Assembly (NCBI GenBank): GCA_018222585.1 | Contig: JAAFAB010000001.1 | Coordinates: forward strand, 780,198 to 844,197 | Source: Paracoccaceae bacterium | GTDB taxonomy: Bacteria; Pseudomonadota; Alphaproteobacteria; Rhodobacterales; Rhodobacteraceae | Reading direction: 5' to 3' | DNA length: 64,000 bases | Part shown: positions 1-64,000 of the stretch, piece by piece | Numbering within the stretch: position 1 is the stretch's first letter | How the letters are laid out: the number at the start of each line of letters is the position of its first letter | Translations under genes and position numbers: made by a program | The notes under the pieces: generated by a model | Told to the model about the DNA's origin: nothing | The model's database searches: none | The model's input: only the letters and a program-made list of their open reading frames with translations

Positions 1-46
1 CCCTCCCATCCCCACCGGTGGCCTTCCGCGACGGAGCAGCGCCCGC

Positions 47-946
47 ATGACCTATCAGCACGCCCTGACCAGCCGTACGGAGGGCATCCGCCCGACCGCG
101 CCCGTGAAGTGGCGGGTGCTGGATGGCCTCATGGGCGTCTTCTGGCAGGCCGAGGCCCACGCCGGGGCGCAGGGCTACTATCGCTCTGCCGATCCGCGTA
201 TCCTGTTCTTCTTCAACGATGTCGCCCCGCATATCCGCATGACCGAGCGTGAGGGGACCAGCCCCGGCGCCTGGCGCCCCATGGCGCGGGCGATCTACGT
301 GCCAGCCGGAGTGCCGATGTGGACGCAGTTCACCTCTCCGCACCGCTTCTCGCATGTCGACCTGCACCTGCACGAGGACCGGCTGCTGAAGTTCCTCAGC
401 CCCGCCCTTGGCACCTCTGCGGCGCGCGCCGCCATCGCCCGCCCGGTCGAGCTGCAGGAGACCCGGGCGATGGAGATGCTGGCGACCCTGCTGGTCGAGG
501 AGGTGACGGAGCCGCGCAAGCCCGGGCTCTATGCCGAAAGCCTCGTCGGCAGTATCGTCACCGGGCTGCTGGATCTCGGAGAGCCCGAGCCAGAGCGTGC
601 CGAGGGACGGCTGACCGCCGCCCAGATGCGCCGGTTGCAGGCCGCTTTCGACGCCCGGGGCGGGCGGCGGCTGACCGTGGCCGAGATGGCCGAGGCGGTG
701 GGATTGTCGGAAAGCTGGTTCGCCCATGTGTTCAAGAGCACGGAGGGCACGACCCCGATGCAATGGCAGCTCAACCGGCGAATCGACCTGGCCAAGTCGC
801 TGCTGGCGGAAAGCCCGCTGAGCGTCGCCGAGATCGCCTCGCGGCTGGGATTCTCGGACCAGGCACATCTGACCAAGGTCTTCCGACAGGTCGCCGGCGA
901 GACCCCCGCCGCCTGGCGCCGCGCGCGGCAGGCGACGGCGGGGTAG
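47..946 (+). CDS. AraC-family transcriptional regulator
   Basis: A 299-residue protein whose C-terminal third has the two helix-turn-helix units of AraC/XylS regulators: LTVAEMAEAVGLSESWFAH, then LSVAEIASRLGFSDQAHLTK followed by an FRQVAGETPAAWR end. The N-terminal part looks like a cupin-type ligand-binding domain but has no clear ligand signature. A GGAG at 33-36 precedes the ATG by 10 bases. It converges on the TonB-dependent siderophore receptor, and AraC regulators commonly sit beside and activate siderophore receptor genes when the siderophore is bound. The regulatory link here is inferred from position only; the family call is firm. Confidence 0.9.
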   Translation: MTYQHALTSRTEGIRPTAPVKWRVLDGLMGVFWQAEAHAGAQGYYRSADPRILFFFNDVAPHIRMTEREGTSPGAWRPMARAIYVPAGVPMWTQFTSPHRFSHVDLHLHEDRLLKFLSPALGTSAARAAIARPVELQETRAMEMLATLLVEEVTEPRKPGLYAESLVGSIVTGLLDLGEPEPERAEGRLTAAQMRRLQAAFDARGGRRLTVAEMAEAVGLSESWFAHVFKSTEGTTPMQWQLNRRIDLAKSLLAESPLSVAEIASRLGFSDQAHLTKVFRQVAGETPAAWRRARQATAG

Positions 947-977
947 GCGGCGGCAGGGTAGGCGGCGGCGGGATAGG
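941..977. repeat. 15-bp tandem repeat spanning the AraC stop codon
   Basis: Two nearly identical 15-base units (GGGTAGGCGGCGGCA, GGGTAGGCGGCGGCG) at 941-955 and 956-970, followed by a degenerate partial third. The first contains the AraC stop codon (TAG, 944-946). A GC-only hairpin (CCGGCCC/GGGCCGG, 979-996) follows; it has no T-tract, so a terminator role is unproven. Confidence 0.7.
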
Positions 978-1006
978 CCCGGCCCCGGAGGGCCGGACCG
1001 GAGGGT

Positions 1007-3172
1007 TTACCAGGTGCGGCGCAGGGTGGCGCTGATCGCCCGGCCGGGATTGTAGAAATCCGCGCCGAAGCCACCGTAGGCCACATGCTTCTCGTCCGTC
1101 AGGTTGGTCACGCTGAGGCTGAACTCGGTCGCCTGCGAGACCTGGTAGCTGAGCGAGGCGTCATAGATCACCGCCGCCTTGGTCGACATCGTGTTGGCGT
1201 CGTCGAAGTTGTAGGATCCGGTGTAGCGCGCGCCGAGGCCCAGGGTCATGTCGCCCCGCGCCCCCGCACCCGGCAGGTCGTAGTTCAGCCAGAGCGAGGC
1301 CATGTGTTCCGGCACGAAGGCCAGCTGGTTGCCCTCGTTGCCGCTGGTGCCGTTCTCGACGATCTCGGAGTCGAGCCAGGAGTAGCCGGCGGTCAGGGCC
1401 AGGCGGTCGGTCATCTCGACCCGCGCTTCCAGATCAAGGCCGCGCACGCGCACCTCACCGATGGTCTCGTCCTGCAGGGTCGCCGGGTTGGTGCGGGTGA
1501 TGTTGGTCTTGCTGAGATCGTAGAGCGCCGCGCTGAACAGGGCGTTTGTGCCCACGGGGCGATACTTCACACCCAGTTCCAGTTGCTCGCCGCGCTCGGG
1601 GTCCAGCCCGATCGAGGCCGGCACCACCGATTCCGCGTAGGAGCCGTAGACCGACAGATCCGGGCTGACCTTGTAGGTGACCCCCAGCCGGGCGGTGTCC
1701 TCGGAGTAGCTGGCCGAGGAGGTGGCGCTGGTCAGCAGGTTGGTGCGCTCGACGTCCAGCCAGTCGTGGCGCAGCCCGGCGGTGACGATCCAGCGCCCGG
1801 CGAAGGTCAGTTCCTGCTGCAGGTAGAGCGCGCTGCCCTCGTCCTCGGTCCGGCTGGCGGCATAGGGCGCGAGGCTGCCGAGGTCGATGCCACCGCTGTA
1901 GACCGGGTTGGTCCAGTCGATCGGATCTGCCCCGGTGAACCAGCTGGTGCTGGTCTGCTCGGTCCGGCTGACCTCGATCCCGCCCAGCGTCCGGCTTTCC
2001 ACGCCACCGAAGGCGGTGTCGTATTGCAGATGTGCATCCGCGACGAAGTCGGTCCCCTGCGAGTCGTTGGCATAGTAGGAACGCGTGGCGGTGGTGCCGC
2101 CGCTGGTGCCGCCGACGTAGACATAGCCGAAGTCCGTGGCGATGTCGGAATAGCGGGCCGAGGCACCGAAGGTCAGGCCGCCGCCGAAATCGTGATCGAA
2201 GAGCAGTGTCAGCGTGTCGCGATCGGTGCCGCGATAGTTGAAATCGGGTTCGCCGAAGAACACCGAGCGGTCGAAATCGGTGCCGACCGGATGGCCACCG
2301 CTGCCGGGCACACCGTCCTTGTCCAGGTGGTCGATCACCAGGCTGAGCGAGGTCAGGTCAGTCGGTCGCCAGGTCAGGCCGGCCATCAGGAAGGTCTCGT
2401 CATCGCGCGAGTGGTCGTATTCCTTTTCCGCGTCGCGCAGCAGGCCGGTGACGCGCCACGACAGGGTGCCCGCCTCGCCGATGTCGTCCCCGAAGTCGAA
2501 ACCGACCTCTTTCTTGTCGAAGGAGCCGACGGTGGCATAGGCCTCGCCGTAGCGGCTCTGTTTGGGCAGCTTGCTGACGAAGTTGACCGAGCCGCCGGGA
2601 TCGGACACCCCGAAGGTGGTCGAATTGGCGCCCCTCACCACCTCGACGCGCTCATAGGCATAGGTCTCTTCCCGCACCCCGCCGAAGGCCGAGCCGAGCG
2701 ACAACCCGTCGCGATAGCTGTTGGCATCGAAGCCACGGATACGGAAGAAGTCGAACCGGTCGTCCGAGCCGTAGAAGTCGGTGACCACGCCGGGCGAATA
2801 CTGCAGCACCTGCTCGACATCCGTGGCGCCACGGGCGCGGATCTCGGCGGCGGTGATGACCGAGACACTGGCCGGCGTGTCCAGGATATCGGTTGCCATG
2901 CCGCTGCCCGCCGAGGTCTCGGTGGCAACGATGGTGGTCTGGTCATCCTCGGTGCCCTCGACGGTAATCGGCGCCAGGGTGACCGTCTGATCCTCCTGCG
3001 CGCGCAGGGCGCCGGGGGCGAGGGCCAGGGCCGCGGTGCCGCCCAGCAGGAGGGCCTTCAGGCCGCGCGCCGGGATCGGGGCAGCAGGCCGTCGGCCAAT
3101 GGATTCTCGGCCCATGAAATCTCGGCCAACGGAATCTCGGCCAAGGGAATCTCGGGGGGTGATCTGCATCAT
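1007..3172 (-). CDS. TonB-dependent siderophore receptor
   Basis: A 721-residue outer-membrane receptor for a ferric siderophore. After a basic leader there is a hydrophobic signal segment ending near ALRAQ (about residues 39-59). A TonB-box-like stretch (VTLAPITVEG) and the plug domain follow, with DTPASVSVITAAEI, FRIRGF, YERVEVVRGANST and the GGSVNFVSK segment typical of FhuA/FpvA-type plugs. The long beta-barrel ends in a terminal Trp (RRTW). The leader carries a 5-residue repeat (RDSLG/RDSVG/RDFMG/RESIG), so the true start is uncertain: ATGs at 3172 and 3169, with an in-frame ATG at 3115. The gene is divergent from the binding-protein-dependent importer that would carry its cargo across the inner membrane. 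The siderophore type cannot be read from sequence. Confidence 0.93.
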   Translation of the reverse strand: MMQITPRDSLGRDSVGRDFMGRESIGRRPAAPIPARGLKALLLGGTAALALAPGALRAQEDQTVTLAPITVEGTEDDQTTIVATETSAGSGMATDILDTPASVSVITAAEIRARGATDVEQVLQYSPGVVTDFYGSDDRFDFFRIRGFDANSYRDGLSLGSAFGGVREETYAYERVEVVRGANSTTFGVSDPGGSVNFVSKLPKQSRYGEAYATVGSFDKKEVGFDFGDDIGEAGTLSWRVTGLLRDAEKEYDHSRDDETFLMAGLTWRPTDLTSLSLVIDHLDKDGVPGSGGHPVGTDFDRSVFFGEPDFNYRGTDRDTLTLLFDHDFGGGLTFGASARYSDIATDFGYVYVGGTSGGTTATRSYYANDSQGTDFVADAHLQYDTAFGGVESRTLGGIEVSRTEQTSTSWFTGADPIDWTNPVYSGGIDLGSLAPYAASRTEDEGSALYLQQELTFAGRWIVTAGLRHDWLDVERTNLLTSATSSASYSEDTARLGVTYKVSPDLSVYGSYAESVVPASIGLDPERGEQLELGVKYRPVGTNALFSAALYDLSKTNITRTNPATLQDETIGEVRVRGLDLEARVEMTDRLALTAGYSWLDSEIVENGTSGNEGNQLAFVPEHMASLWLNYDLPGAGARGDMTLGLGARYTGSYNFDDANTMSTKAAVIYDASLSYQVSQATEFSLSVTNLTDEKHVAYGGFGADFYNPGRAISATLRRTW
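3101..3160. repeat. four 15-bp tandem repeats in the receptor leader
   Basis: Four 15-base units with core GAATCTCGGCCAA (3101-3115, 3116-3130, 3131-3145, 3146-3160) lie inside the 5' end of the receptor reading frame. On the minus strand they encode the pentapeptide series RESIG, RDFMG, RDSVG, RDSLG. Unit length is a multiple of three, so copy-number change would keep the frame. Confidence 0.85.
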
Positions 3173-3488
3173 GATGCGTGTCCCAACTTTGTTTTTCTTG
3201 TTGCGTCTCGGTGTCCGGCGGGCTGGCGGAGCATCGCGATCCGCCGCTGGCTGGCCGGGAGGATGCCGCCTGCCGGGCGCTCCGCCCGGGGTCGACCCGT
3301 CCCGAGTCCGCTTGGCCTCTACCCCCTCCGCGATCCCCCGTATTGTCTAATCCTACTTTTTTTGTCGGAAACTGCGGGAAATTTGGTCTATGCCCGTTTC
3401 GGGGTCGCTTCGGGGGCCTCCGCGCGCTTGACGGGCGGGGGTTGCCATGGAACCCCGGCGCCGCATTCACCCCTTCGGGAGATCCTCC
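3173..3488. other. divergent intergenic region between receptor and importer
   Basis: 316 bases without a credible gene. The part nearest the importer has an AT-rich patch around 3340-3375 (a run of eight T at about 3356-3363) standing out from the GC-rich background, a plausible place for iron-responsive promoters of both transcripts. I found no clear Fur-, Irr- or RirA-type box by eye, so no operator is called. Confidence 0.4.
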
Positions 3489-4460
3489 ATGCCCCTCTGT
3501 CGCCGCCCCCTGCTTCTTGGCCTGCTGGCCGCACCGCTGCTGCCCCTGCCCCTCTCTGCCGGCGAGGTCGCCCATGCCTTCGGCACCACGGCCATCCCGG
3601 ACGCACCGCAGCGCGTGGCGACCGTGGCCTGGGCCAACCACGAGGTACCGCTGGCCCTCGGCGTGGTGCCCGTTGGCTTTGCCCGGGCGAATTTCGGCGA
3701 TGATGATGGCGACGGGCTGTTGCCCTGGGTCGCCGAGCGGCTGGCAGAGCTGGGCGCCGAGGCACCGCCGCTGTTCGACGAAGGCGACGGCATCGACTTC
3801 GAGGCGGTGGCGAGCGCCGCACCGGACGTGATCCTGGGCGCCTACTCGGGCCTCAGCCGGCAGGACTACGAGACCCTGTCGATGATCGCCCCCACCGTGC
3901 CCTATGCCGAGGCGCCCTGGTCGACCGACTGGCGGCAGATGATCCGGCTGGACAGCGCGGGCATGAACATGGCCACCGAGGGCGAGGCGCTGATCGCCCG
4001 CATCGAGGCCGAGATCGCCGAGGTCACCGCCGCCCACCCCGAGCTGGCGGGCAAGACGGCGATGTTCATCACCCATCTGGACAGCCGCGACCTGAGCGTG
4101 GTGCGCTTCTACACTGCCAATGACACGCGGGTGAAATTCTTCCACGACCTCGGGCTGGAGATGCCCCGCAGCGTCCGCGAGGCCTCCACCCCCGGCCAGT
4201 ACGCCGGAGAGATCAGCGCCGAACGGATCGACGCCTTCGACGACGTGGATATCCTGGTGACCTATGGCGGCGCCGATCTGATCGCCAAGCTGCAGGCCGA
4301 TCCGCTGACCTCGCGGATGCCGGCCGTGGCCAATGGCGCGGTGGTGCTGCTGTCCAACGACCCGCTCGGCACGGCGGCCAATCCGACGCCGCTGTCGATC
4401 TCATGGGTGCTGGAAGACTACGTCGACCTGCTGGCCGAGGCGGCGCGCAAGTCCGAATGA
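3489..4460 (+). CDS. iron-siderophore ABC transporter, substrate-binding protein
   Basis: A 323-residue periplasmic protein of the FecB/FepB class that hands ferric siderophore to the FecCD permeases encoded next. The start at 3489 is preferred over an upstream in-frame ATG at 3447 because it gives a clean Sec signal (PLCRRPLLLGLLAAPLLPLP, then an AGEVAHAFG mature end). Family features include TTAIPDAPQRVATVAW, 'DVILGAYSG' and 'QMIRLDSAGMNM' in the N lobe, and 'DDVDILVTYGG' in the C lobe. It is the first gene of a four-gene importer operon whose frames overlap by 4 bases at each junction. Confidence 0.93.
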   Translation: MPLCRRPLLLGLLAAPLLPLPLSAGEVAHAFGTTAIPDAPQRVATVAWANHEVPLALGVVPVGFARANFGDDDGDGLLPWVAERLAELGAEAPPLFDEGDGIDFEAVASAAPDVILGAYSGLSRQDYETLSMIAPTVPYAEAPWSTDWRQMIRLDSAGMNMATEGEALIARIEAEIAEVTAAHPELAGKTAMFITHLDSRDLSVVRFYTANDTRVKFFHDLGLEMPRSVREASTPGQYAGEISAERIDAFDDVDILVTYGGADLIAKLQADPLTSRMPAVANGAVVLLSNDPLGTAANPTPLSISWVLEDYVDLLAEAARKSE

Positions 4461-5488
4461 GTGCTGCCGCCCGTCCCCTCTCTGCCCGGCGCCGCAGCGA
4501 GCGGCTGCGCCTGCTCTGGCTCTGCCTGCTGCTGGTGGCGCTGGCGGGCGCGCTGGTGCTGTCGGTCTCCTTCGGGACGCGCGACGTGGGCTGGGCCGAG
4601 ATCCGCGCCGGGGTCGGCGGGCAGCTCGAGACCATCGGCCAGGCCGCCGTCGCCGCGCGGGTGCCGCGCAGCCTGCTGGCGGCGCTGGCCGGGGCCTCGC
4701 TGGGCCTGTCGGGTGCGGTGATGCAGGGCATCACCCGCAATCCTCTGGCTGATCCCGGCATCCTCGGCGTCAACGCCGGGGCCTCGCTGGCGGTGGTCAT
4801 CGGCATCGCCTGGTTTGGCATGTCGGGCACACCAGCCTTCCTCTGGACGGCCATCGCGGGCGCCGGGGTGGCGGCCTGTTTCGTCTATGCCGTCGGCTCG
4901 ATGGGCCGGGGCGGAGCGACGCCGCTGAAGCTGGCACTGGCCGGGGCGGCGACCTCGATCGCGGTCTCGTCGCTGACCATGGCCGTGCTGCTGCCCCGTG
5001 CCGACATCGCGGGCGGCGCGAAAGCCTGGGAGGTCGGCGGCGTCGGCGGCGCCACCTTCGCGGGCATCACCCCCGCCCTGCCCTTCCTCGGGCTGGGGAT
5101 GCTGATCGCGTTCGGCTCGGCGAAGAACCTCAACATGCTGGCGCTCGGGGACGAGGCGGCGGCGGGGCTGGGCGGCCGGGTGGCCCGGGCGCGCGCCATC
5201 GCGGCGCTTGGCGCCATCCTGCTGTGCGGCGCGACCACGGCGATCTGCGGGCCCATCGGTTTCGTCGGGCTGGTGGTGCCGCACCTCTGCCGGGTGCTGG
5301 CCGGGGTCGACCACCGCTGGCAATTGCCCTTCTCGGCGCTGAGCGGGGCGATCCTGCTGCTGCTCGCCGATGTGCTGGGCCGCCTCCTCGCCCGTCCGGC
5401 AGAGCTGGATGTCGGCATCGTCACCGCCTTCCTCGGCGCACCTTTCTTCATCTGGATCATCCGCCAGCGCCGGATCCGAGAGCTATGA
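4457..5488 (+). CDS. FecCD-family siderophore ABC permease (first subunit)
   Basis: A 343-residue, highly hydrophobic inner-membrane permease. Family motifs are PRSLLAALAGASLGLSGAVM, 'QGITRNPLADPGILGVNAGA' and, near the C-terminus, 'GPIGFVGLVVPHLCR', which holds the FecCD coupling loop for the ATPase. The ATG at 4457 overlaps the stop of the binding-protein gene (ATGA), indicating translational coupling. It pairs with the next gene to form a heterodimeric channel. Confidence 0.94.
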   Translation: MSAAARPLSARRRSERLRLLWLCLLLVALAGALVLSVSFGTRDVGWAEIRAGVGGQLETIGQAAVAARVPRSLLAALAGASLGLSGAVMQGITRNPLADPGILGVNAGASLAVVIGIAWFGMSGTPAFLWTAIAGAGVAACFVYAVGSMGRGGATPLKLALAGAATSIAVSSLTMAVLLPRADIAGGAKAWEVGGVGGATFAGITPALPFLGLGMLIAFGSAKNLNMLALGDEAAAGLGGRVARARAIAALGAILLCGATTAICGPIGFVGLVVPHLCRVLAGVDHRWQLPFSALSGAILLLLADVLGRLLARPAELDVGIVTAFLGAPFFIWIIRQRRIREL

Positions 5489-6534
5489 GCCCCCTTTCCG
5501 CCCCGCCCCTTTCCGCCCGGCTTGCCGCCAGCCGCAGCGCCGGCCTGCGCCACCACCGCCGCTTGCTGACCCTGCTCAGCCTGCTGCTGCTCGCTGCCGC
5601 GGCGCTGACGCTCTGCCTCGGGCAGAGCGTCACGCCGCCTGCGGATGTGCTGCGGGTGCTGGCCGGTCAGTCCGTGCCCGGCGCCAGTTTCACCGTCGGC
5701 ACCCTGCGGCTGCCCCGGCTGCTGCTGGCGGCAATGGCGGGGATGGCCTTCGGGCTGGGCGGGGCCAGCGTGCAGACCCTGCTGCGCAACCCTCTGGCCA
5801 GCCCCGACATCATCGGCATCACCTCGGGCGCGGCGACGGCGGCGGTCTTCGGCATCGTCGTGCTGGGCCTCGGCGGGGTGCCGGTGCAGCTGCTGGCGGT
5901 CGCCGCGGGCCTCGGTGTCGCGGCGCTGGTCTACCTGCTGTCCTGGCGCGGCGGCGTAGCGGGCGCACGGCTGATCCTTGTCGGCATCGGCCTCTCGGCC
6001 ATGCTGCAGAGCGCCACCGCCTATATCCTGCTGAAGGCCCCCGCCTGGTCGCTGCAGGAGGCGATGCGATGGCTGACCGGCAGCGTCAACGGCGCACAGC
6101 TGGCCCAGGCCCTGCCGCTGCTGCTGGCGCTGCTGGCCTTCGGCGCGCTGCTGCTGAGCCGCAGCCGCGACCTCGAGGCCATGCGGCTTGGCGACGATGC
6201 CGCCGCCGCGCTCGGCGTCCGGCTGGGGCGGGTGCGACTTCTGGTGACGCTGGGCGCGGTCGGGCTGATCTCGACCGCCACGGCACTCACCGGGCCGATC
6301 TCTTTCGTCGCCTTCCTGGCGGGGCCGATCGCGGCGCGGATCTGCGCCCCCGGGCGGCCCGTGCTGCTGCCGGCGGCGCTGGTCGGCGCGCTGCTGGTCG
6401 TGCTGGGCGACTACGCGGGCCAGTTCCTGCTGCCCGCGCGCTACCCGGTCGGCGTCGTCACCGGCGTGCTGGGCGCGCCCTATCTCATCTACCTGATCAC
6501 CCGGGTGAACCGCACCGGCGGAGGACTGGCATGA
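5485..6534 (+). CDS. FecCD-family siderophore ABC permease (second subunit)
   Basis: A 349-residue paralogue of the preceding permease, with PRLLLAAMAGMAFGLGGASV, 'LLRNPLASPDIIGITSGAA' and the C-terminal 'GPISFVAFLAGPIAARIC' segment. The second copy has LAGPIAARI where the first has LVVPHLCR, as expected of the D-type partner in FecCD or FepDG pairs. It starts at the ATG overlapping the previous stop (5485) and ends overlapping the ATPase start. An in-frame extension back to 5224 lies inside the upstream permease and is not credible. Confidence 0.93.
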   Translation: MSPLSAPPLSARLAASRSAGLRHHRRLLTLLSLLLLAAAALTLCLGQSVTPPADVLRVLAGQSVPGASFTVGTLRLPRLLLAAMAGMAFGLGGASVQTLLRNPLASPDIIGITSGAATAAVFGIVVLGLGGVPVQLLAVAAGLGVAALVYLLSWRGGVAGARLILVGIGLSAMLQSATAYILLKAPAWSLQEAMRWLTGSVNGAQLAQALPLLLALLAFGALLLSRSRDLEAMRLGDDAAAALGVRLGRVRLLVTLGAVGLISTATALTGPISFVAFLAGPIAARICAPGRPVLLPAALVGALLVVLGDYAGQFLLPARYPVGVVTGVLGAPYLIYLITRVNRTGGGLA

Positions 6535-7352
6535 CACTGCAAACCCAAGGCCTCGTCGCCGGCTACGGAGACCGGCGGATCCTGCACGGCATCGACCTGA
6601 GCATCGTGCCCGGGCAGATCACCGCCATCGTCGGCGCCAATGCCTGCGGCAAGTCCACCCTGTTGCGCTGCATGACGCGGCTGCTGCGCCCCGAGGCGGG
6701 CGAGGTGCGGCTGGATGGCACCTCGATCCACCGCATCGCGCCGCGCGCCCTGGCCCGCCGCGTCGGTCTGCTGCCGCAATCACCCGTCGCGCCCGAAGGC
6801 ATCACCGTTGCCGATCTGGTCAGCCGGGGGCGGCATCCGCACCAGGGCCTCTTCGCCCGCTGGCGCCCCGAGGACGAGACCGCCCTGGCCCGCGCGCTGG
6901 AGGCCACCGGCACCGAGGCCCTGGCCGACCGCGCCGTTGACGAGCTGTCCGGCGGGCAGCGCCAGCGGGTCTGGATCGCCATGGCGCTGGCCCAGGAGAC
7001 CGACATCCTGCTGCTGGACGAACCGACGACCTATCTTGATATCGCGCACCAGGTCGAGGTGCTGGACCTGCTCTGCGACCTCAACCGCAACCGGGGCACG
7101 ACCGTCGTGATGGTGCTGCACGACCTCAACCTTGCGGCGCGCTACGCCGACCGGCTGGTCGCCCTGCGCGACGGGCGCCTTCATGCCGAGGGCAGCGCCG
7201 AAGAGGTGCTGACCGAAAGCAACGTGGAAGAGGTCTTCGGGCTGAAGAGCCGGATCATCGCCGACCCGGTCTCGGGGCGACCGATGATGCTGCCGCTCGG
7301 GCGGCACGGGATGCTGGCCGGGATCGGGCTGGCGGCGGGGGTCGGGGCCTAG
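6531..7352 (+). CDS. siderophore ABC transporter ATP-binding protein
   Basis: A 273-residue ATPase of the FecE/FepC class that powers ferric-siderophore import. Walker A is GANACGKST, the ABC signature LSGGQRQR is followed by Walker B (ILLLDEPTTYLD), and the switch His lies in VMVLHDLNLAARYADR. The 'TTYLDIAHQVEVL' stretch after Walker B is typical of iron-siderophore ATPases. The start at 6531 overlaps the permease stop; the end overlaps the convergent ferric reductase gene by 4 bases. Confidence 0.95.
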   Translation: MTLQTQGLVAGYGDRRILHGIDLSIVPGQITAIVGANACGKSTLLRCMTRLLRPEAGEVRLDGTSIHRIAPRALARRVGLLPQSPVAPEGITVADLVSRGRHPHQGLFARWRPEDETALARALEATGTEALADRAVDELSGGQRQRVWIAMALAQETDILLLDEPTTYLDIAHQVEVLDLLCDLNRNRGTTVVMVLHDLNLAARYADRLVALRDGRLHAEGSAEEVLTESNVEEVFGLKSRIIADPVSGRPMMLPLGRHGMLAGIGLAAGVGA

Positions 7353-8422
7353 GCCGTCGACGTATCGGTCCAGTAGGCCGAGAGGTAATGCGCGCCGCGC
7401 GGCAGCTTCCAGTCCTCGCGCATCCGCGCACGCAGGCGCTGCGCCGCCGTGGTCTCGCCCGCGAACCAGAGGAAGCCGGGAGTGCCGTGCTGATCCACCC
7501 GCGCCTCCAGCCAGTCGGCGGCCGAGCCGCCGGCGTCACGGCAGAGCACTTCGACCAGCGGGCGGATATCCTCGGGAATCGCCTCCTTGGCGGCCTCGTC
7601 GGCCAGTTCGATCACCGCGCGGGCGCGGCCTTCATGGTGGGTGAGGATGCGCAGGATGGCCGGCAGGGCGGTCTCGTCGCCACCGATCAGCAGGTCGTCC
7701 GTATCCGGGAACCAGCCGCCGCCGGGGCCGGAAAGGCCGACAAGACTGCGCGGCTCGGTGCCGGCCAGCAGGCCCTCGGCCCAGGCGCAGGTCGGGCCGC
7801 GGCCATGGGTGTAGACGTCGAACTCGATCCAGCCCTCTTCGGGCGAGACCGCGACGATGGTATAGGCGGGGGTGTGCAGCTTGTCTTCGCCCTCGGGCCA
7901 GCGGGTGCGGCCCTCGGGCGAGACGCAGGGCCAGACCGGAGTACGTCCCGGCGCGGGAATGGCCAGACGGAAGTGCATCCCGGTCTCGGCAAAGGGGGCA
8001 AGGGTCTCGCCGCTGACGCGCAACCGGATGAAATCGCGGTTGATCCGCCAGGCGCCGGTCACCGTGACAAGGCGGAAGTTGGCGGGCAGCGCGGGGGTAT
8101 CCGTCGCGCACCCAGCCTCCTCTCCTGCCCAGGCGACACCGCTGACGCCTTCCAGTTCTTCGGTCAGGTAAAAGACCGTGTCGCGCATCATCTGCAGCGT
8201 GCCCGCATCGCGCGCCCGCACCCCCAGCACCAGGCCGCGCTCGTCCTGGCGCAGGTCGACGAGGCCCACCGAGGTCGTGCAGGCGAAACGGCCCGGACGG
8301 TCCTCCTGCACCTCGCCGTATTCCAGGCTGCGGGCGCGCAGGGCGGCGAAGGTCGCGGGACCGTCGACACAGGTGATCAGCGCATCCATGGAAAAGCTCT
8401 GCGGGTCAGGGGAGAGGGTCAT
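7349..8422 (-). CDS. siderophore-interacting protein (ferric-siderophore reductase) with N-terminal DUF2218-like domain
   Basis: A 357-residue cytoplasmic flavoprotein expected to reduce and release iron from imported siderophore. From about residue 105 it matches the ViuB/SIP family: an FAD-binding barrel with AYTIVAVSPEEGWIEFDVYT and a glycine-rich GPGGGWFPDTDDLLIGGDETA stretch for NAD(P)H binding, ending in LRARMREDW and an HYLSAYW tail. Residues 1-95 (MDALITC, RFACTTSVGLVDLRQDERG, ARDAGTLQMMRDTVFYLTEE) look like a fused DUF2218 domain. The ATG at 8422 is preferred because an AAAGG lies 7 bases upstream; an in-frame extension to 8521 lacks support. It faces the importer operon tail to tail. 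Confidence 0.88.
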   Translation of the reverse strand: MTLSPDPQSFSMDALITCVDGPATFAALRARSLEYGEVQEDRPGRFACTTSVGLVDLRQDERGLVLGVRARDAGTLQMMRDTVFYLTEELEGVSGVAWAGEEAGCATDTPALPANFRLVTVTGAWRINRDFIRLRVSGETLAPFAETGMHFRLAIPAPGRTPVWPCVSPEGRTRWPEGEDKLHTPAYTIVAVSPEEGWIEFDVYTHGRGPTCAWAEGLLAGTEPRSLVGLSGPGGGWFPDTDDLLIGGDETALPAILRILTHHEGRARAVIELADEAAKEAIPEDIRPLVEVLCRDAGGSAADWLEARVDQHGTPGFLWFAGETTAAQRLRARMREDWKLPRGAHYLSAYWTDTSTA

Positions 8423-8634
8423 GGGGGAGCCTTTCTGTCGGGTCCGGGGTGCGCCGGGGCGGGCCGTCGGGTGCGGAGTAGCAAACCCTAGCAAAATCGT
8501 CAAGAATGACGCAGGCAGCACGCCGCAGACAGCCCACCAAGGCGCCGGGGCGTTTCGGTTTCTGCTTCAAACCCTTGCGCCGCTGTGCGATGGAAGATGA
8601 ACCGCCCTGCCCCCAACCCCCGGACCCCACAGCG

Positions 8635-9117
8635 ATGACTGCACTGGACGCGCGTGATCTTGCCATCCTGAAGGCCGTGGCCACCCATGGACGGATCACC
8701 AAGGTCGAGCTTGCCGAGCTGATCGGCCTGTCACCCTCGCCGACCTGGACACGGCTGAAACGGCTGGAAAAGGCCGGGCTGATCGAGGGCTACGGCGCGC
8801 GGCTGAACCTGCGCAAACTGGGCCCCTCGGTGACCGTCTTCGTCGCCGCCGAGCTGGGGGAGCACAAGGCCGCCTCGTTCCAGGGATTCGAGCAGGCGGT
8901 GCAGGGCCTGGAAGAAGTCGTGGCCTGCTGGGCCCTTGGCGGTGGTTTCGACTACCTGCTGCAGATCGTCACCCGCGATATCGAGAGCTATCAGGCGCTG
9001 ATCGATCACATGCTGGAAGCCCGCATCGGGCTGGCGCGCTATTTCACCTATATCGTGACCAAGCCGGTGAAGGGCCCCGGGCTGCCGCCGCTGGACCTGC
9101 TCTTCGGAGATCCCTAG
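8635..9117 (+). CDS. Lrp/AsnC-family transcriptional regulator
   Basis: A 160-residue regulator: a winged helix (LDARDLAILKAVATHGRITK, then LAELIGLSPSPTWTRLKRLE) followed by an Lrp RAM/ligand domain (VTVFVAAELGEH, VVACWALGGGFDYLLQIVTRD, ARIGLARYFTYIVTKPVK). The start at 8635 gives the usual short N-terminus; an in-frame ATG at 8590 is possible and neither has a clear ribosome site. It lies 133 bases upstream of the semialdehyde dehydrogenase/aminotransferase pair and probably controls them in response to an amino acid, as is usual for local Lrp paralogues. Confidence 0.9.
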   Translation: MTALDARDLAILKAVATHGRITKVELAELIGLSPSPTWTRLKRLEKAGLIEGYGARLNLRKLGPSVTVFVAAELGEHKAASFQGFEQAVQGLEEVVACWALGGGFDYLLQIVTRDIESYQALIDHMLEARIGLARYFTYIVTKPVKGPGLPPLDLLFGDP

Positions 9118-9133
9118 GAGCGGGGCTGACAGC

Positions 9134-9172
9134 CCAAACGGACCGTGCCACCGCTGCCCACAGCCCGTTTGG
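9134..9172. promoter_or_regulatory. inverted repeat upstream of the dehydrogenase operon (candidate Lrp operator)
   Basis: Two 8-base arms, CCAAACGG (9134-9141) and CCGTTTGG (9165-9172), centred 31 bases apart, sit between the Lrp gene and the dehydrogenase. The spacing is close to three helical turns, which suits a multimeric Lrp protein. There is no T-tract and the loop is long, so an operator is likelier than a terminator. Confidence 0.5.
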
Positions 9173-9250
9173 TCCGTGGCGGCGGCGCAGTTCGGTCTTA
9201 CCTGCCGTGCGAAGCTGCGATGCTTCCCTCGAACAGAAGGGAGCCCGCAC

Positions 9251-10720
9251 ATGCATATCTCGGACATCTCCGGCACCATCGCCGAAAGCCTGCTGATCCA
9301 TCGCCGGTCCCATATCGGCGGCCAGTGGGTCGAGGCCGACGACGGCGCCACCTTTGCCGTCACCAATCCCGCCGATGGCCAGACCCTGTGCCAGGTCGCA
9401 AGCCTCGGTGCCGATCAGGCCGCCAGCGCCGTCGATGCCGCCTCGGCGGCCTTCCCCGCCTGGGCCGCCACCCTGCCGCAGGACCGCGCCCGCATCCTGC
9501 GCCGCTGGCACGACCTGGTGCTGGCCCACAAGGAGGAACTGGCCCGGATCATGGTACTGGAACAGGGCAAGCCCCTCTCCGAGGCGCGCGGGGAAATCGA
9601 CTATGGCGCCGGCTTCATCGAGTTCTACGCCGAAGAGACCAAGCGCCCCAATATCGAGGGTGTCACCAGCCACCTGCCCGATGCCGAGGTCGAGATCTGG
9701 CGCGAACCGCTCGGCGTCGCGGCCCTTGTCACGCCGTGGAACTTCCCTTCGGCCATGGTGACCCGCAAGGCCGCCGCCGCGCTGGCGGCGGGCTGCACCG
9801 TGGTCGTGCACCCCTCCGCCGAAACGCCGCTGTCGGCGCTGGCGCTGGCCGAGCTGGCCCAGCAGGCGGGCCTGCCTGATGGTGTCTTCAACGTCGTGAC
9901 CGGCAAGGCCCCGGTGATCGTCGGGCGCTGGATGGAAGACAAGCGCATCCGGGCGCTGTCCTTCACCGGTTCGACAGAGGTCGGGCGGCTGCTCTACCGC
10001 CGGTCCGCCGAGACGGTGAAACGGCTGGTGCTTGAGCTTGGCGGCCACGCGCCCTTCATCGTCTTCGCCGATGCCGACATGGAGCGCGCCGTGTCCGAGG
10101 CGATCAAGGCCAAGTTCGCCACCTCCGGGCAGGACTGCCTGGGTGCCAACCGCTTCCTGGTCGAACGCCCGGTCTACGAGGAATTCTGCCGCCGCTTCAC
10201 CGAGGCGACGCAGGCGCTGACCCTCGGCACCGGGATGGAGGATCCCGACATCGGTCCGCTGATGAACGAGGGCGCCGTGGCCAAACAGGAAAGCCAGGTG
10301 GCCGATGCGGTCGCCAAGGGCGCGACGCTGCTGACCGGCGGCAAGCGCGACGATCTGGGGCCGCTCTTCTACCAGCCGACGGTGCTGGCCGACGTGCCCG
10401 CCGAGGCGCTGATCATGTCGGAAGAGACCTTCGGCCCCGTCGCCGCCATCGCCCCCTTCGATACCGAGGACGAGGCGCTCTCCCGCGCCAATGCCACCGA
10501 ATACGGCCTCGTCGCCTACCTGCACACGCTGGATCCGCGCCGCATCTACCGCCTGTCGCGCGGGCTGGAGTTCGGCATGGTCGCCGTCAACCGCACCAAG
10601 GTCACCGGCGCGCCGATCCCCTTCGGCGGCATGAAGCAATCCGGTGTCGGCCGCGAAGGCGCCCGCCAGGGCCTCGAAGCCTTCACCGAGGTCAAATACG
10701 TCTGCCGCGACTGGGCCTGA
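9251..10720 (+). CDS. gabD: NAD(P)-dependent succinate-semialdehyde dehydrogenase
   Basis: A 489-residue aldehyde dehydrogenase of the GabD type. It has [20 protein letters not shown] (cofactor-binding), the catalytic base Glu262 in [12 protein letters not shown], and the nucleophile Cys296 in [12 protein letters not shown]. The '[21 protein letters not shown]' stretch and the C-terminal [20 protein letters not shown] tail are characteristic of succinate/glutarate semialdehyde dehydrogenases. The ATG at 9251 follows AGAAGGGAG; an in-frame start at 9176 would read through the operator region. With the aminotransferase 52 bases downstream it would turn GABA, via succinate semialdehyde, into succinate. 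Glutarate semialdehyde is an alternative substrate. Confidence 0.88.
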
Positions 10721-10772
10721 AGCTGGGCCCTACCCCGCCGGCAAAAGCAGAATTCAGAAGAAAGAGGACGAC

Positions 10773-12143
10773 ATGCTGAAGAACACGCAACTTGAAGACT
10801 GGGACCGCGAGAACTTCTTCCACCCCTCCACCCACCTGGCGGAATTCGCCCGGGGCAACCTGGCGCAGCGCGTCGTCACCGGCGGCTCGGGCTGCCATAT
10901 CGAGGACAGCGCGGGCAACCGCCTGCTGGATGCCTTCGCCGGTCTCTACTGCGTGAACGTCGGCTATGGCCGCCCCGAGATCGCCGAGGCCATCGCCGCC
11001 CAGGCGCGCGAGCTGGCCTATTACCACGCCTACGTGGGGCACGGCACCGAGGCCTCGATCACCCTGTCGAAGATGATCCTCGACCGTGCGCCCGCGGGCA
11101 TGTCCAAAGTCTATTTCGGCCTCGGCGGCTCGGATGCGAACGAGACCAACGTCAAGCTGGTCTGGTACTACAACAACATCCGTGGCCTGCCCGAGAAGAA
11201 GAAGATCATTTCGCGCTGGCGCGGCTATCACGGCTCGGGGCTGATGACCGGCTCGCTCACCGGGCTGGAAGCCTTCCAGAAGAAGTTCGACCTGCCGCTG
11301 GATCGCGTGCTGCACACCGATGCGCCCTACTACTTCCGCCGCAAGGACCTGGGCCAGTCCGAGGCCGAGTTCGTCGCCCAGTGCGTCGCCTCGCTGGAAG
11401 AGCTGATCGACCGCGAAGGCGCAGATACCATCGCCGCCTTCATCGGCGAACCGGCGCTTGGCACCGGAGGCCTCGTGCCCCCGCCCGAAGGCTACTGGCC
11501 CGCGATCCAGGAGGTGCTGGACCGCCACGATATCCTGCTGATCGCCGACGAGGTTGTGACCGGCTTCGGGCGCCTCGGCTCGATGTTCGGCTCTGACCAC
11601 TACGGGATGCGGCCTGACCTGATCACCATCGCCAAGGGGCTGACCTCGGCCTATGCGCCTCTGTCGGGCTCCATCGTGGGTGACAAGATGTGGAAGGTGC
11701 TGGAGCAGGGCACCGACGAGAACGGCCCGATCGGCCACGGCTGGACCTACTCGGCCCACCCCATCGGGGCGGCGGCGGGTGTCGCCAACCTGAAGCTGAT
11801 CGACGAGCTGGGGCTGGTCGAGAACGCCGGCAAGGTCGGCGCCCACCTGAAGGCGGCGCTGAAGGACGCCCTGGGCGATCACCCCAATGTCGGCGACATC
11901 CGGGGCCAGGGCCTGCTCTGCGCCGTGGAGTTCGTCGAGGAGCGTGAGGGCCGCAGCTTCTTCGACCCCAAGCGCGGGGTTGGTGCCGCCGTCAACGCCG
12001 CCCTGCTGGGCCGGGGCGTGATCAGCCGCGCCATGCCGCAGGGGGATATCCTGGGCTTCGCCCCGCCCTTCTGCCTGACCGAGGCAGAGGCCGAGGAAAT
12101 CGCCGGCAAGCTGGCCGACTCGGTGAAGGACGTGCTGGGCTGA
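10773..12143 (+). CDS. class III (omega) aminotransferase, GABA/putrescine-pyruvate type
   Basis: A 456-residue PLP enzyme of the class III fold. The Schiff-base lysine is Lys288 in [15 protein letters not shown], and the PLP-binding Asp lies in [16 protein letters not shown]. Substrate-side features include [18 protein letters not shown], '[14 protein letters not shown]' and '[20 protein letters not shown]', as in pyruvate-dependent omega-transaminases such as SpuC and GABA-pyruvate transaminases. RBS AAAGAGGA precedes the ATG. It lies directly downstream of the succinate-semialdehyde dehydrogenase and is followed by a strong terminator, so the two genes form a transamination/oxidation pair. 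Beta-alanine or putrescine remain possible donors. Confidence 0.87.
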
Positions 12144-12193
12144 CAGCGCCCCGAGCCGCAGACGGACTGCGGCAGGACCAGAGCCAGACCCCG

Positions 12194-12222
12194 CCCCCGG
12201 CGCCTCTCGCGCCGGGGGTTTT
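12194..12222 (+). terminator. Rho-independent terminator after the aminotransferase
   Basis: A 10-bp perfect stem (CCCCCGGCGC/GCGCCGGGGG, 12194-12203 with 12209-12218), a 5-base loop and TTTT at 12219-12222, 50 bases after the aminotransferase stop. It separates the operon from the thiamine riboswitch. Confidence 0.88.
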
Positions 12223-12292
12223 CGCGTTCCGCGCAGGGCCGCGAGAAGCCCTCTGGACATCCGCCCCGGGCACGCGTTAACCCTAGGCCATC

Positions 12293-12382
12293 CGACAGGG
12301 GCGTCCGCGATGCGGGCTGAGAAGCACCCTTTGAACCTGAACCAGATCATGCTGGCGTAGGAAGTCGCGGACCCCTCCTGTC
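12293..12382 (+). promoter_or_regulatory. TPP (thiamine pyrophosphate) riboswitch
   Basis: The conserved THI-box core is plain: CTGAGA at 12317-12322 and the ACCTGA...GATCATGCTGGCGTAGGAA segment at 12335-12363. An outer P1 stem is formed by GACAGGGG (12294-12301) with CCCCTCCTGTC (12372-12382), and GTCCGCGA/TCGCGGAC gives a further helix. It lies 68 bases upstream of thiM. The short distance favours control of ribosome access to thiM, but no terminator or sequestering alternative fold was worked out. Confidence 0.96.
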
Positions 12383-12450
12383 ACGAGGCCCTGTCACGGG
12401 GCCTGCCGCCGCAGGGGACCTCCGTCCTTCCGCGCCCCAAGGAGCCCGGA

Positions 12451-13251
12451 ATGACCGATTGGGGAACCCCTCTCACCGCCATGCGCGACACTGCACCGCT
12501 GGTGCACTGCATGACGAATTACGTCTCGATGAACATCATGGCCAACGTGCTGCTGGCCAGCGGTGCCTCGCCCGCCATGGTTCCTGCCGAGGACGAGGCT
12601 GCCGAGTTCACCGGCATCACCAGCGCGCTGGCGATCAACATCGGCACCCTCTCGCAGCCCTGGCTGCGGGCGATGGAGGCTTCGGCCAGGGTGGCGGGCG
12701 AGCGCGGCATCCCCTGGGTGCTGGACCCGGTCGCGGTCGGCGCCACCGCCTTCCGCAACAGCGCCTCGACCGCGCTGCTGAAGCTCTCGCCCCCGATCAT
12801 CAAGGGCAATGCATCCGAGGTGATCGCCCTGGCTGGCATCGGCGCAGGCATCACCGCCAAGGGCAAGGGCGCCGATGCGGTTCACGGCGTGGACGCTGCC
12901 ATCGAGCCGGCCATCGAACTGGCCCGCCAGAGCGGCGCCGTGGTGGCGGTGACCGGCCCCGAGGACTTCATCACCGACGGCGCCACCCACTACCGGGTCG
13001 CCAATGGCGATGCGCTGATGCCGAAGGTCACCGCGCTCGGCTGCGCCCTTGGCGGCGTGGTGGGCGCCTTCGCGGCCAGCGGAGACCGGCTGCAGGGCAC
13101 CGTCGCGGCGCTGGCCTACTACGGGCTGGCCGGAGAGATCGCCGCCGAGGGTGCCGAGGGCCCCGGCAGCTTCGCCATGCGCTTCGTCGATGCGCTGGCC
13201 CAGATCGACGCGGCGCAGCTCACGGAGCGCGCCCGGGTCCGCGCGGCATGA
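12451..13251 (+). CDS. thiM: hydroxyethylthiazole kinase
   Basis: A 266-residue kinase that phosphorylates 4-methyl-5-(2-hydroxyethyl)thiazole so it can be joined to the pyrimidine by ThiE. Family features: CMTNYVSMNIMANVLLASGA near the N-terminus, 'PWVLDPVAVGATAFR', 'IIKGNASEVIALAG' and, near the C-terminus, VTALGCALGGVVGAF, equivalent to the family's GC-containing catalytic loop. An AAGGAGC precedes the ATG. First gene after the TPP riboswitch; the stop overlaps the thiE start. Confidence 0.95.
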   Translation: MTDWGTPLTAMRDTAPLVHCMTNYVSMNIMANVLLASGASPAMVPAEDEAAEFTGITSALAINIGTLSQPWLRAMEASARVAGERGIPWVLDPVAVGATAFRNSASTALLKLSPPIIKGNASEVIALAGIGAGITAKGKGADAVHGVDAAIEPAIELARQSGAVVAVTGPEDFITDGATHYRVANGDALMPKVTALGCALGGVVGAFAASGDRLQGTVAALAYYGLAGEIAAEGAEGPGSFAMRFVDALAQIDAAQLTERARVRAA

Positions 13252-13874
13252 ACACCCGGGTCACCTCACGGCTGATCCCGGGGGTCTACTTCGTCACCCC
13301 GGACGGCGCCGATGCGGCTCTGGTGCTGGCGGCGATGCGCGGCGGCGCGGCGATGATCCAGCTGCGCGACAAGCACGCCACGGATGCCGAGCTGACCGCC
13401 CTCGCCCGGCGCGTCCTGCCGGATCTGCGCGCGGCGGGCGTGCCGCTGGTGATCAACGACCGGCTGGAGGTGACGCTGGCCGTCGGGGCTGACGGGCTGC
13501 ACATCGGACAGGGCGACGGCGATGCCGCCGAGGCGCTGGCGGCACTGGCGCCCGGGCAGATGCTTGGCGTCTCGGTCGAGGCGCTGGCGCATCTGCCTGC
13601 CCTGCCGCCGGGCGTCGATCACATCGGCGTCGGCCCGGTGCGCGCCACGGCGACCAAGCCCGACCACGCCGCCCCCATCGGCTTTGCCGGTCTGGCCGAG
13701 ATCACCCGCGCCGCGCCGGTGCCGGTGGTGGCCATCGGCGGGCTGAAGGCCGCCGACACGGTGCCCGTGCGCATGGCGGGCTGCGCCGGCATCGCGGTGG
13801 TCAGCGCCATCTCGGCCGCCGCCGACCCCGAGGCCGCGACCCGCGCCCTCGTCGAAAGCTGGAGGCAGCGATGA
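13248..13874 (+). CDS. thiE: thiamine-phosphate synthase
   Basis: A 208-residue TIM-barrel enzyme that condenses HMP-pyrophosphate with thiazole phosphate. Motifs in order: GAAMIQLRDK, LVINDRLEVTL, DGLHIGQGD, DHIGVGPVRATATKPDHA, VAIGGL and IAVVSAISAA. The ATG at 13248 overlaps the thiM stop. The 3' end overlaps thiD by 4 bases, so all three synthetic genes are translationally coupled. Confidence 0.96.
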   Translation: MNTRVTSRLIPGVYFVTPDGADAALVLAAMRGGAAMIQLRDKHATDAELTALARRVLPDLRAAGVPLVINDRLEVTLAVGADGLHIGQGDGDAAEALAALAPGQMLGVSVEALAHLPALPPGVDHIGVGPVRATATKPDHAAPIGFAGLAEITRAAPVPVVAIGGLKAADTVPVRMAGCAGIAVVSAISAAADPEAATRALVESWRQR

Positions 13875-14665
13875 TCCCCAACGTCCTTTCCATTGCCGGT
13901 TCCGACCCTTCGGGCGGGGCGGGGATACAGGCCGATCTCAAGGCGATCTCGGCCAATGGCGGCTATGCCATGGCCGTGCTGACGGCGCTGACGGCGCAGA
14001 ACACCCAAGGGGTACACGCCGCGCAGCTGGTCGAGCCCGATTTCATCCGCGCCCAGCTGGACGCGATCTTCGAGGATATCGAGGTGCAGGCGGTGAAAAT
14101 CGGGATGCTGGGCAGCGCCGGCATCATCCGCTGCGTCGCCGAGGTCCTCTCCGGGCGGAACCTGCCCGTGGTGCTCGATCCTGTCATGGTGGCGAAATCC
14201 GGCGACCGGTTGCTGGCCGCCGAGGCCGTCGCCGCCCTGCCCGAGTTGCTGCCGCTGGCCAGCGTTATCACCCCCAACCTGCCCGAGGCCGCCGACCTGC
14301 TGGGCGCGCCCGAGGCATCCAGCCGTGCCGGGATGCAGGAACAGGCCCACGCCCTGCGCGCGCTTGGGGCCCGGGCGGTGCTGTTGAAGGGCGGCCACCT
14401 CGCGGGCGGTGACAGCCCCGACCTGCTGGTCACCGAGACGGGCGAAAGCTGGATCGAAGCGCCACGCATCGCCGGACCCGCCGCCCATGGCACCGGCTGC
14501 ACGCTGTCCTCGGCGCTGGCCACCCAGCTGGCCCAGGGCCTGCCCCTGCCCGAGGCCACTGCCCGGGCCAAGCACTACATCACCGGCGCCATCGCGGGCG
14601 CCCGTCACCTCTCGGTCGGGCGGGGCCACGGCCCCACCGACCATTTCTTCGCCCATAGGAGCTGA
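13871..14665 (+). CDS. thiD: bifunctional hydroxymethylpyrimidine/HMP-phosphate kinase
   Basis: A 264-residue ribokinase-fold enzyme that phosphorylates HMP twice to give the ThiE co-substrate. Diagnostic segments are LSIAGSDPSGGAGIQADLKA at the N-terminus, 'TALTAQNTQGV', 'VKIGMLGS', 'PVVLDPVMVAKSGDRLL', 'VITPNLPEAADLLG' and the C-terminal anion hole AAHGTGCTLSSALA. Its ATG overlaps the thiE stop. A pyrimidine transporter operon follows after 3 bases, which suits salvage of exogenous HMP. Confidence 0.96.
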   Translation: MIPNVLSIAGSDPSGGAGIQADLKAISANGGYAMAVLTALTAQNTQGVHAAQLVEPDFIRAQLDAIFEDIEVQAVKIGMLGSAGIIRCVAEVLSGRNLPVVLDPVMVAKSGDRLLAAEAVAALPELLPLASVITPNLPEAADLLGAPEASSRAGMQEQAHALRALGARAVLLKGGHLAGGDSPDLLVTETGESWIEAPRIAGPAAHGTGCTLSSALATQLAQGLPLPEATARAKHYITGAIAGARHLSVGRGHGPTDHFFAHRS

Positions 14666-14668
14666 GCA

Positions 14669-15595
14669 ATGCGCAAGACCCTGACTGCCCTCATCGCCCT
14701 TCTGCCGCTGCCCGTCGCAGCCGAGCCCTTCTCGGTCATGCTGGACTGGTTCGTGAACCCCGACCACGGCCCGATCATCGTCGCCGAGCAACGCGGCTAT
14801 TTCGCCGAGGCCGGGTTGGAGGTGCAGATCATCGCCCCCGCCGATCCCGCCGATCCGCCCAAGATGGTCGCCGCCGGAGAGGTCGACCTGGCGGTCAGCT
14901 ACCAACCCCAGCTCTACCTGCAGCACGATGCAGGGCTGCCGGTGAAGCGGGTCGGCACGCTGATCGACAGCCCGCTCTATTGCGTCATGGTGGATGCGGA
15001 CGGGCCGGTGCAGAGCCTTGCCGACATGGCCGGCCGCCGCGTCGGCTTCTCGGTCGCGGGGATTGAGGAGGCCCTGCTGCACCGGATGCTGCGTCACAAC
15101 GGGGTCGAGCCCTCGGAGGTGACCCAGATCAACGTCAACTTCTCGCTGACCCCGGCGCTGGTCTCGGACCAGGTGGATGCGGTCTCGGGCGCCTTCCGCA
15201 ATTTCGAACTGCACCAGATGACCGGCGTGGGCCGCGAGGGGCATTGCTTCCTGCCGGAAGAGAACGGCGTGCCGGCCTATGACGAGCTGATCTACCTTGC
15301 CGCCAGCGAGTCCGCCGAGGATCCGCGCATCGCCGCCTTCCTGGAGGCAACCGGGCGCGCCGCGCGCGAGATCGCCGCGGCCCCGGAAGCGGGCTGGGCC
15401 GATTTCTCGGGCTATTCCGCAGAGGTGGACGATGCGCTGAACCGGCTGGCCTGGGACGACAGCTATCCGCATTTCGCCACCGATCCGGCGGCGCTGGACC
15501 GCAGCCGCTACGCGGACTTCGGCACCTACATGGTCGAGATGGGCCTGATCGGGGCCGCGCCCAAGGTGTCGGAGATCGCCCTGGCCGCGCGATGA
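14669..15595 (+). CDS. thiY: HMP/formylaminopyrimidine ABC transporter substrate-binding protein (ThiY-like, NMT1/THI5 family)
   Basis: A 308-residue periplasmic protein with a short Sec signal (MRKTLTALIALLPLPVAAEP). The mature start 'FSVMLDWFVNPDHGPIIVAE' and the 'GEVDLAVSYQPQLYLQ', 'VGFSVAGIEEALLHRML' and 'VDAVSGAFRNFELHQM' segments are those of the ThiY/THI5-like pyrimidine-binding proteins. AGGAG lies 8 bases upstream of the ATG. Its place directly after thiD, under the TPP riboswitch and before a matching ATPase and permease, supports uptake of a thiamine pyrimidine precursor. Whether the ligand is HMP or FAMP is not visible. Confidence 0.9.
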   Translation: MRKTLTALIALLPLPVAAEPFSVMLDWFVNPDHGPIIVAEQRGYFAEAGLEVQIIAPADPADPPKMVAAGEVDLAVSYQPQLYLQHDAGLPVKRVGTLIDSPLYCVMVDADGPVQSLADMAGRRVGFSVAGIEEALLHRMLRHNGVEPSEVTQINVNFSLTPALVSDQVDAVSGAFRNFELHQMTGVGREGHCFLPEENGVPAYDELIYLAASESAEDPRIAAFLEATGRAAREIAAAPEAGWADFSGYSAEVDDALNRLAWDDSYPHFATDPAALDRSRYADFGTYMVEMGLIGAAPKVSEIALAAR

Positions 15596-16287
15596 GGGTG
15601 GCGGGCCTGCAGGGCCGTGTCCTGCTGGAGGGGCAGGAGCTGGTCCGCGACCTGGACCTGGAGCTGCCGCTTGGCTGGACCTGCCTGCTGGGCCCGTCGG
15701 GCGCGGGCAAGTCGACGCTGCTGCGCCTGCTGGCCGGACTGCCCGCGGGCGCCCGGCTGGAGGGGCGGCGTGTCGCGCCGGCGCGCATCGGCTGGCTGGC
15801 CCAGCAGGACCTGTTGCAGGATCGGCTGAGCCTTGCCGCAAACGTTCAACTGGCCGCCAGGCTGCGCGGCGCCCGGCCCGACCCGGCCCGCGCCGAGGCG
15901 ATGCTGGCGGCGGTCGGCCTTGCCGGGCGCGGTCGGGAGCGGCCGGAGGTGCTCTCGGGCGGGCAGCGGCAGCGGGTGGCCCTGGCGCGGGTGCTCTTCG
16001 ACGCCGCGCCGCTGGTGCTGCTGGATGAGCCCTTCTCGGCGCTGGACCCGGCCACCCGGGCGGGGATGCAGGCGCTGGCCCATGCGCGGTTGCAGGGCCG
16101 CCGGGTGATGATGGTCACCCATGATCCCGCCGAGGCGCTGCGCCTCGGCGACCGGGTCCTGCTGCTGAAGGAGCGCGCCCTGCACGATCTGCCTCCCCTC
16201 GCCCCGCCCCATCCCCGCGCCCCGGACGACCCCGAACTGGCGCTTTGCGCCGCCCGTTTGCTGGCCCGCTTGGCGGAGGTCGCATGA
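15592..16287 (+). CDS. thiZ: thiamine-precursor ABC transporter ATP-binding protein (ThiZ-like)
   Basis: A 231-residue ATPase with Walker A GPSGAGKST, a short LAQQDLLQDRL Q-loop, signature [15 protein letters not shown], Walker B LVLLDEPFSALD and the switch His in MMVTHDPAEALRLGDRV. At 231 residues it is compact, as in other nitrate/taurine/pyrimidine-type importers. Start and stop both overlap their neighbours by 4 bases. The role follows from its position between the ThiY-like binding protein and the permease. Confidence 0.9.
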   Translation: MRVAGLQGRVLLEGQELVRDLDLELPLGWTCLLGPSGAGKSTLLRLLAGLPAGARLEGRRVAPARIGWLAQQDLLQDRLSLAANVQLAARLRGARPDPARAEAMLAAVGLAGRGRERPEVLSGGQRQRVALARVLFDAAPLVLLDEPFSALDPATRAGMQALAHARLQGRRVMMVTHDPAEALRLGDRVLLLKERALHDLPPLAPPHPRAPDDPELALCAARLLARLAEVA

Positions 16288-17000
16288 GCCGCCTTCTGCC
16301 CCTGCTGCTGCCCCTTCTCGCCTGGGGCGCTTTCAGCCTGTCGGGCCTTGTCCCGCCCTATATCCTGCCCGCCCCGCAGGACGTGGCGGTGACGCTCGTG
16401 ACCGAGGCGGGGGTGCTCTGGCCCAACCTGCTGGTGACGCTCTCGGAGACGCTGGCCGGGCTCGCCCTGGGCCTGGTGCTGGGGGCTGCGGTGGCGGTGG
16501 CGATGACGCTCTCGCCGCGACTCGGACGGCTGGCCGGGCCGGGGCTGGTCGCCTCGCAGGCGCTGCCGGTCTTCGTGCTGGCGCCGGTGCTGACGCTGTG
16601 GATGGGCTACGGGCCGGGGCCGAAGGTGGCGATGACGGTGCTGCTGGTCTTCTTCCCCGTCGCCTCGGGCCTGCGCGACGGGCTGGCGGCGACCCCGCCC
16701 GCCGTGCTGGACCTCGCCCGGATCAGCGGCGCCTCGCCCCTGCGCACCCTGCTCTGGCTGCGCCTGCCCCATGCCCTGCCCCACCTCGGCGCGGCGCTGC
16801 GCATCGCCGTCACCTATGCGCCGACCGGCGCGGTGATCGGAGAATGGGTCGGCGCCTCGCAGGGATTGGGTTACCTGATGCTGATGGCCAATGCGCGGAT
16901 GAAGATCGATCTGATGTTCGCCGCCCTGGTGCTGATCGTCGCGATGACACTGGTGCTGAATCTCGGCACCGACCGGCTATTGCGACGCGTAGGCATGTAG
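16284..17000 (+). CDS. thiX: thiamine-precursor ABC transporter permease (ThiX-like)
   Basis: A 238-residue, about six-helix permease of the BPD-type family. The coupling loop is 'DLARISGASPLRTLLWLRLP', followed by HALPHLGAALRIAVTYAPTG, 'GEWVGASQGLGYLM' and 'MLMANARMKIDLMFAALVL', as in the SsuC/ThiX group. The ATG at 16284 overlaps the ATPase stop; the in-frame upstream ATG at 16245 lies inside that gene. Last gene of the thiamine salvage operon. A hairpin without T-tract (GCGCCC/GGGCGC, 17019-17035) follows. Confidence 0.9.
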   Translation: MSRLLPLLLPLLAWGAFSLSGLVPPYILPAPQDVAVTLVTEAGVLWPNLLVTLSETLAGLALGLVLGAAVAVAMTLSPRLGRLAGPGLVASQALPVFVLAPVLTLWMGYGPGPKVAMTVLLVFFPVASGLRDGLAATPPAVLDLARISGASPLRTLLWLRLPHALPHLGAALRIAVTYAPTGAVIGEWVGASQGLGYLMLMANARMKIDLMFAALVLIVAMTLVLNLGTDRLLRRVGM

Positions 17001-17276
17001 ACCTGGCCTCGGTGGTCCGCGCCCATTCCGGGCGCTGGATATGGGCTTTTCCAATTGGTTGTCCCGGGCATTCCGGCACCCGCCCGGGATTGCCGATGCC
17101 GCGCGAACTCAGGCAAAACCAAGGCAGAGGACCTCTTTGCAACAGCAAGTCCGATATTGCGCGTATGCCCATGTTAATGAATTGACCATACGGCGCTCGA
17201 TCGTGCTTATTGAGCGCAAGATGGCCGCCACCAATTTCAAGGCGGAATCCGGGGACAGACATTTAGAGGGACTATC

Positions 17277-20200
17277 ATGGCTGGGACGACTTCTCAGGTC
17301 AGCGCGCGGCTGCGCGCGGCCAACAAAAGTGGCTTGACGGGCATCACGCTGCTTCTCGGAACCACGATGCTGGTATCCACCGCCGCCCTGGCCACCCCGA
17401 TCGATCCGATCGATCCGCCAACCGCCCCGGCCCCCGGCTGCGAGGTCGCGGACATGACGGCGACCTGCACCGGCGACCAGTCCGCCGGTCTCGCCGTCAC
17501 CGATCCCTTCGTCACCCTCGAGGTCAACGACCTGACCCAGGGCATCGCGCCCGCCGACGGCACCGCAGGCATCGCCTACGAGACCGAGACCACAAATGTC
17601 ACGCTGCTGAGCAACACCGGCGAATTCGCCATCACCACCAATGGCGCTGACGGCATCCTGGTGGGCAGCAAGGACGGCGACGTCTACATCAACCACGAGG
17701 GCGACATCACCGCCACGGGCGGGCGCGGCATCCATGCCTACGCCGACCAGGGTGAGGCAGTGATCGAGGGCGCGGGCAACGTCACCTCGACCCTCGATGC
17801 GATCTCGACCAATCCCCGCCTCGGCGGCGCGGCGCTGAACTGGGAAGGCAACATCACCTCGACCGAGGGCCGGGGCATCGACCTGAAGGCCGACAACGGC
17901 GTCGCCTCGGCGGCCGGGTCGGGCGCCATCGTCTCCCAGCAGGACGCGGTCACCCTCGATTCGCGCGGGGCCGGGGCCGACACGAGCTTCAACTGGACCG
18001 GCGACATCACCTCGCACGGCGGCAGCGCGGTGCTGCTGAACGCCGATGACGGCGGTGTCAGCGTCACCGGCTCGGGCACCGTCATGGCCGAGGTCAACGG
18101 CTTCGACCTGGACGCCCGTGGCGAAGAGGAAGACGCCTGGCTGGGCTGGGAAGGCGACATCACCGCCACCACCGGCTTCGGCGCCCGCGTCTACTCCGCC
18201 AATGGCGGCGCGGATATCGAGGGCAGCGGCACCGTCAATGCCGGCGACTTCGCCTTCCACGTCCTGACCGAGAACACCAGCCAGCCCGCCTCGCTGAAAT
18301 GGACCGGCGACATCACCTCTCAGCTCAGCTTCGGCGTGCTGGTCGAGACCGTCGGCGGCGCCGCCACCGTGCAGGGCAGCGGCACCGTGCAGACCCATAC
18401 CGACGCGCTGACCGCCAATGCCATCGGCGGCGACGCCAACGTGATCTGGACCGGCGACGTGACCTCGACCACCGGCCGCGGCCTGGTGGCCCTGTCCAGC
18501 TCCGGCGGCGCGTCGGTCAACGGCAGCGGCACGGTGATGACCGAGCTCGACGCGATCACCGCCAGCAACACCGCCGGCACCACTGCGACGGTGACCTGGA
18601 ACGGTGACATCACCTCGACCTCGGGTCGCGGCGTCTATGTCTTCTCCTCCAGCGGCGCCACCAACCTGAACGGTTCGGGCACCATCATGGGCGGCACCGA
18701 CGGTGTCAGCATCTCCAACACCGGCTCGCAGACGGCGGCGCTTGGCTGGAGCGGCGACATCACCGGCGGCACCGGCTACGGCGTCTACATCTACTCGGCC
18801 AACGGCCCGGCCACCGCTTCCGGCACCGGCGCGGTCAGCGGCGCGCTCGACGCCTTCCACCTGGAAACCGAGGGCAGCGCCACCGCCAGCCTGAACTGGA
18901 CCGGCGACATCACCTCGACCGGGGGCAACGGCGTCCACATCACCACGGCCCAGGGCGCGGTCTCGACCCAGACCAACGGCCTGATCGACGCCGAGATGGG
19001 CGGCATCTACATCTCCAGCGGCTCGGCGAACACCAGCAACACCGTCTCGGTCGAGCACAGCGGCAACATCATCGCCGGCGGTGTCGGCGTCGAGGCACAC
19101 AGCCCCGTCGCCCCGGTCACCGTCAAGGTCACCGGCGATATCGACAGCGGCTCCTACGGGATCCACGCCGAAAGCCAGGCGGACGCAACCGTCACCGTCG
19201 AGCAGACCGGCACGCTGGACGCGGGCAATACCGGCATCCACGCCTACAGCGCCAACGGCGACGTGAACGTGAAGCAGAACGGCTACCTGGAAGCCTACGG
19301 CGACGGCATCCTTGCCCAGAACGAGGGCGACGGCACGGTCTACGTCAGCAAGGAAGGCGATATCCTGTCGCATGAGCGCGGCATCGCCGCCCTCTCCTCG
19401 ACCGGCAATGTCGTCGTGCGGATGAGCAACGGCAACATCGACAGCGGTGGCACCGGCATCCAGGCGGGCAACGAGAGCGGCGAGACCGTTACGGTCGAGA
19501 TGACCGGCAATATCGATGCCGATGGCGCCGGCGTCCTGGCAAGCTCGTCCAACGGGCAGGTCTGGGTCACCGTCGACGGCGATATCGACGTGGGCGGCGA
19601 TGGCGCCTCGGCGATCAACGAGGGCTCGGGCGAGGTCGGCGTGACCTATACCGGCGAGATGATCGCCGGCGGCAACGGCCTGGTGGCCGGCTCGGCGACC
19701 GGCAATGCGACCACCACCCTCACCGAGGGCAGCAGCGTCAGCGCCGCCGAGAACGGCATGAGCCTGGCCGGCTTCGGCAATCTCTCGGCCAATATCGGCG
19801 AAGGCGCCACCGTCACCGGCGGCGAGGGCTTCGCGGGTGTCTTCTTCGACACCGGCCTGCAGAACACCGTGACCAATCACGGCACGATCAACAACGCCGG
19901 CGGCGTGGACGAATACGCCATCCTGGCCGAGGACAACGACGTCCTGGTCGAGAACTACGGCACGATCAGCGGCAACGTGGTGCTGGGTCCCTGGGCCAAC
20001 GACTTCAACAACTACGAGGGGTCGCTGCTGGAAAGCGGCACCATCCTCAACCTCGGCACCGGCAACACGGTCACCGTCGAAGGCACCCTGTCGCCCGGCG
20101 GCAAGGGCACGGTGATGACCACCGCCCTGACCGGCAACCTCGAAACCACCGCGACCAGCACCCTGCTGCTGGATCTCGACATGGGCGCCGAGGTCGACAC

Positions 20201-21512
20201 CAACGACCTGATCGAGGTCTCCGGCGTGGCCTCGCTGGAAGGCGCGGTGACGCTGAACTTCGTCACTGCCAGCGCAACGCCGCAAAGCTACGTCTTCATC
20301 TCGACCGGAGAGGGCGTGACGCTGCAGGACCTGTCGCTCAGCGACAATCCCTTCGTCACCGCCTCGATCGAGACGATCAATGACGGCGACGACGTGCAGG
20401 TCACCATCTCTGAGCTGAACTTCGCCCCCGAGGGCCTGACCGGCACCGCGGGCACCATCGCGGACTACCTGCAGCGGGCCATGGCCGCGGGCGGCGACGG
20501 CCTGGGCGAACTGGGCGCGCTGGTGCTGAACAGCGGCGATCTGGAAGGCGCCCAGGCGGCCTACGACGACCTGGCCCCGACCCCCTATGTCGATGCGCTG
20601 GACGCCGGCTACCTGAACACCCTGAACTTCACCGACAACCTGATGAGCTGCTCGGTCCCCTCGGGCCTCTACGCGGAAGTGGCGGAAGGCAGCTGTGACT
20701 GGACCAAGCTGACCTACAGCAACTACAGCCAGGACAGCGCGGGCGGTGGCGAGGCGACCACGGTCACCACCATGTACACCACCGGGATGCAGCGGGCGCT
20801 GAAGGGCGACTGGCGCGGTGGCTTCGGCTTCGGCTTCTCGGGCTCGAGCACCAGCAACCCCAATGGCGACAGCTCGCACGGGACCACGTTCCACGCTGGT
20901 GCCTCGCTGAAGTACGCCCCCGGCCCCTATGCCTTCTCGGCGGCTCTGACCGGCAACTGGGGCGACCGCGACACGACCCGCTTCGCGACCGTCGGCGGCT
21001 CGACCCAGACGCTGACCGGGAACTTCGGCGTTTCGGCGGTGAACCTGAAACTGCGCGGCTCCTATGTCTTCGGAAGCGACAGCTTCTTCATCAAGCCCCG
21101 GGTCGACCTCGACACCACCCTGGTGCGGTCGGATGCCTTCACCGAAACCGGCGGCAGCGCGGCGCTGAGCGTCGAGTCCACCGACCAGGTGGTCTACAGC
21201 CTGTCGCCCTCGCTGGAGTTCGGCACCACCCGCCGCGACGCGGATGGCAGCGTGATGCGCACCTTCGCCCGGATCGGGACCACGGTCTTCTCGGACAGCG
21301 ACCTGCCGCTGACCGCGACCCTGGCCTCGGACGGCACCGGGGTGACCGGCTTCTCGACCACCAACAGCGATGACGGCCAGATCTGGAGCCTCGCCGCCGG
21401 CTTCACCGCCTTCAACGCCGGCGGCTGGTCGGCCGAAGCGCAGTACAACCTCAATTTCGACAGCCACTCGCAAGAGCACGTCGCCAGCCTCAAGATGCGC
21501 AAGACCTTCTGA
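17277..21512 (+). CDS. large repetitive autotransporter (type Va secretion), beta-helical passenger
   Basis: A 1411-residue secreted or surface protein. An extended signal region (residues 1-39, hydrophobic ITLLLGTTMLVSTAALA) is followed by a Cys54/Cys63 pair. The passenger holds nine 49-51-residue repeats beginning W-x-G-D-I-T (residues 140-590), nine 24-25-residue repeats beginning x-G-D/N-I (593-815), and a linker with TNHGTINNAG and ENYGTISGNVVLG turns typical of autotransporter beta-helices. From about residue 1130 (TIADYLQRAM, ALDAGYLNTLNFTDNLMSC) comes a 12-strand-type beta-barrel ending in the aromatic KMRKTF, recognised by BamA. AGAGGGA precedes the ATG. The stop overlaps the next gene's start (TGATG). 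The cargo function is unknown; adhesion or biofilm formation is the usual family role. No protease triad was seen. Confidence 0.87.
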   Translation: MAGTTSQVSARLRAANKSGLTGITLLLGTTMLVSTAALATPIDPIDPPTAPAPGCEVADMTATCTGDQSAGLAVTDPFVTLEVNDLTQGIAPADGTAGIAYETETTNVTLLSNTGEFAITTNGADGILVGSKDGDVYINHEGDITATGGRGIHAYADQGEAVIEGAGNVTSTLDAISTNPRLGGAALNWEGNITSTEGRGIDLKADNGVASAAGSGAIVSQQDAVTLDSRGAGADTSFNWTGDITSHGGSAVLLNADDGGVSVTGSGTVMAEVNGFDLDARGEEEDAWLGWEGDITATTGFGARVYSANGGADIEGSGTVNAGDFAFHVLTENTSQPASLKWTGDITSQLSFGVLVETVGGAATVQGSGTVQTHTDALTANAIGGDANVIWTGDVTSTTGRGLVALSSSGGASVNGSGTVMTELDAITASNTAGTTATVTWNGDITSTSGRGVYVFSSSGATNLNGSGTIMGGTDGVSISNTGSQTAALGWSGDITGGTGYGVYIYSANGPATASGTGAVSGALDAFHLETEGSATASLNWTGDITSTGGNGVHITTAQGAVSTQTNGLIDAEMGGIYISSGSANTSNTVSVEHSGNIIAGGVGVEAHSPVAPVTVKVTGDIDSGSYGIHAESQADATVTVEQTGTLDAGNTGIHAYSANGDVNVKQNGYLEAYGDGILAQNEGDGTVYVSKEGDILSHERGIAALSSTGNVVVRMSNGNIDSGGTGIQAGNESGETVTVEMTGNIDADGAGVLASSSNGQVWVTVDGDIDVGGDGASAINEGSGEVGVTYTGEMIAGGNGLVAGSATGNATTTLTEGSSVSAAENGMSLAGFGNLSANIGEGATVTGGEGFAGVFFDTGLQNTVTNHGTINNAGGVDEYAILAEDNDVLVENYGTISGNVVLGPWANDFNNYEGSLLESGTILNLGTGNTVTVEGTLSPGGKGTVMTTALTGNLETTATSTLLLDLDMGAEVDTNDLIEVSGVASLEGAVTLNFVTASATPQSYVFISTGEGVTLQDLSLSDNPFVTASIETINDGDDVQVTISELNFAPEGLTGTAGTIADYLQRAMAAGGDGLGELGALVLNSGDLEGAQAAYDDLAPTPYVDALDAGYLNTLNFTDNLMSCSVPSGLYAEVAEGSCDWTKLTYSNYSQDSAGGGEATTVTTMYTTGMQRALKGDWRGGFGFGFSGSSTSNPNGDSSHGTTFHAGASLKYAPGPYAFSAALTGNWGDRDTTRFATVGGSTQTLTGNFGVSAVNLKLRGSYVFGSDSFFIKPRVDLDTTLVRSDAFTETGGSAALSVESTDQVVYSLSPSLEFGTTRRDADGSVMRTFARIGTTVFSDSDLPLTATLASDGTGVTGFSTTNSDDGQIWSLAAGFTAFNAGGWSAEAQYNLNFDSHSQEHVASLKMRKTF
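17694..19046 (+). repeat. nine ~150-bp coding repeats (W-x-GDIT class) in the passenger
   Basis: Repeat starts fall at 17694, 17841, 17994, 18147, 18300, 18447, 18597, 18747 and 18897, at steps of 147-153 bases. Each unit opens with a Trp (His in the first) and GDIT-type turn, then a GRGV-like segment, an S-x-G turn, 'GSGTV' and a DA-containing strand. This fits two beta-helix coils per unit. Confidence 0.9.
19053..19724 (+). repeat. nine ~75-bp coding repeats (x-GDI class) in the passenger
   Basis: Units start at residues 595, 619, 644, 668, 693, 718, 743, 767 and 792, at steps of 24-25 residues. The pattern is x-G-D/N-I-(D/x)-x-G-x-x-G-I-x-A-x-S-x-x-G-x-V-x-V. Spacing is half that of the preceding class. 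Confidence 0.88.
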
Positions 21513-23743
21513 TGGTTTCCTGGTCACAAGCCGAGACGGCTCGACCGCCGGTCGCGAAAGCGTCCGGCGGTGGCAGCCGTCGCGCACGCCGGTCGGACGG
21601 GCTGGACAGGGGCGAGTTGTGGCTGGTCGGCCTGTCGGTCGGCCTGTCCTCGCTGCTGTTCCTGACCTTCGCCGGTTTCGCGGCAAACGCGCTCTACCTG
21701 CATGGCTGGCAGATGCTGCCCTTCGTGCTGCTGATCGGGGGGCTGTTCTACTGCGCCCTCTGCTATCAGGTGATCCGCCTGGGGGCCGCGCGCCGGCCCC
21801 GGGCCGGGGCCCTCACCGACTGCGATCCGGCGCTGCTGCGCGCCGGGGCGCCTTCGGTCGCGGTGCTCATCCCCTCCTACCAGGAAAGCCGCCGGGTGGT
21901 GATCGGGACGGTGCTGTCCGCCGCCCTTGCCAGCTATCGCAACAAGCGGATCGTGGTGCTGGTCGACGACGCGCCCGGCAATGCCGCCGCGCTGGACGAG
22001 ACCATGGGCGCCATCGCCGACGTGCGGGACTGGCTGGCCGAGGGTCGCGCCATGCGCGACGCGGCCCTCTCCGGCCCGGCCACCGCCGCCCGCTTCGCCC
22101 CCGCCTATGAGGCTCTTGCCGCCTGGCTGGACGGCATCGCCGAGCGGCTGCGCGCCGAGGGCGATTCCTCGTTCGCCCATGTCGACAGCTTCGTCGTCGA
22201 GCGCGTGGTGCTCTCCCTGGCCCGGCGCTACCGCAGCGAGGCGCAGCGCTTGAGCCGCGCCCAGAACTGGGACCCGGCGCTGGAGCGCGACCGGCTGGCC
22301 TGCCAGCTGACCGGCGAGATCGAGAGCTTCCAGCGCAAGATCTACGCCAATCTCTCGCATGGGCCCAACAAGGCGATGAACCTCAACGCCTACCTCGGCC
22401 TGATGGGCGACGACTGGGATATCGAGATCCGCGACGGCAGCCGGACCCTCGTGCCGGCAACCGGGGCCGAGCCCGATCTTGCCATTGCCCAGACCGATTA
22501 TGTGCTGACCCTCGACGCCGACAGCGTCATCGTGGCCGACTACATGCTGACCCTGGTCGGCGAGCTGGAGTCCCGCCCCGCCGCCGCCGTCGCCCAGACC
22601 CCCTACCTGACCTTCCCCGAGGGCCCCTCTCCGGTCGAGCGGATCGCCGGGGCGACCACGGATATCCAGTACCTGATCCACCAGGGATCCAGCCACTACG
22701 ATGCCGCCTACTGGGTCGGCGCCAATGCGGTGATCCGCACCCGGGCGCTGCAGGACATCCTGCAGCGGCGCCAGGAAGAGGGCCACGAGGTCAAGGTCTA
22801 CGTGCAGGACAAGACGGTGATCGAGGATACCGGCTCGACCATCGACCTGCAGGACCGGGGCTGGCACGTCCACAACCACTTCGCGCCCATGGCCTACAGC
22901 GCCACGCCGGCCGATTTCGGCGCCCTGGCGATCCAGCGCAAGAGATGGGCGAACGGCGGGCTGATCCTGTTCTTCGACCTGCTGCGCAGCACCTGGAAAC
23001 GCGGCGGTATGCTGCGTGCCCTGCCGATGCTTCTGGTGCGCTCGCACTACCTGCTGTCGCCGCTGATCGGCAATATCGGGATCCTGGCGCTGATGCTGAT
23101 GGCCGTGGACCAACCGCACCCGCTGTTCTGGGCACCGCTGTTCATGACGCCCTACTTCGTGCTCTACATGCTGGACCTGCGCCGCATGGGCTATCAGTGG
23201 TGGGATCTCTTCGGGGTCTGCGCGCTGAACCTGATGCTGCTGCCGGTGAACCTGGCGGGGATCCTCGCCTCGATCTGGCAGATGGCGGGCGGCAAGCGCC
23301 GCAGCTTCACCCGCACGCCCAAGCTGGCGTCGCGCACCTTCATCCCGCCCTATGCCTTCCTGTTCAACCTGGCGATCCTGGCGCTGATGACCTTCTACGT
23401 GGCCATCGGCATTCACACCGAGAAGACCCTCGGCGTGGCGATCCCGCTGATCAACATCGTGCTCTACAGCTACGGGCTGGTCCGCTTCGTCGGGCTGCGC
23501 GACGGCTTCGCCGACCTCGGCCTGCGGATCGGTCAGATCCTGCGCGGCGTGGCAAGCCCGTTCCGCCGCCGCCGTCGCCCCGCCCCTGCCGTCACCACCG
23601 AGGCGCTGCCCCAGGCCATCGCCGCGCAGCCCGAAACCGGCCTGCGCGCCCCCACGGGCGCCGGTCGCCTCTACCCGCGGGACTTCCCGGCGCAACTCGC
23701 GCCCTCTGCCCCCCGCCCCCTGTCGTCCGAGGAGGACCGATGA
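21512..23743 (+). CDS. membrane-embedded family 2 glycosyltransferase with large helical insertion
   Basis: A 743-residue inner-membrane GT2 enzyme. Two N-terminal membrane helices (about 37-60 and 68-88) precede the GT-A domain: VAVLIPSYQE at 117-125, UDP-sugar Asp pair 152-153 (VLVDDAPGN), metal-binding Asp335-Ala-Asp337 (LTLDADSV), an acidic IEDTG at 437-441 in the usual TED position, and Gln475-x-x-Arg-Trp479 (QRKRW). About five more helices follow, giving a processive cellulose/hyaluronan-synthase-like layout. Between the first Asp pair and DAD lie about 180 residues, roughly twice the usual spacing, filled mainly by charged helix. The start overlaps the autotransporter stop and the end overlaps the Sel1 gene. 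Sugar and acceptor are unknown: it could make a polysaccharide or glycosylate a lipid carrier or protein. Confidence 0.87.
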   Translation: MVSWSQAETARPPVAKASGGGSRRARRSDGLDRGELWLVGLSVGLSSLLFLTFAGFAANALYLHGWQMLPFVLLIGGLFYCALCYQVIRLGAARRPRAGALTDCDPALLRAGAPSVAVLIPSYQESRRVVIGTVLSAALASYRNKRIVVLVDDAPGNAAALDETMGAIADVRDWLAEGRAMRDAALSGPATAARFAPAYEALAAWLDGIAERLRAEGDSSFAHVDSFVVERVVLSLARRYRSEAQRLSRAQNWDPALERDRLACQLTGEIESFQRKIYANLSHGPNKAMNLNAYLGLMGDDWDIEIRDGSRTLVPATGAEPDLAIAQTDYVLTLDADSVIVADYMLTLVGELESRPAAAVAQTPYLTFPEGPSPVERIAGATTDIQYLIHQGSSHYDAAYWVGANAVIRTRALQDILQRRQEEGHEVKVYVQDKTVIEDTGSTIDLQDRGWHVHNHFAPMAYSATPADFGALAIQRKRWANGGLILFFDLLRSTWKRGGMLRALPMLLVRSHYLLSPLIGNIGILALMLMAVDQPHPLFWAPLFMTPYFVLYMLDLRRMGYQWWDLFGVCALNLMLLPVNLAGILASIWQMAGGKRRSFTRTPKLASRTFIPPYAFLFNLAILALMTFYVAIGIHTEKTLGVAIPLINIVLYSYGLVRFVGLRDGFADLGLRIGQILRGVASPFRRRRRPAPAVTTEALPQAIAAQPETGLRAPTGAGRLYPRDFPAQLAPSAPRPLSSEEDR

Positions 23744-24480
23744 CACATCCCATCAGATCAGCACTTCTGTCGCTCGCCCTCGCCGTCGCCCCGCTGTCGG
23801 CGGCCATGGCGCAGACCGGCCCCGTCGCGGCCATCGCCCGCGGCGACGCCCTTGTCGAAAGCGGCGATCCCGCCAAGCTTTCCGAAGCCCTCGAGCTCTA
23901 CGTCTCCGCTGCCGAGGCCGGTTCCGTCTGGGGCCAGTACAAGGCCGCGGAAATGTACTACGAGGGCCAGGGCACCGAGCAGGACCGTGCCCGTGCCGCC
24001 GAGCTCTACGGCGATGCCGCCGACCAGGGCAACGCCTGGGCGCAGTACAAGCTGGGCGGCATGTTGCTGACCGGCGACGGCATCGACCCGCTGCCGAGCC
24101 GCGCGGTCGAACTGCTGGATGCCGCCGGGTCGCAGGGCAACATCTGGGCCAACTACCAGCTGGGCGACGCCTACCTGCAGGGCGATGTCATCGCACAGGA
24201 CCTGACCCGCGCGAAGTTCTACCTTGAGCGCGCCGCCGAACAGAACAACGCCTGGGCGCTGCTGCGCCTCGGCGAGATGTACCGCGACGGTCGCGGCGTG
24301 ACCAAAAGCCTGACCGACGCGAAGACCCTGCTGGAGCAATCCGTGGCGCAGAAGAACAGTTTCGCCATGGTCTCGCTTTCGGAAATGATCGCCGAGGACG
24401 AGCCCGAGCGCGCCAAGGCCCTGCTGAGCGAGGCCGCCGAGCTGGGCAATGCCGCCGCCCAGGCCAAGCTGGCCGAGTAA
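23740..24480 (+). CDS. secreted Sel1-repeat protein
   Basis: A 246-residue protein with a Sec signal (LLSLALAVAPLSAAMAQ, cleavage near residue 25) and then a solenoid of about five to six Sel1-like repeats of about 36 residues. Each repeat has the A-x-x-Y/G-x-A-A-x-x-G pattern, for example DRARAAELYGDAADQGNAWA, 'DLTRAKFYLERAAEQNNAWA' and 'ERAKALLSEAAELGNAAAQA'. It would reside in the periplasm as a scaffold. The ATG at 23740 overlaps the glycosyltransferase stop (ATGA). Sel1 proteins accompany alginate and other exopolysaccharide machines (AlgK is one), which supports a partner role for the glycosyltransferase. This is inference. Confidence 0.85.
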   Translation: MTHPIRSALLSLALAVAPLSAAMAQTGPVAAIARGDALVESGDPAKLSEALELYVSAAEAGSVWGQYKAAEMYYEGQGTEQDRARAAELYGDAADQGNAWAQYKLGGMLLTGDGIDPLPSRAVELLDAAGSQGNIWANYQLGDAYLQGDVIAQDLTRAKFYLERAAEQNNAWALLRLGEMYRDGRGVTKSLTDAKTLLEQSVAQKNSFAMVSLSEMIAEDEPERAKALLSEAAELGNAAAQAKLAE

Positions 24481-24502
24481 GCCGCGCCGCAAGACATGGA
24501 AA

Positions 24503-24536
24503 GGGCCGGAGGTGAGATCCACCTCCGGCCCTTTTT
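24503..24536 (+). terminator. Rho-independent terminator after the Sel1 gene
   Basis: A 12-bp perfect stem (GGGCCGGAGGTG/CACCTCCGGCCC, 24503-24514 with 24520-24531) and TTTTT at 24532-24536. It lies between convergent genes; on the minus strand the stem is followed by only TTT, so it may also help end the DUF1684 transcript. Confidence 0.93.
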
Positions 24537-24555
24537 CGGTGCCGCGCGCCGGGGG

Positions 24556-25338
24556 TCAGAGGCGCTTTTCACCGGCCTCGATACGCACCCCGAAGAGGTT
24601 TTCGCGCGGGGGCAGAGGGCAAACCGCGTGGCTGGTGAAGGCGCAGGGCGGGTTGGTGGCGCGGTTGAAGTCGATGACCACACTGTCCTGGGTCACCTCC
24701 TCGCCGAAGACGAAGCGCATGTGGCTGTAGGCATCTTCCATCGAGGTCAGGTCGCGGAAGACGAACTGTGGCCGGTCGGCGGTGCCGTAGGTCGGCAGCA
24801 TGGCCATCTGGCGGCCGGCGAACTCGAACTTCGCCACATGGGTGACGGGCACATAGGTCGGCGCGCCGATGATGGTGTCCAGCACCAGCTCCATCGGCTC
24901 GGGCAGCTTTTCCCAGCGGGCGGTGATGCGTAGCGCCGGGTCCAGCGGGAAGAACTCGATGGGCTTGAGGTGGTCCGCCGCGTCGGACTGGGCATCGCGG
25001 ATGCGCAGGGCGCGCCAGTCGTTCAGCGCGGTGATCTCCAGCAGGAAGCGGTCGGCGCGCCAGGCGAAGGTGCCGGCGGCGCGGTCCAGGGCGATGGTCT
25101 CGCCGCCCTCGGGGGTGAAGCTGCCGGTGTCGTCGGCGTTCAGCGTCAGGCTGCCCAGCACCTCGGGGCCGAGGGGCAGCCGGATGTCGTTGCCGGCGCC
25201 GCTGCCGATGCTGCGGGTGCCGGGGATGATCCACCAGCGGCCCAGCAGGTTCAGCCAGCCGTTTTCGGCGGTCAGCTTCTCCATCCTGGTCTGGAACCAT
25301 GCCTCGTGTGCGGCGGCAAATTCGGGGGAAACATTCAT
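24556..25338 (-). CDS. DUF1684 domain protein
   Basis: A 260-residue protein matching the DUF1684 family by its C-terminal block 'DFNRATNPPCAFTSHAVCPL' followed by PPRENLFGVRIEAGEK, and by the central 'YVPVTHVAKFEFAG' and RPQFVFRDLTS strands. The N-terminus (AWFQTRMEKLTAENGWLNLL) is also family-like. No signal peptide or membrane helix is seen, so it is probably cytoplasmic. It starts 16 bases after the last ABC gene of a peptide-type importer and is likely its last cotranscribed gene. The biochemical function is unknown; no catalytic motif is obvious, although the paired Cys in PPCAF/AVCPL is conserved in the family as I recall it. Confidence 0.85.
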   Translation of the reverse strand: MNVSPEFAAAHEAWFQTRMEKLTAENGWLNLLGRWWIIPGTRSIGSGAGNDIRLPLGPEVLGSLTLNADDTGSFTPEGGETIALDRAAGTFAWRADRFLLEITALNDWRALRIRDAQSDAADHLKPIEFFPLDPALRITARWEKLPEPMELVLDTIIGAPTYVPVTHVAKFEFAGRQMAMLPTYGTADRPQFVFRDLTSMEDAYSHMRFVFGEEVTQDSVVIDFNRATNPPCAFTSHAVCPLPPRENLFGVRIEAGEKRL

Positions 25339-25354
25339 GTGATCTGTCCTTCGG

Positions 25355-26107
25355 TCAGGCGCCTTCCGGCATCCGCGGGATGCTGGCCAGAAGGCTTTTG
25401 GTGTAGGAATGCTGCGGGTCGCGCAGGATGGCGGCGGTCTCTCCGGCCTCGACGATGCGGCCGCGGTCCAGCACGACCAGCTGATCGCAGAGCGCCGCGA
25501 CGACGCCCATGTCGTGCGAGACGAAGATCATCGTCATCCGCTCGGAAATCTCGCGGAACAGGTCCACCACGCGCACACGGGTCGACAGATCCAGCGCGCT
25601 GACCGCCTCGTCCGCCAGCACCAGCTCGGGGCGGGCGACGATGGCGCGGGCGATGGCGATGCGCTGGCGCTGCCCGCCCGAGAACTGGTGCGGGAAGCGC
25701 TCAAGCGTGTCCTCGGTCAGCCCGACGCTGGCGATCGCCTCGCGCGCCATCGCCAGATGATCGCCGGGCACCTTCAGCGAGCGCAGCGGCTCGGTCACGA
25801 TGCGGCGGATGCGATGCGCGGGGTTGAGCGAGGAATAGGGATCCTGGAACACCGCCTGCACCCGCTTGCGATAGCCGCGCATATAGGCGCGGTCGCGGGC
25901 CTCGAGCGGCGCGCCGTCGAACAGGATGCGCCCGGATTGCGGGCTGTCCAGCCCCAGCAACAGACGCAGCAGCGTCGACTTGCCAGAACCGCTTTCGCCG
26001 ACCAGCCCGACATTGGCGCCCTTCGGCACGCTGAAAGAGATATCTTCCAGCACCTTGCGTCCGGCCCCGTAGGAGAAACCGACGTTTTCGACCGTCATCA
26101 GGCTCAT
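25355..26107 (-). CDS. peptide-type ABC transporter ATP-binding protein (DppF/OppF class)
   Basis: A 250-residue ATPase with Walker [10 protein letters not shown], the Q-loop 'QAVFQDPYSSLNPAHRIRRI', signature FSGGQRQRIAIARAI, Walker B LVLADEAVSALD and the switch His in FVSHDMGVV. The Q-loop and downstream region are typical of the F-type ATPase of Dpp/Opp importers. It overlaps the D-type gene upstream by 4 bases. At 250 residues it lacks the long C-terminal oligopeptide extension, though the 'DPQHSYTKSLLASIP' tail is present. Confidence 0.92.
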   Translation of the reverse strand: MSLMTVENVGFSYGAGRKVLEDISFSVPKGANVGLVGESGSGKSTLLRLLLGLDSPQSGRILFDGAPLEARDRAYMRGYRKRVQAVFQDPYSSLNPAHRIRRIVTEPLRSLKVPGDHLAMAREAIASVGLTEDTLERFPHQFSGGQRQRIAIARAIVARPELVLADEAVSALDLSTRVRVVDLFREISERMTMIFVSHDMGVVAALCDQLVVLDRGRIVEAGETAAILRDPQHSYTKSLLASIPRMPEGA

Positions 26108-26916
26108 CCCTGCCCCTCCAGCGCGGCGTCGAAGCGCCGGGCGGCGGCGACGAGATTACGGGTGTAGTCGTCCTGCGGCTGCGTCAGCACCTGCAGCGCC
26201 GGGCCGCTTTCCACGGCGCGGCCATGGCGCATGACCATGACCCGCTCGGCCACCTGGCCGACCACGGCAAGATCGTGGCTGATGAACAGCAGCGCGATGC
26301 CCAGCTCGTCGACCAGGGAGGTGATCAGGCGGACGATCTCGGCCTGGGTGGTGACATCCAGCGCGGTCGTCGGCTCGTCCGCGATCAGCAGACGCGGACG
26401 GCAGGCCAGCGCCATGGCGATGGCGACGCGCTGGCGCTGCCCTCCCGAGACCTCGTGCGGATAGGCCCCGATCAGACGCACCGGATCCGGCAGGCGGACC
26501 TGTTCCAGCAGCGCCATGACCTCGTCCCGGACAGCGGCGCGCGAGGTTTCTGCGCCCTCGCGCTTCAGGCGACGGCGCACCGGCCCGGCGATCTGGCGGC
26601 CAAGCGGCATCAGCGGATCAAGCGCCGTCAGCGGCTCCTGGAAGACGGTGGCCACGGCGTTGCCGCGCAGCCCCACCAGGCGCCGCTCGGGCGCGCCGAT
26701 GACCTGGGTGCCGGCCAGCTCGACCGAGCCCTCGGCGCGCAGACCCGGCGCCAGCAGCCCGGTCACCGCAAGCGAGGTCAGCGACTTGCCCGAGCCGCTC
26801 TCGCCGATCAGGCCGAAGCGTTCGCCGGCGGCGATGGAAAACGACAGGTCCTGCACCAGCACCGTGTCGGGGGTCGACAGCCGCAGGTCGCGGACGGTCA
26901 GCAGATCGCTCATCAC
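26104..26916 (-). CDS. peptide-type ABC transporter ATP-binding protein (DppD/OppD class)
   Basis: A 270-residue ATPase that pairs with the F-type subunit. Walker A is GESGSGKSL (the usual final Thr/Ser position followed by Leu-Thr), the Q-loop [20 protein letters not shown], signature [16 protein letters not shown], Walker [15 protein letters not shown] and the switch His in [10 protein letters not shown]. The signature begins VSGGQ, a common variant. Both ends overlap neighbours by 4 bases in the permease-ATPase-ATPase series. Confidence 0.92.
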
Positions 26917-27770
26917 GCGGCCCCCTTCGTCGGGTCGAAACGGTCGCGCAGACCGTCCGCCAGCAGGTTGATCCCGATCACCAGCGCGAACAGCGCCAGG
27001 CCCGGCAGGAACGCGCCCCAGGGCGCGGTGTAGACGGTGCCCTGCGCCTCTTGCAGCATCCGGCCCCAGGAGGCATTGGGCGGCGGCGCGCCGAGCCCGA
27101 GGTAGGACAGAGAGGCCTCGGCCATGACCGCCAGCCCGAACTGCAGCGCCAGGTTCACCCCGAGGAAGGGGGCGATATTGGGCAGGATATGCCAGAAGAC
27201 GATGGCCCCCCAGGAGGTGCCCGAGACCCGCGCGGCGGTGATGTAGTCCTGCCCCAGCACCTGCTTGGTCAGGATCCGGGTGATCCGCCCGACGATGGGC
27301 GACAACCCGATGCCAAGCGCCAGGATCGCGGTGCCCAGGCTGGCCTCTTCCCGCGCCGCGACCACCAGCATGGCGATCAGCAGGGTCGGGAAGGCGATGA
27401 GGATGTCGAAGACCGCCGCCAGCGCATCATCGAGGAAGCGGGTCGCGAAGGCGGCCAGCAGGCCGGTGGTCACGCCGATCGCCGCGCCGATCCCCACCGC
27501 GCCGCAGCCGACGATCAGCGCGATCCGCGCCCCGATCATCAGCTGGGTGAACAGGTCGCGGCCCAGCCGGTCGGTGCCGGCCCAGTGCTGCAGGCTCGGC
27601 GCCTCAAGCCGCCCGCCGACCATGTCCGACAGCGCATAGGGCGTCCAGACGAAGGAGACGAGGCCGGCCAGCACGATCACCCCGACCAGCACGAGGCCCA
27701 GCCAGTAGGTCGCATTGCCGCGGCTCCGGCGGCCCTTGCCCATGGGGCGGGCGGTCTGAACGGTACTCAT
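26913..27770 (-). CDS. peptide-type ABC transporter permease (DppC class)
   Basis: A 285-residue inner-membrane permease with the DppC N-terminal helix (YWLGLVLVGVIVLAGLVSFV), then HWAGTDRLGRDLFTQLMIGA and the coupling loop region 'QDYITAARVSGTSWGAIVFW' followed by HILPNIAPFL. A 'YLGLGAPPPNASWGRMLQEA' segment near the C-terminus is diagnostic of the family. It overlaps the B-type permease and the D-type ATPase genes by 4 bases each. Confidence 0.93.
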   Translation of the reverse strand: MSTVQTARPMGKGRRSRGNATYWLGLVLVGVIVLAGLVSFVWTPYALSDMVGGRLEAPSLQHWAGTDRLGRDLFTQLMIGARIALIVGCGAVGIGAAIGVTTGLLAAFATRFLDDALAAVFDILIAFPTLLIAMLVVAAREEASLGTAILALGIGLSPIVGRITRILTKQVLGQDYITAARVSGTSWGAIVFWHILPNIAPFLGVNLALQFGLAVMAEASLSYLGLGAPPPNASWGRMLQEAQGTVYTAPWGAFLPGLALFALVIGINLLADGLRDRFDPTKGAA

Positions 27771-28723
27771 CGGCGGGCCTCCTTGCGCAGGCGCGGGTCG
27801 AGGACCCGTTGCAGCAGGTCGGCGAGGAAGCCGGTCAGCAGCACCAGCAGGGTCGAGATGATCAGCACGCCCTGGATATTCGGGTAGTCGCGCTGCTGGA
27901 TCCCCAGCAGCAGCATCGAGCCCATGCCGGGCAGCGAGAAGACCTGTTCCACCACCACGGCGCCGAGGAAGGTGGTCGACAGCTCGATCCCCAGGACCGA
28001 GATCACCGGCACCGCGGCATTGCGCAGCCCGTGGCGCATCAGCGCGCCGGTGCGGCTTTCGCCGAGCGCGCGCGCGGTGCGCAGGAAGTCCGAGCCCAGC
28101 ACTTCAAGCGTCGCCGCGCGCACGTAGCGCATCAGCGAGGCCGACATGATCAGGGCGATGGTCAGCACCGGCAGCACCATCGAGGTCACGGCCCGGGCCG
28201 GGTCCCCGTAGCCGCGCAGCGGGAAGCCGCCCGAGGGAAGCAGGCGCAGGTTCAGCGCGAAGACATAGACCAGCAGCACCCCCAGCCAGAAGACCGGCAC
28301 GGCGATGCCGACCTGCGAGACGACGGACAGCAGCAGGCCGTACCAGCGGTCCGACTTGACCGCCGCCAGGATGCCAAGCGGAATGGCGATCAGCATCGAC
28401 AGCAGGAAGGCCGACAGGGTCAGCGGCAGGGTAACGGAAAGGCGGCGCGAGATTTCCTCGAGCACCGGCGCGCGGGAGACGAAGGACTTGCCGAGATCGA
28501 AGCGCGCCAGATCGCCCAGGTAGGTGACGAATTGCGCTGCCAGCGGCTGGTCGGAGCCGATCTGCGCCTGAGCCGCCGCAATCTGTTCGGGCGTGGCACC
28601 GACCCCCACGAGAGCATTGGCCGGATCGCCCGGCAGGAGGCGCAGCAGCACGAAAAGCACGATGGCCGCGACGAAGAGAGACAGCAGCAGAATGACCAGC
28701 CGCCGTGCCATGTATCTCAGCAT
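27767..28723 (-). CDS. peptide-type ABC transporter permease (DppB class)
   Basis: A 318-residue permease starting MLRYMARRLVILLLSLFVAA, with the DppB-specific LRLLPGDPANALVG loop, 'DLGKSFVSRAPVLEEI', 'VQVGIAVPVFWLGVLLVYVF'-like helices and the coupling loop SDFLRTARALGESRTGALMR. The C-terminus has FSLPGMGSMLLLGIQQRDYP and 'QRVLDPRLR'. It forms the channel heterodimer with the next gene. The gap to the binding-protein gene is 63 bases. Confidence 0.93.
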   Translation of the reverse strand: MLRYMARRLVILLLSLFVAAIVLFVLLRLLPGDPANALVGVGATPEQIAAAQAQIGSDQPLAAQFVTYLGDLARFDLGKSFVSRAPVLEEISRRLSVTLPLTLSAFLLSMLIAIPLGILAAVKSDRWYGLLLSVVSQVGIAVPVFWLGVLLVYVFALNLRLLPSGGFPLRGYGDPARAVTSMVLPVLTIALIMSASLMRYVRAATLEVLGSDFLRTARALGESRTGALMRHGLRNAAVPVISVLGIELSTTFLGAVVVEQVFSLPGMGSMLLLGIQQRDYPNIQGVLIISTLLVLLTGFLADLLQRVLDPRLRKEARR

Positions 28724-28786
28724 TGGGGATCCCGTATGCGCGAAGAGAGGGGCCGGACGTCTCCGCCCGGCCCCCGGTCAGTGGCC

Positions 28787-30310
28787 TCAGTCGGCCTTCT
28801 TGATGTCCGAGACGAAGAACTGCGAGTTCAGACCGTTCAGCGGATAGCCCGAGACATTCGAGGTCGAGACGACGATCTGCGGATAGAGGTAGAGCCACAT
28901 GCTTGCGGCATCCTCGGCGATGATCCGGTTGGCTTTGGCCAGCATCTCGGTCTGCTCGTCCATCGAGGCGACGTTCTCGGACTCGGTGATCAGGCGGGTG
29001 ACTTCGGGGTTGTCGTAGCCCCAGTAGAAGTCCGGGTTGCCGTAGAAGACGATGTCGCGGTGGTTCACGTGCTCCTGCAGGGTCGCATCGAAGTCATGCG
29101 CCTTGTAGATCTTGGTGTACCATTCGTTTGCGGTGATGATGTTGATCTTCACCTCGACACCGACCTTGGCCAGCTCGTTCTGCAGGAACTGCGCCACCAC
29201 CGGATGCGGATCATAGTCCGGCGTGTCCAGGGTGAACGAGAACCCGTCCGCATAGCCCGCTTCGGCCAGCATCTGCTGGGCGCTTTCGGGATCGTAGGCG
29301 TTGACGCCGGTCAGGTCCTCGTACCAGGGATCGGTCGGCGGCACGAAGGACCCGATGAGGGTGCCGTAGTCGCCCCAGATCGCCTGCAGCAGCTTCTCGT
29401 TGTCCACGGCGCGGGCCAGGGCCGAGCGCACGATGGCATTGTCGAAGGGCGCGACGCGGTCGTTGTAGGCCATCAGCTCCTTCGTGGTCGAGGCGCCTTC
29501 GGAGACCGTGAAGTCCGGGTTGTCGGTGAACAGCGACAGGGCATCGGGGCTCTGCACAGAAGTGATGATGTCGACGGCACCGGTCAGCAGCGCGTTGTTC
29601 TGCGCCGTGGCATCGGTGAAATACTGGAACATCACGCCGCCGTTGGTGGGCTCTTCGCCCCAATAGCCGTCGAAGGGCACCATCGCCAGCGCCGAGCCGC
29701 GACGCCATTCCTGCAGGGTGTAGGGGCCGGTGCCATCTTCGCCCGAGCTGATGTCGCCCGCCGCGTCATTGACGATCCAGACGTAGGACAGGTTGTAGGG
29801 CAGCGAGATCGACGGCGCCGAGAGGGTCACCACGACGGTCTGCTCGTCCGGCGTCTCGATGCCCGCGATCACCGCCAGGGTGCGCTTGCGCGAGCTGGCG
29901 GAATTCTCTGCGGTGACGCGCTCGATCGAGCTTTTCACGTCAGCGGCGGTCAGCGGCTCGCCCGAGTGGAAGGTGACGCCCTCCTTCAGGGTGAAGGTGT
30001 AGGTCAGCCCGTCTTCGCTGATCTTGTAGCTGTCGACCAGCTTCGGCTCGACCTCGCCGGCGTCGGTCAGCACGAAGAGACCTTCGTAGACATTGCCGTT
30101 GAAGGCTTCGTTGATGCCCTGGCCCGCGCCCTGGGTGTTGTCCAGGTTCTGCGGCTCGTAGAGCGACCCGATATTGATGACCGCTTGCGGGTCGAAGTCC
30201 TGCGCCAGGGCGGCGGCAGAGGACAGGGCAAGCACGGAAGAGGCGGTCAGCGCCACGAGGGCGGAACGCCCGCGCGCGCCTTGGCGGGTGATGTCTGTGA
30301 TGGAAATCAT
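28787..30310 (-). CDS. peptide/opine-type ABC transporter substrate-binding protein (SBP family 5)
   Basis: A 507-residue periplasmic binding protein, first gene of the importer operon. The ATG at 30310 is chosen because it gives a Sec signal (GRSALVALTASSVLALSSAA, then ALAQD) and has AGGGA upstream; the reading frame runs further 5' without support. SBP_bac_5 landmarks include 'YKISEDGLTYTFTLKEGVTF', HSGEPLTAADVKSS, 'DPWYEDLTGVNAYDPESAQQ' and 'MLAEAGYADGF'. Ligand identity (di- or oligopeptide, or another small amide) is not readable. No regulator is adjacent; the 278-base upstream gap presumably holds the promoter. Confidence 0.92.
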   Translation of the reverse strand: MISITDITRQGARGRSALVALTASSVLALSSAAALAQDFDPQAVINIGSLYEPQNLDNTQGAGQGINEAFNGNVYEGLFVLTDAGEVEPKLVDSYKISEDGLTYTFTLKEGVTFHSGEPLTAADVKSSIERVTAENSASSRKRTLAVIAGIETPDEQTVVVTLSAPSISLPYNLSYVWIVNDAAGDISSGEDGTGPYTLQEWRRGSALAMVPFDGYWGEEPTNGGVMFQYFTDATAQNNALLTGAVDIITSVQSPDALSLFTDNPDFTVSEGASTTKELMAYNDRVAPFDNAIVRSALARAVDNEKLLQAIWGDYGTLIGSFVPPTDPWYEDLTGVNAYDPESAQQMLAEAGYADGFSFTLDTPDYDPHPVVAQFLQNELAKVGVEVKINIITANEWYTKIYKAHDFDATLQEHVNHRDIVFYGNPDFYWGYDNPEVTRLITESENVASMDEQTEMLAKANRIIAEDAASMWLYLYPQIVVSTSNVSGYPLNGLNSQFFVSDIKKAD

Positions 30311-30588
30311 GGGAGGATCCCTGTGGGTTGTTCGGTCTTTGTGATTGGCCATGCCGCCCCGATCCGGCAGGGGCGGGCGGCACGAGCCCGGGCATCGAAG
30401 CACGCAGCCAGCGCGGAAACAACGCCACCGGATCGCAGACGCGAGAGGATCTGCAGATCAGATGATCCGTCAATCTCCATATCAGCGCGCAGATGATCTC
30501 CGGCGGGTCCGAGCTTCCGATATTCTGGCCCGGTTGCGGGCACGGCTTGTCTCATGTCCTCGGAGCCTGTGCAAGATACCTATGCCCA

Positions 30589-32025
30589 TTATGCCACACG
30601 CGGCACGAAAATGGCATGGGCCGCGTCGACCTCGTAGCGCGGGGCAAGTGCGGGTGCGTTCTGCGCCAGCGCACGGACTGCGTCGAGGATGAAATCGACC
30701 GTCTCGTCCTCCATCAGAACCGACAGGTTGAGCCGGGTGAAGCCAGGTTTCTGCACCTCGTCGCCCGCCAGGATCGCGGCGCGCAGCCGCTCGGAGGTCT
30801 CGGCGTCGATGCCCAGCAGGCGGTGCACGTAGGGCCCGGCGCAGGCGCAGCCGCCGCGCGCCTGGATGCCGTGCAGGTCGCTCAGCATCCGGGTGATCAG
30901 CTGCTGGTGGACGAAACCGCCCTGCCCGTCGCGGATCCGGAACGAGAAGACCGGCACCCGTGGCGCTTCGCCCTGCCCCAACAGGTCGATCTGCGGGCAG
31001 TTGCCCCAGGCGCGGAAGGCCCGGGCGGTCAGCGCGGCGTTGCGGGTCTGCAGGTGGTCCAGCCCGATGGCTTCCTTGACCAGGAAGACCAGCGCGGCGC
31101 GGATATCGCCGACGACATTGGGCGTGCCCGCCTCCTCGCGCGCCTCAAGGCTGCCGCTGTAGTCCTGCCCCTCGGGCGAGACGAAGCGGACGGTGCCGCC
31201 GCCGGGCCAGGTCGGTGCCTGCCGCACCACCGCGTCGCGGCGCAGCAGCAGCAGGCCCGAGGCCCCGGGGCCGCCGATGAACTTGTGCGGAGAGACGCAG
31301 ATCGCGTCGATCTCGACCCCGGGCGCCGGTTGCATGGCGACCGGCAGATAGGGCGCCCCGCCCGCGTAATCCCAGATCACCCGCGCGCCGGCCCGCTTGG
31401 CGATCCGCGTCACCCCGGCGACATCGGCGATGATGCCGGTGACATTGGACATGGCCGAGAAGGAACAGATCACCCGGTCAAACCCGGCGCTCTCTGCCAG
31501 CGCCTGTTGCAGGGCGTCGGTGTCGATGCCGCCACCGGGTGCCTCGGGCAGTTCGACCACCTCGGCACCGCTTTCACGCCAGGGCAGGATATTCGAATGA
31601 TGCTCATAGGGGCCGATCAGCACCCGCACCCGGCCCGTGTCGGCGCCGAACAGGGAAACCAGCCGGTTCAGCCCAGCCGTGGCGCCCGAGCCGGCGAAGA
31701 TCACCGCGTGTTCCGGGCCCGCCCCGCAGGCCCGCGCGATCACTTGCCGCGCCTCGCGCCGCATCCGGGTCATCGCGCCCCCGCAGAACGAGGCTTCGGT
31801 ATGGGAATTGGCGTAGTAGGGCAGCACCTTCTCCATCACGAACCCCTCGACCTGGCGCAGCGCGCGGCCCGAGGCGACGTAATCGGCATAGACCATCGGG
31901 TGCGGCCCGAAAGGCCCCTCGGCCAGGGCGTCCTTGCCGATCAGCCCGGCGCGCAGACCCTCCGGGCCCGCCGCCTGCAATCCGGCGAGGAATTCGGAGA
32001 AGACGGAGGAATCGCGGGCAGTCAT
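30589..32025 (-). CDS. class V PLP-dependent aminotransferase (cysteine desulfurase-like fold)
   Basis: A 478-residue PLP enzyme. The Schiff-base lysine is Lys248 in CVSPHKFIGGPGASGLLLL, the PLP-binding Asp is in RVIWDYAGGAPY, and SNVTGIIAD lies before it as in SufS/NifS-like enzymes. 'GPYEHHSNILPWRESGAEVV' is highly characteristic of the class. Two cysteines in RGGCACAGPYVHRLL occupy the region of the desulfurase active-site loop, so a Cys-dependent lyase or desulfurase reaction is possible. It is longer than typical SufS (about 410) and has no sulfur-cluster genes beside it. Instead it is divergent from an Lrp regulator, suggesting amino-acid catabolism. Substrate unknown. Confidence 0.85.
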   Translation of the reverse strand: MTARDSSVFSEFLAGLQAAGPEGLRAGLIGKDALAEGPFGPHPMVYADYVASGRALRQVEGFVMEKVLPYYANSHTEASFCGGAMTRMRREARQVIARACGAGPEHAVIFAGSGATAGLNRLVSLFGADTGRVRVLIGPYEHHSNILPWRESGAEVVELPEAPGGGIDTDALQQALAESAGFDRVICSFSAMSNVTGIIADVAGVTRIAKRAGARVIWDYAGGAPYLPVAMQPAPGVEIDAICVSPHKFIGGPGASGLLLLRRDAVVRQAPTWPGGGTVRFVSPEGQDYSGSLEAREEAGTPNVVGDIRAALVFLVKEAIGLDHLQTRNAALTARAFRAWGNCPQIDLLGQGEAPRVPVFSFRIRDGQGGFVHQQLITRMLSDLHGIQARGGCACAGPYVHRLLGIDAETSERLRAAILAGDEVQKPGFTRLNLSVLMEDETVDFILDAVRALAQNAPALAPRYEVDAAHAIFVPRVA

Positions 32026-32139
32026 CGAGGCACCTGTCGGGAAAAGGGGGGTCAGGGCGCAGCCTAGCGCGACCTGACCATTGATACCTCACCAAGTTCA
32101 TGCGATTTTCGCCGCAGATTGGGTCAGGAGAACGAAAGA

Positions 32140-32610
32140 TTGGCGAAAGTTGACAGTATTGACCTCAAGATTCTGAGCATTCTGCAAAAGGATGGCTCTC
32201 TGTCGCAACGCGATCTGGCCGAGCGCGCGGGCCTGTCGCAGAATGCCTGCTGGCGGCGCCTGAAGCGCCTCGGCACGGACGGGCTGATCGTCGGCACCCG
32301 AACCGAGATCAACCTGGCGGAACTGGGCTACGACCTGACCGTCTTCGTGATGATGCGCACCCGGCACCATTCGAAGGACTGGGCCGACAGCTTCCGAAAG
32401 CATGTCGAGGCCCTGCCCGAGGTGCGCGACTTCTACCGCATCGGCGGAGACTGGGATTACCTGGCGCGGGTGGTGACCCGGGGCGTCGCCCATTACGACA
32501 GCTTCTACCAGCGCCTGATCACCAATTTCGACCTGGCCGCGGTAACCGGCTTCTTCGCCATGGAAGCCCTGATCGAGAACCGCCCGCTGGACCTGCGGGC
32601 GCTGGAATGA
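32140..32610 (+). CDS. Lrp/AsnC-family regulator with TTG start
   Basis: A 156-residue Lrp-type regulator: HTH (IDLKILSILQKDGSLSQRDL, then RAGLSQNACWRRLKRLGTDG) followed by the RAM domain (YDLTVFVMMRTRHH, VRDFYRIGGDWDYLARVVTR, TGFFAMEALIENRPL). I place the start at TTG 32140, because AGGAG at 32126-32130 lies 9 bases upstream; another in-frame TTG at 32119 has no ribosome site. It is divergent from the class V aminotransferase with about 114 bases between them and is the obvious candidate regulator of it. A hairpin without T-tract (GGCGGCCC/GGGCCGCC, 32616-32637) follows the stop. Confidence 0.88.
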   Translation: MAKVDSIDLKILSILQKDGSLSQRDLAERAGLSQNACWRRLKRLGTDGLIVGTRTEINLAELGYDLTVFVMMRTRHHSKDWADSFRKHVEALPEVRDFYRIGGDWDYLARVVTRGVAHYDSFYQRLITNFDLAAVTGFFAMEALIENRPLDLRALE

Positions 32611-32676
32611 GAGACGGCGGCCCCCGCAAGGGCCGCCACGGTACTCAGTCCCGGTACTCCACCGCAGGGATCCGCC

Positions 32677-33549
32677 TCAGTAGGCGTAGCGCTTGTCCAG
32701 CTCGTCGAACAGGTCCTTGCGGACCACCCGCTGACGCTCCATGAAGCCGGCCAGCGGGCCGTCCTCGTCCATCTGGCCCTGCTCCTTCAGCTGGGTCAGC
32801 GCGGTCTGCATGCCGAACAGCGCCGATTGCAGCGCGACATTGGCATAGAGCACCAACGAGAAACCCATTCCGGTGAACTCGTCGACCGAGAGGATCGGGG
32901 TCTTGCCACCCACCACCAGGTTGACCAGCTGCGGCGTACCCTGCAGCGCGGCGGGGATGGCGCGCAGGTCCTCGACCGTCTGCGGCGCCTCGACGAAGGT
33001 GATGTCGGCACCGTCCTCGATGAAGGCCGCGGCACGGTCCAGCGCCTCGGACAGGCCGTCGGTGGCGGCGGCATCTGTGCGGGCGACGATCATCGTGTTC
33101 TCGTCCTGGCGGGCATCCACGGCGGCCTTGATCCGCGAGCGGGCCTCCTCCAGCGAGACGACCTCCTTGCCCGAGAAGTGGCCGCAGCGCTTGGGCGTCT
33201 TCTGGTCCTCGAGCTGGATCGCCGAGGCCCCGGCGCGCTCCAGCGTGCGGATGGTGTGACGCACGTTCAGCGCGTTGCCGAAACCGTTGTCGGCATCGAC
33301 CACGATCGGCAGGTCGGTGGCATCGCGGATGGTCGCCGTGTGCTGGGCGATCTCGGGCAGCGAGATGAAGGCAAGGTCTGGCATCCCGAGGTAGGTGTTC
33401 GTCAGCCCCGCCCCCGAGAGGTAGACCGCCTCGAAGCCCAGGTCCTCGATCACCCGCGCGGCAAGGGCGTTGGCGGCGCCGGGCAGCAGCAGGGCGCCAC
33501 CGCTTGCGATGCGATCCTTGAACCGTTTGTTGACTTCGTGATTCAGCAT
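32677..33549 (-). CDS. isocitrate lyase/PEP mutase-family carbon-carbon lyase
   Basis: A 290-residue TIM-barrel enzyme of the 2-methylisocitrate lyase/PEP-mutase/oxaloacetate-hydrolase group. Visible active-site parts: Asp85-x-Asp87 (VVDADNGFGN), Glu114-Asp115 (IQLEDQ), and Lys120-Arg-Cys122-Gly-His124, the lyase-type catalytic loop with its Cys. Presence of K-R-C-G-H favours C-C bond cleavage (isocitrate, methylisocitrate, dimethylmalate) over phosphonate chemistry. The ATG at 33549 has GAGG upstream. It lies 13 bases after a PrpF-family isomerase gene and within a GntR operon divergent from TTT transporter genes, so its substrate is probably derived from an imported carboxylate. Confidence 0.9.
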   Translation of the reverse strand: MLNHEVNKRFKDRIASGGALLLPGAANALAARVIEDLGFEAVYLSGAGLTNTYLGMPDLAFISLPEIAQHTATIRDATDLPIVVDADNGFGNALNVRHTIRTLERAGASAIQLEDQKTPKRCGHFSGKEVVSLEEARSRIKAAVDARQDENTMIVARTDAAATDGLSEALDRAAAFIEDGADITFVEAPQTVEDLRAIPAALQGTPQLVNLVVGGKTPILSVDEFTGMGFSLVLYANVALQSALFGMQTALTQLKEQGQMDEDGPLAGFMERQRVVRKDLFDELDKRYAY

Positions 33550-33562
33550 TGGGGTGCCTCGT

Positions 33563-34729
33563 TCATTCTTCTGTGGTCTTGGAAAGGGTGCGGCGCGGGA
33601 CATGGACGCGGCCGTCCATCAGGCGGCGCTGCGTGCGCAGGATCCGCGCGGCGGTGATGTCTCCGGTGGACAGGTCGCGGGAGGCGCCGACCGAGACGAT
33701 GCCCGAGGGCGTGCCGATGCGCAGGGTCTGCGGATCGCGGCCTGCCGCGATCTGGCGCTGCACGACAGAGCCGTCGACGGCGGCAGCGCAGGCCAGCGCC
33801 AGCGCGCCGGTCACCGGCACCGCCCGGTGCGCCTGTCCGGCCGAGATCATGCGGATCTGCAGGTCGTGGCTGTCCGGCGCATGGGTCGCGCCGGAGAGAT
33901 CCCGGCAGGACTGCGGGCGCCCCACCATGGCGACCTTCGGCGTGGCGATCCGCGCCGCCGCGGCCTCCAGATCCGGGGTAAGCCCCATGGCCACGGAGGC
34001 CTGACAGCGGATGTCTTCCAGCCGCGCCATCAGGGCGCGGTCGGCGTCGATGTCGGCCGGGTGGCTACGGGTATCCCCGCCGACCTGGGCCGCCTCGACG
34101 AAGACCGCCGGCACGGCGGCGTCGATCATCGTCACCTCGACCTCCTCGCCGGTCGACAGGGTCAGCCGGCTGGCCGCCAGCCCGGTCGGCAGAGCGCCAT
34201 GGCCGGTGGTGTCTGTCGGGTCGAGGAAATCCAGCGCCACCGGCGCGCCGGTGCCCTCGACACCGGGGATCTGCAGGTCGCCCTCGACCTCGGCCACACC
34301 ACCCGAGACGGGGAAGGTCGCGGCGATCACCTTGCCGGAGTTGGTATTGTGGATGCGCACCACGGCCTCGCCGTCGCGCGGGCCCGCGACCAGCCCCTCG
34401 TCATAGGCGAAGGGCCCCATGGCCGAGCTCATGTTGCCGCAGTTGCCCGAGAAATCGACGCTGTCGTCGATCACCCCGACCTGGGCGAAGGTATAGTCGA
34501 TATCCGCGTCGTGCCGCGTCGACGGGCCGATGATGCAGATCTTCGACAGCGAGGAGATGCCCCCGCCCATGCCGTTCAGCTGCCGCTGGTTCGGATCGGG
34601 AGAGCCGAGCATGGCGGCAAAGAGCGCCGACCAGAGGGTCTCGTCCTCGGGCAGATCACGACGATGCAGCACGAGGGCCTTGGAGGTGCCGCCACGGATG
34701 AAGGCGGCGGGAACGGCGAGTTGACTCAC
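33563..34729 (-). CDS. PrpF-family isomerase (methylaconitate/aconitate/oxalomesaconate type)
   Basis: A 388-residue protein of the PrpF branch of the diaminopimelate-epimerase fold. Family hallmarks are VPAAFIRGGTSKALVLHRRD at the N-terminus, 'NGMGGGISSLSKICIIGPST' and 'VDFSGNCGNMSSAMGPFAYD', which carries the conserved catalytic cysteine, plus 'PKVAMVGRP' and 'AHRAVPVTGALALACAAAV' in the second lobe. PrpF proteins move a double bond in tricarboxylate-like acids such as 2-methylaconitate, 4-oxalomesaconate and aconitate; which one applies here cannot be told from sequence. The start overlaps the GntR regulator stop by 4 bases. Confidence 0.9.
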   Translation of the reverse strand: MSQLAVPAAFIRGGTSKALVLHRRDLPEDETLWSALFAAMLGSPDPNQRQLNGMGGGISSLSKICIIGPSTRHDADIDYTFAQVGVIDDSVDFSGNCGNMSSAMGPFAYDEGLVAGPRDGEAVVRIHNTNSGKVIAATFPVSGGVAEVEGDLQIPGVEGTGAPVALDFLDPTDTTGHGALPTGLAASRLTLSTGEEVEVTMIDAAVPAVFVEAAQVGGDTRSHPADIDADRALMARLEDIRCQASVAMGLTPDLEAAAARIATPKVAMVGRPQSCRDLSGATHAPDSHDLQIRMISAGQAHRAVPVTGALALACAAAVDGSVVQRQIAAGRDPQTLRIGTPSGIVSVGASRDLSTGDITAARILRTQRRLMDGRVHVPRRTLSKTTEE

Positions 34730-35430
34730 GACTGTTGCTCCTCGGGGGTGGCGGCAAGCTGCGCCTCAAGTGCATCCCAGCTTGCCCGGATATGACGGCG
34801 CATCAGCAGCGCCGCGACCTCGCTGTCACCGCAGGCGATGGCCTCGGCGATGCGGCGGTGTTCGAGCAGGGCGGCCTTACCGCGCCCGGTGACATTGCGG
34901 TGCTTCACCCGCAGCAGCGACAACTGCGGATAAAGCTCTCGGGTGAGATACCGCAGGATGATCGGATTGCCCGACATCCGCGCGATGACCATGTGGAAGT
35001 CGCGATCCCCCGGCCCCTGCAGGTAGGCGCCCTGGGGATGGGCCGAAACCTCGTCCGCGTGCTGACCCAAGAGCTGCCCCAGCACGTCGCCGGTGGCCGC
35101 ATCCGCATGGCCGGCGGCCAGCCGGGCGGCCTCGGCCTCCAGCGCGGCGCGCACCTCGTAGAGGGCGCGGGCATCGTCGCGGCCCAGCTCGCGCACCCGC
35201 GCGCCGCTGTTCGGCACGATCGACACGATCCCCGACTCGGCCAGCTGGTTGAGCGCCGAGCGTACCGGCCCGCGGCTGACGTCATAGCGCTCGGCCAGGG
35301 CCACCTCGCCCAGGCGCGTGCCCGGAGCCAGGTTGCCCGAGAGGATTTCCTCCTGCAGCGCCAGGGCGACCCGCTCTGCGGCAACTCCCCGAGACTCATC
35401 CAATTTTGTTGACAATATACTGCCCTCCAA
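34726..35430 (-). CDS. GntR-family transcriptional regulator (FCD/VanR-type effector domain)
   Basis: A 234-residue regulator. The N-terminal winged helix includes ALQEEILSGNLAPGTRLGEV, then RYDVSRGPVRSALNQLAESG. The all-helical FCD domain contains EVRAALEAEAARLAA, 'RDFHMVIARMSGNPIILRYL' and 'EHRRIAEAIACGDSEVAALL' with MRRHIRASWDALEA, which hold the metal-site His residues of this domain (DxxFH, HRxI, RHI). It heads the prpF-lyase operon and is divergent from the tctCBA operon, so it probably represses both until its carboxylate ligand is present. Candidate operators are noted separately. Confidence 0.9.
   Translation of the reverse strand: MEGSILSTKLDESRGVAAERVALALQEEILSGNLAPGTRLGEVALAERYDVSRGPVRSALNQLAESGIVSIVPNSGARVRELGRDDARALYEVRAALEAEAARLAAGHADAATGDVLGQLLGQHADEVSAHPQGAYLQGPGDRDFHMVIARMSGNPIILRYLTRELYPQLSLLRVKHRNVTGRGKAALLEHRRIAEAIACGDSEVAALLMRRHIRASWDALEAQLAATPEEQQS
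35406..35415. promoter_or_regulatory. candidate GntR operator overlapping the regulator start
   Basis: The palindrome TTGTTGACAA lies inside the first codons of the regulator gene. The related half-sequence ATTGTCAAC recurs at 35502-35510 in the divergent intergenic region. Both resemble TTGT-n-ACAA sites of FCD-type GntR proteins. Confidence 0.45.
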
Positions 35431-35568
35431 CCTGCTCTATGCGCTGACACTTACATGCAATACACAGGACTCGCTGGCAGAAGAACCAAATTTGAAAGGG
35501 CATTGTCAACGATATTTGCTGACTTGACAGTAAATATGCGGCAGGCGTAAGTCTCAAGCGTCAAGCAG

Positions 35569-35581
35569 ATTGTCGTACAAT
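35569..35581. promoter_or_regulatory. candidate GntR operator upstream of tctC
   Basis: ATTGTCGTACAAT is a 5-3-5 palindrome (ATTGT/ACAAT) 42 bases before the tctC ATG, matching in character the site at the start of the divergent regulator gene. The position would suit repression of the transporter operon. Confidence 0.5.
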
Positions 35582-35622
35582 GATGAGCTGCGACTGGACC
35601 TGAGACATGAGGGGAGGACTCA

Positions 35623-36615
35623 ATGAATCTCACCAAACGCGCCTTTTCGGCCGCAACCCTGGCCGCCGCGCTGACCGCCGCCGTTTCGCCGCTGGCCGTT
35701 TCGGCCGCCGAGAACTGGCCGCCGCGCCAGATCACCTTCGTCGTGGCCCTCGGGCCGGGCGGCTCGGCCGACCGGACCGCGCGCGCCCTGGCGCAGCGCC
35801 TGCAGGAAGAGCTGGACACCCCGATCACCGTGGTGAACCAGCAGGGCGGTGGCGGCCACGTCGGCCACACCTACTTCATGAACATGCCCGACGATGGCAG
35901 CTACTTCCTGGCGACCTCGATCCACCCCTACATCTCGAACGCGATCCTGAACTACGACGCGGATTACACGCTCGAGGACTTCGCCTTCATCAACGGCCAG
36001 TGGAACGACTTCGACATCTTCGCCGTCAATGCCGAAACCCCCTACGAGTCGCTGGCTGACTTCATGGCCGCGGCCAAGGAAAACCCCGGCCAGCTGAGCG
36101 TCTCGGTGGTGCCGAACTCGTCGGGCGCGATCAACCTCAGCCTGGCGCTGGAAGCCTTCGGCCTGACCGATGACGCGGTCAACGTGGTGACCTACGAATC
36201 CGGCGGCGCGGCCCGTACCGCAGTGGCCGGTGGCCAGGTCGACATGACCGTGCTGGCCGCCGACGGCACCCTGTCGATCGCCGAATACGTCCGCCCGCTG
36301 GCCTATGCCGCGGACGAGCGTTCGGCCGACTGGGACGCCCCGACCCTGGACGAGGCGCTGGAAGCCTCGGGCCACGAGCCGGTGGTGACCCTTGCCGGCT
36401 CCATGCGCGGCCTGGCCGCCCATGCGACCTTCAAAGAAAAGCACCCCGAAGCCTTCCAGGAACTCGTCGACGCCTACCACAACGTGATGATGGACGAGGA
36501 GTTCACCGCCTCGCTGGAAGCGCAGGACATGGGCGCCGAATGGCTTGGCCCGCAGAAGACCACCGATATCATCATGTCCAACTTCGAGATCCTCAAGCGC
36601 TTCGCAGGCGAGTGA
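35623..36615 (+). CDS. tctC: TTT transporter substrate-binding protein (TctC/Bug family)
   Basis: A 330-residue periplasmic receptor. The Sec signal (FSAATLAAALTAAVSPLAVS, then AAEN) is followed by 'FVVALGPGGSADRTARALAQ' and 'VVNQQGGGGHVGHTYFM', the two conserved ligand-carboxylate loops of Bug proteins. GGGGAGG lies before the ATG. Bug proteins bind dicarboxylates, tricarboxylates and other acids and deliver them to TctAB. It is first in the tctCBA-abrB order and faces the prpF operon across a shared control region. Confidence 0.92.
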   Translation: MNLTKRAFSAATLAAALTAAVSPLAVSAAENWPPRQITFVVALGPGGSADRTARALAQRLQEELDTPITVVNQQGGGGHVGHTYFMNMPDDGSYFLATSIHPYISNAILNYDADYTLEDFAFINGQWNDFDIFAVNAETPYESLADFMAAAKENPGQLSVSVVPNSSGAINLSLALEAFGLTDDAVNVVTYESGGAARTAVAGGQVDMTVLAADGTLSIAEYVRPLAYAADERSADWDAPTLDEALEASGHEPVVTLAGSMRGLAAHATFKEKHPEAFQELVDAYHNVMMDEEFTASLEAQDMGAEWLGPQKTTDIIMSNFEILKRFAGE

Positions 36616-36667
36616 GGATCCGCGAGATCCGGCGGCGCGGGCGCGACAGCGCCCGCGTCCGGGATCC

Positions 36668-36715
36668 GGGCCGCCTGCCCCGCCCGTCGCGGGGCCGGGA
36701 CAGGGCGGCCCTTTT
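36668..36715 (+). terminator. hairpin with T-tract between tctC and tctB
   Basis: GGGCCGCCTG (36668-36677) pairs with CAGGGCGGCCC (36701-36711, one bulged G), enclosing an inner CCCCGC/GCGGGG helix, and is followed by TTTT (36712-36715). It looks like an intrinsic terminator; since tctBA follow in the same direction, partial read-through would give more binding protein than permease. Confidence 0.7.
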
Positions 36716-36747
36716 CGTCTTCAGCCATTTCTAGGGGAGGTCACGAG

Positions 36748-37209
36748 GTGACAGGCAAGCTCCACGCCACTCATGCCGCGCTGATCGGCATCATCCTGGC
36801 CATATCCGGCTTCATCACCTGGAGCGCGGTCAGCGCCCGGGCCAGCATGGACAACCTGATTGTCGTCGCCCCGGTGGCGGCGGCCATCGCGCTGCTGTCG
36901 GTGGTGCTGATCGTAGCAACCCTGGTCAAGCCCGCCCCCGCGCCCGCCGAGGACGACGATACCGAGGAGACCAGCGACCCCGGCATCTGGGGCGACATGC
37001 TGCTGCTCGCCGGTTTCGCAGCCTTCTGCTACGCGCTGACCCACATCGGTTTCGACCTGGCCACCTTCCTCTTCGTCTGGGCCGGGGTGGTGATGAGCGG
37101 CGGCAAGGGCTGGTGGCAACCACCCCTCTTCGCCGCGGCCTTCACCGCGCTGCTGGTCTACGGCTTCGGCAGCCTCTTCCCCTACCCCATGCTGACGCTG
37201 GTGCTCTGA
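36748..37209 (+). CDS. tctB: TTT transporter small membrane subunit (TctB)
   Basis: A 153-residue protein with about four membrane segments: ALIGIILAISGFITWSAV, 'APVAAAIALLSVVLIVATLV', 'MLLLAGFAAFCYALTHIGFD' and 'AAAFTALLVYGFGSLFPYPM'. Starts with GTG; GGGGAGG at 36734-36740 supports it. A Pro/Asp/Glu-rich linker (PAPAPAEDDDTEETSD) separates helix pairs. Function and position match TctB: low sequence conservation but fixed place before TctA. Confidence 0.85.
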   Translation: MTGKLHATHAALIGIILAISGFITWSAVSARASMDNLIVVAPVAAAIALLSVVLIVATLVKPAPAPAEDDDTEETSDPGIWGDMLLLAGFAAFCYALTHIGFDLATFLFVWAGVVMSGGKGWWQPPLFAAAFTALLVYGFGSLFPYPMLTLVL

Positions 37210-37210
37210 G

Positions 37211-38719
37211 ATGATCGACCAATTCGCCCTCTCGCAGGCGCTTGACCTGCTGTTCTCCAGCTTCACCCCCTGGCTCTGGGTCATTCCCGGGCTGCTGATC
37301 GGGCTGGTCTTCGGTTCGATCCCGGGTCTACAGATCTCGATGGCCATGGCGGTCTTCCTGCCGGTGACCTTCGGCATGGACTTCCTGCAGGCCATGCTGT
37401 TCCTGACCTCGATCTTCACCGGCGGCGCCTATGGCGGCGGGGTGACGGCGATCCTGATGAACATCCCCGGCTCGTCCTCCTCCATCGCCACGGCCTTCGA
37501 CGGCTACCCGATGGCGCGCCAGGGCAAGCACAACGAGGCGCTCGGCCTCGGCCTGGCGGCTTCGGTCGTCGGTGCCTTCGTCGGCTACATGCTGCTGATG
37601 CTGCTGATCCAGCCGCTGGCCGCCTTCGTGCTGAAGATCGGCCCGCTGGAGATGGTCGTCGTCGTGCTCTGGGGGCTGACGCTGATCGCCACGCTGAACG
37701 ACAGCGCCCTGTCCAAGGGCCTGCTGGCCGGGTTCTTCGGCCTGATGCTGAGCCAGATCGGCATGTCGACGACCGGCGTCATGCGGACCTCGGTGGGGAT
37801 GCCCTACCTGATCGACGGCCTGCCGGTGGTGCCGGCGATGATCGGGATCTTCGCCGCCTCGGAACTGCTGCGCCTGCGCGGCGGCACCTACCTGGTGCGC
37901 AACGAGGACCAGCGCGACATCTCCTTCGGGCGGATCCTGAAGGGCGCGAGCGAGACCTTCAAGTACCCCGGGGTGCTGGTGCGCGGCTCGCTTCTCGGGG
38001 CGGTGATCGGGGCGATCCCGGGCGTCGGCTCCTCGGTTGCGAACCTGGTGTCCTACGGCGAGGCAAAGCGGACCTCGAAGACCCCAGAACGCTTCGGCAA
38101 GGGCGCACCCGAGGGCGTGGTGGCGGCGGAAAGCGCCAACTCCTCCTCCGAGGGCGGCTCGATGACGGCGCTGCTGGCGCTCGGCATCCCGGGTGGCGCG
38201 GCGACGGCGGTGCTGCTGGCGGCCTTCTCGTTCCACAACATCATCGGCGGGCCCAGCTTCATCCGCAACCAGACCGACATCGTCTACTCGATCATCCTGG
38301 GCAACCTCGGCCAGGTGGCACTGCTGGCGGTGCTGGGCCTGCTGTCGCTGCGCCTGCTCGGGCTGGTGGTACGGGTGCCGCTGTCCTACCTGGTGCCCTC
38401 GGTCCTTGCGATGTGCGCCTGGGGAGGCTACGGCATCACCGGCACCATCGCCGGACCGCTGACCGTGGCGGGCTTTGCCGCCCTCGGCTGGCTGATGCGC
38501 CGCAACAACTACCCGGTGGCGGCCACCGTGATCGGCCTACTGCTGGGCCGCATGATGGAAGGCGAACTGGTGCGCACCATGCAGATCTCGGGCGGCAACC
38601 CGCTGCGCTACATGCTGGAGCGTCCGATTGCCCTGATCCTCTTCGCGGTGATGCTGCTGGTCCTGATCGGCGCCCCGCTGCTGAAGGCCATGCGCCGCCG
38701 CCGCGCCACAGAGGTCTGA
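37211..38719 (+). CDS. tctA: TTT transporter large permease (TctA)
   Basis: A 502-residue, about 12-helix permease. The TctA signatures are 'GSIPGLQISMAMAVFLPVTF', 'GGAYGGGVTAILMNIPGSSS', SIATAFDGYPMARQGK and the second-half repeat 'GAIPGVGSSVANLVSYGEAK' with 'PEGVVAAESANSSSEGGSMT'. The inverted repeat of two glycine-rich loops forms the substrate path. It follows tctB after one base. Substrate is expected to be the acid bound by the upstream TctC. Confidence 0.96.
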   Translation: MIDQFALSQALDLLFSSFTPWLWVIPGLLIGLVFGSIPGLQISMAMAVFLPVTFGMDFLQAMLFLTSIFTGGAYGGGVTAILMNIPGSSSSIATAFDGYPMARQGKHNEALGLGLAASVVGAFVGYMLLMLLIQPLAAFVLKIGPLEMVVVVLWGLTLIATLNDSALSKGLLAGFFGLMLSQIGMSTTGVMRTSVGMPYLIDGLPVVPAMIGIFAASELLRLRGGTYLVRNEDQRDISFGRILKGASETFKYPGVLVRGSLLGAVIGAIPGVGSSVANLVSYGEAKRTSKTPERFGKGAPEGVVAAESANSSSEGGSMTALLALGIPGGAATAVLLAAFSFHNIIGGPSFIRNQTDIVYSIILGNLGQVALLAVLGLLSLRLLGLVVRVPLSYLVPSVLAMCAWGGYGITGTIAGPLTVAGFAALGWLMRRNNYPVAATVIGLLLGRMMEGELVRTMQISGGNPLRYMLERPIALILFAVMLLVLIGAPLLKAMRRRRATEV

Positions 38720-38723
38720 CCGG

Positions 38724-39797
38724 ATGCCCATGACGATCTCCTCCCCGGCGTTGCGCGGCCTGATGACACTGGCCGTCGGCGCCGGGGGCGGATGCCTGTT
38801 CTTCTTCCTCAACCTGCCTCTGCCCTGGGTGCTGGGGTCGATGTTCGCCAATGCGCTGCTGGCCCAGGCGACCAGCTTCCAGCCGAAGCTGCCGCAGACC
38901 TGGCGCGGCTACGGCATGATCGCCATCGGCACCATGCTGGGCACCGGCTTCACCCATGACGTCGTCGTCCGCGCCCAAAGCTGGATCCCCAGCCTGATCG
39001 CCATGTGCCTGCTGTCGCTGGTGTTCTGTCTCGGCGCCTATTGGGTGTTCAAACGCTGGGGCCGGATGGACCGGATGACGGCCCTCTTCGCGGCCATGCC
39101 CGGTGGGCTGTCGGTGGTCTCGATGCTGGCCGAGGAGTACCGGACCGAGGTCAACCGCGTCGTGCTCTGTCATACCGCGCGGATCGTGGTGCTGCTGATC
39201 ACCGCGCCGATCCTGATCCAGATGATCTCGGGCATCGACATGGCCGAGGCCAACCGCGCCAGCTTCGCCGAGGCCGAGCCGCTGGACCCGCTGCGCCACG
39301 GCGCCATGGCGCTGGTCGCGGTCGGCTGCTGGTGGCTGGGGCAAAGGTTCAGGTTCCCCTCGGCGCAGCTGCTGATCCCGCTCTTCGTCTCGGCGGCCCT
39401 GCATATGACCGGCGTGCTGACGGTGCATGTCCCGCCGCTGCTGTCGGCCGCGGCGCAGATCGTCATCGGCGGTTCGGTCGGGGCGCGTTTTGCCAGCTAC
39501 ACCCTGCGCCAGATCGCCCGCGATGGCGGCATCGCCGCCGCGGTCGGCATCGCGCTGGCGCTCGGCTCGCTTGGTGCCGCCTACGCGGTGGCGCCGCTGA
39601 TCGACGCGCCCGTCGCGCCGATCTTCCTGGCCTACCTGCCCGGCGGAGCCCCCGAGTTGGGCGTGGTCGCCCTGGCGCTGGCCATCGACCCGGCCATGGT
39701 CGCCGCGCACCATGTGCTGCGGGTCTTCCTGATCGTCGCGGTGCTGCCCTTTGCCGCCGCCCGGGCCAACCCGGACAGCCCGGCCGAGCGCGGCTGA
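38724..39797 (+). CDS. AbrB-family membrane protein (putative transporter)
   Basis: A 357-residue hydrophobic protein of the AbrB/ammonia-monooxygenase-like family. It has two internally similar halves: the first with LPLPWVLGSMFANALLAQAT, 'GYGMIAIGTMLGTGFTHDVV' and FAAMPGGLSVVSMLAEEY, the second with LIPLFVSAALHMTGVLTVHV, 'IVIGGSVGARFASYTLRQIA' and FLAYLPGGAPELGVVALAL. The role is not settled in the literature that I recall; AbrB in E. coli was linked to growth phenotypes. It lies 4 bases after tctA and probably acts with the TTT system or in efflux of a related acid. Confidence 0.8.
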   Translation: MPMTISSPALRGLMTLAVGAGGGCLFFFLNLPLPWVLGSMFANALLAQATSFQPKLPQTWRGYGMIAIGTMLGTGFTHDVVVRAQSWIPSLIAMCLLSLVFCLGAYWVFKRWGRMDRMTALFAAMPGGLSVVSMLAEEYRTEVNRVVLCHTARIVVLLITAPILIQMISGIDMAEANRASFAEAEPLDPLRHGAMALVAVGCWWLGQRFRFPSAQLLIPLFVSAALHMTGVLTVHVPPLLSAAAQIVIGGSVGARFASYTLRQIARDGGIAAAVGIALALGSLGAAYAVAPLIDAPVAPIFLAYLPGGAPELGVVALALAIDPAMVAAHHVLRVFLIVAVLPFAAARANPDSPAERG

Positions 39798-39843
39798 GCA
39801 GACAGCCGGGGCGATGCCGTGACGGGCTCCCCCCGGCGACCTC

Positions 39844-42450
39844 CTAGGCCGAGGCCCCGGTCGCGCCGGTCAAGGCGCCCAGCAAACGCGGGAACATGCC
39901 CCCGGCCACCAGCGTCCGCAGTTCATCCTCGGTTTCGATGGCCGCCGTGGCGGTGAAGCCCGGCCCATCCCCCTCCGCCCTGTCCAGCCGGACCGCGACC
40001 GGGGCGTCGACCCCGATCCGGTCCGCCGGCGCGTCGATCAGCAGCCGGTCGCCCGGAACCAGCGCCAGCGCCTCCGGTCCCAGGTCCGCCGGCAGGCGCA
40101 GCGGCAGGATCCCCATGCCGATCAGGTTGCTGCGGTGGATGCGCTCGAAGCTGCCGGCCAGCACCGCACGGACGCCCAGCAGGGCCACGCCCTTCGCCGC
40201 CCAGTCCCGCGAGGATCCCATGCCGTAGCGCGCCCCGGCAACGAGGACCAGCGGCACCTCCGCCTCGGTGAAGGCCCTTGCCGCCTGCCAGAGCGGCAGC
40301 GCCCGCCCCTGCGGATCCGGCGCCCAACCGGGCGGCAGGTCCGGCGCCAGCCGGTTCACCGCGGAGGGGTTGGTGAAGAGCCCACGCAGCATGACTTCCC
40401 AGTTGCCCCGGCGGGACGAGAAGACATTCAGCGCCCCGGCCGTGGCGCCCCGGGCCAGCAGGTAGCGGCCCGCAGCCCCCTCTGCCGGAATCGCCCCGGC
40501 GGGAGAGATATGGTCGGTGGTGATGTCGTCGCCGAAGACCGCCAGCGGCGCGGCGCGATAGCGCCCCAGGCGATTGCCCACGCCGAGGGCGACGAAGGGC
40601 GGACGGCGGATGTAGGTCGACCGGGGGTCCCAGGGATACCTGTCTCCGGTCGGAGCGCCCAGGGCCTGCCAGGCCGGATCGGCTTCGGCCTCGGCATAGG
40701 CACGGGCCGTTTCGGCGGGGTCCCGCACCTGCGCCAGCAGCCGGTCGACCTCGGCCCCCTCGGGCCAGAGGTCGGCCAGCCGCACGCCCGGCGCAAGCGG
40801 ATCGGCCTCGATGTCGCAGGCCGCGTCCCCGGCCAGCGCGAAGGCCACCACCAGCGGCGGAGAGCCGAGGAAGGCATCCCCGATCGCGCCATGCACCCGG
40901 CGCGGAAAGTTGCGATTGCCCGAGATCACCGCCACCGGCCGCAGCCCCGGGTCTTCCTGCAGCGCCGCCTGCATCGCCGGCGCCAGGGGCCCCGAGTTGC
41001 CGATGCAGCTGGTGCAACCGATGCCGACGACACCGAAGCCGAGGGCCTCGAGGTCCTCCAGCAGACCCGCGCGGCGCAGCATCCTCTCGGCCCCGGGGGA
41101 CCCCGGCGCGAGGGAGGTCTTGACCCAGGAGGGCGGCACCAGCCCCCGCCGCCGCGCGTTGCGGGCCACCAGGCCGGCGGCGATCAGCAGGCGCGGATCG
41201 GTGGTATTGGTGCAACTGGTGATCGCGGCGATGGCCACCGGCGCCCGGGGCATGACCCGCGCCGCACCCTCCGGCGGCTCGGCACCCTGCCGTGGCGGCG
41301 GATCGGCAAGTGCCAGCGCCTGCCGGGTGGCCCCGGCGCGGATGCGGTCCTGCGGCCGGGACGGCCCGGCAAGGCTGCTTTCGATTTCGTCCAGGGGGAT
41401 CTCGATCACCTCGGTGAAACGCGGAGAGGCCCCGGGATCGAACCACAGGCCCTGGCGCCGGCAATAGCCCTCGACACGGGCCAGGTGATCCTCGTTGCGC
41501 CCGGTCTGGCGCAGGTAGTCCAGAACCGCGCCATCGACCGGGAAGAAGCCGGTGGCGCCGCCGAACTCGGGCGTCATGTTGGCCACCACCGCCCTGTCCC
41601 CGGCCGAGAGCGTGGCCACGCCGGGACCGAAGAACTCGGCAAACCGGCCCTCCATGCCGAAGCGGCGCAGTCTCTCGGTGACGCTCAGCGCCAGGTCGGT
41701 CGACAGGACCCCCGGCCCCAGCCGGCCGGTCAGCCGCACCCCGATCACCTCGGGCAGGCGCAGGGTGACCGGCAGGCCGAACAACACCGACTCGGCCTCG
41801 ATCCCTCCGACGCCCCAGGCCAGCACCCCGATGCCGTTGACCATCGGCGTATGGCTGTCGGTGCCGATCATCACGTCCGGGCAGAGCCAGCCGTCCCGCA
41901 GGCTGACCACCTCGGCCAGCCTCTCGAGGTTGAGCGTGTGCATGATCCCGGTCCCCGGGGGGTGCACGCGAAAGCCGCGCAGGGCCCCGGTGGCCCATTT
42001 CATGAAGCCATAGCGCTCGCCGTTGCGGTCATACTCTGCCCGCAGGTTGGCCAGCCGGGCGCCCGGACGGGCATGGACATCGACCGCCAGCGAGTGATCG
42101 GTCGAGACATCCACCGGCAGCACCGGATTGAGCGCAGAAGGATCCGCCCCGGCCTCGGCCAGCGCATCGCGCATCGCCGCGATATCGACCAGCGCCGGGC
42201 CGCAGGTGGTGTCATGCATCATCACCCGCCCCGGACGCACCGGAATCACCCCCTCTCCCCGGCCCCGGGCGGGCCAGGCGGCGATGGCGGCAGCGGGCTC
42301 GGCGGCCTCCTCCGGGGTGGCGGTGCGCAGCACCGTCTCCAGCAGCAGGCGCAGCACATGGGGCAGCCGTGGCAGCACCTCGCCCGCCGAAGCAGGCAGA
42401 TCGACCATCCGGGCGCCGGTCCCGGGATCCGTCGTGAACCGGGCCCTCAT
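39844..42450 (-). CDS. aconitate hydratase family enzyme (AcnA-like)
   Basis: An 868-residue Fe-S hydratase. The three cluster ligands are visible as Cys413 (TSCTNTTDP), Cys479 and Cys482 (GIGCTSCIGNSGPL). Substrate loops include 'VPVDVSTDHSLAVDV'-like LPVDVSTDHS, 'MIGTDSHTPMVNGIGVLAWG' and the swivelling-domain GARYGMGSSRDWAAKGVALL. The ATG at 42450 is preferred; a longer frame to 42813 would overlap the amidohydrolase gene. It lies only 34 bases after that amidohydrolase and is probably cotranscribed with it, while facing the TTT operon tail to tail. At 868 residues it is in the range of both AcnA and 2-methylisocitrate dehydratase AcnD. A specialised paralogue is likelier than the housekeeping aconitase, but this is inference. 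Confidence 0.87.
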   Translation of the reverse strand: MRARFTTDPGTGARMVDLPASAGEVLPRLPHVLRLLLETVLRTATPEEAAEPAAAIAAWPARGRGEGVIPVRPGRVMMHDTTCGPALVDIAAMRDALAEAGADPSALNPVLPVDVSTDHSLAVDVHARPGARLANLRAEYDRNGERYGFMKWATGALRGFRVHPPGTGIMHTLNLERLAEVVSLRDGWLCPDVMIGTDSHTPMVNGIGVLAWGVGGIEAESVLFGLPVTLRLPEVIGVRLTGRLGPGVLSTDLALSVTERLRRFGMEGRFAEFFGPGVATLSAGDRAVVANMTPEFGGATGFFPVDGAVLDYLRQTGRNEDHLARVEGYCRRQGLWFDPGASPRFTEVIEIPLDEIESSLAGPSRPQDRIRAGATRQALALADPPPRQGAEPPEGAARVMPRAPVAIAAITSCTNTTDPRLLIAAGLVARNARRRGLVPPSWVKTSLAPGSPGAERMLRRAGLLEDLEALGFGVVGIGCTSCIGNSGPLAPAMQAALQEDPGLRPVAVISGNRNFPRRVHGAIGDAFLGSPPLVVAFALAGDAACDIEADPLAPGVRLADLWPEGAEVDRLLAQVRDPAETARAYAEAEADPAWQALGAPTGDRYPWDPRSTYIRRPPFVALGVGNRLGRYRAAPLAVFGDDITTDHISPAGAIPAEGAAGRYLLARGATAGALNVFSSRRGNWEVMLRGLFTNPSAVNRLAPDLPPGWAPDPQGRALPLWQAARAFTEAEVPLVLVAGARYGMGSSRDWAAKGVALLGVRAVLAGSFERIHRSNLIGMGILPLRLPADLGPEALALVPGDRLLIDAPADRIGVDAPVAVRLDRAEGDGPGFTATAAIETEDELRTLVAGGMFPRLLGALTGATGASA

Positions 42451-42484
42451 CGCGTCACCGCCCGGCCACCCTGCCCGGGCGCAT

Positions 42485-43906
42485 TCATTCCGCGGCCTCC
42501 ATGCGGGGCAGTTCGACCTCGTCCGAGATCGGGTTGCGGAACGGATGGTCTGCACGGAACGCCGTATGGGCGGCCTGCGCGCGCGACAGCAGCGCCTCGT
42601 CCGACAGCAGCCGGGCCGCCAGCACGCCCATGGCCTTGGCGGCGTGGACCATGCCCTTGTGCGCGGCGGGCAGCTTGCCCTGGGCCACCAGCTGCCAGGA
42701 ATGTCCCGGCGTACCGATGGCATAGGTCGCAACCCGCGCCTGCACCGTGGGCACCACCCAGCTGACCGTGCCGACATCGGTCGAGCCGACGCTCTGCCTG
42801 CCACCGGACCCAAGGGGATAGACCCCGTCGTAGAGGGCCAGCTGCGGATCCGGCGCCAGCCCGAAGCGGGTCCAGGCGGCAGCGATGTCCTCGGGCGCGC
42901 AGCTCTTCACGAAACCGGCAGCGGTGGCATGATCCTGTGCGTCGAAGGGCACCCCGCCGAGATCCGAGAGGATCTTGAAGAAGGCTTCCTCCAGTGGCAG
43001 GTTGCCGACCAGGTTGGCATCCCCCGCCACCTGCTGCGCCGAGACGGTGGTGCCGGTCATCAACGCCGCCCCCCGGGCGATATCGCGCACCCGCTCGACC
43101 AGCGGCCAGAGCTCGTCCAGCGTTTCGGCCCGCACCAGCTGACGCGACACCGCGCGCGACTGCACCACGTTCGGCGCCGGGCCACCGCCGTCGATCACCG
43201 CGTAGTGGATACGGGCGCTGCGCGGCATGTGCTCGCGCAGGTAGTTGACCCCGATGTGCATCAGCTCCATCGCGTCCAGCGCACTGCGCCCCAGCTCAGG
43301 CGTCGCGGCGGCGTGGGAGGCCCGGCCCGAAAAGGTGAACTCCAGCTCGGCGCAGGCCAGCGAATAGGGGGTATTGACCCCGGTGAAGGCCGCCGGATGC
43401 CAGCAGATCGCGGCGTCGACATCCTCGAACACACCGGCGCGCACCATGAACCCCTTGGACGAGCCCCCCTCTTCCGCCGGACAGCCGTAGTAGCGCACCC
43501 GCCCCGGCGTTCCGGTCTCGGCCAGCCAGTCGCGCACAGCCACCGCCGCAAGGGCCGAGGCAGCGCCCAGGAGGTTGTGGCCGCAGCCGTGGCCATGGCC
43601 CCCCGCCTGCAGTGGCGCCGGCTCGGTCCGCCCGGCGACCTGAGAGAGGCCGGGCAGCGCGTCGTACTCGCCGAGGATGGCGATCACCGGGCCGTCCTCT
43701 CCGGCCTCGGCCATCAGCGCGGTCGGCATCCCGGCGATGCCCCGGGTGACGGCAAAGTCCGCCTCCTCAAGAGTGGTCGCATGCAGCGCGGCGGCGCGGC
43801 GTTCCTCAAAATTCAGTTCGGGGCTGTCCCATATACGGTCGGCAAGGTCAGTGAAGACGGGGGCATTTCGGTCGGCGTGACGCCAGATGGGGTGCTGGTT
43901 GGACAT
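42485..43906 (-). CDS. M20-family amidohydrolase (AbgB/peptidase M20 type)
   Basis: A 473-residue metallo-amidohydrolase. Metal-site residues: Asp in AILGEYDALPGLSQ, His pair in GHGHGCGHNLLGAA, Glu-Glu in YGCPAEEGGSSKGF, His in AICWHPAAFTG. The 'HAAATPELGRSALDAMELMH' lid domain and 'GSTDVGTVSWVVPT' near the C-terminus match the AbgB (p-aminobenzoyl-glutamate hydrolase subunit B) branch. ATG at 43906; an upstream TTG at 43966 overlaps a palindrome and is unlikely. It is downstream of the GntR gene and opposite a C45 hydrolase/ABC operon, which points to hydrolysis of an imported N-acyl amino acid or aryl amide. Confidence 0.9.
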   Translation of the reverse strand: MSNQHPIWRHADRNAPVFTDLADRIWDSPELNFEERRAAALHATTLEEADFAVTRGIAGMPTALMAEAGEDGPVIAILGEYDALPGLSQVAGRTEPAPLQAGGHGHGCGHNLLGAASALAAVAVRDWLAETGTPGRVRYYGCPAEEGGSSKGFMVRAGVFEDVDAAICWHPAAFTGVNTPYSLACAELEFTFSGRASHAAATPELGRSALDAMELMHIGVNYLREHMPRSARIHYAVIDGGGPAPNVVQSRAVSRQLVRAETLDELWPLVERVRDIARGAALMTGTTVSAQQVAGDANLVGNLPLEEAFFKILSDLGGVPFDAQDHATAAGFVKSCAPEDIAAAWTRFGLAPDPQLALYDGVYPLGSGGRQSVGSTDVGTVSWVVPTVQARVATYAIGTPGHSWQLVAQGKLPAAHKGMVHAAKAMGVLAARLLSDEALLSRAQAAHTAFRADHPFRNPISDEVELPRMEAAE

Positions 43907-43948
43907 CCTGGACAATCGGTTGGTTGCAGATTGCCCCAAAACTGCACT

Positions 43949-43966
43949 TTGACATACAAAAGTCAA
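43949..43966. promoter_or_regulatory. palindrome upstream of the amidohydrolase
   Basis: TTGAC at 43949-43953 and GTCAA at 43962-43966 form an 8-base-spaced inverted repeat (TTGACATACAAAAGTCAA) between the GntR stop and the amidohydrolase start. The AT-rich core also resembles a promoter. Candidate GntR-controlled secondary promoter. Confidence 0.4.
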
Positions 43967-43967
43967 T

Positions 43968-44873
43968 TTATTCCAGGCTGACTTTCGCGTCCCGCGCGCC
44001 GTCCAGGTGTCGTTTCAGCAGCAGCGCCGCCATCTCGAGATCGCCAGCCGCCAGCCGCGCGAGGATTTCAAGGTGCTCCTGGCAGGTCACCCGCACCCGG
44101 CCCTCGCCAAGGCGCCAGTTGTAATTGTAGAGCCGCCGCAACTGGTTCTGACGCGCCATGGCCTCGGTGATGTAGCGATTGCCGGAGCCGGCGCAGATCC
44201 CGTAGTGGAAGCGGGCGTTCATCTCGAAGAGCGCGATGCTGGTCGACTCCTGCCATGTGGCCGTCATCATCGCCTCGTGCTCTCGCTGCATCTGGGTGAT
44301 CCACTCGGGATCCAGCGCGAAGCCGGGCTCCATGATCGCGGCGGGTTCGATCAGCAGGCGAAAGCGGTAACTCTCTGCCTTTGCACTGGAATCCCGCAAG
44401 CCTTGGGTGAATTGCCAGCCGTAGCCGCTGCGCCGGCTGATGGTGCCAAGGTCCTCGATCCGCGCCAGGGCTTCGCGCAATACCGGGCGCTCGACCTCCA
44501 GCAGGCGCATCAGTTCCGCCTCGGTGAACTGGTCACCGATCTGCTGTTCATGGCGCAGCCGGGCGATCTGCACCAGCATCCGGTCCAGCGCCGAGGCGCC
44601 GCCGGCCGCCTCGGGCTGGTCGGCTTCCGGCAGCGCGGGCACCACGGCCAGGATCATGCCGCGATTCGGCTCGTGGGTGACGACGCCCTCGCGGCGCAGG
44701 ATCTCCATGGCGGCCCGCACCGGGCTGCGCGAGACCCCCAGCGTCTCGGCGATCCGGGCCTCTTTCAGCCGCGTACCTGCCTGAAGTCCCTCACTATGCA
44801 CCAGGCCGACAATGCGGTCGGCAAGGGCACGCTGCAGCGGTGTGATGCTGTCGGTCATATTTTCGGTTGCCAT
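43968..44873 (-). CDS. GntR-family regulator with an apparent second winged helix
   Basis: A 301-residue regulator, 60-70 residues longer than usual. The first winged helix is residues 10-80 (ALADRIVGLVHSEGLQAGTR, RIAETLGVSRSPVRAAMEIL). Residues 105-165 read as a second one (IARLRHEQQIGDQFTEAELM, LLEVERPVLREALARIEDLG, then TISRRSGYGWQFTQ). The C-terminal ligand domain has RFHYGICAGSGNRYITEAMA and QEHLEILARLAAGDLEMAAL, an FCD-like helical bundle. The divergent C45 hydrolase gene and the downstream amidohydrolase are its probable targets; palindromes are found at both sides of this gene. Confidence 0.87.
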   Translation of the reverse strand: MATENMTDSITPLQRALADRIVGLVHSEGLQAGTRLKEARIAETLGVSRSPVRAAMEILRREGVVTHEPNRGMILAVVPALPEADQPEAAGGASALDRMLVQIARLRHEQQIGDQFTEAELMRLLEVERPVLREALARIEDLGTISRRSGYGWQFTQGLRDSSAKAESYRFRLLIEPAAIMEPGFALDPEWITQMQREHEAMMTATWQESTSIALFEMNARFHYGICAGSGNRYITEAMARQNQLRRLYNYNWRLGEGRVRVTCQEHLEILARLAAGDLEMAALLLKRHLDGARDAKVSLE

Positions 44874-44885
44874 TTCTTCATATTG

Positions 44886-44906
44886 TGTTTTGTTTTACAA
44901 AATACA
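44886..44906. promoter_or_regulatory. palindromic candidate operator between GntR and the C45 hydrolase
   Basis: TTTTGT (44888-44893), TTT, ACAAAA (44897-44902) is a perfect 6-3-6 palindrome, extended with one mismatch to TGTTTTGT/ACAAAATACA. It sits 13 bases from the GntR ATG and about 54 bases before the divergent gene, where it could repress both. Confidence 0.6.
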
Positions 44907-44960
44907 GAATCTGGTCGATCTGCACAGCCCCGCAGCGACCATGCACGAGAAGAAGACGAC

Positions 44961-46133
44961 TTGACCCAGGACTCTGACCTTTCCTCCCGCTACGCGCAGT
45001 CCATTCCCGATTGCCCCCTCGTCGAAGTGTCCGGCCCCCCGCGTGAGCGTGGCCGCCAGTACGGCGAGCAGGCCGCCGCCCGGATCCGGCGCGGCATCGA
45101 GCACTATACCGAGCAACTGGAGGCCAACAACCTCGACGCCGGAGCGGTGCGCCGCATCACCTCGCATTTCGCCGAGAACCTGCGCCCCGAGGCCGATGAC
45201 CTGCTGGACGAGATGGCCGGGATCGCCGAGGGCGCCGGTGTGGATGTCCACTCGATCATGCTGCTGAACGCGCGTACCGAGGTGCTGAAGATCGCCCGCC
45301 GCCGCCAGAAGGGCCTGCCCGACTTCATCGAGCCCGACGGCTGCACCGGCGTCATGGTCGAGCCGTCGGCGACCACCGGCGGGGCGCTGATCCATGCCCA
45401 GGACTGGGACTGGAAAACCGAATGCGCCGAGACGGCAGTGGTGCTGCGCATCCTGCGCGACGACGGCCCCGATATCCTGACCTTCACCGAGGCCGGGGGC
45501 CTGGCCCGGGCCGGCTTCAACACGGCGGGCATCTCGATCACCGGCAACTACCTGGAAAGCGAGCGCGATTACCGGACCCCCGGCACGCCGCTGGCGGTGG
45601 TCCGGCGGCGGGCGCTGGAACAGCAGCACCTGGCCCAGGCGATCGGGATCGTCCACGGCACCCGCAAGAGCGCCTCGAACAACATCATGCTGGCCCATGC
45701 CGACGGCGTGGCGCTGAACTTCGAATGCGTCCCGGACGAGACCTTCCCGATCACCGCCGAAGCGGGGGTGATGGTCCATGCGAACCACTTCACCAGCCCC
45801 GCCGCCCAGGTGCGTGTCGAGGATCGCGGCATCGCCAACATGCCGGACTCGCTCTATCGCGACCTGCGGGTGAAGGCCCTGCTGGCCGAGGCCCGGGTGC
45901 GGAACGGCGGCCTTGGGGTCGAGGACGTGAAGGCGGCGCTCTTCGATGACTTCCAGTCGCCCTGGTCGGTCTGCCGTCCGCCGCGCCGCAGCCTGTCCAA
46001 CAACCAGTCCGCCACCGTGGCGATGATCGTCATGCAGCCGGCCGCCGGACGCATGGAGGTGGCCATCCTGCCCGCCCTCAACCGCAGTTTCCAGACCTAC
46101 GACCTGCCCCGGCGCGACTGCCCGCAGGTCTGA
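44961..46133 (+). CDS. C45-family acyltransferase/hydrolase (penicillin acyltransferase-like, Ntn fold)
   Basis: A 390-residue Ntn-hydrolase with MTQDSDLSSRYAQSIPDCPL at the assumed start, then the family's PLVEVSGPPRERGRQYGEQA. The autoprocessing nucleophile would be Cys128 in EPDGCTGVMVEPSATT, with ALIHAQDWDWKTE and 'RAGFNTAGISITGNYL' downstream, as in acyl-CoA:6-APA acyltransferase and NAAA-like hydrolases. The start is TTG at 44961: no ATG lies in frame close by and upstream frame is shadow coding. The weak AGAAGAAG upstream is the only SD-like sequence. It precedes an ABC peptide importer, so amide bond hydrolysis of an imported N-acyl compound is the likely reaction. C45 proteins are usually cytoplasmic here (no signal peptide). 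Confidence 0.85.
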   Translation: MTQDSDLSSRYAQSIPDCPLVEVSGPPRERGRQYGEQAAARIRRGIEHYTEQLEANNLDAGAVRRITSHFAENLRPEADDLLDEMAGIAEGAGVDVHSIMLLNARTEVLKIARRRQKGLPDFIEPDGCTGVMVEPSATTGGALIHAQDWDWKTECAETAVVLRILRDDGPDILTFTEAGGLARAGFNTAGISITGNYLESERDYRTPGTPLAVVRRRALEQQHLAQAIGIVHGTRKSASNNIMLAHADGVALNFECVPDETFPITAEAGVMVHANHFTSPAAQVRVEDRGIANMPDSLYRDLRVKALLAEARVRNGGLGVEDVKAALFDDFQSPWSVCRPPRRSLSNNQSATVAMIVMQPAAGRMEVAILPALNRSFQTYDLPRRDCPQV

Positions 46134-46173
46134 ACCAGAGGCCGAAACGGTCCTATCCAACAGGAGAGACACG

Positions 46174-47748
46174 ATGAAAAGACGCAGCTTCCTTACCCAG
46201 GTCCCGGCCTTCGCGCTTGGGGTCTCGGCCCTTGGTGGCCCGCTGGCGGCCCTGGCCCAGGGCACCCGGCCGCTGCGAATGCGGCTCAACGCCGACATCC
46301 GCTCGACCGACCCGGGGGTCAACCGCGATGCCAATACCGACTTCATCATGAGCCATGTGGTCGAAGGTCTGGTCGGCTACCGCGACGATGCCAGCGTCGG
46401 CCCGATGCTGGCCGAAAGCTGGGAGATCTCGGAGGATGGGCGCACCTATACCTTCACCCTGCGCGAAGGGGTGACCTTCCACAACGGCGCGCCGCTGACC
46501 TCGGCCGAGGTGGTCTGGTGCTGGAGCCGCTACATGGATCCCGAAACCGGCTGGCGTGGCGCCCGTGACTACAACGGCGAGCGCGGCCTGACCGTCACCG
46601 CCGAGGCCGGGGACGCCCGCACGGTGATCTTCACCCTCGACACGCCCAATGCGCTGTTCCTGACCAACCTGGCGCGGACGGATTGCGGCCAGACCGGCAT
46701 CTACCACCCCGACTCGCTTGCCGCCGATGGCAGCTGGAGCGAGCCGGTCGGCACCGGGCCTTTCATGCTGTCCCAGTGGGAACGCGGGCAGTACCTGGAG
46801 CTGACCCGCTTCGATGACTACGCCGCGCTGGACACTCCGCGCACCGGGCTGGTCGGCGACAAGACCCCGCTGGTCGAAACCGTGCGCTACCTGATCATCC
46901 CCGAGGACAGCTCGGCCCGCGCGGCGCTGCTGTCGGGGGATATCGACATCATGCCCGATGTCGCCACCGCCGATTACGCCGGGTTCCAGAGCAACCCCGA
47001 GATCACCACCGACAACGTGCCCGGCTTCGGCGTCGGTGGCTTCCTGCTGCAGACCACGGACCCGGTGATCGGCGACCTGCGGATGCGCCAGGCGCTGAAG
47101 CTGGCCCTCGACGCGCCGCAGATCGTCGACATCCTGACCGAGGGTCTGGCCGAGGCGAACCAGTCGGTCGTTCCGCCGGGCAGCCCCTACTTCAGCGAGA
47201 TCATGGCGACGCCCTTCCAGCGCGATGTCGCCAGGGCGCGGGACCTTGCCGCCGAAGCCGGCTACGACGGCACCCCCATCGTGTTGCTGGCGACGCAGCA
47301 CTATCCGCAGCTCTTCGACATGGCGGTGATGGCGCAGGCCATGCTGGCCGAGGCCGGGATCACGGTCGAGGTCGAGGTGCTGGACTGGGCGACCCTGCTC
47401 GACCGCTACTCCTCGGGCAACTATCAGGCCATGGCCTTCACCTTCTCGGCCCGCCTCGATCCGGCGCTGTCCTACGACATGATCAGCGGCGACAAGGCCG
47501 AGCAGCCGCGCAAGGTCTGGGACAACCCCAAGGCCCGCGAGGTGCTCAAGCGCTCGATGATCGAAAGTGACCCGGCGCAGCGCCAGCAGCTCTTTGATCA
47601 GCTCGAGGAGATGTTCCAGGCCGATGTGCCGATGATCCCGCTCTACTCGGGCAACCGGATCAGCGCGTCGCGTGCCGCCGCAGAGGGCTATGCCAGCTGG
47701 TCGGTCGGCTCTCCCCGCGCCTGGGGCGTATCCCTCGACGAGGCATGA
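46174..47748 (+). CDS. peptide-type ABC transporter substrate-binding protein (SBP family 5), Tat-type signal
   Basis: A 524-residue periplasmic protein. The N-terminus KRRSFLTQVPAFALGVSALG resembles a twin-arginine signal (RRSFL). Family marks: SWEISEDGRTYTFTLREGVT, FHNGAPLTSAEVVWCWSRYM, 'VGTGPFMLSQWERGQYLELT' and the C-terminal 'MFQADVPMIPLYSGNRISAS'. A GGAGAG precedes the ATG. It forms a full importer with the two permeases and the fused ATPase that follow, and the C45 hydrolase before it suggests the ligand. Confidence 0.92.
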   Translation: MKRRSFLTQVPAFALGVSALGGPLAALAQGTRPLRMRLNADIRSTDPGVNRDANTDFIMSHVVEGLVGYRDDASVGPMLAESWEISEDGRTYTFTLREGVTFHNGAPLTSAEVVWCWSRYMDPETGWRGARDYNGERGLTVTAEAGDARTVIFTLDTPNALFLTNLARTDCGQTGIYHPDSLAADGSWSEPVGTGPFMLSQWERGQYLELTRFDDYAALDTPRTGLVGDKTPLVETVRYLIIPEDSSARAALLSGDIDIMPDVATADYAGFQSNPEITTDNVPGFGVGGFLLQTTDPVIGDLRMRQALKLALDAPQIVDILTEGLAEANQSVVPPGSPYFSEIMATPFQRDVARARDLAAEAGYDGTPIVLLATQHYPQLFDMAVMAQAMLAEAGITVEVEVLDWATLLDRYSSGNYQAMAFTFSARLDPALSYDMISGDKAEQPRKVWDNPKAREVLKRSMIESDPAQRQQLFDQLEEMFQADVPMIPLYSGNRISASRAAAEGYASWSVGSPRAWGVSLDEA

Positions 47749-47755
47749 GGTCAGC

Positions 47756-48709
47756 GTGAAGTCCCTGATAGCCTACATCTTCCGGCGTCTGCTCTGGACG
47801 CTGCCGACGCTGCTTCTGGTCGCCATCATGGTGTTCTTCCTGGTGAGGCTGGTGCCCGGCGATCCGGCCCAGCTGATCCTGGGAGACCAGGCCAGCGTCG
47901 AGGACCTGGCCGCGCTTCGGGCGCGGCTGGGTCTCGACCACTCGATCCCCGCGCAGTTCCTCACCTGGCTGGGGGACGTTCTGCAAGGGGATCTCGGATA
48001 TTCGATCACCAATGGTCAGCCCGTGGCCCAGCTGCTGCTGGACCGCTTCCAGGTCAGCGCGGTCATCGTGCTGACGGCGGTGACCCTGGCGATCCTGATC
48101 GCGGTGCCGCTCGGGATGCTGGCGGCCTGGAAGCAGAACCGGGCCACCGACCTGACCGTGGTCGTTCTGGCCACCCTGCTGATGTCGGTGCCCAGCTTCT
48201 GGCTGGGCCTGATGTTCCTGCTGACCTTCGGCCTGACCCTCGGCTGGCTGCCGGTGGTGGGCTTCGTCCCCTTCAGCACCGATTTCGGCGCCGCCCTCGC
48301 CTATGTGGTGATGCCCGTCGCCACCCTGACCCTGGTCGAGATGGGCGTGCTGACCCGGATGATGCGCGCCTCGGCCATCGAGGTGCTGCGGCTGGAATAT
48401 GTCACCCACGCCCGCGCCAAGGGCCTCAGCGAACGCCGCGTCCTGCTGCGCCACGTCCTGCCCAATGCCTTCGCCCCGACCTGGACCATGATCGGCCTCG
48501 TGCTGGGCGGGCTGCTCGGCGGCATCGCGGTGCTTGAAACCGTCTTCACCATCCCCGGTCTCGGTCGGCTGATGGTCGAGTCCATCTTCCAGAGGGATTA
48601 TCCCGTGATCCAAGGCTGCCTGTTGTTCACGGCCGTCATCTACGTCATCGTCAACCTGATCGTCGATCTCTGCTATCCGCTCTTCGACCCGCGGGTGACC
48701 GCACGATGA
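47756..48709 (+). CDS. peptide-type ABC transporter permease (DppB class)
   Basis: A 317-residue permease starting at GTG 47756 (GAGG 47746-47749 upstream); the longer frame back to 47672 overlaps the binding-protein gene and is not credible. DppB marks: VRLVPGDPAQLILGD, 'LGDVLQGDLGYSITNGQPVA', the coupling loop YVTHARAKGLSERRVLLRHV and 'FTIPGLGRLMVESIFQRDYP'. The stop overlaps the next permease start. Confidence 0.92.
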   Translation: MKSLIAYIFRRLLWTLPTLLLVAIMVFFLVRLVPGDPAQLILGDQASVEDLAALRARLGLDHSIPAQFLTWLGDVLQGDLGYSITNGQPVAQLLLDRFQVSAVIVLTAVTLAILIAVPLGMLAAWKQNRATDLTVVVLATLLMSVPSFWLGLMFLLTFGLTLGWLPVVGFVPFSTDFGAALAYVVMPVATLTLVEMGVLTRMMRASAIEVLRLEYVTHARAKGLSERRVLLRHVLPNAFAPTWTMIGLVLGGLLGGIAVLETVFTIPGLGRLMVESIFQRDYPVIQGCLLFTAVIYVIVNLIVDLCYPLFDPRVTAR

Positions 48710-49518
48710 AGGGACGGCTGAACTTCCTCATCGGCGCCGCGCTGCTGCTGGTGATCCTCGTGATGGCCCTGACCGCGACGGTCTGGACCCCCTTCGACCC
48801 GCTGGCGCTGGACCTGCGCGCGCGTTTCCTGCCCCCGGGCGGAGCGCATCTGCTGGGCACCGACGAATTCGGCCGCGACGTGCTGTCCCGGCTGATGTCC
48901 GGCGCCACCCAGAGCCTGACCGTCGCCGCCTTCACCGTCGGATTCGCGACGCTCTTCGGCACCCTGCTCGGGTTGTTCTCGGGCTACGTGGGCGGCACCC
49001 TCGACCGGATCCTGATGGTGATCAGCGACGCGGTCCTGGCCTTTCCCGGCACCCTGCTGGCGCTGGCTCTGCTGGTGGTCATGGGCCCGAATGTCTACGG
49101 CATCGTCCTGGCGCTCGGCATCGCCTACACGCCTTCGATGCTGCGTATCGTGCGCGGCACCGTGATGTCGCTGCGCGAACGCGAGTTCATCGAGGCCAGC
49201 CACGTGATCGGCAACAGCGAATGGGCCACCATGCTGCGCCATGTCCTGCCCAACTGCATCGCCCCGATCACCGTGCTCGCGACCTCGATGTTCGGCTGGG
49301 TGATCCTGGCGGAAAGCGGGCTGTCCTTCCTCGGCCTCGGGGTACCGCCGCCGCAACCGACCTGGGGCAACATGCTCTCGACCGCGCGCGATCACATCGA
49401 CCGGGCCGTCTGGCTGGGCATCTTCCCAGGCCTCTGCATCTCGGCCACCCTGCTGGGCGTCATCCTGCTGGGCGACGGCCTGCGCGACCGCTTCGACCCG
49501 CGGACGGAGAACACCTGA
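48706..49518 (+). CDS. peptide-type ABC transporter permease (DppC class)
   Basis: A 270-residue permease: N-terminal helix INF-LIGAALLLVILVMALTAT, then LLGTDEFGRDVLSRLMSGAT, the coupling-loop stretch EFIEASHVIGNSEWATMLRH, and 'FLGLGVPPPQPTWGNMLSTA' with HIDRAVWLGIFPGLCISATL toward the end. Its ATG overlaps the previous stop; its stop overlaps the ATPase start (TGATG). Confidence 0.93.
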   Translation: MKGRLNFLIGAALLLVILVMALTATVWTPFDPLALDLRARFLPPGGAHLLGTDEFGRDVLSRLMSGATQSLTVAAFTVGFATLFGTLLGLFSGYVGGTLDRILMVISDAVLAFPGTLLALALLVVMGPNVYGIVLALGIAYTPSMLRIVRGTVMSLREREFIEASHVIGNSEWATMLRHVLPNCIAPITVLATSMFGWVILAESGLSFLGLGVPPPQPTWGNMLSTARDHIDRAVWLGIFPGLCISATLLGVILLGDGLRDRFDPRTENT

Positions 49519-51128
49519 TGAGCAAACTGCTGGAAGTGCGCGACCTGACCATCACCGCCGCCGGCGGGCTGCGCCGCCCCGCCCATGAGATCATCCGCGA
49601 CATCTCGTTCGACATCGAAGCGGGAGAGATCGTCGCCGTGGTCGGCGAGAGCGGCAGCGGCAAGACCATGAGCGCCCGCGCCGCCATGGGCCTGCTGCCG
49701 CGCGGCCTGCGGGTGACGGGGGGCGACATCCTGTTCCGGGGCCGCGACCTGACCCGCGCCGGCAGCGACGAGATGCGCCGGCTGCGCGGTGCCGAGATCG
49801 GCATGGTCTTCCAGGAGCCCATGGTCTCGCTCAACCCGGCGATGTCCATCGGTGCCCAGCTGACCGAGGCCCTGCGCCTGCATCGCCGCCTCGGGGTCGC
49901 CGAGGCCGAAGACCTGGCCATCCGGATGCTGGAGCGGGTGCAGATCCGCGATCCCCGGGGCTGCCTGTCGGCCTTCCCGCACCAGTTCTCGGGCGGGATG
50001 CGGCAGCGGATCATGCTGGCCTCGGTCATGCTGCTGAAGCCGAAGCTGCTGATCGCCGACGAGCCGACGACGGCGCTCGACAACCTGGCGCAGCGCGAGG
50101 TGCTGCAGCTGATGGTCGAGCTGACCCGCGACATGGGCACCGCCGTGATGCTGATCACCCACAACCTCGGGCTGGTGGCGCAATATGCCGCCCGCGCCGT
50201 GGTCATGGAGCGCGGCCGGCTGGTCGAAACCGGCACCGCACGCGACGTGCTGACGGCGCCGCGCGAAGCCTATACCCGCAAGCTGATCGACGCCCTTCCG
50301 CGACGCGACACCGAACGGACGCCCCCGCCGCCCGGCGCGCCGATCATCGCCGCGCGCGGGCTGGAAGTGACCTTCGGCGGCCACGGGCGCGGTCTCAGCG
50401 CCAATGCGCCGAAGGTCCATGCGGTGAAGGGCGTCTCGCTCGAGGTGCGCCCGGGCGAGGTGGTGGCCCTGGTCGGCGGTTCGGGCTCTGGCAAGACGAC
50501 GCTGGGCCGCGCGATGCTGGGCCTCGTGCCCCATTCGGGCGGAGAGGTTCGGTTCCGTGACCGCCCCCTGGGTCCCGGGACCAAGGGCAAGGCCGCGCGC
50601 GATTTCCGGCTGAACTGCCAACTGGTCTTCCAGGATCCCTTCAGCTCTCTGGACCCGCGCCAGACGGTGCGCAGCATCGTCGCCGAGCCCCTCCGCCACG
50701 ACGGCCTGGGTCGCGCCGCGCGTGTCACGAAGGCCGAGGAGATCCTCGATGAGGTCGGGCTGGCCGGGCTGGGGGACCGCTACCCTCATGCCCTCTCGGG
50801 CGGGCAGCGGCAACGCGTCGCCATTGCCCGCGCCGTGGTGCGCAACCCCGCCTTCATCGTCGCGGACGAGCCGGTCTCGGCGCTGGACATGACGGTGCAG
50901 CAGCAGGTGCTGCAGCTTTTCCGCAGGCTCCAGCTGTCGCATGGGTTCGGCTGCCTGTTCATCTCCCACGACCTTGGTGCGGTGGCCCAGGTGGCCGACC
51001 GGATCATCGTCATGCAGTCGGGCGAGATCGTCGAGGAAGGCCTGGCGGCGCAGGTGCTGGAGGCCCCGGCGCATCCCTATACGCAGGCGCTGTCCAGCGC
51101 GGCGCCCGGTCTTGCCCTGCCCGCTTGA
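49518..51128 (+). CDS. fused DppD-DppF ABC transporter ATPase
   Basis: A 536-residue tandem ATPase. Domain 1 (about residues 5-255) has Walker A GESGSGKT, Q-loop MVFQEPMVSLNPAMSIGAQL, signature FSGGMRQRI and Walker [17 protein letters not shown]. Domain 2 (about 275-530) has Walker A GGSGSGKT, Q-loop LVFQDPFSSLDPRQTVRSIV, signature [15 protein letters not shown] and Walker B FIVADEPVSALDMTV. Both domains keep the switch His (ITHNLGLV, ISHDLGAV). Fusion replaces the separate D and F subunits present in the other peptide importer of this window. Last gene of the operon. Confidence 0.94.
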   Translation: MSKLLEVRDLTITAAGGLRRPAHEIIRDISFDIEAGEIVAVVGESGSGKTMSARAAMGLLPRGLRVTGGDILFRGRDLTRAGSDEMRRLRGAEIGMVFQEPMVSLNPAMSIGAQLTEALRLHRRLGVAEAEDLAIRMLERVQIRDPRGCLSAFPHQFSGGMRQRIMLASVMLLKPKLLIADEPTTALDNLAQREVLQLMVELTRDMGTAVMLITHNLGLVAQYAARAVVMERGRLVETGTARDVLTAPREAYTRKLIDALPRRDTERTPPPPGAPIIAARGLEVTFGGHGRGLSANAPKVHAVKGVSLEVRPGEVVALVGGSGSGKTTLGRAMLGLVPHSGGEVRFRDRPLGPGTKGKAARDFRLNCQLVFQDPFSSLDPRQTVRSIVAEPLRHDGLGRAARVTKAEEILDEVGLAGLGDRYPHALSGGQRQRVAIARAVVRNPAFIVADEPVSALDMTVQQQVLQLFRRLQLSHGFGCLFISHDLGAVAQVADRIIVMQSGEIVEEGLAAQVLEAPAHPYTQALSSAAPGLALPA

Positions 51129-51232
51129 GGTTGCGCGGCAAAGGGGGCCGGCGGGTTCCTGCAAACTGCGGTGGCCGGAAGAGCTGATCCCTGCCCCCGT
51201 GCGCAAAGCGCCGGGGGCAGACGGGCCCCGAC

Positions 51233-51269
51233 AAAAAGGCCGCCCCCTGATCAGGTCAGGGGGCGGCCT
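51233..51269 (-). terminator. Rho-independent terminator of the pentonate operon
   Basis: A 14-bp perfect stem (AGGCCGCCCCCTGA 51237-51250 with TCAGGGGGCGGCCT 51256-51269) and, on the minus strand, five T (A at 51233-51237). It lies 27 bases beyond the stop of the semialdehyde dehydrogenase gene. Confidence 0.92.
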
Positions 51270-51295
51270 CTGTCTTTCGCAGCGGCTGACCTGCG

Positions 51296-52819
51296 TCAGC
51301 CCAGATCGTCGGGCCGGACCAAGGCCGGCAGGTCCTGGTAGCAGACCGGGCGCAGGAAACGGCGGATCGACAGGGTGCCGACCGAAGTCGCGCCGAAGTT
51401 CGTCGAGGCCGGATAGGGCCCGCCATGCACCATGCTGTCGCAGACCTCGACCCCCGTGGGGAAGCCGTTGGCCAGGATCCGGCCCGCCATCCTCTCCAGC
51501 ACCGGCAGCAGGCGCCGCGCCAAGGGGGCGTCGCTGTCTTCCATTTGCAGGGTCGCGGTCAGCTGACCCGGGAAGGCCCGCGCCACCGCCAGCATCTCCT
51601 CCGCATCCCGAACGGTGACGATCACGCCGAGCGGGCCGAAGACCTCTTCGCGCAGGGTCTGGTTGGCCAGCCAGTCGGCGGCAGCGACACGGAACAGGAA
51701 GGGCCGCGCCTCGCGCCCCTCGGGCCGGGTCGACACCAGGGCTTCGACGCCGGAGGCCTGTGCCACATGCGCCGCGCCCTCGGCATAGGCCCGGGCGATC
51801 CCGGCGGTCAGCATCGGCTGCGCGCCGGTGGCCGAAAGGGCCTCGGCAGCCGTGCGGGCGAAGGCTTCGGCGGCCTCACCGGCCTCGACCACGGCGATGC
51901 CCGGGTTGGTGCAGAACTGCCCCGCCCCCATCGACAGCGATCCGGCCCAGCCCTTGCCCAGGTCCCCGGAGCGGGCCGCAGCGGCGCCGGGCAGCACGAA
52001 CATCGGGTTCACCGAGCCCAGCTCGCCGAAGAAGGGGATCGGCTCGGGGCGCGCGGCACAGAGGTCGAACAACGCCCGGCCGCCCCCGAGCGATCCGGTG
52101 AAGCCCACGGCCTTGATCCGCGGGTGCTGCACCAGCGCGGTGCCGACATCACGCTTGCCGCCCTGGATCAGCGAGAAGACCCCTGGGTGAAAACCCGTAC
52201 GGGCGATGGCGGCATGGATGGCCTCGGCGACGATCTCACCGGTGCCGGGATGGGCCGAGTGGCCCTTGACCACCACCGGACAACCGGCGGCCAGCGCGGC
52301 GGCGGTGTCGCCGCCAGCGGTCGAGAAGGCCAGCGGGAAGTTCGAGGCGCCGAAGACCGCCACCGGCCCGATGGGCCGCTGCATCATGCGCAGGTCGGGG
52401 CGCGGCGCGGGCGCGCGCCCGGGCTGGGCGTCGTCGTGGCGCAGGTCCAGATAGGCCCCGGCGCGGATATGGGAGGCAAAGAGGCGCAGCTGCCCGGTGG
52501 TGCGGCCCCGCTCGCCCTCCAGGCGGGCGGCGGGCAGGCCGGTCTCGGCGGTGCCGATCTGCGTGACCTGGGCGCCGCGCGCCTCGATCTCGCTGGCGAT
52601 GGTCTCGAGGAAGACGGCGCGGGTTTCCCGGTCGCTGGCGGCATACTCCGCGAAGGCCTCTTCGGCAGCCTCGCAGGCGCGATCCACCAGGTCGACGGTA
52701 CCGACCGAGAAGTGCTGCGCCGGACCGTTTACCGGCTCGTTCGCGAAACGGGCCTTGGTCTGGACCCAGTCACCGGCCACGAGATGTGCGCCATGAGGGG
52801 AGAAGGTGGTTTCTGACAT
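51296..52819 (-). CDS. 2-oxoglutarate semialdehyde (2,5-dioxovalerate) dehydrogenase
   Basis: A 507-residue aldehyde dehydrogenase of the KGSADH-III type. Nucleophile Cys303 in GAGQFCTNPG; general base Glu266 in FFGELGSVNPMFVLPG, a wording typical of this subgroup; cofactor region GASNFPLAFSTAGGDTAAAL. It would oxidise 2-oxoglutarate semialdehyde to 2-oxoglutarate, the last step of the non-phosphorylating pentose route. The two preceding enzymes in the same operon supply the substrate. First-codon spacing to the DHDPS-family gene is 31 bases. Confidence 0.9.
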   Translation of the reverse strand: MSETTFSPHGAHLVAGDWVQTKARFANEPVNGPAQHFSVGTVDLVDRACEAAEEAFAEYAASDRETRAVFLETIASEIEARGAQVTQIGTAETGLPAARLEGERGRTTGQLRLFASHIRAGAYLDLRHDDAQPGRAPAPRPDLRMMQRPIGPVAVFGASNFPLAFSTAGGDTAAALAAGCPVVVKGHSAHPGTGEIVAEAIHAAIARTGFHPGVFSLIQGGKRDVGTALVQHPRIKAVGFTGSLGGGRALFDLCAARPEPIPFFGELGSVNPMFVLPGAAAARSGDLGKGWAGSLSMGAGQFCTNPGIAVVEAGEAAEAFARTAAEALSATGAQPMLTAGIARAYAEGAAHVAQASGVEALVSTRPEGREARPFLFRVAAADWLANQTLREEVFGPLGVIVTVRDAEEMLAVARAFPGQLTATLQMEDSDAPLARRLLPVLERMAGRILANGFPTGVEVCDSMVHGGPYPASTNFGATSVGTLSIRRFLRPVCYQDLPALVRPDDLG

Positions 52820-52850
52820 GTTCTGTTCCTCTGCCGGTCGGGCGCGCGCC

Positions 52851-53750
52851 TCAGACCAGGCCGTTGGTTTCCAGGAAGCGGCTCATCTTGCCCTGCTGCG
52901 CTTCGGTCAGCGGCCAGGCCGAGGGCGCCCGGGTGCCGCCGCAGTCGAGGCCGGTGGCCTGCAGCGCGGCCTTGACGCCGGTCACGTTGGTGCCGTTCAG
53001 CTCTTCGGCGCGGATATCCTCGAACGGGCGCATCTCGGCGATCAGCGCATTGGCGGTGGCGTAGTCGCCCGCCTCGAGCGCGGCGTGGATCGCCAGCGAG
53101 CGTTCGGGCCAGATGTTGATCAGCCCCGAGGTGAAGCCGCGCGCGCCGACAGCGTAGAAGACCGGGGCCCAGACCTCGGCCAGGCCGCCGACCCAGACGA
53201 TCGAGGGATCACAGGCCGCCTTGGCTTCGGCCAGCTTCAGCGGGTTGGGGGTGGCCCATTTGACGCCGCGCACGCCCTCGACATCGCAGAGCGCGCGGAT
53301 GTTGTCGGTGCCGATGGCATCGTTGCGCAGGTAGACCATCATCGGCAGCCCGCCCGAGGCGCGCGAGACCTGCTGCAGGTAGTCGACCGTGCCGCGGGGG
53401 CTGACGAAGGGATCCGGCGGCTGGTGGATCATCAGCGCGGTGGCCCCGGCATCGGCCGAGACCTCGGCCAGGCGGCAGGCATCGCGGATACCGCGCCCGA
53501 CACCCGCCAGCACCGGCGCACGCCCGTCGACCAGCGCCACCACCTCGCGGGCCATGGTGCAGGCCTCTTCGGTGGTCAGGGCGTAGAATTCACCGGTATT
53601 GCCGTTGACCACCGGCATGTGCAGCCCGGCGCCGAGGGCCCGGTCGAGGATCGGGGCCAGCTTCTGCGGCGCGATCTCTCCGGCCTCGTCATAGGGGGTG
53701 ACGAGGATGCCGGAAATGCCGGTCAGCGCGGTGTTCAGATCGTGGGTCAT
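52851..53750 (-). CDS. DHDPS-family dehydratase/aldolase (2-keto-3-deoxypentonate dehydratase candidate)
   Basis: A 299-residue TIM-barrel enzyme. Schiff-base lysine is Lys164 (VRGVKWATPN), partner tyrosine Tyr140 (GLPMMVYLRND), and the N-terminal carboxylate loop is GNTGEFYAL at 50-57. Family members act as dehydratases or aldolases on 2-keto-3-deoxy acids. Between an IlvD/Edd pentonate dehydratase and a 2-oxoglutarate semialdehyde dehydrogenase, the best reading is removal of water from 2-keto-3-deoxypentonate to give 2-oxoglutarate semialdehyde (the AraD-type step in Azospirillum). The keto-deoxy-glucarate analogue is an alternative. Confidence 0.88.
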   Translation of the reverse strand: MTHDLNTALTGISGILVTPYDEAGEIAPQKLAPILDRALGAGLHMPVVNGNTGEFYALTTEEACTMAREVVALVDGRAPVLAGVGRGIRDACRLAEVSADAGATALMIHQPPDPFVSPRGTVDYLQQVSRASGGLPMMVYLRNDAIGTDNIRALCDVEGVRGVKWATPNPLKLAEAKAACDPSIVWVGGLAEVWAPVFYAVGARGFTSGLINIWPERSLAIHAALEAGDYATANALIAEMRPFEDIRAEELNGTNVTGVKAALQATGLDCGGTRAPSAWPLTEAQQGKMSRFLETNGLV

Positions 53751-53764
53751 GTGGTGTCCGTCCT

Positions 53765-55504
<1,740 letters not shown>

Positions 55505-55586
55505 GGGGTATCCTCGGCTGTCTTGGCGGGAGGGGGGGGAAGGAAGGCCGGACCCGAAGGCCCGGCCCGGTCGCTCGGGGAAGCGC

Positions 55587-57080
55587 TCAGGCGGGGGAGC
55601 GGGTCTGCCGCCGCTTGGCGAGGATGCGCCAGAGCGAGAAGCAGAGCAGCAGGAAGGCCACCCCGAGCAACGCGCCCGAGACCGGACGGGTCAGGAAGGT
55701 CGTCCAGTCGCCGTTGGAGTACATCAGCGCGCGGCGGAAGTTGGTCTCGAAGATCGTGCCCAGCACGAAGCCCAGCACCAGCGGGCCCAGGGGGAAGCCG
55801 AAGCGTTCCAGCAGGTAGCCGAAGACCCCGAAGCCCAGCATCACCCACAGGTCGAAGGTGCGGTATTCGCCGACGTAGACGCCCACCACCATCAGCAGGG
55901 CCAGGCCCGGCACCAGGAAGTGACGCGGGATCAGCAGCACGCGCGGGAACATGCGGATCGTCAGCAGCTGCACCAGCAGCAGGGTGAAGGTGGCCAGCAG
56001 GAAGGCGGCGTAGATGGTGGCGATCAGCCCCGGCTCGGACTTGTAGAGCAACGGGCCGGGCTGGATGCCATGGATGGTAAAGCCGCCGATCAGGATCGCG
56101 GTCACCCCGTCCCCGGGAATACCCAGGGTCAGCAGCGGCAGCAGCGCCCCCCCGACCGAGGCGTTGTTGGAGGATTCGGCGGCGTAGATGCCCTCGACGC
56201 TTCCCTTGCCGAACTCTTCCGGCTTGCGCGAGGCCGAGCGGGCCGCGCCGTAGGCCACCAGGTTGGCGGCCGAGCCACCGATGCCCGGCAGCACGCCGAT
56301 CCCGACGCCGATGGCCGAGGACCGGATCATGTTGAAGCCGTTGCCGAGGAATTCGGCCAGCCGCACCCCCTTGCCGCGGAGGTCCAGCTTGTCCTTGATC
56401 TGGAACGTCGGCTCGGTGATTTCGCGGATCAGCTGCGCCACGGCGAAGAGGCCGACCATGAAAGGCACGATACCGATGCCCGACAGCAGGTCGATATTGC
56501 CGAAGGTGAAGCGTTGCGCCGACCCGATGGGGGCGAAACCGATGGTCGACAGGCCAAGGCCGAGCACCGCGGCAATCAGCCCCTTGGTCAGGTCGGCCTC
56601 GGAGAGCACGACCACGAGGACCAGCGCCGCGACGGTCAGGGCGGTATATTCCGCCGCACCGAAGTCGATGGCGAAGCGGGCAATGATCGGGGCGAAGGCC
56701 ACCAGGACAGCCATGCCGAGCAGGCTGCCGACCGCGCTGGCGACCATGCCCGTGGCCAGCGCCTTGATCGCCTGCCCCTGGCGGGCCAGCGGGTAGCCGT
56801 CGAAGGTCGTGGCGATCGAGCTGGGCGTGCCGGGAATGCGCAGCAGCGTCGCCGCCACCAGCCCGCCCGAGACGCCCCCGATATAGGTCGCGATCAGCAT
56901 GGCGATGCCGGTGTCGGGCTGCATGGCGAAGGTCACCGGCAGCAGCAGGGCAATGGCCATGGTGGCGCTCAGCCCCGGCAAGGCGCCGAAGATCAGGCCG
57001 ACGGTCACGCCAAGCAGCATGAGCATCAGGATCCTGGGTTCGATGAGGTGCACGAGGCTCGCGAGGACGAGATCGAACAT
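55587..57080 (-). CDS. tctA: TTT transporter large permease (TctA), second copy
   Basis: A 497-residue permease with 'FGALPGLSATMAIALLLPVT', 'GGVSGGLVAATLLRIPGTPS', SIATTFDGYPLARQGQ, then 'GVLPGIGGSAANLVAYGAAR' and PEEFGKGSVEGIYAAESSNN. It is clearly diverged from the other TctA of the window. It is in the same operon as the pentonate pathway and would carry its substrate. It starts 18 bases after tctB. Confidence 0.95.
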   Translation of the reverse strand: MFDLVLASLVHLIEPRILMLMLLGVTVGLIFGALPGLSATMAIALLLPVTFAMQPDTGIAMLIATYIGGVSGGLVAATLLRIPGTPSSIATTFDGYPLARQGQAIKALATGMVASAVGSLLGMAVLVAFAPIIARFAIDFGAAEYTALTVAALVLVVVLSEADLTKGLIAAVLGLGLSTIGFAPIGSAQRFTFGNIDLLSGIGIVPFMVGLFAVAQLIREITEPTFQIKDKLDLRGKGVRLAEFLGNGFNMIRSSAIGVGIGVLPGIGGSAANLVAYGAARSASRKPEEFGKGSVEGIYAAESSNNASVGGALLPLLTLGIPGDGVTAILIGGFTIHGIQPGPLLYKSEPGLIATIYAAFLLATFTLLLVQLLTIRMFPRVLLIPRHFLVPGLALLMVVGVYVGEYRTFDLWVMLGFGVFGYLLERFGFPLGPLVLGFVLGTIFETNFRRALMYSNGDWTTFLTRPVSGALLGVAFLLLCFSLWRILAKRRQTRSPA

Positions 57081-57098
57081 GATGTCTCTCCTTCAGCT

Positions 57099-57608
57099 TC
57101 AGGCGAACCAGACGCCGGGCACGGCCAGGTCCAGCAGATGTGTCATGATCAGCCCCAGCACCACCACGACGACCAGCGCGACGGCGGTGCGGGTCAACAC
57201 GCGGCGCGGGGTCAGCCGGTCCATCAGGCTCATGCTGGCGGCCAGGAACAGGGTCGCGGACAGCGAGAAGCCAAGCGGTGTGAACAGGGCCAGGAAGGCA
57301 AGGAAGGCAACCCCGATGCCGATGCGTCGCGGCAGGCTGGGCGGTGCCAGGGTGCCAACCTGCGACGACTGGGCCTCGGTCGCGGCCTCGACGGCATCGC
57401 GGGTCTCTGCGCTGAGGCCCTTCCCTGCCGGACGGCGCAGCGCCAGGGACAGGCCCAGGAGCACCAGAAGGCCGCTCAGGATGAGCGGCACCAGTTGCGG
57501 GCCGGGATCCCCCGTGCCGGGAAAATTCTGTTGGATCTGCAGGGCGCCGACCAGCATTGCCAGCCCGAGCCCCATGCAGATGACGCCGATGATACGGTCC
57601 GTGGTCAT
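57099..57608 (-). CDS. tctB: TTT transporter small membrane subunit (TctB), second copy
   Basis: A 169-residue protein with about four helices: RIIGVICMGLGLAMLVGALQ, 'LVPLILSGLLVLLGLSLALR', 'GIGVAFLAFLALFTPLGFSL' and the C-terminal 'TAVALVVVVVLGLIMTHLLD'. The ATG at 57608 is preferred because GAGGG lies 4 bases upstream; an in-frame ATG at 57629 and a much longer frame to 57809 lack support. Confidence 0.85.
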   Translation of the reverse strand: MTTDRIIGVICMGLGLAMLVGALQIQQNFPGTGDPGPQLVPLILSGLLVLLGLSLALRRPAGKGLSAETRDAVEAATEAQSSQVGTLAPPSLPRRIGIGVAFLAFLALFTPLGFSLSATLFLAASMSLMDRLTPRRVLTRTAVALVVVVVLGLIMTHLLDLAVPGVWFA

Positions 57609-57666
57609 CTTGCCCTCATGCTGAGACATCCGCCGCGCAGGTCCCCCCGCGCGGCGGACAGGGGTC

Positions 57667-58605
57667 TTACTCGGCCAGCAGGCCGGCGATGGTCTTGTTC
57701 TCTGCTTCCAGGAACACGGCCGCATCCGCCGGGCCGCGCAGCGCCGGCACCTGGGCCTGGCTGGCGAGGCGCTCGGCGTAGGTCGGGTCAGCGGCGATCT
57801 CGGCCACAATGGCCTCGAAGGCTTCGCTCACCGAGGCGTCGACACCCTCGGGGCCGTAGACCGTCATGGTCAGCGGCAGCGAGAAGTCCATGCCGACGTC
57901 GGCGGTGGTCGGGAACTCCGGCGCCGCCGGATCGGGCTCGGAGTTGAGCACCGCCAGCACGTTCATCTGGCCGTCCTCGGCGTATTGCTTGGCATTGGCG
58001 ACGCTCATCGAGATCACGTCGACCTGCTCGCCCAGCAGGGCGGTGGTGCGGTCGGCCTCGGTGCCGGCATCGACGATGCGCAGGCTGCCACCGGTGGCCG
58101 CGTTGATCGCCTCGCCCTTGACCTGGGTGGTGCCCCCCAGCTGCGAGCCGACGCTCAGCTCACCCGGGTGCGCCTTGGCGTAGGCGATGAACTCTTCCAT
58201 GTTGGCATAGGGTGCGTCCGCCCGCACCGCGTAGACTTCGTTCACCGCCGAGGTGGTGGCCAGCGGCGTGAAGGAGTTCCAGGCGAAGGGCGACTGGCCG
58301 AACAGGTTGGCCGTATGCAGGGCGGCATGGAAGAACAGCAGGACCGAACCGTCCTCGGCGCCGCGTGCCACGGACTGCGCCGCGATCACGCCGCCGCCGC
58401 CGGGCTGGTTCACGATCGCCACGGTGGCGTCCGAGTGCTTCTCGAAGAACTCGGCGAAGAGACGGGCGCCGGCGTCGGTGCCGCCGCCGGGCTTGGCGGG
58501 CACGAAGACACGGACGGTATCGACCGGGTAGTCCACCTCGGCCAGGGCGGCGACAGGGGCCAGCAGGGTGCTGGCAAGCAGGATTTTCGACAGAAGTTTG
58601 GGCAC
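57667..58605 (-). CDS. tctC: TTT transporter substrate-binding protein (TctC/Bug family), second copy
   Basis: A 312-residue periplasmic protein with Sec signal (LLSKILLASTLLAPVAALAE), followed by 'VRVFVPAKPGGGTDAGARLF' and 'VAIVNQPGGGGVIAAQSVAR', the Bug ligand loops, and 'GSQLGGTTQVKGEAINAATG'. First gene of the six-gene operon tctC-tctB-tctA-dehydratase-dehydratase-dehydrogenase. Likely ligand: the aldonic acid that the downstream enzymes degrade. Confidence 0.92.
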   Translation of the reverse strand: MPKLLSKILLASTLLAPVAALAEVDYPVDTVRVFVPAKPGGGTDAGARLFAEFFEKHSDATVAIVNQPGGGGVIAAQSVARGAEDGSVLLFFHAALHTANLFGQSPFAWNSFTPLATTSAVNEVYAVRADAPYANMEEFIAYAKAHPGELSVGSQLGGTTQVKGEAINAATGGSLRIVDAGTEADRTTALLGEQVDVISMSVANAKQYAEDGQMNVLAVLNSEPDPAAPEFPTTADVGMDFSLPLTMTVYGPEGVDASVSEAFEAIVAEIAADPTYAERLASQAQVPALRGPADAAVFLEAENKTIAGLLAE

Positions 58606-58682
58606 GGTTCTCTCCTCCAGTAACCGGTGTTCGGCCGCCTCGGGCGGCCCTTCGCACCGTCGGGCCTCCCCCGGGACGGTGA

Positions 58683-58693
58683 CAAATGTTGTA
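58683..58693. promoter_or_regulatory. palindrome upstream of the pentonate/TTT operon
   Basis: ACAAATGTTGT (ACAA-3-TTGT) lies about 78 bases before the tctC start on the minus strand. A second perfect palindrome, CAGTTAACTG, is at 58844-58853, 36 bases before the divergent regulator ATG. Both are candidates for control by that FadR-type protein. Confidence 0.4.
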
Positions 58694-58889
58694 AATATTG
58701 ATTACTTTTTAAACCGCGAAAAGGTCAACATCAAACCTGTGACACTGCCCAGATTTGCAAACTTTCATTTCATTACAGAAAGATAATTCCTACCTGCCGG
58801 AGCAGCGAGAGCGCCGCGCAGGCTGGCTCAGAACGGGAAAAAGCAGTTAACTGTACAAACTGACGTCAAATCGAATCACGGGGAGCCTG

Positions 58890-59663
58890 ATGACCGCCAG
58901 CCCGGAGAACACCGCCCCTGCCCCGGCCGCCCTCGGGCGCACCCCGCGCGATACCGCCTACCAGCGGATCTACCATCGCATTACGGCGGGGGAGTGGGGC
59001 GCCGGCACCCGCCTGCCGCCCGAGGCCGAGCTGGCACGGCTGCTGGAGGTACCCCGACCGGCCCTGCGTCAGGCTCTTCAACGGCTGCGCCTCGACGGCA
59101 TCGTGGAATCCCGGCAGGGCGCGGGCACCCGGGTGATCAACCCACCCAGCCGGACCGTGCTCGATCACGTCGATGCGGGCGCCATCGCCGAGACGCTCGC
59201 CTGCTACGAATACCGAACGGGGCTTGAGGGCGAGGCCGCTTTCCTTGCCGCCAGCCGCGCCACCAGTGACGATCTTTCGGCCATGGAGGCCGCCTGCCAG
59301 GCGGCCGAGCGGGGCATATACGACCCCTCGGTCATCGGCATGGAAGAGGACACCGCCTTTCACCTCGCGCTGGCGCGCGCGACCGACAACCCCCACTACA
59401 TCCAGTCGATTTCCGCCGTATTGCCGGCGATCCGCACCGGGGTGACCATCGCGATCACCCTGCCGCACCGGGCACGGGAAGAGCGTCTGGCGACCATGGC
59501 GGCAGAGCACCGCGACATCCTCGGCCGGATCAGCGCGCGCGACGCCGAGGGCGCCCGCACGCTGATGCGCCGCCACATCGAGGATGCGCGGCGGCGCGTC
59601 TTCCTGGGCGAGACGCGCCGCCATGCGCCGCACGCCTCATCCCCGGATCAGTCCGAGACATAG
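58890..59663 (+). CDS. FadR/GntR-family transcriptional regulator
   Basis: A 257-residue regulator. The winged helix has RIYHRITAGEWGAGTRLPPE, AELARLLEVPRPALRQALQR and DGIVESRQGAGTRV. The FCD domain keeps the metal-site pattern (EEDTAFHLALARATDNPHYI, AAEHRDILGRISARDAEGAR, LMRRHIEDARRRVF). The 284-base divergent gap with tctC suggests it represses the pentonate operon. The 3' end overlaps the convergent enolase-superfamily gene by 16 bases. Confidence 0.9.
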   Translation: MTASPENTAPAPAALGRTPRDTAYQRIYHRITAGEWGAGTRLPPEAELARLLEVPRPALRQALQRLRLDGIVESRQGAGTRVINPPSRTVLDHVDAGAIAETLACYEYRTGLEGEAAFLAASRATSDDLSAMEAACQAAERGIYDPSVIGMEEDTAFHLALARATDNPHYIQSISAVLPAIRTGVTIAITLPHRAREERLATMAAEHRDILGRISARDAEGARTLMRRHIEDARRRVFLGETRRHAPHASSPDQSET

Positions 59664-60811
59664 CCCGCGCCATGGGCGGCGCGGTCCCATTCGACCAGCG
59701 GCGCCCGCAGGGCTTCCAGCTTCTCCTCGTCCAGCTCGACACCCAGGCCCGGGCCGGTCGGCACGGCGATCTGGTTGTCACGAATCTGGACCTTTTCCCT
59801 CACCACGTCCTCGGCATAAAGCAGCGGCCCGACCGGGTCGGAGGCCGTCGCGATCTCGGCCATCGAGGCCCCCAGGTGGGCATGGGCGGCGGTGCCGATG
59901 CTCAGTTCCTGGGTGGTGCCGATCAGGGTGCGGATACCGGCCAGCTCGGCCAGGGCGACCAGCTTCTTCACCTGCAGCAGCCCGCCCGAGTTCACCGTCA
60001 CGTTGAAGATGTCCACCGCATCGGCACGGATCATCGCCATGGCCTGCGAGGCCGACGAGCAATGCTCGGAGATATCCGCCTCGACCCGGCGGCGCAGTTC
60101 GGCCATGCCGGCGAAATCCTCGCGCCAGCTGGGGCTTTCGATCACCTCGAAACCGAACTGCTTCAGCCGGTCATAGGCGCGCAGCGTGTCCTTCCAGTAG
60201 TGCCGCGCCTGGAAGTCCAGCGCCTTCAGCATCACCCGGTCGCCGAAGCGGTCCCGCAGGGCGGCCAGGAAGGCCTCGTCCTTCTTGAAATCCACGCCGA
60301 CGTAGTAGCGGAAGCGCGATATCCCCTGATCCAGAAGCTCCCGGATATAGCCGAGGTTACGCTCGTAATCCGCTTCAGCCTTCACCTGGAAGAGCGGATA
60401 GCAGATGTCGATCGCATCGCGCACCTGGCCACCCAGGAAGGTATGGACAGGCGTGTCCAGCGCCTTGCCCATGATGTCGAAGCAGGCCATGTCGATCCCC
60501 GCCGCGATCTGGGACGCCGGGGTGAAGGGCGGGTAGCTGGGCGCCGACAGGAAGTAGTTGTGCAGGAACTTCGCCATCTCGTTGTGCATCGCCTGCACCG
60601 CGAAGGGGTCGCGCCCCAGCACGATCTTCTCGATCCCGACGCGCACGGCCTCGACGTCGGGCATGTACATCCGGTAGCAATCCAGGTCCGAGATCTCTCC
60701 CAGCCCCGTCACCCCTTCATCCGTGTGCATCTGCAGGATCAGGTGAGAGCTGATCGAGCCGGTGCGCCGATGCGTCTGGATCGGGACGAGGGTGATGGAC
60801 GTGATCTTCAT
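59648..60811 (-). CDS. enolase-superfamily protein (mandelate racemase/MLE branch) with altered acid/base residues
   Basis: A 387-residue protein. Metal ligands align as Asp199 (LKALDF), Glu225 (EVIESPSW) and Glu249 (ISEHCSS), with the spacing seen in mandelate racemase (29, 26 and 24 residues from the lysine-equivalent). The second-strand K-x-K pair is replaced by Arg168-Tyr-Tyr170 (SRFRYYVGV), and the position of the racemase histidine holds Thr (IGTTQELS) near residue 300. The ATG at 60811 gives a normal start (MKITSITLVPIQT). It follows a FadR-type regulator on the same strand, and a pentonate operon lies nearby. A sugar-acid dehydratase or lyase role is plausible, but the chemistry is open. 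Confidence 0.85.
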   Translation of the reverse strand: MKITSITLVPIQTHRRTGSISSHLILQMHTDEGVTGLGEISDLDCYRMYMPDVEAVRVGIEKIVLGRDPFAVQAMHNEMAKFLHNYFLSAPSYPPFTPASQIAAGIDMACFDIMGKALDTPVHTFLGGQVRDAIDICYPLFQVKAEADYERNLGYIRELLDQGISRFRYYVGVDFKKDEAFLAALRDRFGDRVMLKALDFQARHYWKDTLRAYDRLKQFGFEVIESPSWREDFAGMAELRRRVEADISEHCSSASQAMAMIRADAVDIFNVTVNSGGLLQVKKLVALAELAGIRTLIGTTQELSIGTAAHAHLGASMAEIATASDPVGPLLYAEDVVREKVQIRDNQIAVPTGPGLGVELDEEKLEALRAPLVEWDRAAHGAGYVSD

Positions 60812-60920
60812 GGGAAACTCCGCTGTTCGACAGAAGGGCCGCCCGACGCCACGCCGGACCCGCCCCGACCGGCGCACAGCCGGCGCCGGATCTTGCCGCG
60901 CAAGGTGTCCGCACGCCTCA

Positions 60921-60955
60921 AATATGTCAATTATTTTATCTTATATTTGTCAAAT
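60921..60955. promoter_or_regulatory. operator-like sites upstream of the enolase-family gene
   Basis: The perfect 5-1-5 palindrome ATTTGTCAAAT lies at 60945-60955, and a related AATATGTCAATT at 60921-60932, in an AT-rich region between the enolase-family gene and the FadR-type regulator gene. Similar sequences recur next to the other two genes of this group. Confidence 0.5.
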
Positions 60956-61051
60956 AGAGACAAAGACAGCCCACAGGCTGAGGACAAATCCCTTGAACAC
61001 AAGGGTTTAAAGCCCTCTCCCGAGCAAGAGTGGAGAGCGCAAAAGGGAAAC

Positions 61052-61783
61052 TTAGCTGTCCTGATCAATGATCCGGTGGCGCACGCTGACCAGGTGGTAG
61101 CGCATGTAGAGACGCGCCAGTTCGGAATCACCGACACTGATCGCCTCGAAGATGTCGCGGTGCTCCTGGATGACCCGGCGCTTGCGGGCCTCGGGTCGGG
61201 TGACCGTGATCGAGGAGGCGATGCGCATCGTTCCCACCATGTCGGGCTTCAGCAGCATCAGCTGTTTTTCGAACAGGTCGTTGTCAGAGGCCCGCGCGAT
61301 TTCGAGGTGGAACTCAAAGTCGGCTTCCAGCGAATCCTGCCCCTGCTCCATGGTGTCTTCCATCCGCTGCAACGCCTGCTGCAGGCGGCGCAGACGGGAC
61401 TGGTTGATGCGCAGGGCCGCCAGGCGGGCAGCCTCGGATTCCAGGCAGTGACGGACCTCGTAGGCGCGCATGTACTGGGCGATCCGCGCATCGTCGGTGT
61501 AATGCGCCATCTCGTGCGGCGGCAGGCGCAGCACGAAAGTGCCGGAACCGCGCCGCGCGTCGATCAGCCCGTCGGTCTGCAGGTGCTGCAACGCCTCGCG
61601 CACCACGGGGCGCGAGACGTCGTACATGGCCGCCAGCTCCTTCTCTGTCGGCAGGCGCTCACCGACGGCGTAGCGCCCCGTCGAGAGTTGCAGGAGGATC
61701 TGGGCATAGACCTCGTCCGCCAGCCGGCGTTTGCGCAGCGGCGCGACAAGGGGATGAGCGTCGGAGCTGGCATTCTGGGACAC
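61052..61783 (-). CDS. FadR/GntR-family transcriptional regulator
   Basis: A 243-residue regulator with YAQILLQLSTGRYAVGERLP, then KELAAMYDVSRPVVREALQH and 'DARRGSGTFVLRLPPH' as winged helix and wing. The FCD domain has EADFEFHLEIARASDNDLFE and 'QEHRDIFEAISVGDSELARL' with YMRYHLVSVRHRI, keeping the metal-site His residues. It lies between the enolase-family and SGNH-hydrolase genes, all three on the minus strand. Palindromes beside the three genes suggest a small regulon. Confidence 0.9.
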   Translation of the reverse strand: MSQNASSDAHPLVAPLRKRRLADEVYAQILLQLSTGRYAVGERLPTEKELAAMYDVSRPVVREALQHLQTDGLIDARRGSGTFVLRLPPHEMAHYTDDARIAQYMRAYEVRHCLESEAARLAALRINQSRLRRLQQALQRMEDTMEQGQDSLEADFEFHLEIARASDNDLFEKQLMLLKPDMVGTMRIASSITVTRPEARKRRVIQEHRDIFEAISVGDSELARLYMRYHLVSVRHRIIDQDS

Positions 61784-61801
61784 GTCGGGAGGACCACCGG
61801 G

Positions 61802-61818
61802 AATTTGTTAATTTGTCC
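61802..61818. promoter_or_regulatory. half-site repeats upstream of the FadR-type regulator
   Basis: AATTTGTTAATTTGTCC has two TTTGT half-sites 8 bases apart, directly upstream of the regulator start (61783 on the minus strand). The sequence is close to the palindromes near the two flanking genes and suits autoregulation. Confidence 0.4.
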
Positions 61819-61863
61819 GAAAACATAACTGACCCCTCAGGACACCGCAACACGCCCCACCGA

Positions 61864-62499
61864 TCAGCCCAGCATCTCGCGGACCGGAGCGACCAGCGCA
61901 GCGCCAAGCGCGCGGGTGTTGGCCGCATCCAGATGCACACCATCGACGGAGCTTGCCCTTGCATGGGGCGCGACATCGAAGAAGCCACAGCCCCGCGCGC
62001 CGGCAAGCTCGGCATAGGCGCCCGCCAGCTTGCGGCCCTCCTCGATCCGGCGGCCCGACTGCGGCCCTTCGCCATTGGCCTTCGCGACGAAATGGGGCGG
62101 CGAGACGATGAGGATCTTCGGCGCGGTCATTCCCCAGGCGTAGGGAAAGCTCTCCACGATCTCGACAAGGCGCCCCATCCCCGCGACCGCCCCGTGGATC
62201 GTGGGGCAGAACTGTGCCTTGAGGTCATTGGCCCCGAGCATGATCACGATCAGATCCAGCGGTGAGTGGCTGGCCAGCATCATCGGCAGCGCCCGCGCCC
62301 CGTTGCGGTCGAAGGCCGCCGTCAGGTCATCGGTGGCTGTCGTGCGCCCGCCGAGGCCCTCGGGGATCACCCGGTGACCCGCGCCAAGGCCCTGCTCCAG
62401 GACCGTGGGCCAGCGATCCTCGTAGCGATGGCGTCCGCCCTCGACGGGATTGGTTCCCCAGGTAAGACTGTCTCCGAAGGCGAGTATGGTCCGGGTCAT
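61864..62499 (-). CDS. SGNH/GDSL hydrolase
   Basis: A 211-residue esterase-type protein. The four SGNH blocks are seen: GDS with the nucleophile Ser in LAFGDSLTWG, Gly in PEGLGGRTT, Asn in VIMLGANDLK, and Asp/His in SSVDGVHLD near the C-terminus. The ATG at 62499 has GGTGGA upstream; an in-frame TTG at 62514 falls inside a palindrome. No signal peptide, so it acts in the cytoplasm. Arylesterase, lipase or sugar-ester deacetylase activities are all possible; the FadR-type neighbour suggests a sugar-acid context. Confidence 0.9.
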   Translation of the reverse strand: MTRTILAFGDSLTWGTNPVEGGRHRYEDRWPTVLEQGLGAGHRVIPEGLGGRTTATDDLTAAFDRNGARALPMMLASHSPLDLIVIMLGANDLKAQFCPTIHGAVAGMGRLVEIVESFPYAWGMTAPKILIVSPPHFVAKANGEGPQSGRRIEEGRKLAGAYAELAGARGCGFFDVAPHARASSVDGVHLDAANTRALGAALVAPVREMLG

Positions 62500-62513
62500 G
62501 AAGTTATCCACCA

Positions 62514-62524
62514 AATTGACAATT
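62514..62524. promoter_or_regulatory. palindrome upstream of the SGNH hydrolase
   Basis: AATTGACAATT, a perfect 5-1-5 palindrome, lies 15 bases before the hydrolase ATG on the minus strand. It matches in type the palindrome upstream of the enolase-family gene (ATTTGTCAAAT). Confidence 0.5.
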
Positions 62525-62973
62525 CACCCCGTCATAGGCGTCGCGCACGCCAAACTCCAGCCCCCGGGGTCCGCCCCCTGCTGACGCGGCACGCGCCCCC
62601 GAAAGGAACGCCGTCGCACGGGGCGGTGCGAACGACAGACAATGATCGCGGGAAACGCGCCGCGACATGCTGCCCGCCGATGCGCACGCCGGCCCCTCTC
62701 AACTGGATCCCGGGCGAGACGTGGCGCGCCGAGGCCGTCAACTTGGTATTGATGGAGCAACGGATTGCAGGGCAAGCCGCAAGGCTCCGTCATCCTGAAC
62801 CAAAGCCTGACAGGACATCTGGAGAGATGGCCTTTCCTCCAGAAGCCGCCAGACGCCGCTAGACACCATTGTCGAGAAGGCGGCTGCCAGCGTGACAGCG
62901 GCGCCTGGCACGACCCGTCCGACCTGCCCCTCGTCGTCGCGAGATGTCTTGGTCACACCTGTTGCGCGTCGCC
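62525..62973. other. region without a supported gene
   Basis: 449 bases of mixed composition between the SGNH-hydrolase operon and the CobW-type gene. Short open frames on both strands show no recognisable domain, and no RNA gene, IS end or terminator is evident. It may hold promoters for the hydrolase and a decayed sequence. Confidence 0.5.
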
Positions 62974-64000
62974 TCACGCCGCTTCCGGCGCGCGCCGCCA
63001 GCCGGGGAACGGATCCGGCAGGTCTTCCCATTGGTGCGGCACGAAGCTGGCTTCAGCGCCGATCAGAGCGGCATCAAGCGTAGCGGTGAGGGCCGCCTTG
63101 TCCATGCTCGCACCGATGAAGACAAGTTCCTGGCGACGGTCGCCATAGGGCTCCAGCCAGTGCTTCTCGAGGTAGGCCAGCGCCTGCGGATGATCGGGCC
63201 AGCGCTCCCGGGGCACCGTCGCCCACCACATCCCCATCGGCGTGACGCTGCTCAGCGCGCCTGCCAGCGAGAACTCTGCAAGCCAGTCGGGCCGCGTGGC
63301 GATCCAGAAATGGCCCTTTGCGCGGATCACACCCGGCAGGGGGCCGTTCAGCAGATCGTGGATCCTTTGTGGATGGAACGGTCGTCGGGCACGGTAGACG
63401 AAGGAGGACACGCCATATTCCTCGGTCTCAGGGACGTGATCGGCAAAGCCATAAAGCTCCTTCGCCCACATCGGATGCAGATGCGCCTTGTCGAAATCAA
63501 AGAGCCCGGTGCCCATGATGCGATCGGCTGGCACCTTGCTGCGATCGGCCTCAATGATCAGCGCGTCGGGGTTGAGCGAGGTGATGATCTTGCGCGCGGC
63601 GTCCAGCTTGTCGGGGCCCGCGTCCGACACCTTGTTCAACACCACGACGTCGGCGAATTCGATCTGGTCCACGAGAAGATCGACCAGGGTGCGCTCGTCC
63701 TCGTCTCCCAGGCTTTCTCCCCGATCGCGGATGAAATCATGGCTGGAATAGTCGTTCAGCAGGTTCACCGTGTCGACCACTGTCACCATCGTGTCGAGAC
63801 GCGCCAGGTCGGACAGGCTCGCGCCATGCTCGTCACGGAAATCGAAGGTCGCGGCCACCGGCAGCGGCTCCGAGATGCCGGTGCTCTCGATCAGCAGGTA
63901 GTCGAAACGGCCCTCTTCCGCCAGCCGGCGCACCTCGACCAGCAGGTCGTCGCGGAGCGTGCAGCAAATGCAGCCGTTGGTCATTTCCACCAGCTTTTCC
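62974..64000 (-). CDS. CobW/COG0523-family GTPase (metal chaperone), N-terminus outside the window
   Basis: At least 342 residues of a GTPase whose 5' end lies beyond the right edge. The CxCC metal-binding motif is seen near the edge (MTNGCICCTLRDDLL), followed by LLIESTGISEPLPVA, the GTPase 'VVVLNKVSDAGPDKLD' specificity motif and the CobW C-terminal domain (GPLPGVIRAKGHFWIATRPD, 'LVFIGASMDKAALTATLDAA'). The P-loop must lie upstream. COG0523 proteins deliver zinc or other metals, or support cobalamin or nitrile hydratase maturation; which one applies is not visible. In-frame ATG at 63990 is internal, not the start. Confidence 0.92.
   Translation of the reverse strand, partial: EKLVEMTNGCICCTLRDDLLVEVRRLAEEGRFDYLLIESTGISEPLPVAATFDFRDEHGASLSDLARLDTMVTVVDTVNLLNDYSSHDFIRDRGESLGDEDERTLVDLLVDQIEFADVVVLNKVSDAGPDKLDAARKIITSLNPDALIIEADRSKVPADRIMGTGLFDFDKAHLHPMWAKELYGFADHVPETEEYGVSSFVYRARRPFHPQRIHDLLNGPLPGVIRAKGHFWIATRPDWLAEFSLAGALSSVTPMGMWWATVPRERWPDHPQALAYLEKHWLEPYGDRRQELVFIGASMDKAALTATLDAALIGAEASFVPHQWEDLPDPFPGWRRAPEAA

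Follow-up and report, generated by a model that had tools for sequence, protein, structure and literature searches.

Within the 64,000-nucleotide stretch of Paracoccaceae DNA analysed here (the window), three genes follow one another on the forward strand: an autotransporter gene at 17277-21512 (1411 aa), a gene for a BcsA-like membrane GT2 synthase at 21512-23743 (743 aa) and a gene for a predicted secreted Sel1-repeat protein at 23740-24480 (246 aa). A first-pass annotation of the sequence had described three overlapping genes of these kinds, and the open reading frame coordinates and Pfam agree with it, NCBIfam and a structure model adding to the assignment of the GT2. The autotransporter stop and the GT2 start share one base (TGATG) and the GT2 stop overlaps the Sel1 start as ATGA, both as annotated and both readable in the window as TTCTGATGG and CGATGACA. 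The same two junctions recur in loci L020, L021 and L022, which makes chance an insufficient explanation of the overlaps; in most of the remaining relatives the genes are separated, usually by short gaps. The preceding open reading frame ends at 17000, which leaves the reported 276-base gap 5′ of the autotransporter gene. The strong terminator noted downstream corresponds to an intrinsic-terminator-like hairpin with a T run at about 24498-24536 (forward strand); the 65-nt stretch that contains it folds at -43.3 kcal/mol (z -6.28) and none of 200 shuffles was as good. A simple consensus terminator scan did not report this hairpin. The upstream neighbour is an ABC transporter permease gene and the downstream neighbour a DUF1684 gene on the opposite strand, neither with an obvious connection to the trio. 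The region just before the trio is probably a thiamine-precursor cluster, with a TPP riboswitch at 12287-12380 (69.9 bits) located 5′ of a ThiD-like kinase and ABC transporter set at 13871-17000 (names assigned by eye except for the permease).

The central gene encodes a member of the Pfam family Glyco_trans_2_3 (E 5e-29). Its motifs D152-D153, D335-A-D337, E438-D439 and Q475-x-x-R478-W479 (21965-22948, forward strand) presumably have the catalytic roles of the D, DxD, ED and QxxRW motifs of GT2 enzymes. Across 31 aligned sequences the columns D152/D153, D335-x-D337, E438/D439 and Q475xxRW do not vary; the others in the alignment are 41-84% identical to the window GT2. By motifs and modelled fold the protein is predicted to be an inner-membrane GT2 of the processive type. 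BcsA is the best structural match of the model (pLDDT 83.1, pTM 0.83), followed by hyaluronan and plant cellulose synthases. Residues 158-263, which separate the first Asp pair from the NKAMN motif, are modelled as mainly helical. Seven membrane helices had been annotated; membrane helices are indeed modelled, but inspection by eye yields six or seven candidate segments and, in addition, an interface helix. The protein scores 81.8 bits with the BcsA equivalog model TIGR03030 against a cut-off of 699.1, and a Pfam scan (E <= 0.1) found no PilZ domain. It belongs to a very large family, with at least 4595 proteins at E <= 1e-20 among 7997 candidates scored. NCBIfam matches it to CelA (E 2.9e-23) and, weakly, to MdoH (best E 6.6e-10). 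The latter match, and the lack of a recognised polysaccharide pore in the locus, would suit a GT2 making an OPG/MdoH-like periplasmic glucan that is bound by the Sel1 protein, the autotransporter being a separate, co-controlled adhesin. This explanation appears quite unlikely: CelA scores better, and the autotransporter remains with the GT2 despite changes of gene order, its protein distances tracking those of the GT2.

The third gene product matches Pfam Sel1 (E 3.1e-26) over four stretches. Its four repeats (23908-24339, forward strand; aa 57-200) each carry a tryptophan at position 8, namely W64, W100, W136 and W172. The N terminus, judged by eye, is signal-peptide-like and not lipoprotein-like, and the protein is predicted from it to be periplasmic. 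Lipoprotein-like N termini were seen by eye in six of 11 aligned Sel1 proteins (L023, L024, L029, L032, L035 and L045). These N termini and the BcsA-like fold of the GT2 support the comparison with exopolysaccharide machines that the first-pass annotation had drawn. With the NF038194 model for AlgK equivalogs the window protein reaches 32.9 against 700 bits.

The tryptophan at position 8 is a signature of the trio. It occupies 69 of 75 repeats from 18 trio proteins, which include the window's and are related by descent, and none of 154 control repeats, the HMM being masked at that position. A class-level Sel1 search supplied the controls, 33 open reading frames at 30 loci; they favour canonical repeats, since those loci are the best-scoring PF08238 matches, and their commonest residues at position 8 are Ser, Glu, Asp and Lys. 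The set of 18 leaves out L030 and adds L045. In a smaller first control, tryptophan was present in three of 49 other Sel1 repeats, with P0149 and P0150 excluded, and in 71 of the 84 trio repeats counted there. P0149 and P0150 have it in four of four repeats each (8/8 together) and are candidate trio members; the Sel1 protein search returned at least nine matches. The ladder is absent from the Sel1 loci examined, the strongest matches, in the genomes of L037 (four loci), L058 (one) and L038 (three); the nearest approach there is L147, with tryptophan in one of five repeats.

An exposed aromatic residue that recurs along a solenoid is a typical holder of sugar chains. When Sel1 L13-G14 is aligned with L7-G8 of the TPR signature, an alignment of our own, the ladder tryptophan falls at TPR position 2. 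This position is among the seven most variable, is exposed on the concave face and makes ligand contacts (PMC1261162). For PgaA, modelling has led to the proposal that dPNAG is guided to the porin by aromatic and acidic side chains on the concave side of the TPR region (PMC9384988). On this basis the ladder is read as a putative glycan rail on the Sel1 solenoid.

The autotransporter has an N terminus that looks by eye like a signal peptide, a long, repetitive passenger rich in Gly, Thr, Ala and Ser, and a C-terminal translocator. Pfam identifies the autotransporter beta-domain (PF03797, E 6.7e-27) at 20700-21449 (forward strand; aa 1142-1391). In the model it forms 12 long strands, preceded by a helix, and aligns with NalP, pore helix included, which are the features of a type Va autotransporter. 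Since the barrel resembles an ordinary 12-stranded translocator with a pore helix, it is, on the model, probably not an open porin. EstA and AaaA were the sole matches of a PDB search with the autotransporter profile, and both lay in the C-terminal region. The passenger carries a tryptophan series with a spacing of about 50 residues (17841-18899, forward strand; aa 189, 240, 291, 342, 391, 441, 491 and 541). Eight such motifs are found in the window protein and three to seven in its 11 closest database relatives (P0122-P0132); the other trio autotransporters and P0133-P0140 mostly have none to two, L021 having three. As a general rule of trio autotransporters the series was therefore ruled out, being restricted to close relatives.

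AIDA-I/Aah and TibA/TibC are pairs of an autotransporter and a heptosyltransferase, and Aah and TibC are soluble cytosolic transferases. The trio resembles them in that the autotransporter gene adjoins a glycosyltransferase gene, an analogy that the first-pass annotation had raised, and the passenger (aa 41-840) contains 9.4% Ser and 12.1% Thr. Glycosylation of the autotransporter by the GT2 or its product, as in these pairs, would make sense of both points. The partner is, however, no heptosyltransferase. It is a GT2 in Pfam, modelled with membrane helices, and thus a predicted membrane-embedded, BcsA-like protein of the processive type with a QxxRW motif, unlike a soluble cytosolic transferase. 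The trio also adds a Sel1 protein, whose tryptophan ladder better suits the binding of a chain. Such glycosylation is accordingly rated improbable.

Among 5.8 billion proteins the autotransporter search gave 28 matches at E <= 1e-5, the window protein included. For 12 of the 27 others, the longest contig is exactly as long as the contig bearing a GT2 match, and in one such pair the two proteins have the consecutive names JG765_2340 and JG765_2341. A further match, P0136, is on the contig of L035, where the autotransporter adjoins the GT2. In this direction, from autotransporter to GT2, 13 of the 27 matches could be judged and 14 could not. A profile relative in genome G528 (E 9.1e-106, 385 genomes) has a related C terminus and another passenger, and G528 has no GT2 match at E <= 1e-10. 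Weaker relatives occur in G570, G466, G038 and G587 (E <= 1e-15, 190 genomes). GT2 matches were checked in G528 and G038 of these five genomes; G038 has only weak ones, the best at 6.4e-7. With relatives in these five genomes, the C-terminal type extends beyond the trio. A generic autotransporter next to a generic partner was among the readings considered and not adopted; in the genomes checked, the G528 relative differs in its passenger and comes without a GT2 match at E <= 1e-10.

The trio locus is rare and patchy. In a set of 40 genomes, the organism's own and 39 relatives, one other high-identity match (83%) was found, in G003, at coordinates that agree with L020 (Oceanicola sp. S124); at E <= 1e-3, matches of any kind turn up in nine of the 40 and are mostly weak. 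The 394 genomes of the family, counting the organism's own, hold one other match at E <= 1e-40, spread over two contigs of G128. In 385 class-level genomes, again with its own counted, the GT2 profile has one further match at E <= 1e-80, a distant one in G714. Because it is rare even among relatives, the locus is dispensable to the genus. Plasmid searches returned 14 records, all below 60% identity. An Arthrobacter plasmid and Lactococcus prtP plasmids carry distant GT2s (39%; L015, L016, L017), and in L015 and L016 a GH18 or chitinase gene adjoins the GT2.

Where it occurs, the association follows one clade of the synthase. A GT2-profile scan with one genome per species gave 558 loci, of which the best 80 supplied a tree of 77 rows (76 loci and the window), built by a quick method without bootstrap. 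L025, which has the autotransporter, L045, L047 and L088 are omitted because the GT2 runs off the contig. HMMs for the three kinds of gene were run on the open reading frames. Those for the autotransporter and Sel1 were built from this autotransporter family and from the window's own repeats (80-bit threshold for Sel1) and would miss an unrelated autotransporter or a divergent repeat protein beside other GT2s. Absence of the autotransporter was judged only where both flanks reach 3 kb or more, leaving 23 of the 77 rows unjudged. In this tree of the best 80 of 558 loci, a single branch (support 90) sets all 20 autotransporter-linked GT2s apart. Taken together with L038, one of the unjudged rows with short flanks, they make up 21 rows (support 100). 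Outside the clade the autotransporter adjoins the GT2 in none of the 34 judged rows, and the tie between the two genes thus belongs to one clade. Co-occurrence, which the first-pass annotation had set as its test, therefore holds within the clade, where 18 of the 20 rows also have a Sel1 gene, but would fail in the wider GT2 family. The linked loci belong to genera of Rhodobacterales and Hyphomicrobiales; Kaistia, Aquibium and Pseudorhodobacter are among the hosts of the trio.

The gene set is kept while its order is shuffled, the 18 complete rows showing at least four arrangements. Nine (the window, L020-L024, L029, L031 and L035) have the order AT-GT2-Sel1, with AT for the autotransporter, and seven (L026-L028, L030, L032, L034 and L041) have a divergent Sel1 gene with GT2-AT. 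L033 has Sel1-AT-GT2, with Sel1 just 5′ of the autotransporter gene and 601 bases between the latter and the GT2, and L036 has Sel1-GT2-AT. L037 and L058 have the autotransporter and the GT2, with no Sel1 gene within the locus. Near the pair in L037 lies an EAL-domain protein with a CSS motif (17870-19501 of that locus), a possible c-di-GMP link. In L058 (region 5883-9640) the autotransporter is in two open reading frames, 5883-6503 and 6522-9560, and a hairpin-like sequence with a T run is seen by eye between autotransporter and GT2, with no Sel1 nearby. The autotransporter of L020 (5750-10001) is split over two overlapping frames, 5750-8488 and 8190-10001, which we read as a frameshift or sequencing error.

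Protein distances of the three families correlate (L030 skipped). The test used the longest open reading frames, which adds false N-terminal extensions to the Sel1 proteins of L020-L022, and the L022 autotransporter is truncated at the contig end; permutations and label shuffles leave shared descent in place. The correlation shows joint inheritance, not function. Joint horizontal transfer alone, with no common function, would agree with the patchy occurrence and with two separate Rhizobiaceae groups in the GT2 tree (L029/L031 and L032/L034). Hitch-hiking would favour one fixed order, however, whereas at least four orders hold the same set, and the Sel1 protein bears a tryptophan signature unseen in the controls. 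Transfer alone is hence a very unlikely explanation. Chance adjacency was ruled out by the tree, the gene orders and the ladder.

The GT2s of the out-group are of the same synthase family and also have envelope or polysaccharide neighbours, BcsS-type in Bradyrhizobium and Azohydromonas and elsewhere an MBOAT protein, an acyltransferase or a polysaccharide deacetylase. Unlike the trio, they have no autotransporter of this family (34 judged rows) and at most weak Sel1-like open reading frames. The latter (26-60 bits, threshold 80) lie near the GT2 in L050, L067, L090 and L098, so the Sel1 partner may predate the autotransporter link. One open reading frame, homologous among L039, L040, L042, L044, L046, L049, L082, L094 and L099, lies near out-group GT2s; the copy of L046 (Bradyrhizobium), the one tested, is BcsS (PF17036).

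In the synthase-dependent systems for alginate (AlgK/AlgE), cellulose (BcsC), PNAG (PgaA) and Pel (PelB), as in the trio, one locus combines an inner-membrane GT2, a separate alpha/alpha-repeat protein and an outer membrane barrel. A periplasmic or outer-membrane-associated protein of this repeat type is present in 18 of the 20 autotransporter-linked rows. The trio is like the AlgK/Sel1-like family in pairing a GT2 synthase with a predicted secreted protein of Sel1 repeats, which in several relatives resembles a lipoprotein, but it differs from AlgK in its low equivalog score and in its single tryptophan per repeat at position 8. It further differs from the synthase-dependent systems in that its synthase is without a PilZ domain, no conserved modifying enzyme is recognised nearby and its barrel is a 12-stranded autotransporter with a passenger instead of a porin. 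AlgE has 18 strands. The PgaA and BcsC porins have 16 (PMC9384988). No polysaccharide porin was recognised among the neighbours common to at least three loci within 6.5 kb, and the sole barrel recognised is that of the autotransporter. For want of a porin of 16-18 strands in the locus, the trio is not filed as a member of these systems, although by analogy it may work like one.

A type V translocator might itself be the glycan exit in place of the AlgE, BcsC or PgaA porin. The autotransporter is the sole outer membrane protein recognised among the conserved neighbours, the three parts of the trio correspond layer by layer to known synthase-dependent systems (PMC9384988), and the nine out-group loci with a GT2 near the homologue of L046 BcsS hint at a recurring envelope partner. 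As the 12-stranded barrel is modelled as plugged, this reading is weakened and is held to be unlikely. A broader version, in which the translocator forms the outer membrane end of a synthase-dependent machine and the Sel1 ladder hands the chain to the autotransporter for export or for fixing to its passenger, is doubtful but deserves somewhat more weight; if true, it would describe a three-gene surface protein-glycan thread.

The reading preferred here, to which about even odds are given, takes the trio as a module dedicated to an envelope glycan and arranged in three layers: synthase, tryptophan-ladder carrier and surface autotransporter. The GT2, judging from its motifs and model, would polymerise a sugar in the cytosol and extrude the chain via its own inner-membrane channel. 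The secreted Sel1 protein, to go by its signature, would bind the emerging chain along the ladder and ferry it across the periplasm, a role also proposed for AlgK and for the TPR region of PgaA. The autotransporter would cross the outer membrane by means of the ordinary 12-stranded translocator that it carries, and its passenger may serve as a surface site at which the chain is attached or organised, a role as anchor that is inferred from co-inheritance. Several observations count against the module: L037 and L058 are without Sel1 in the locus and the ladder is absent from their examined Sel1 loci; the locus has no recognised porin and its autotransporter barrel is NalP-like with a pore helix; the related autotransporter C terminus of G528 occurs with a different passenger and without a GT2 match at E <= 1e-10; the locus is rare even among relatives; and weak Sel1-like open reading frames lie near GT2s outside the clade. 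The dedicated system that the first-pass annotation had proposed is supported in part, by the association of the genes within the clade; a tie between its putative glycan and autotransporter display is a proposal.

Judged by titles and abstract openings, none of the papers found on autotransporters with a GT2, a polysaccharide synthase or Sel1/TPR proteins concerns such a locus, and the trio looks like a so far undescribed means of producing a glycan and presenting it at the surface, with a synthase and a repeat carrier coupled to an autotransporter. If so, it would be a compact three-gene route in which an autotransporter replaces or supplements the export porin. The protein with one tryptophan per repeat would offer a ready-made, mutable rail for studying periplasmic polysaccharide hand-over, and the module would give a functional setting to alphaproteobacterial autotransporters that are now annotated merely as autotransporters or hypothetical proteins.
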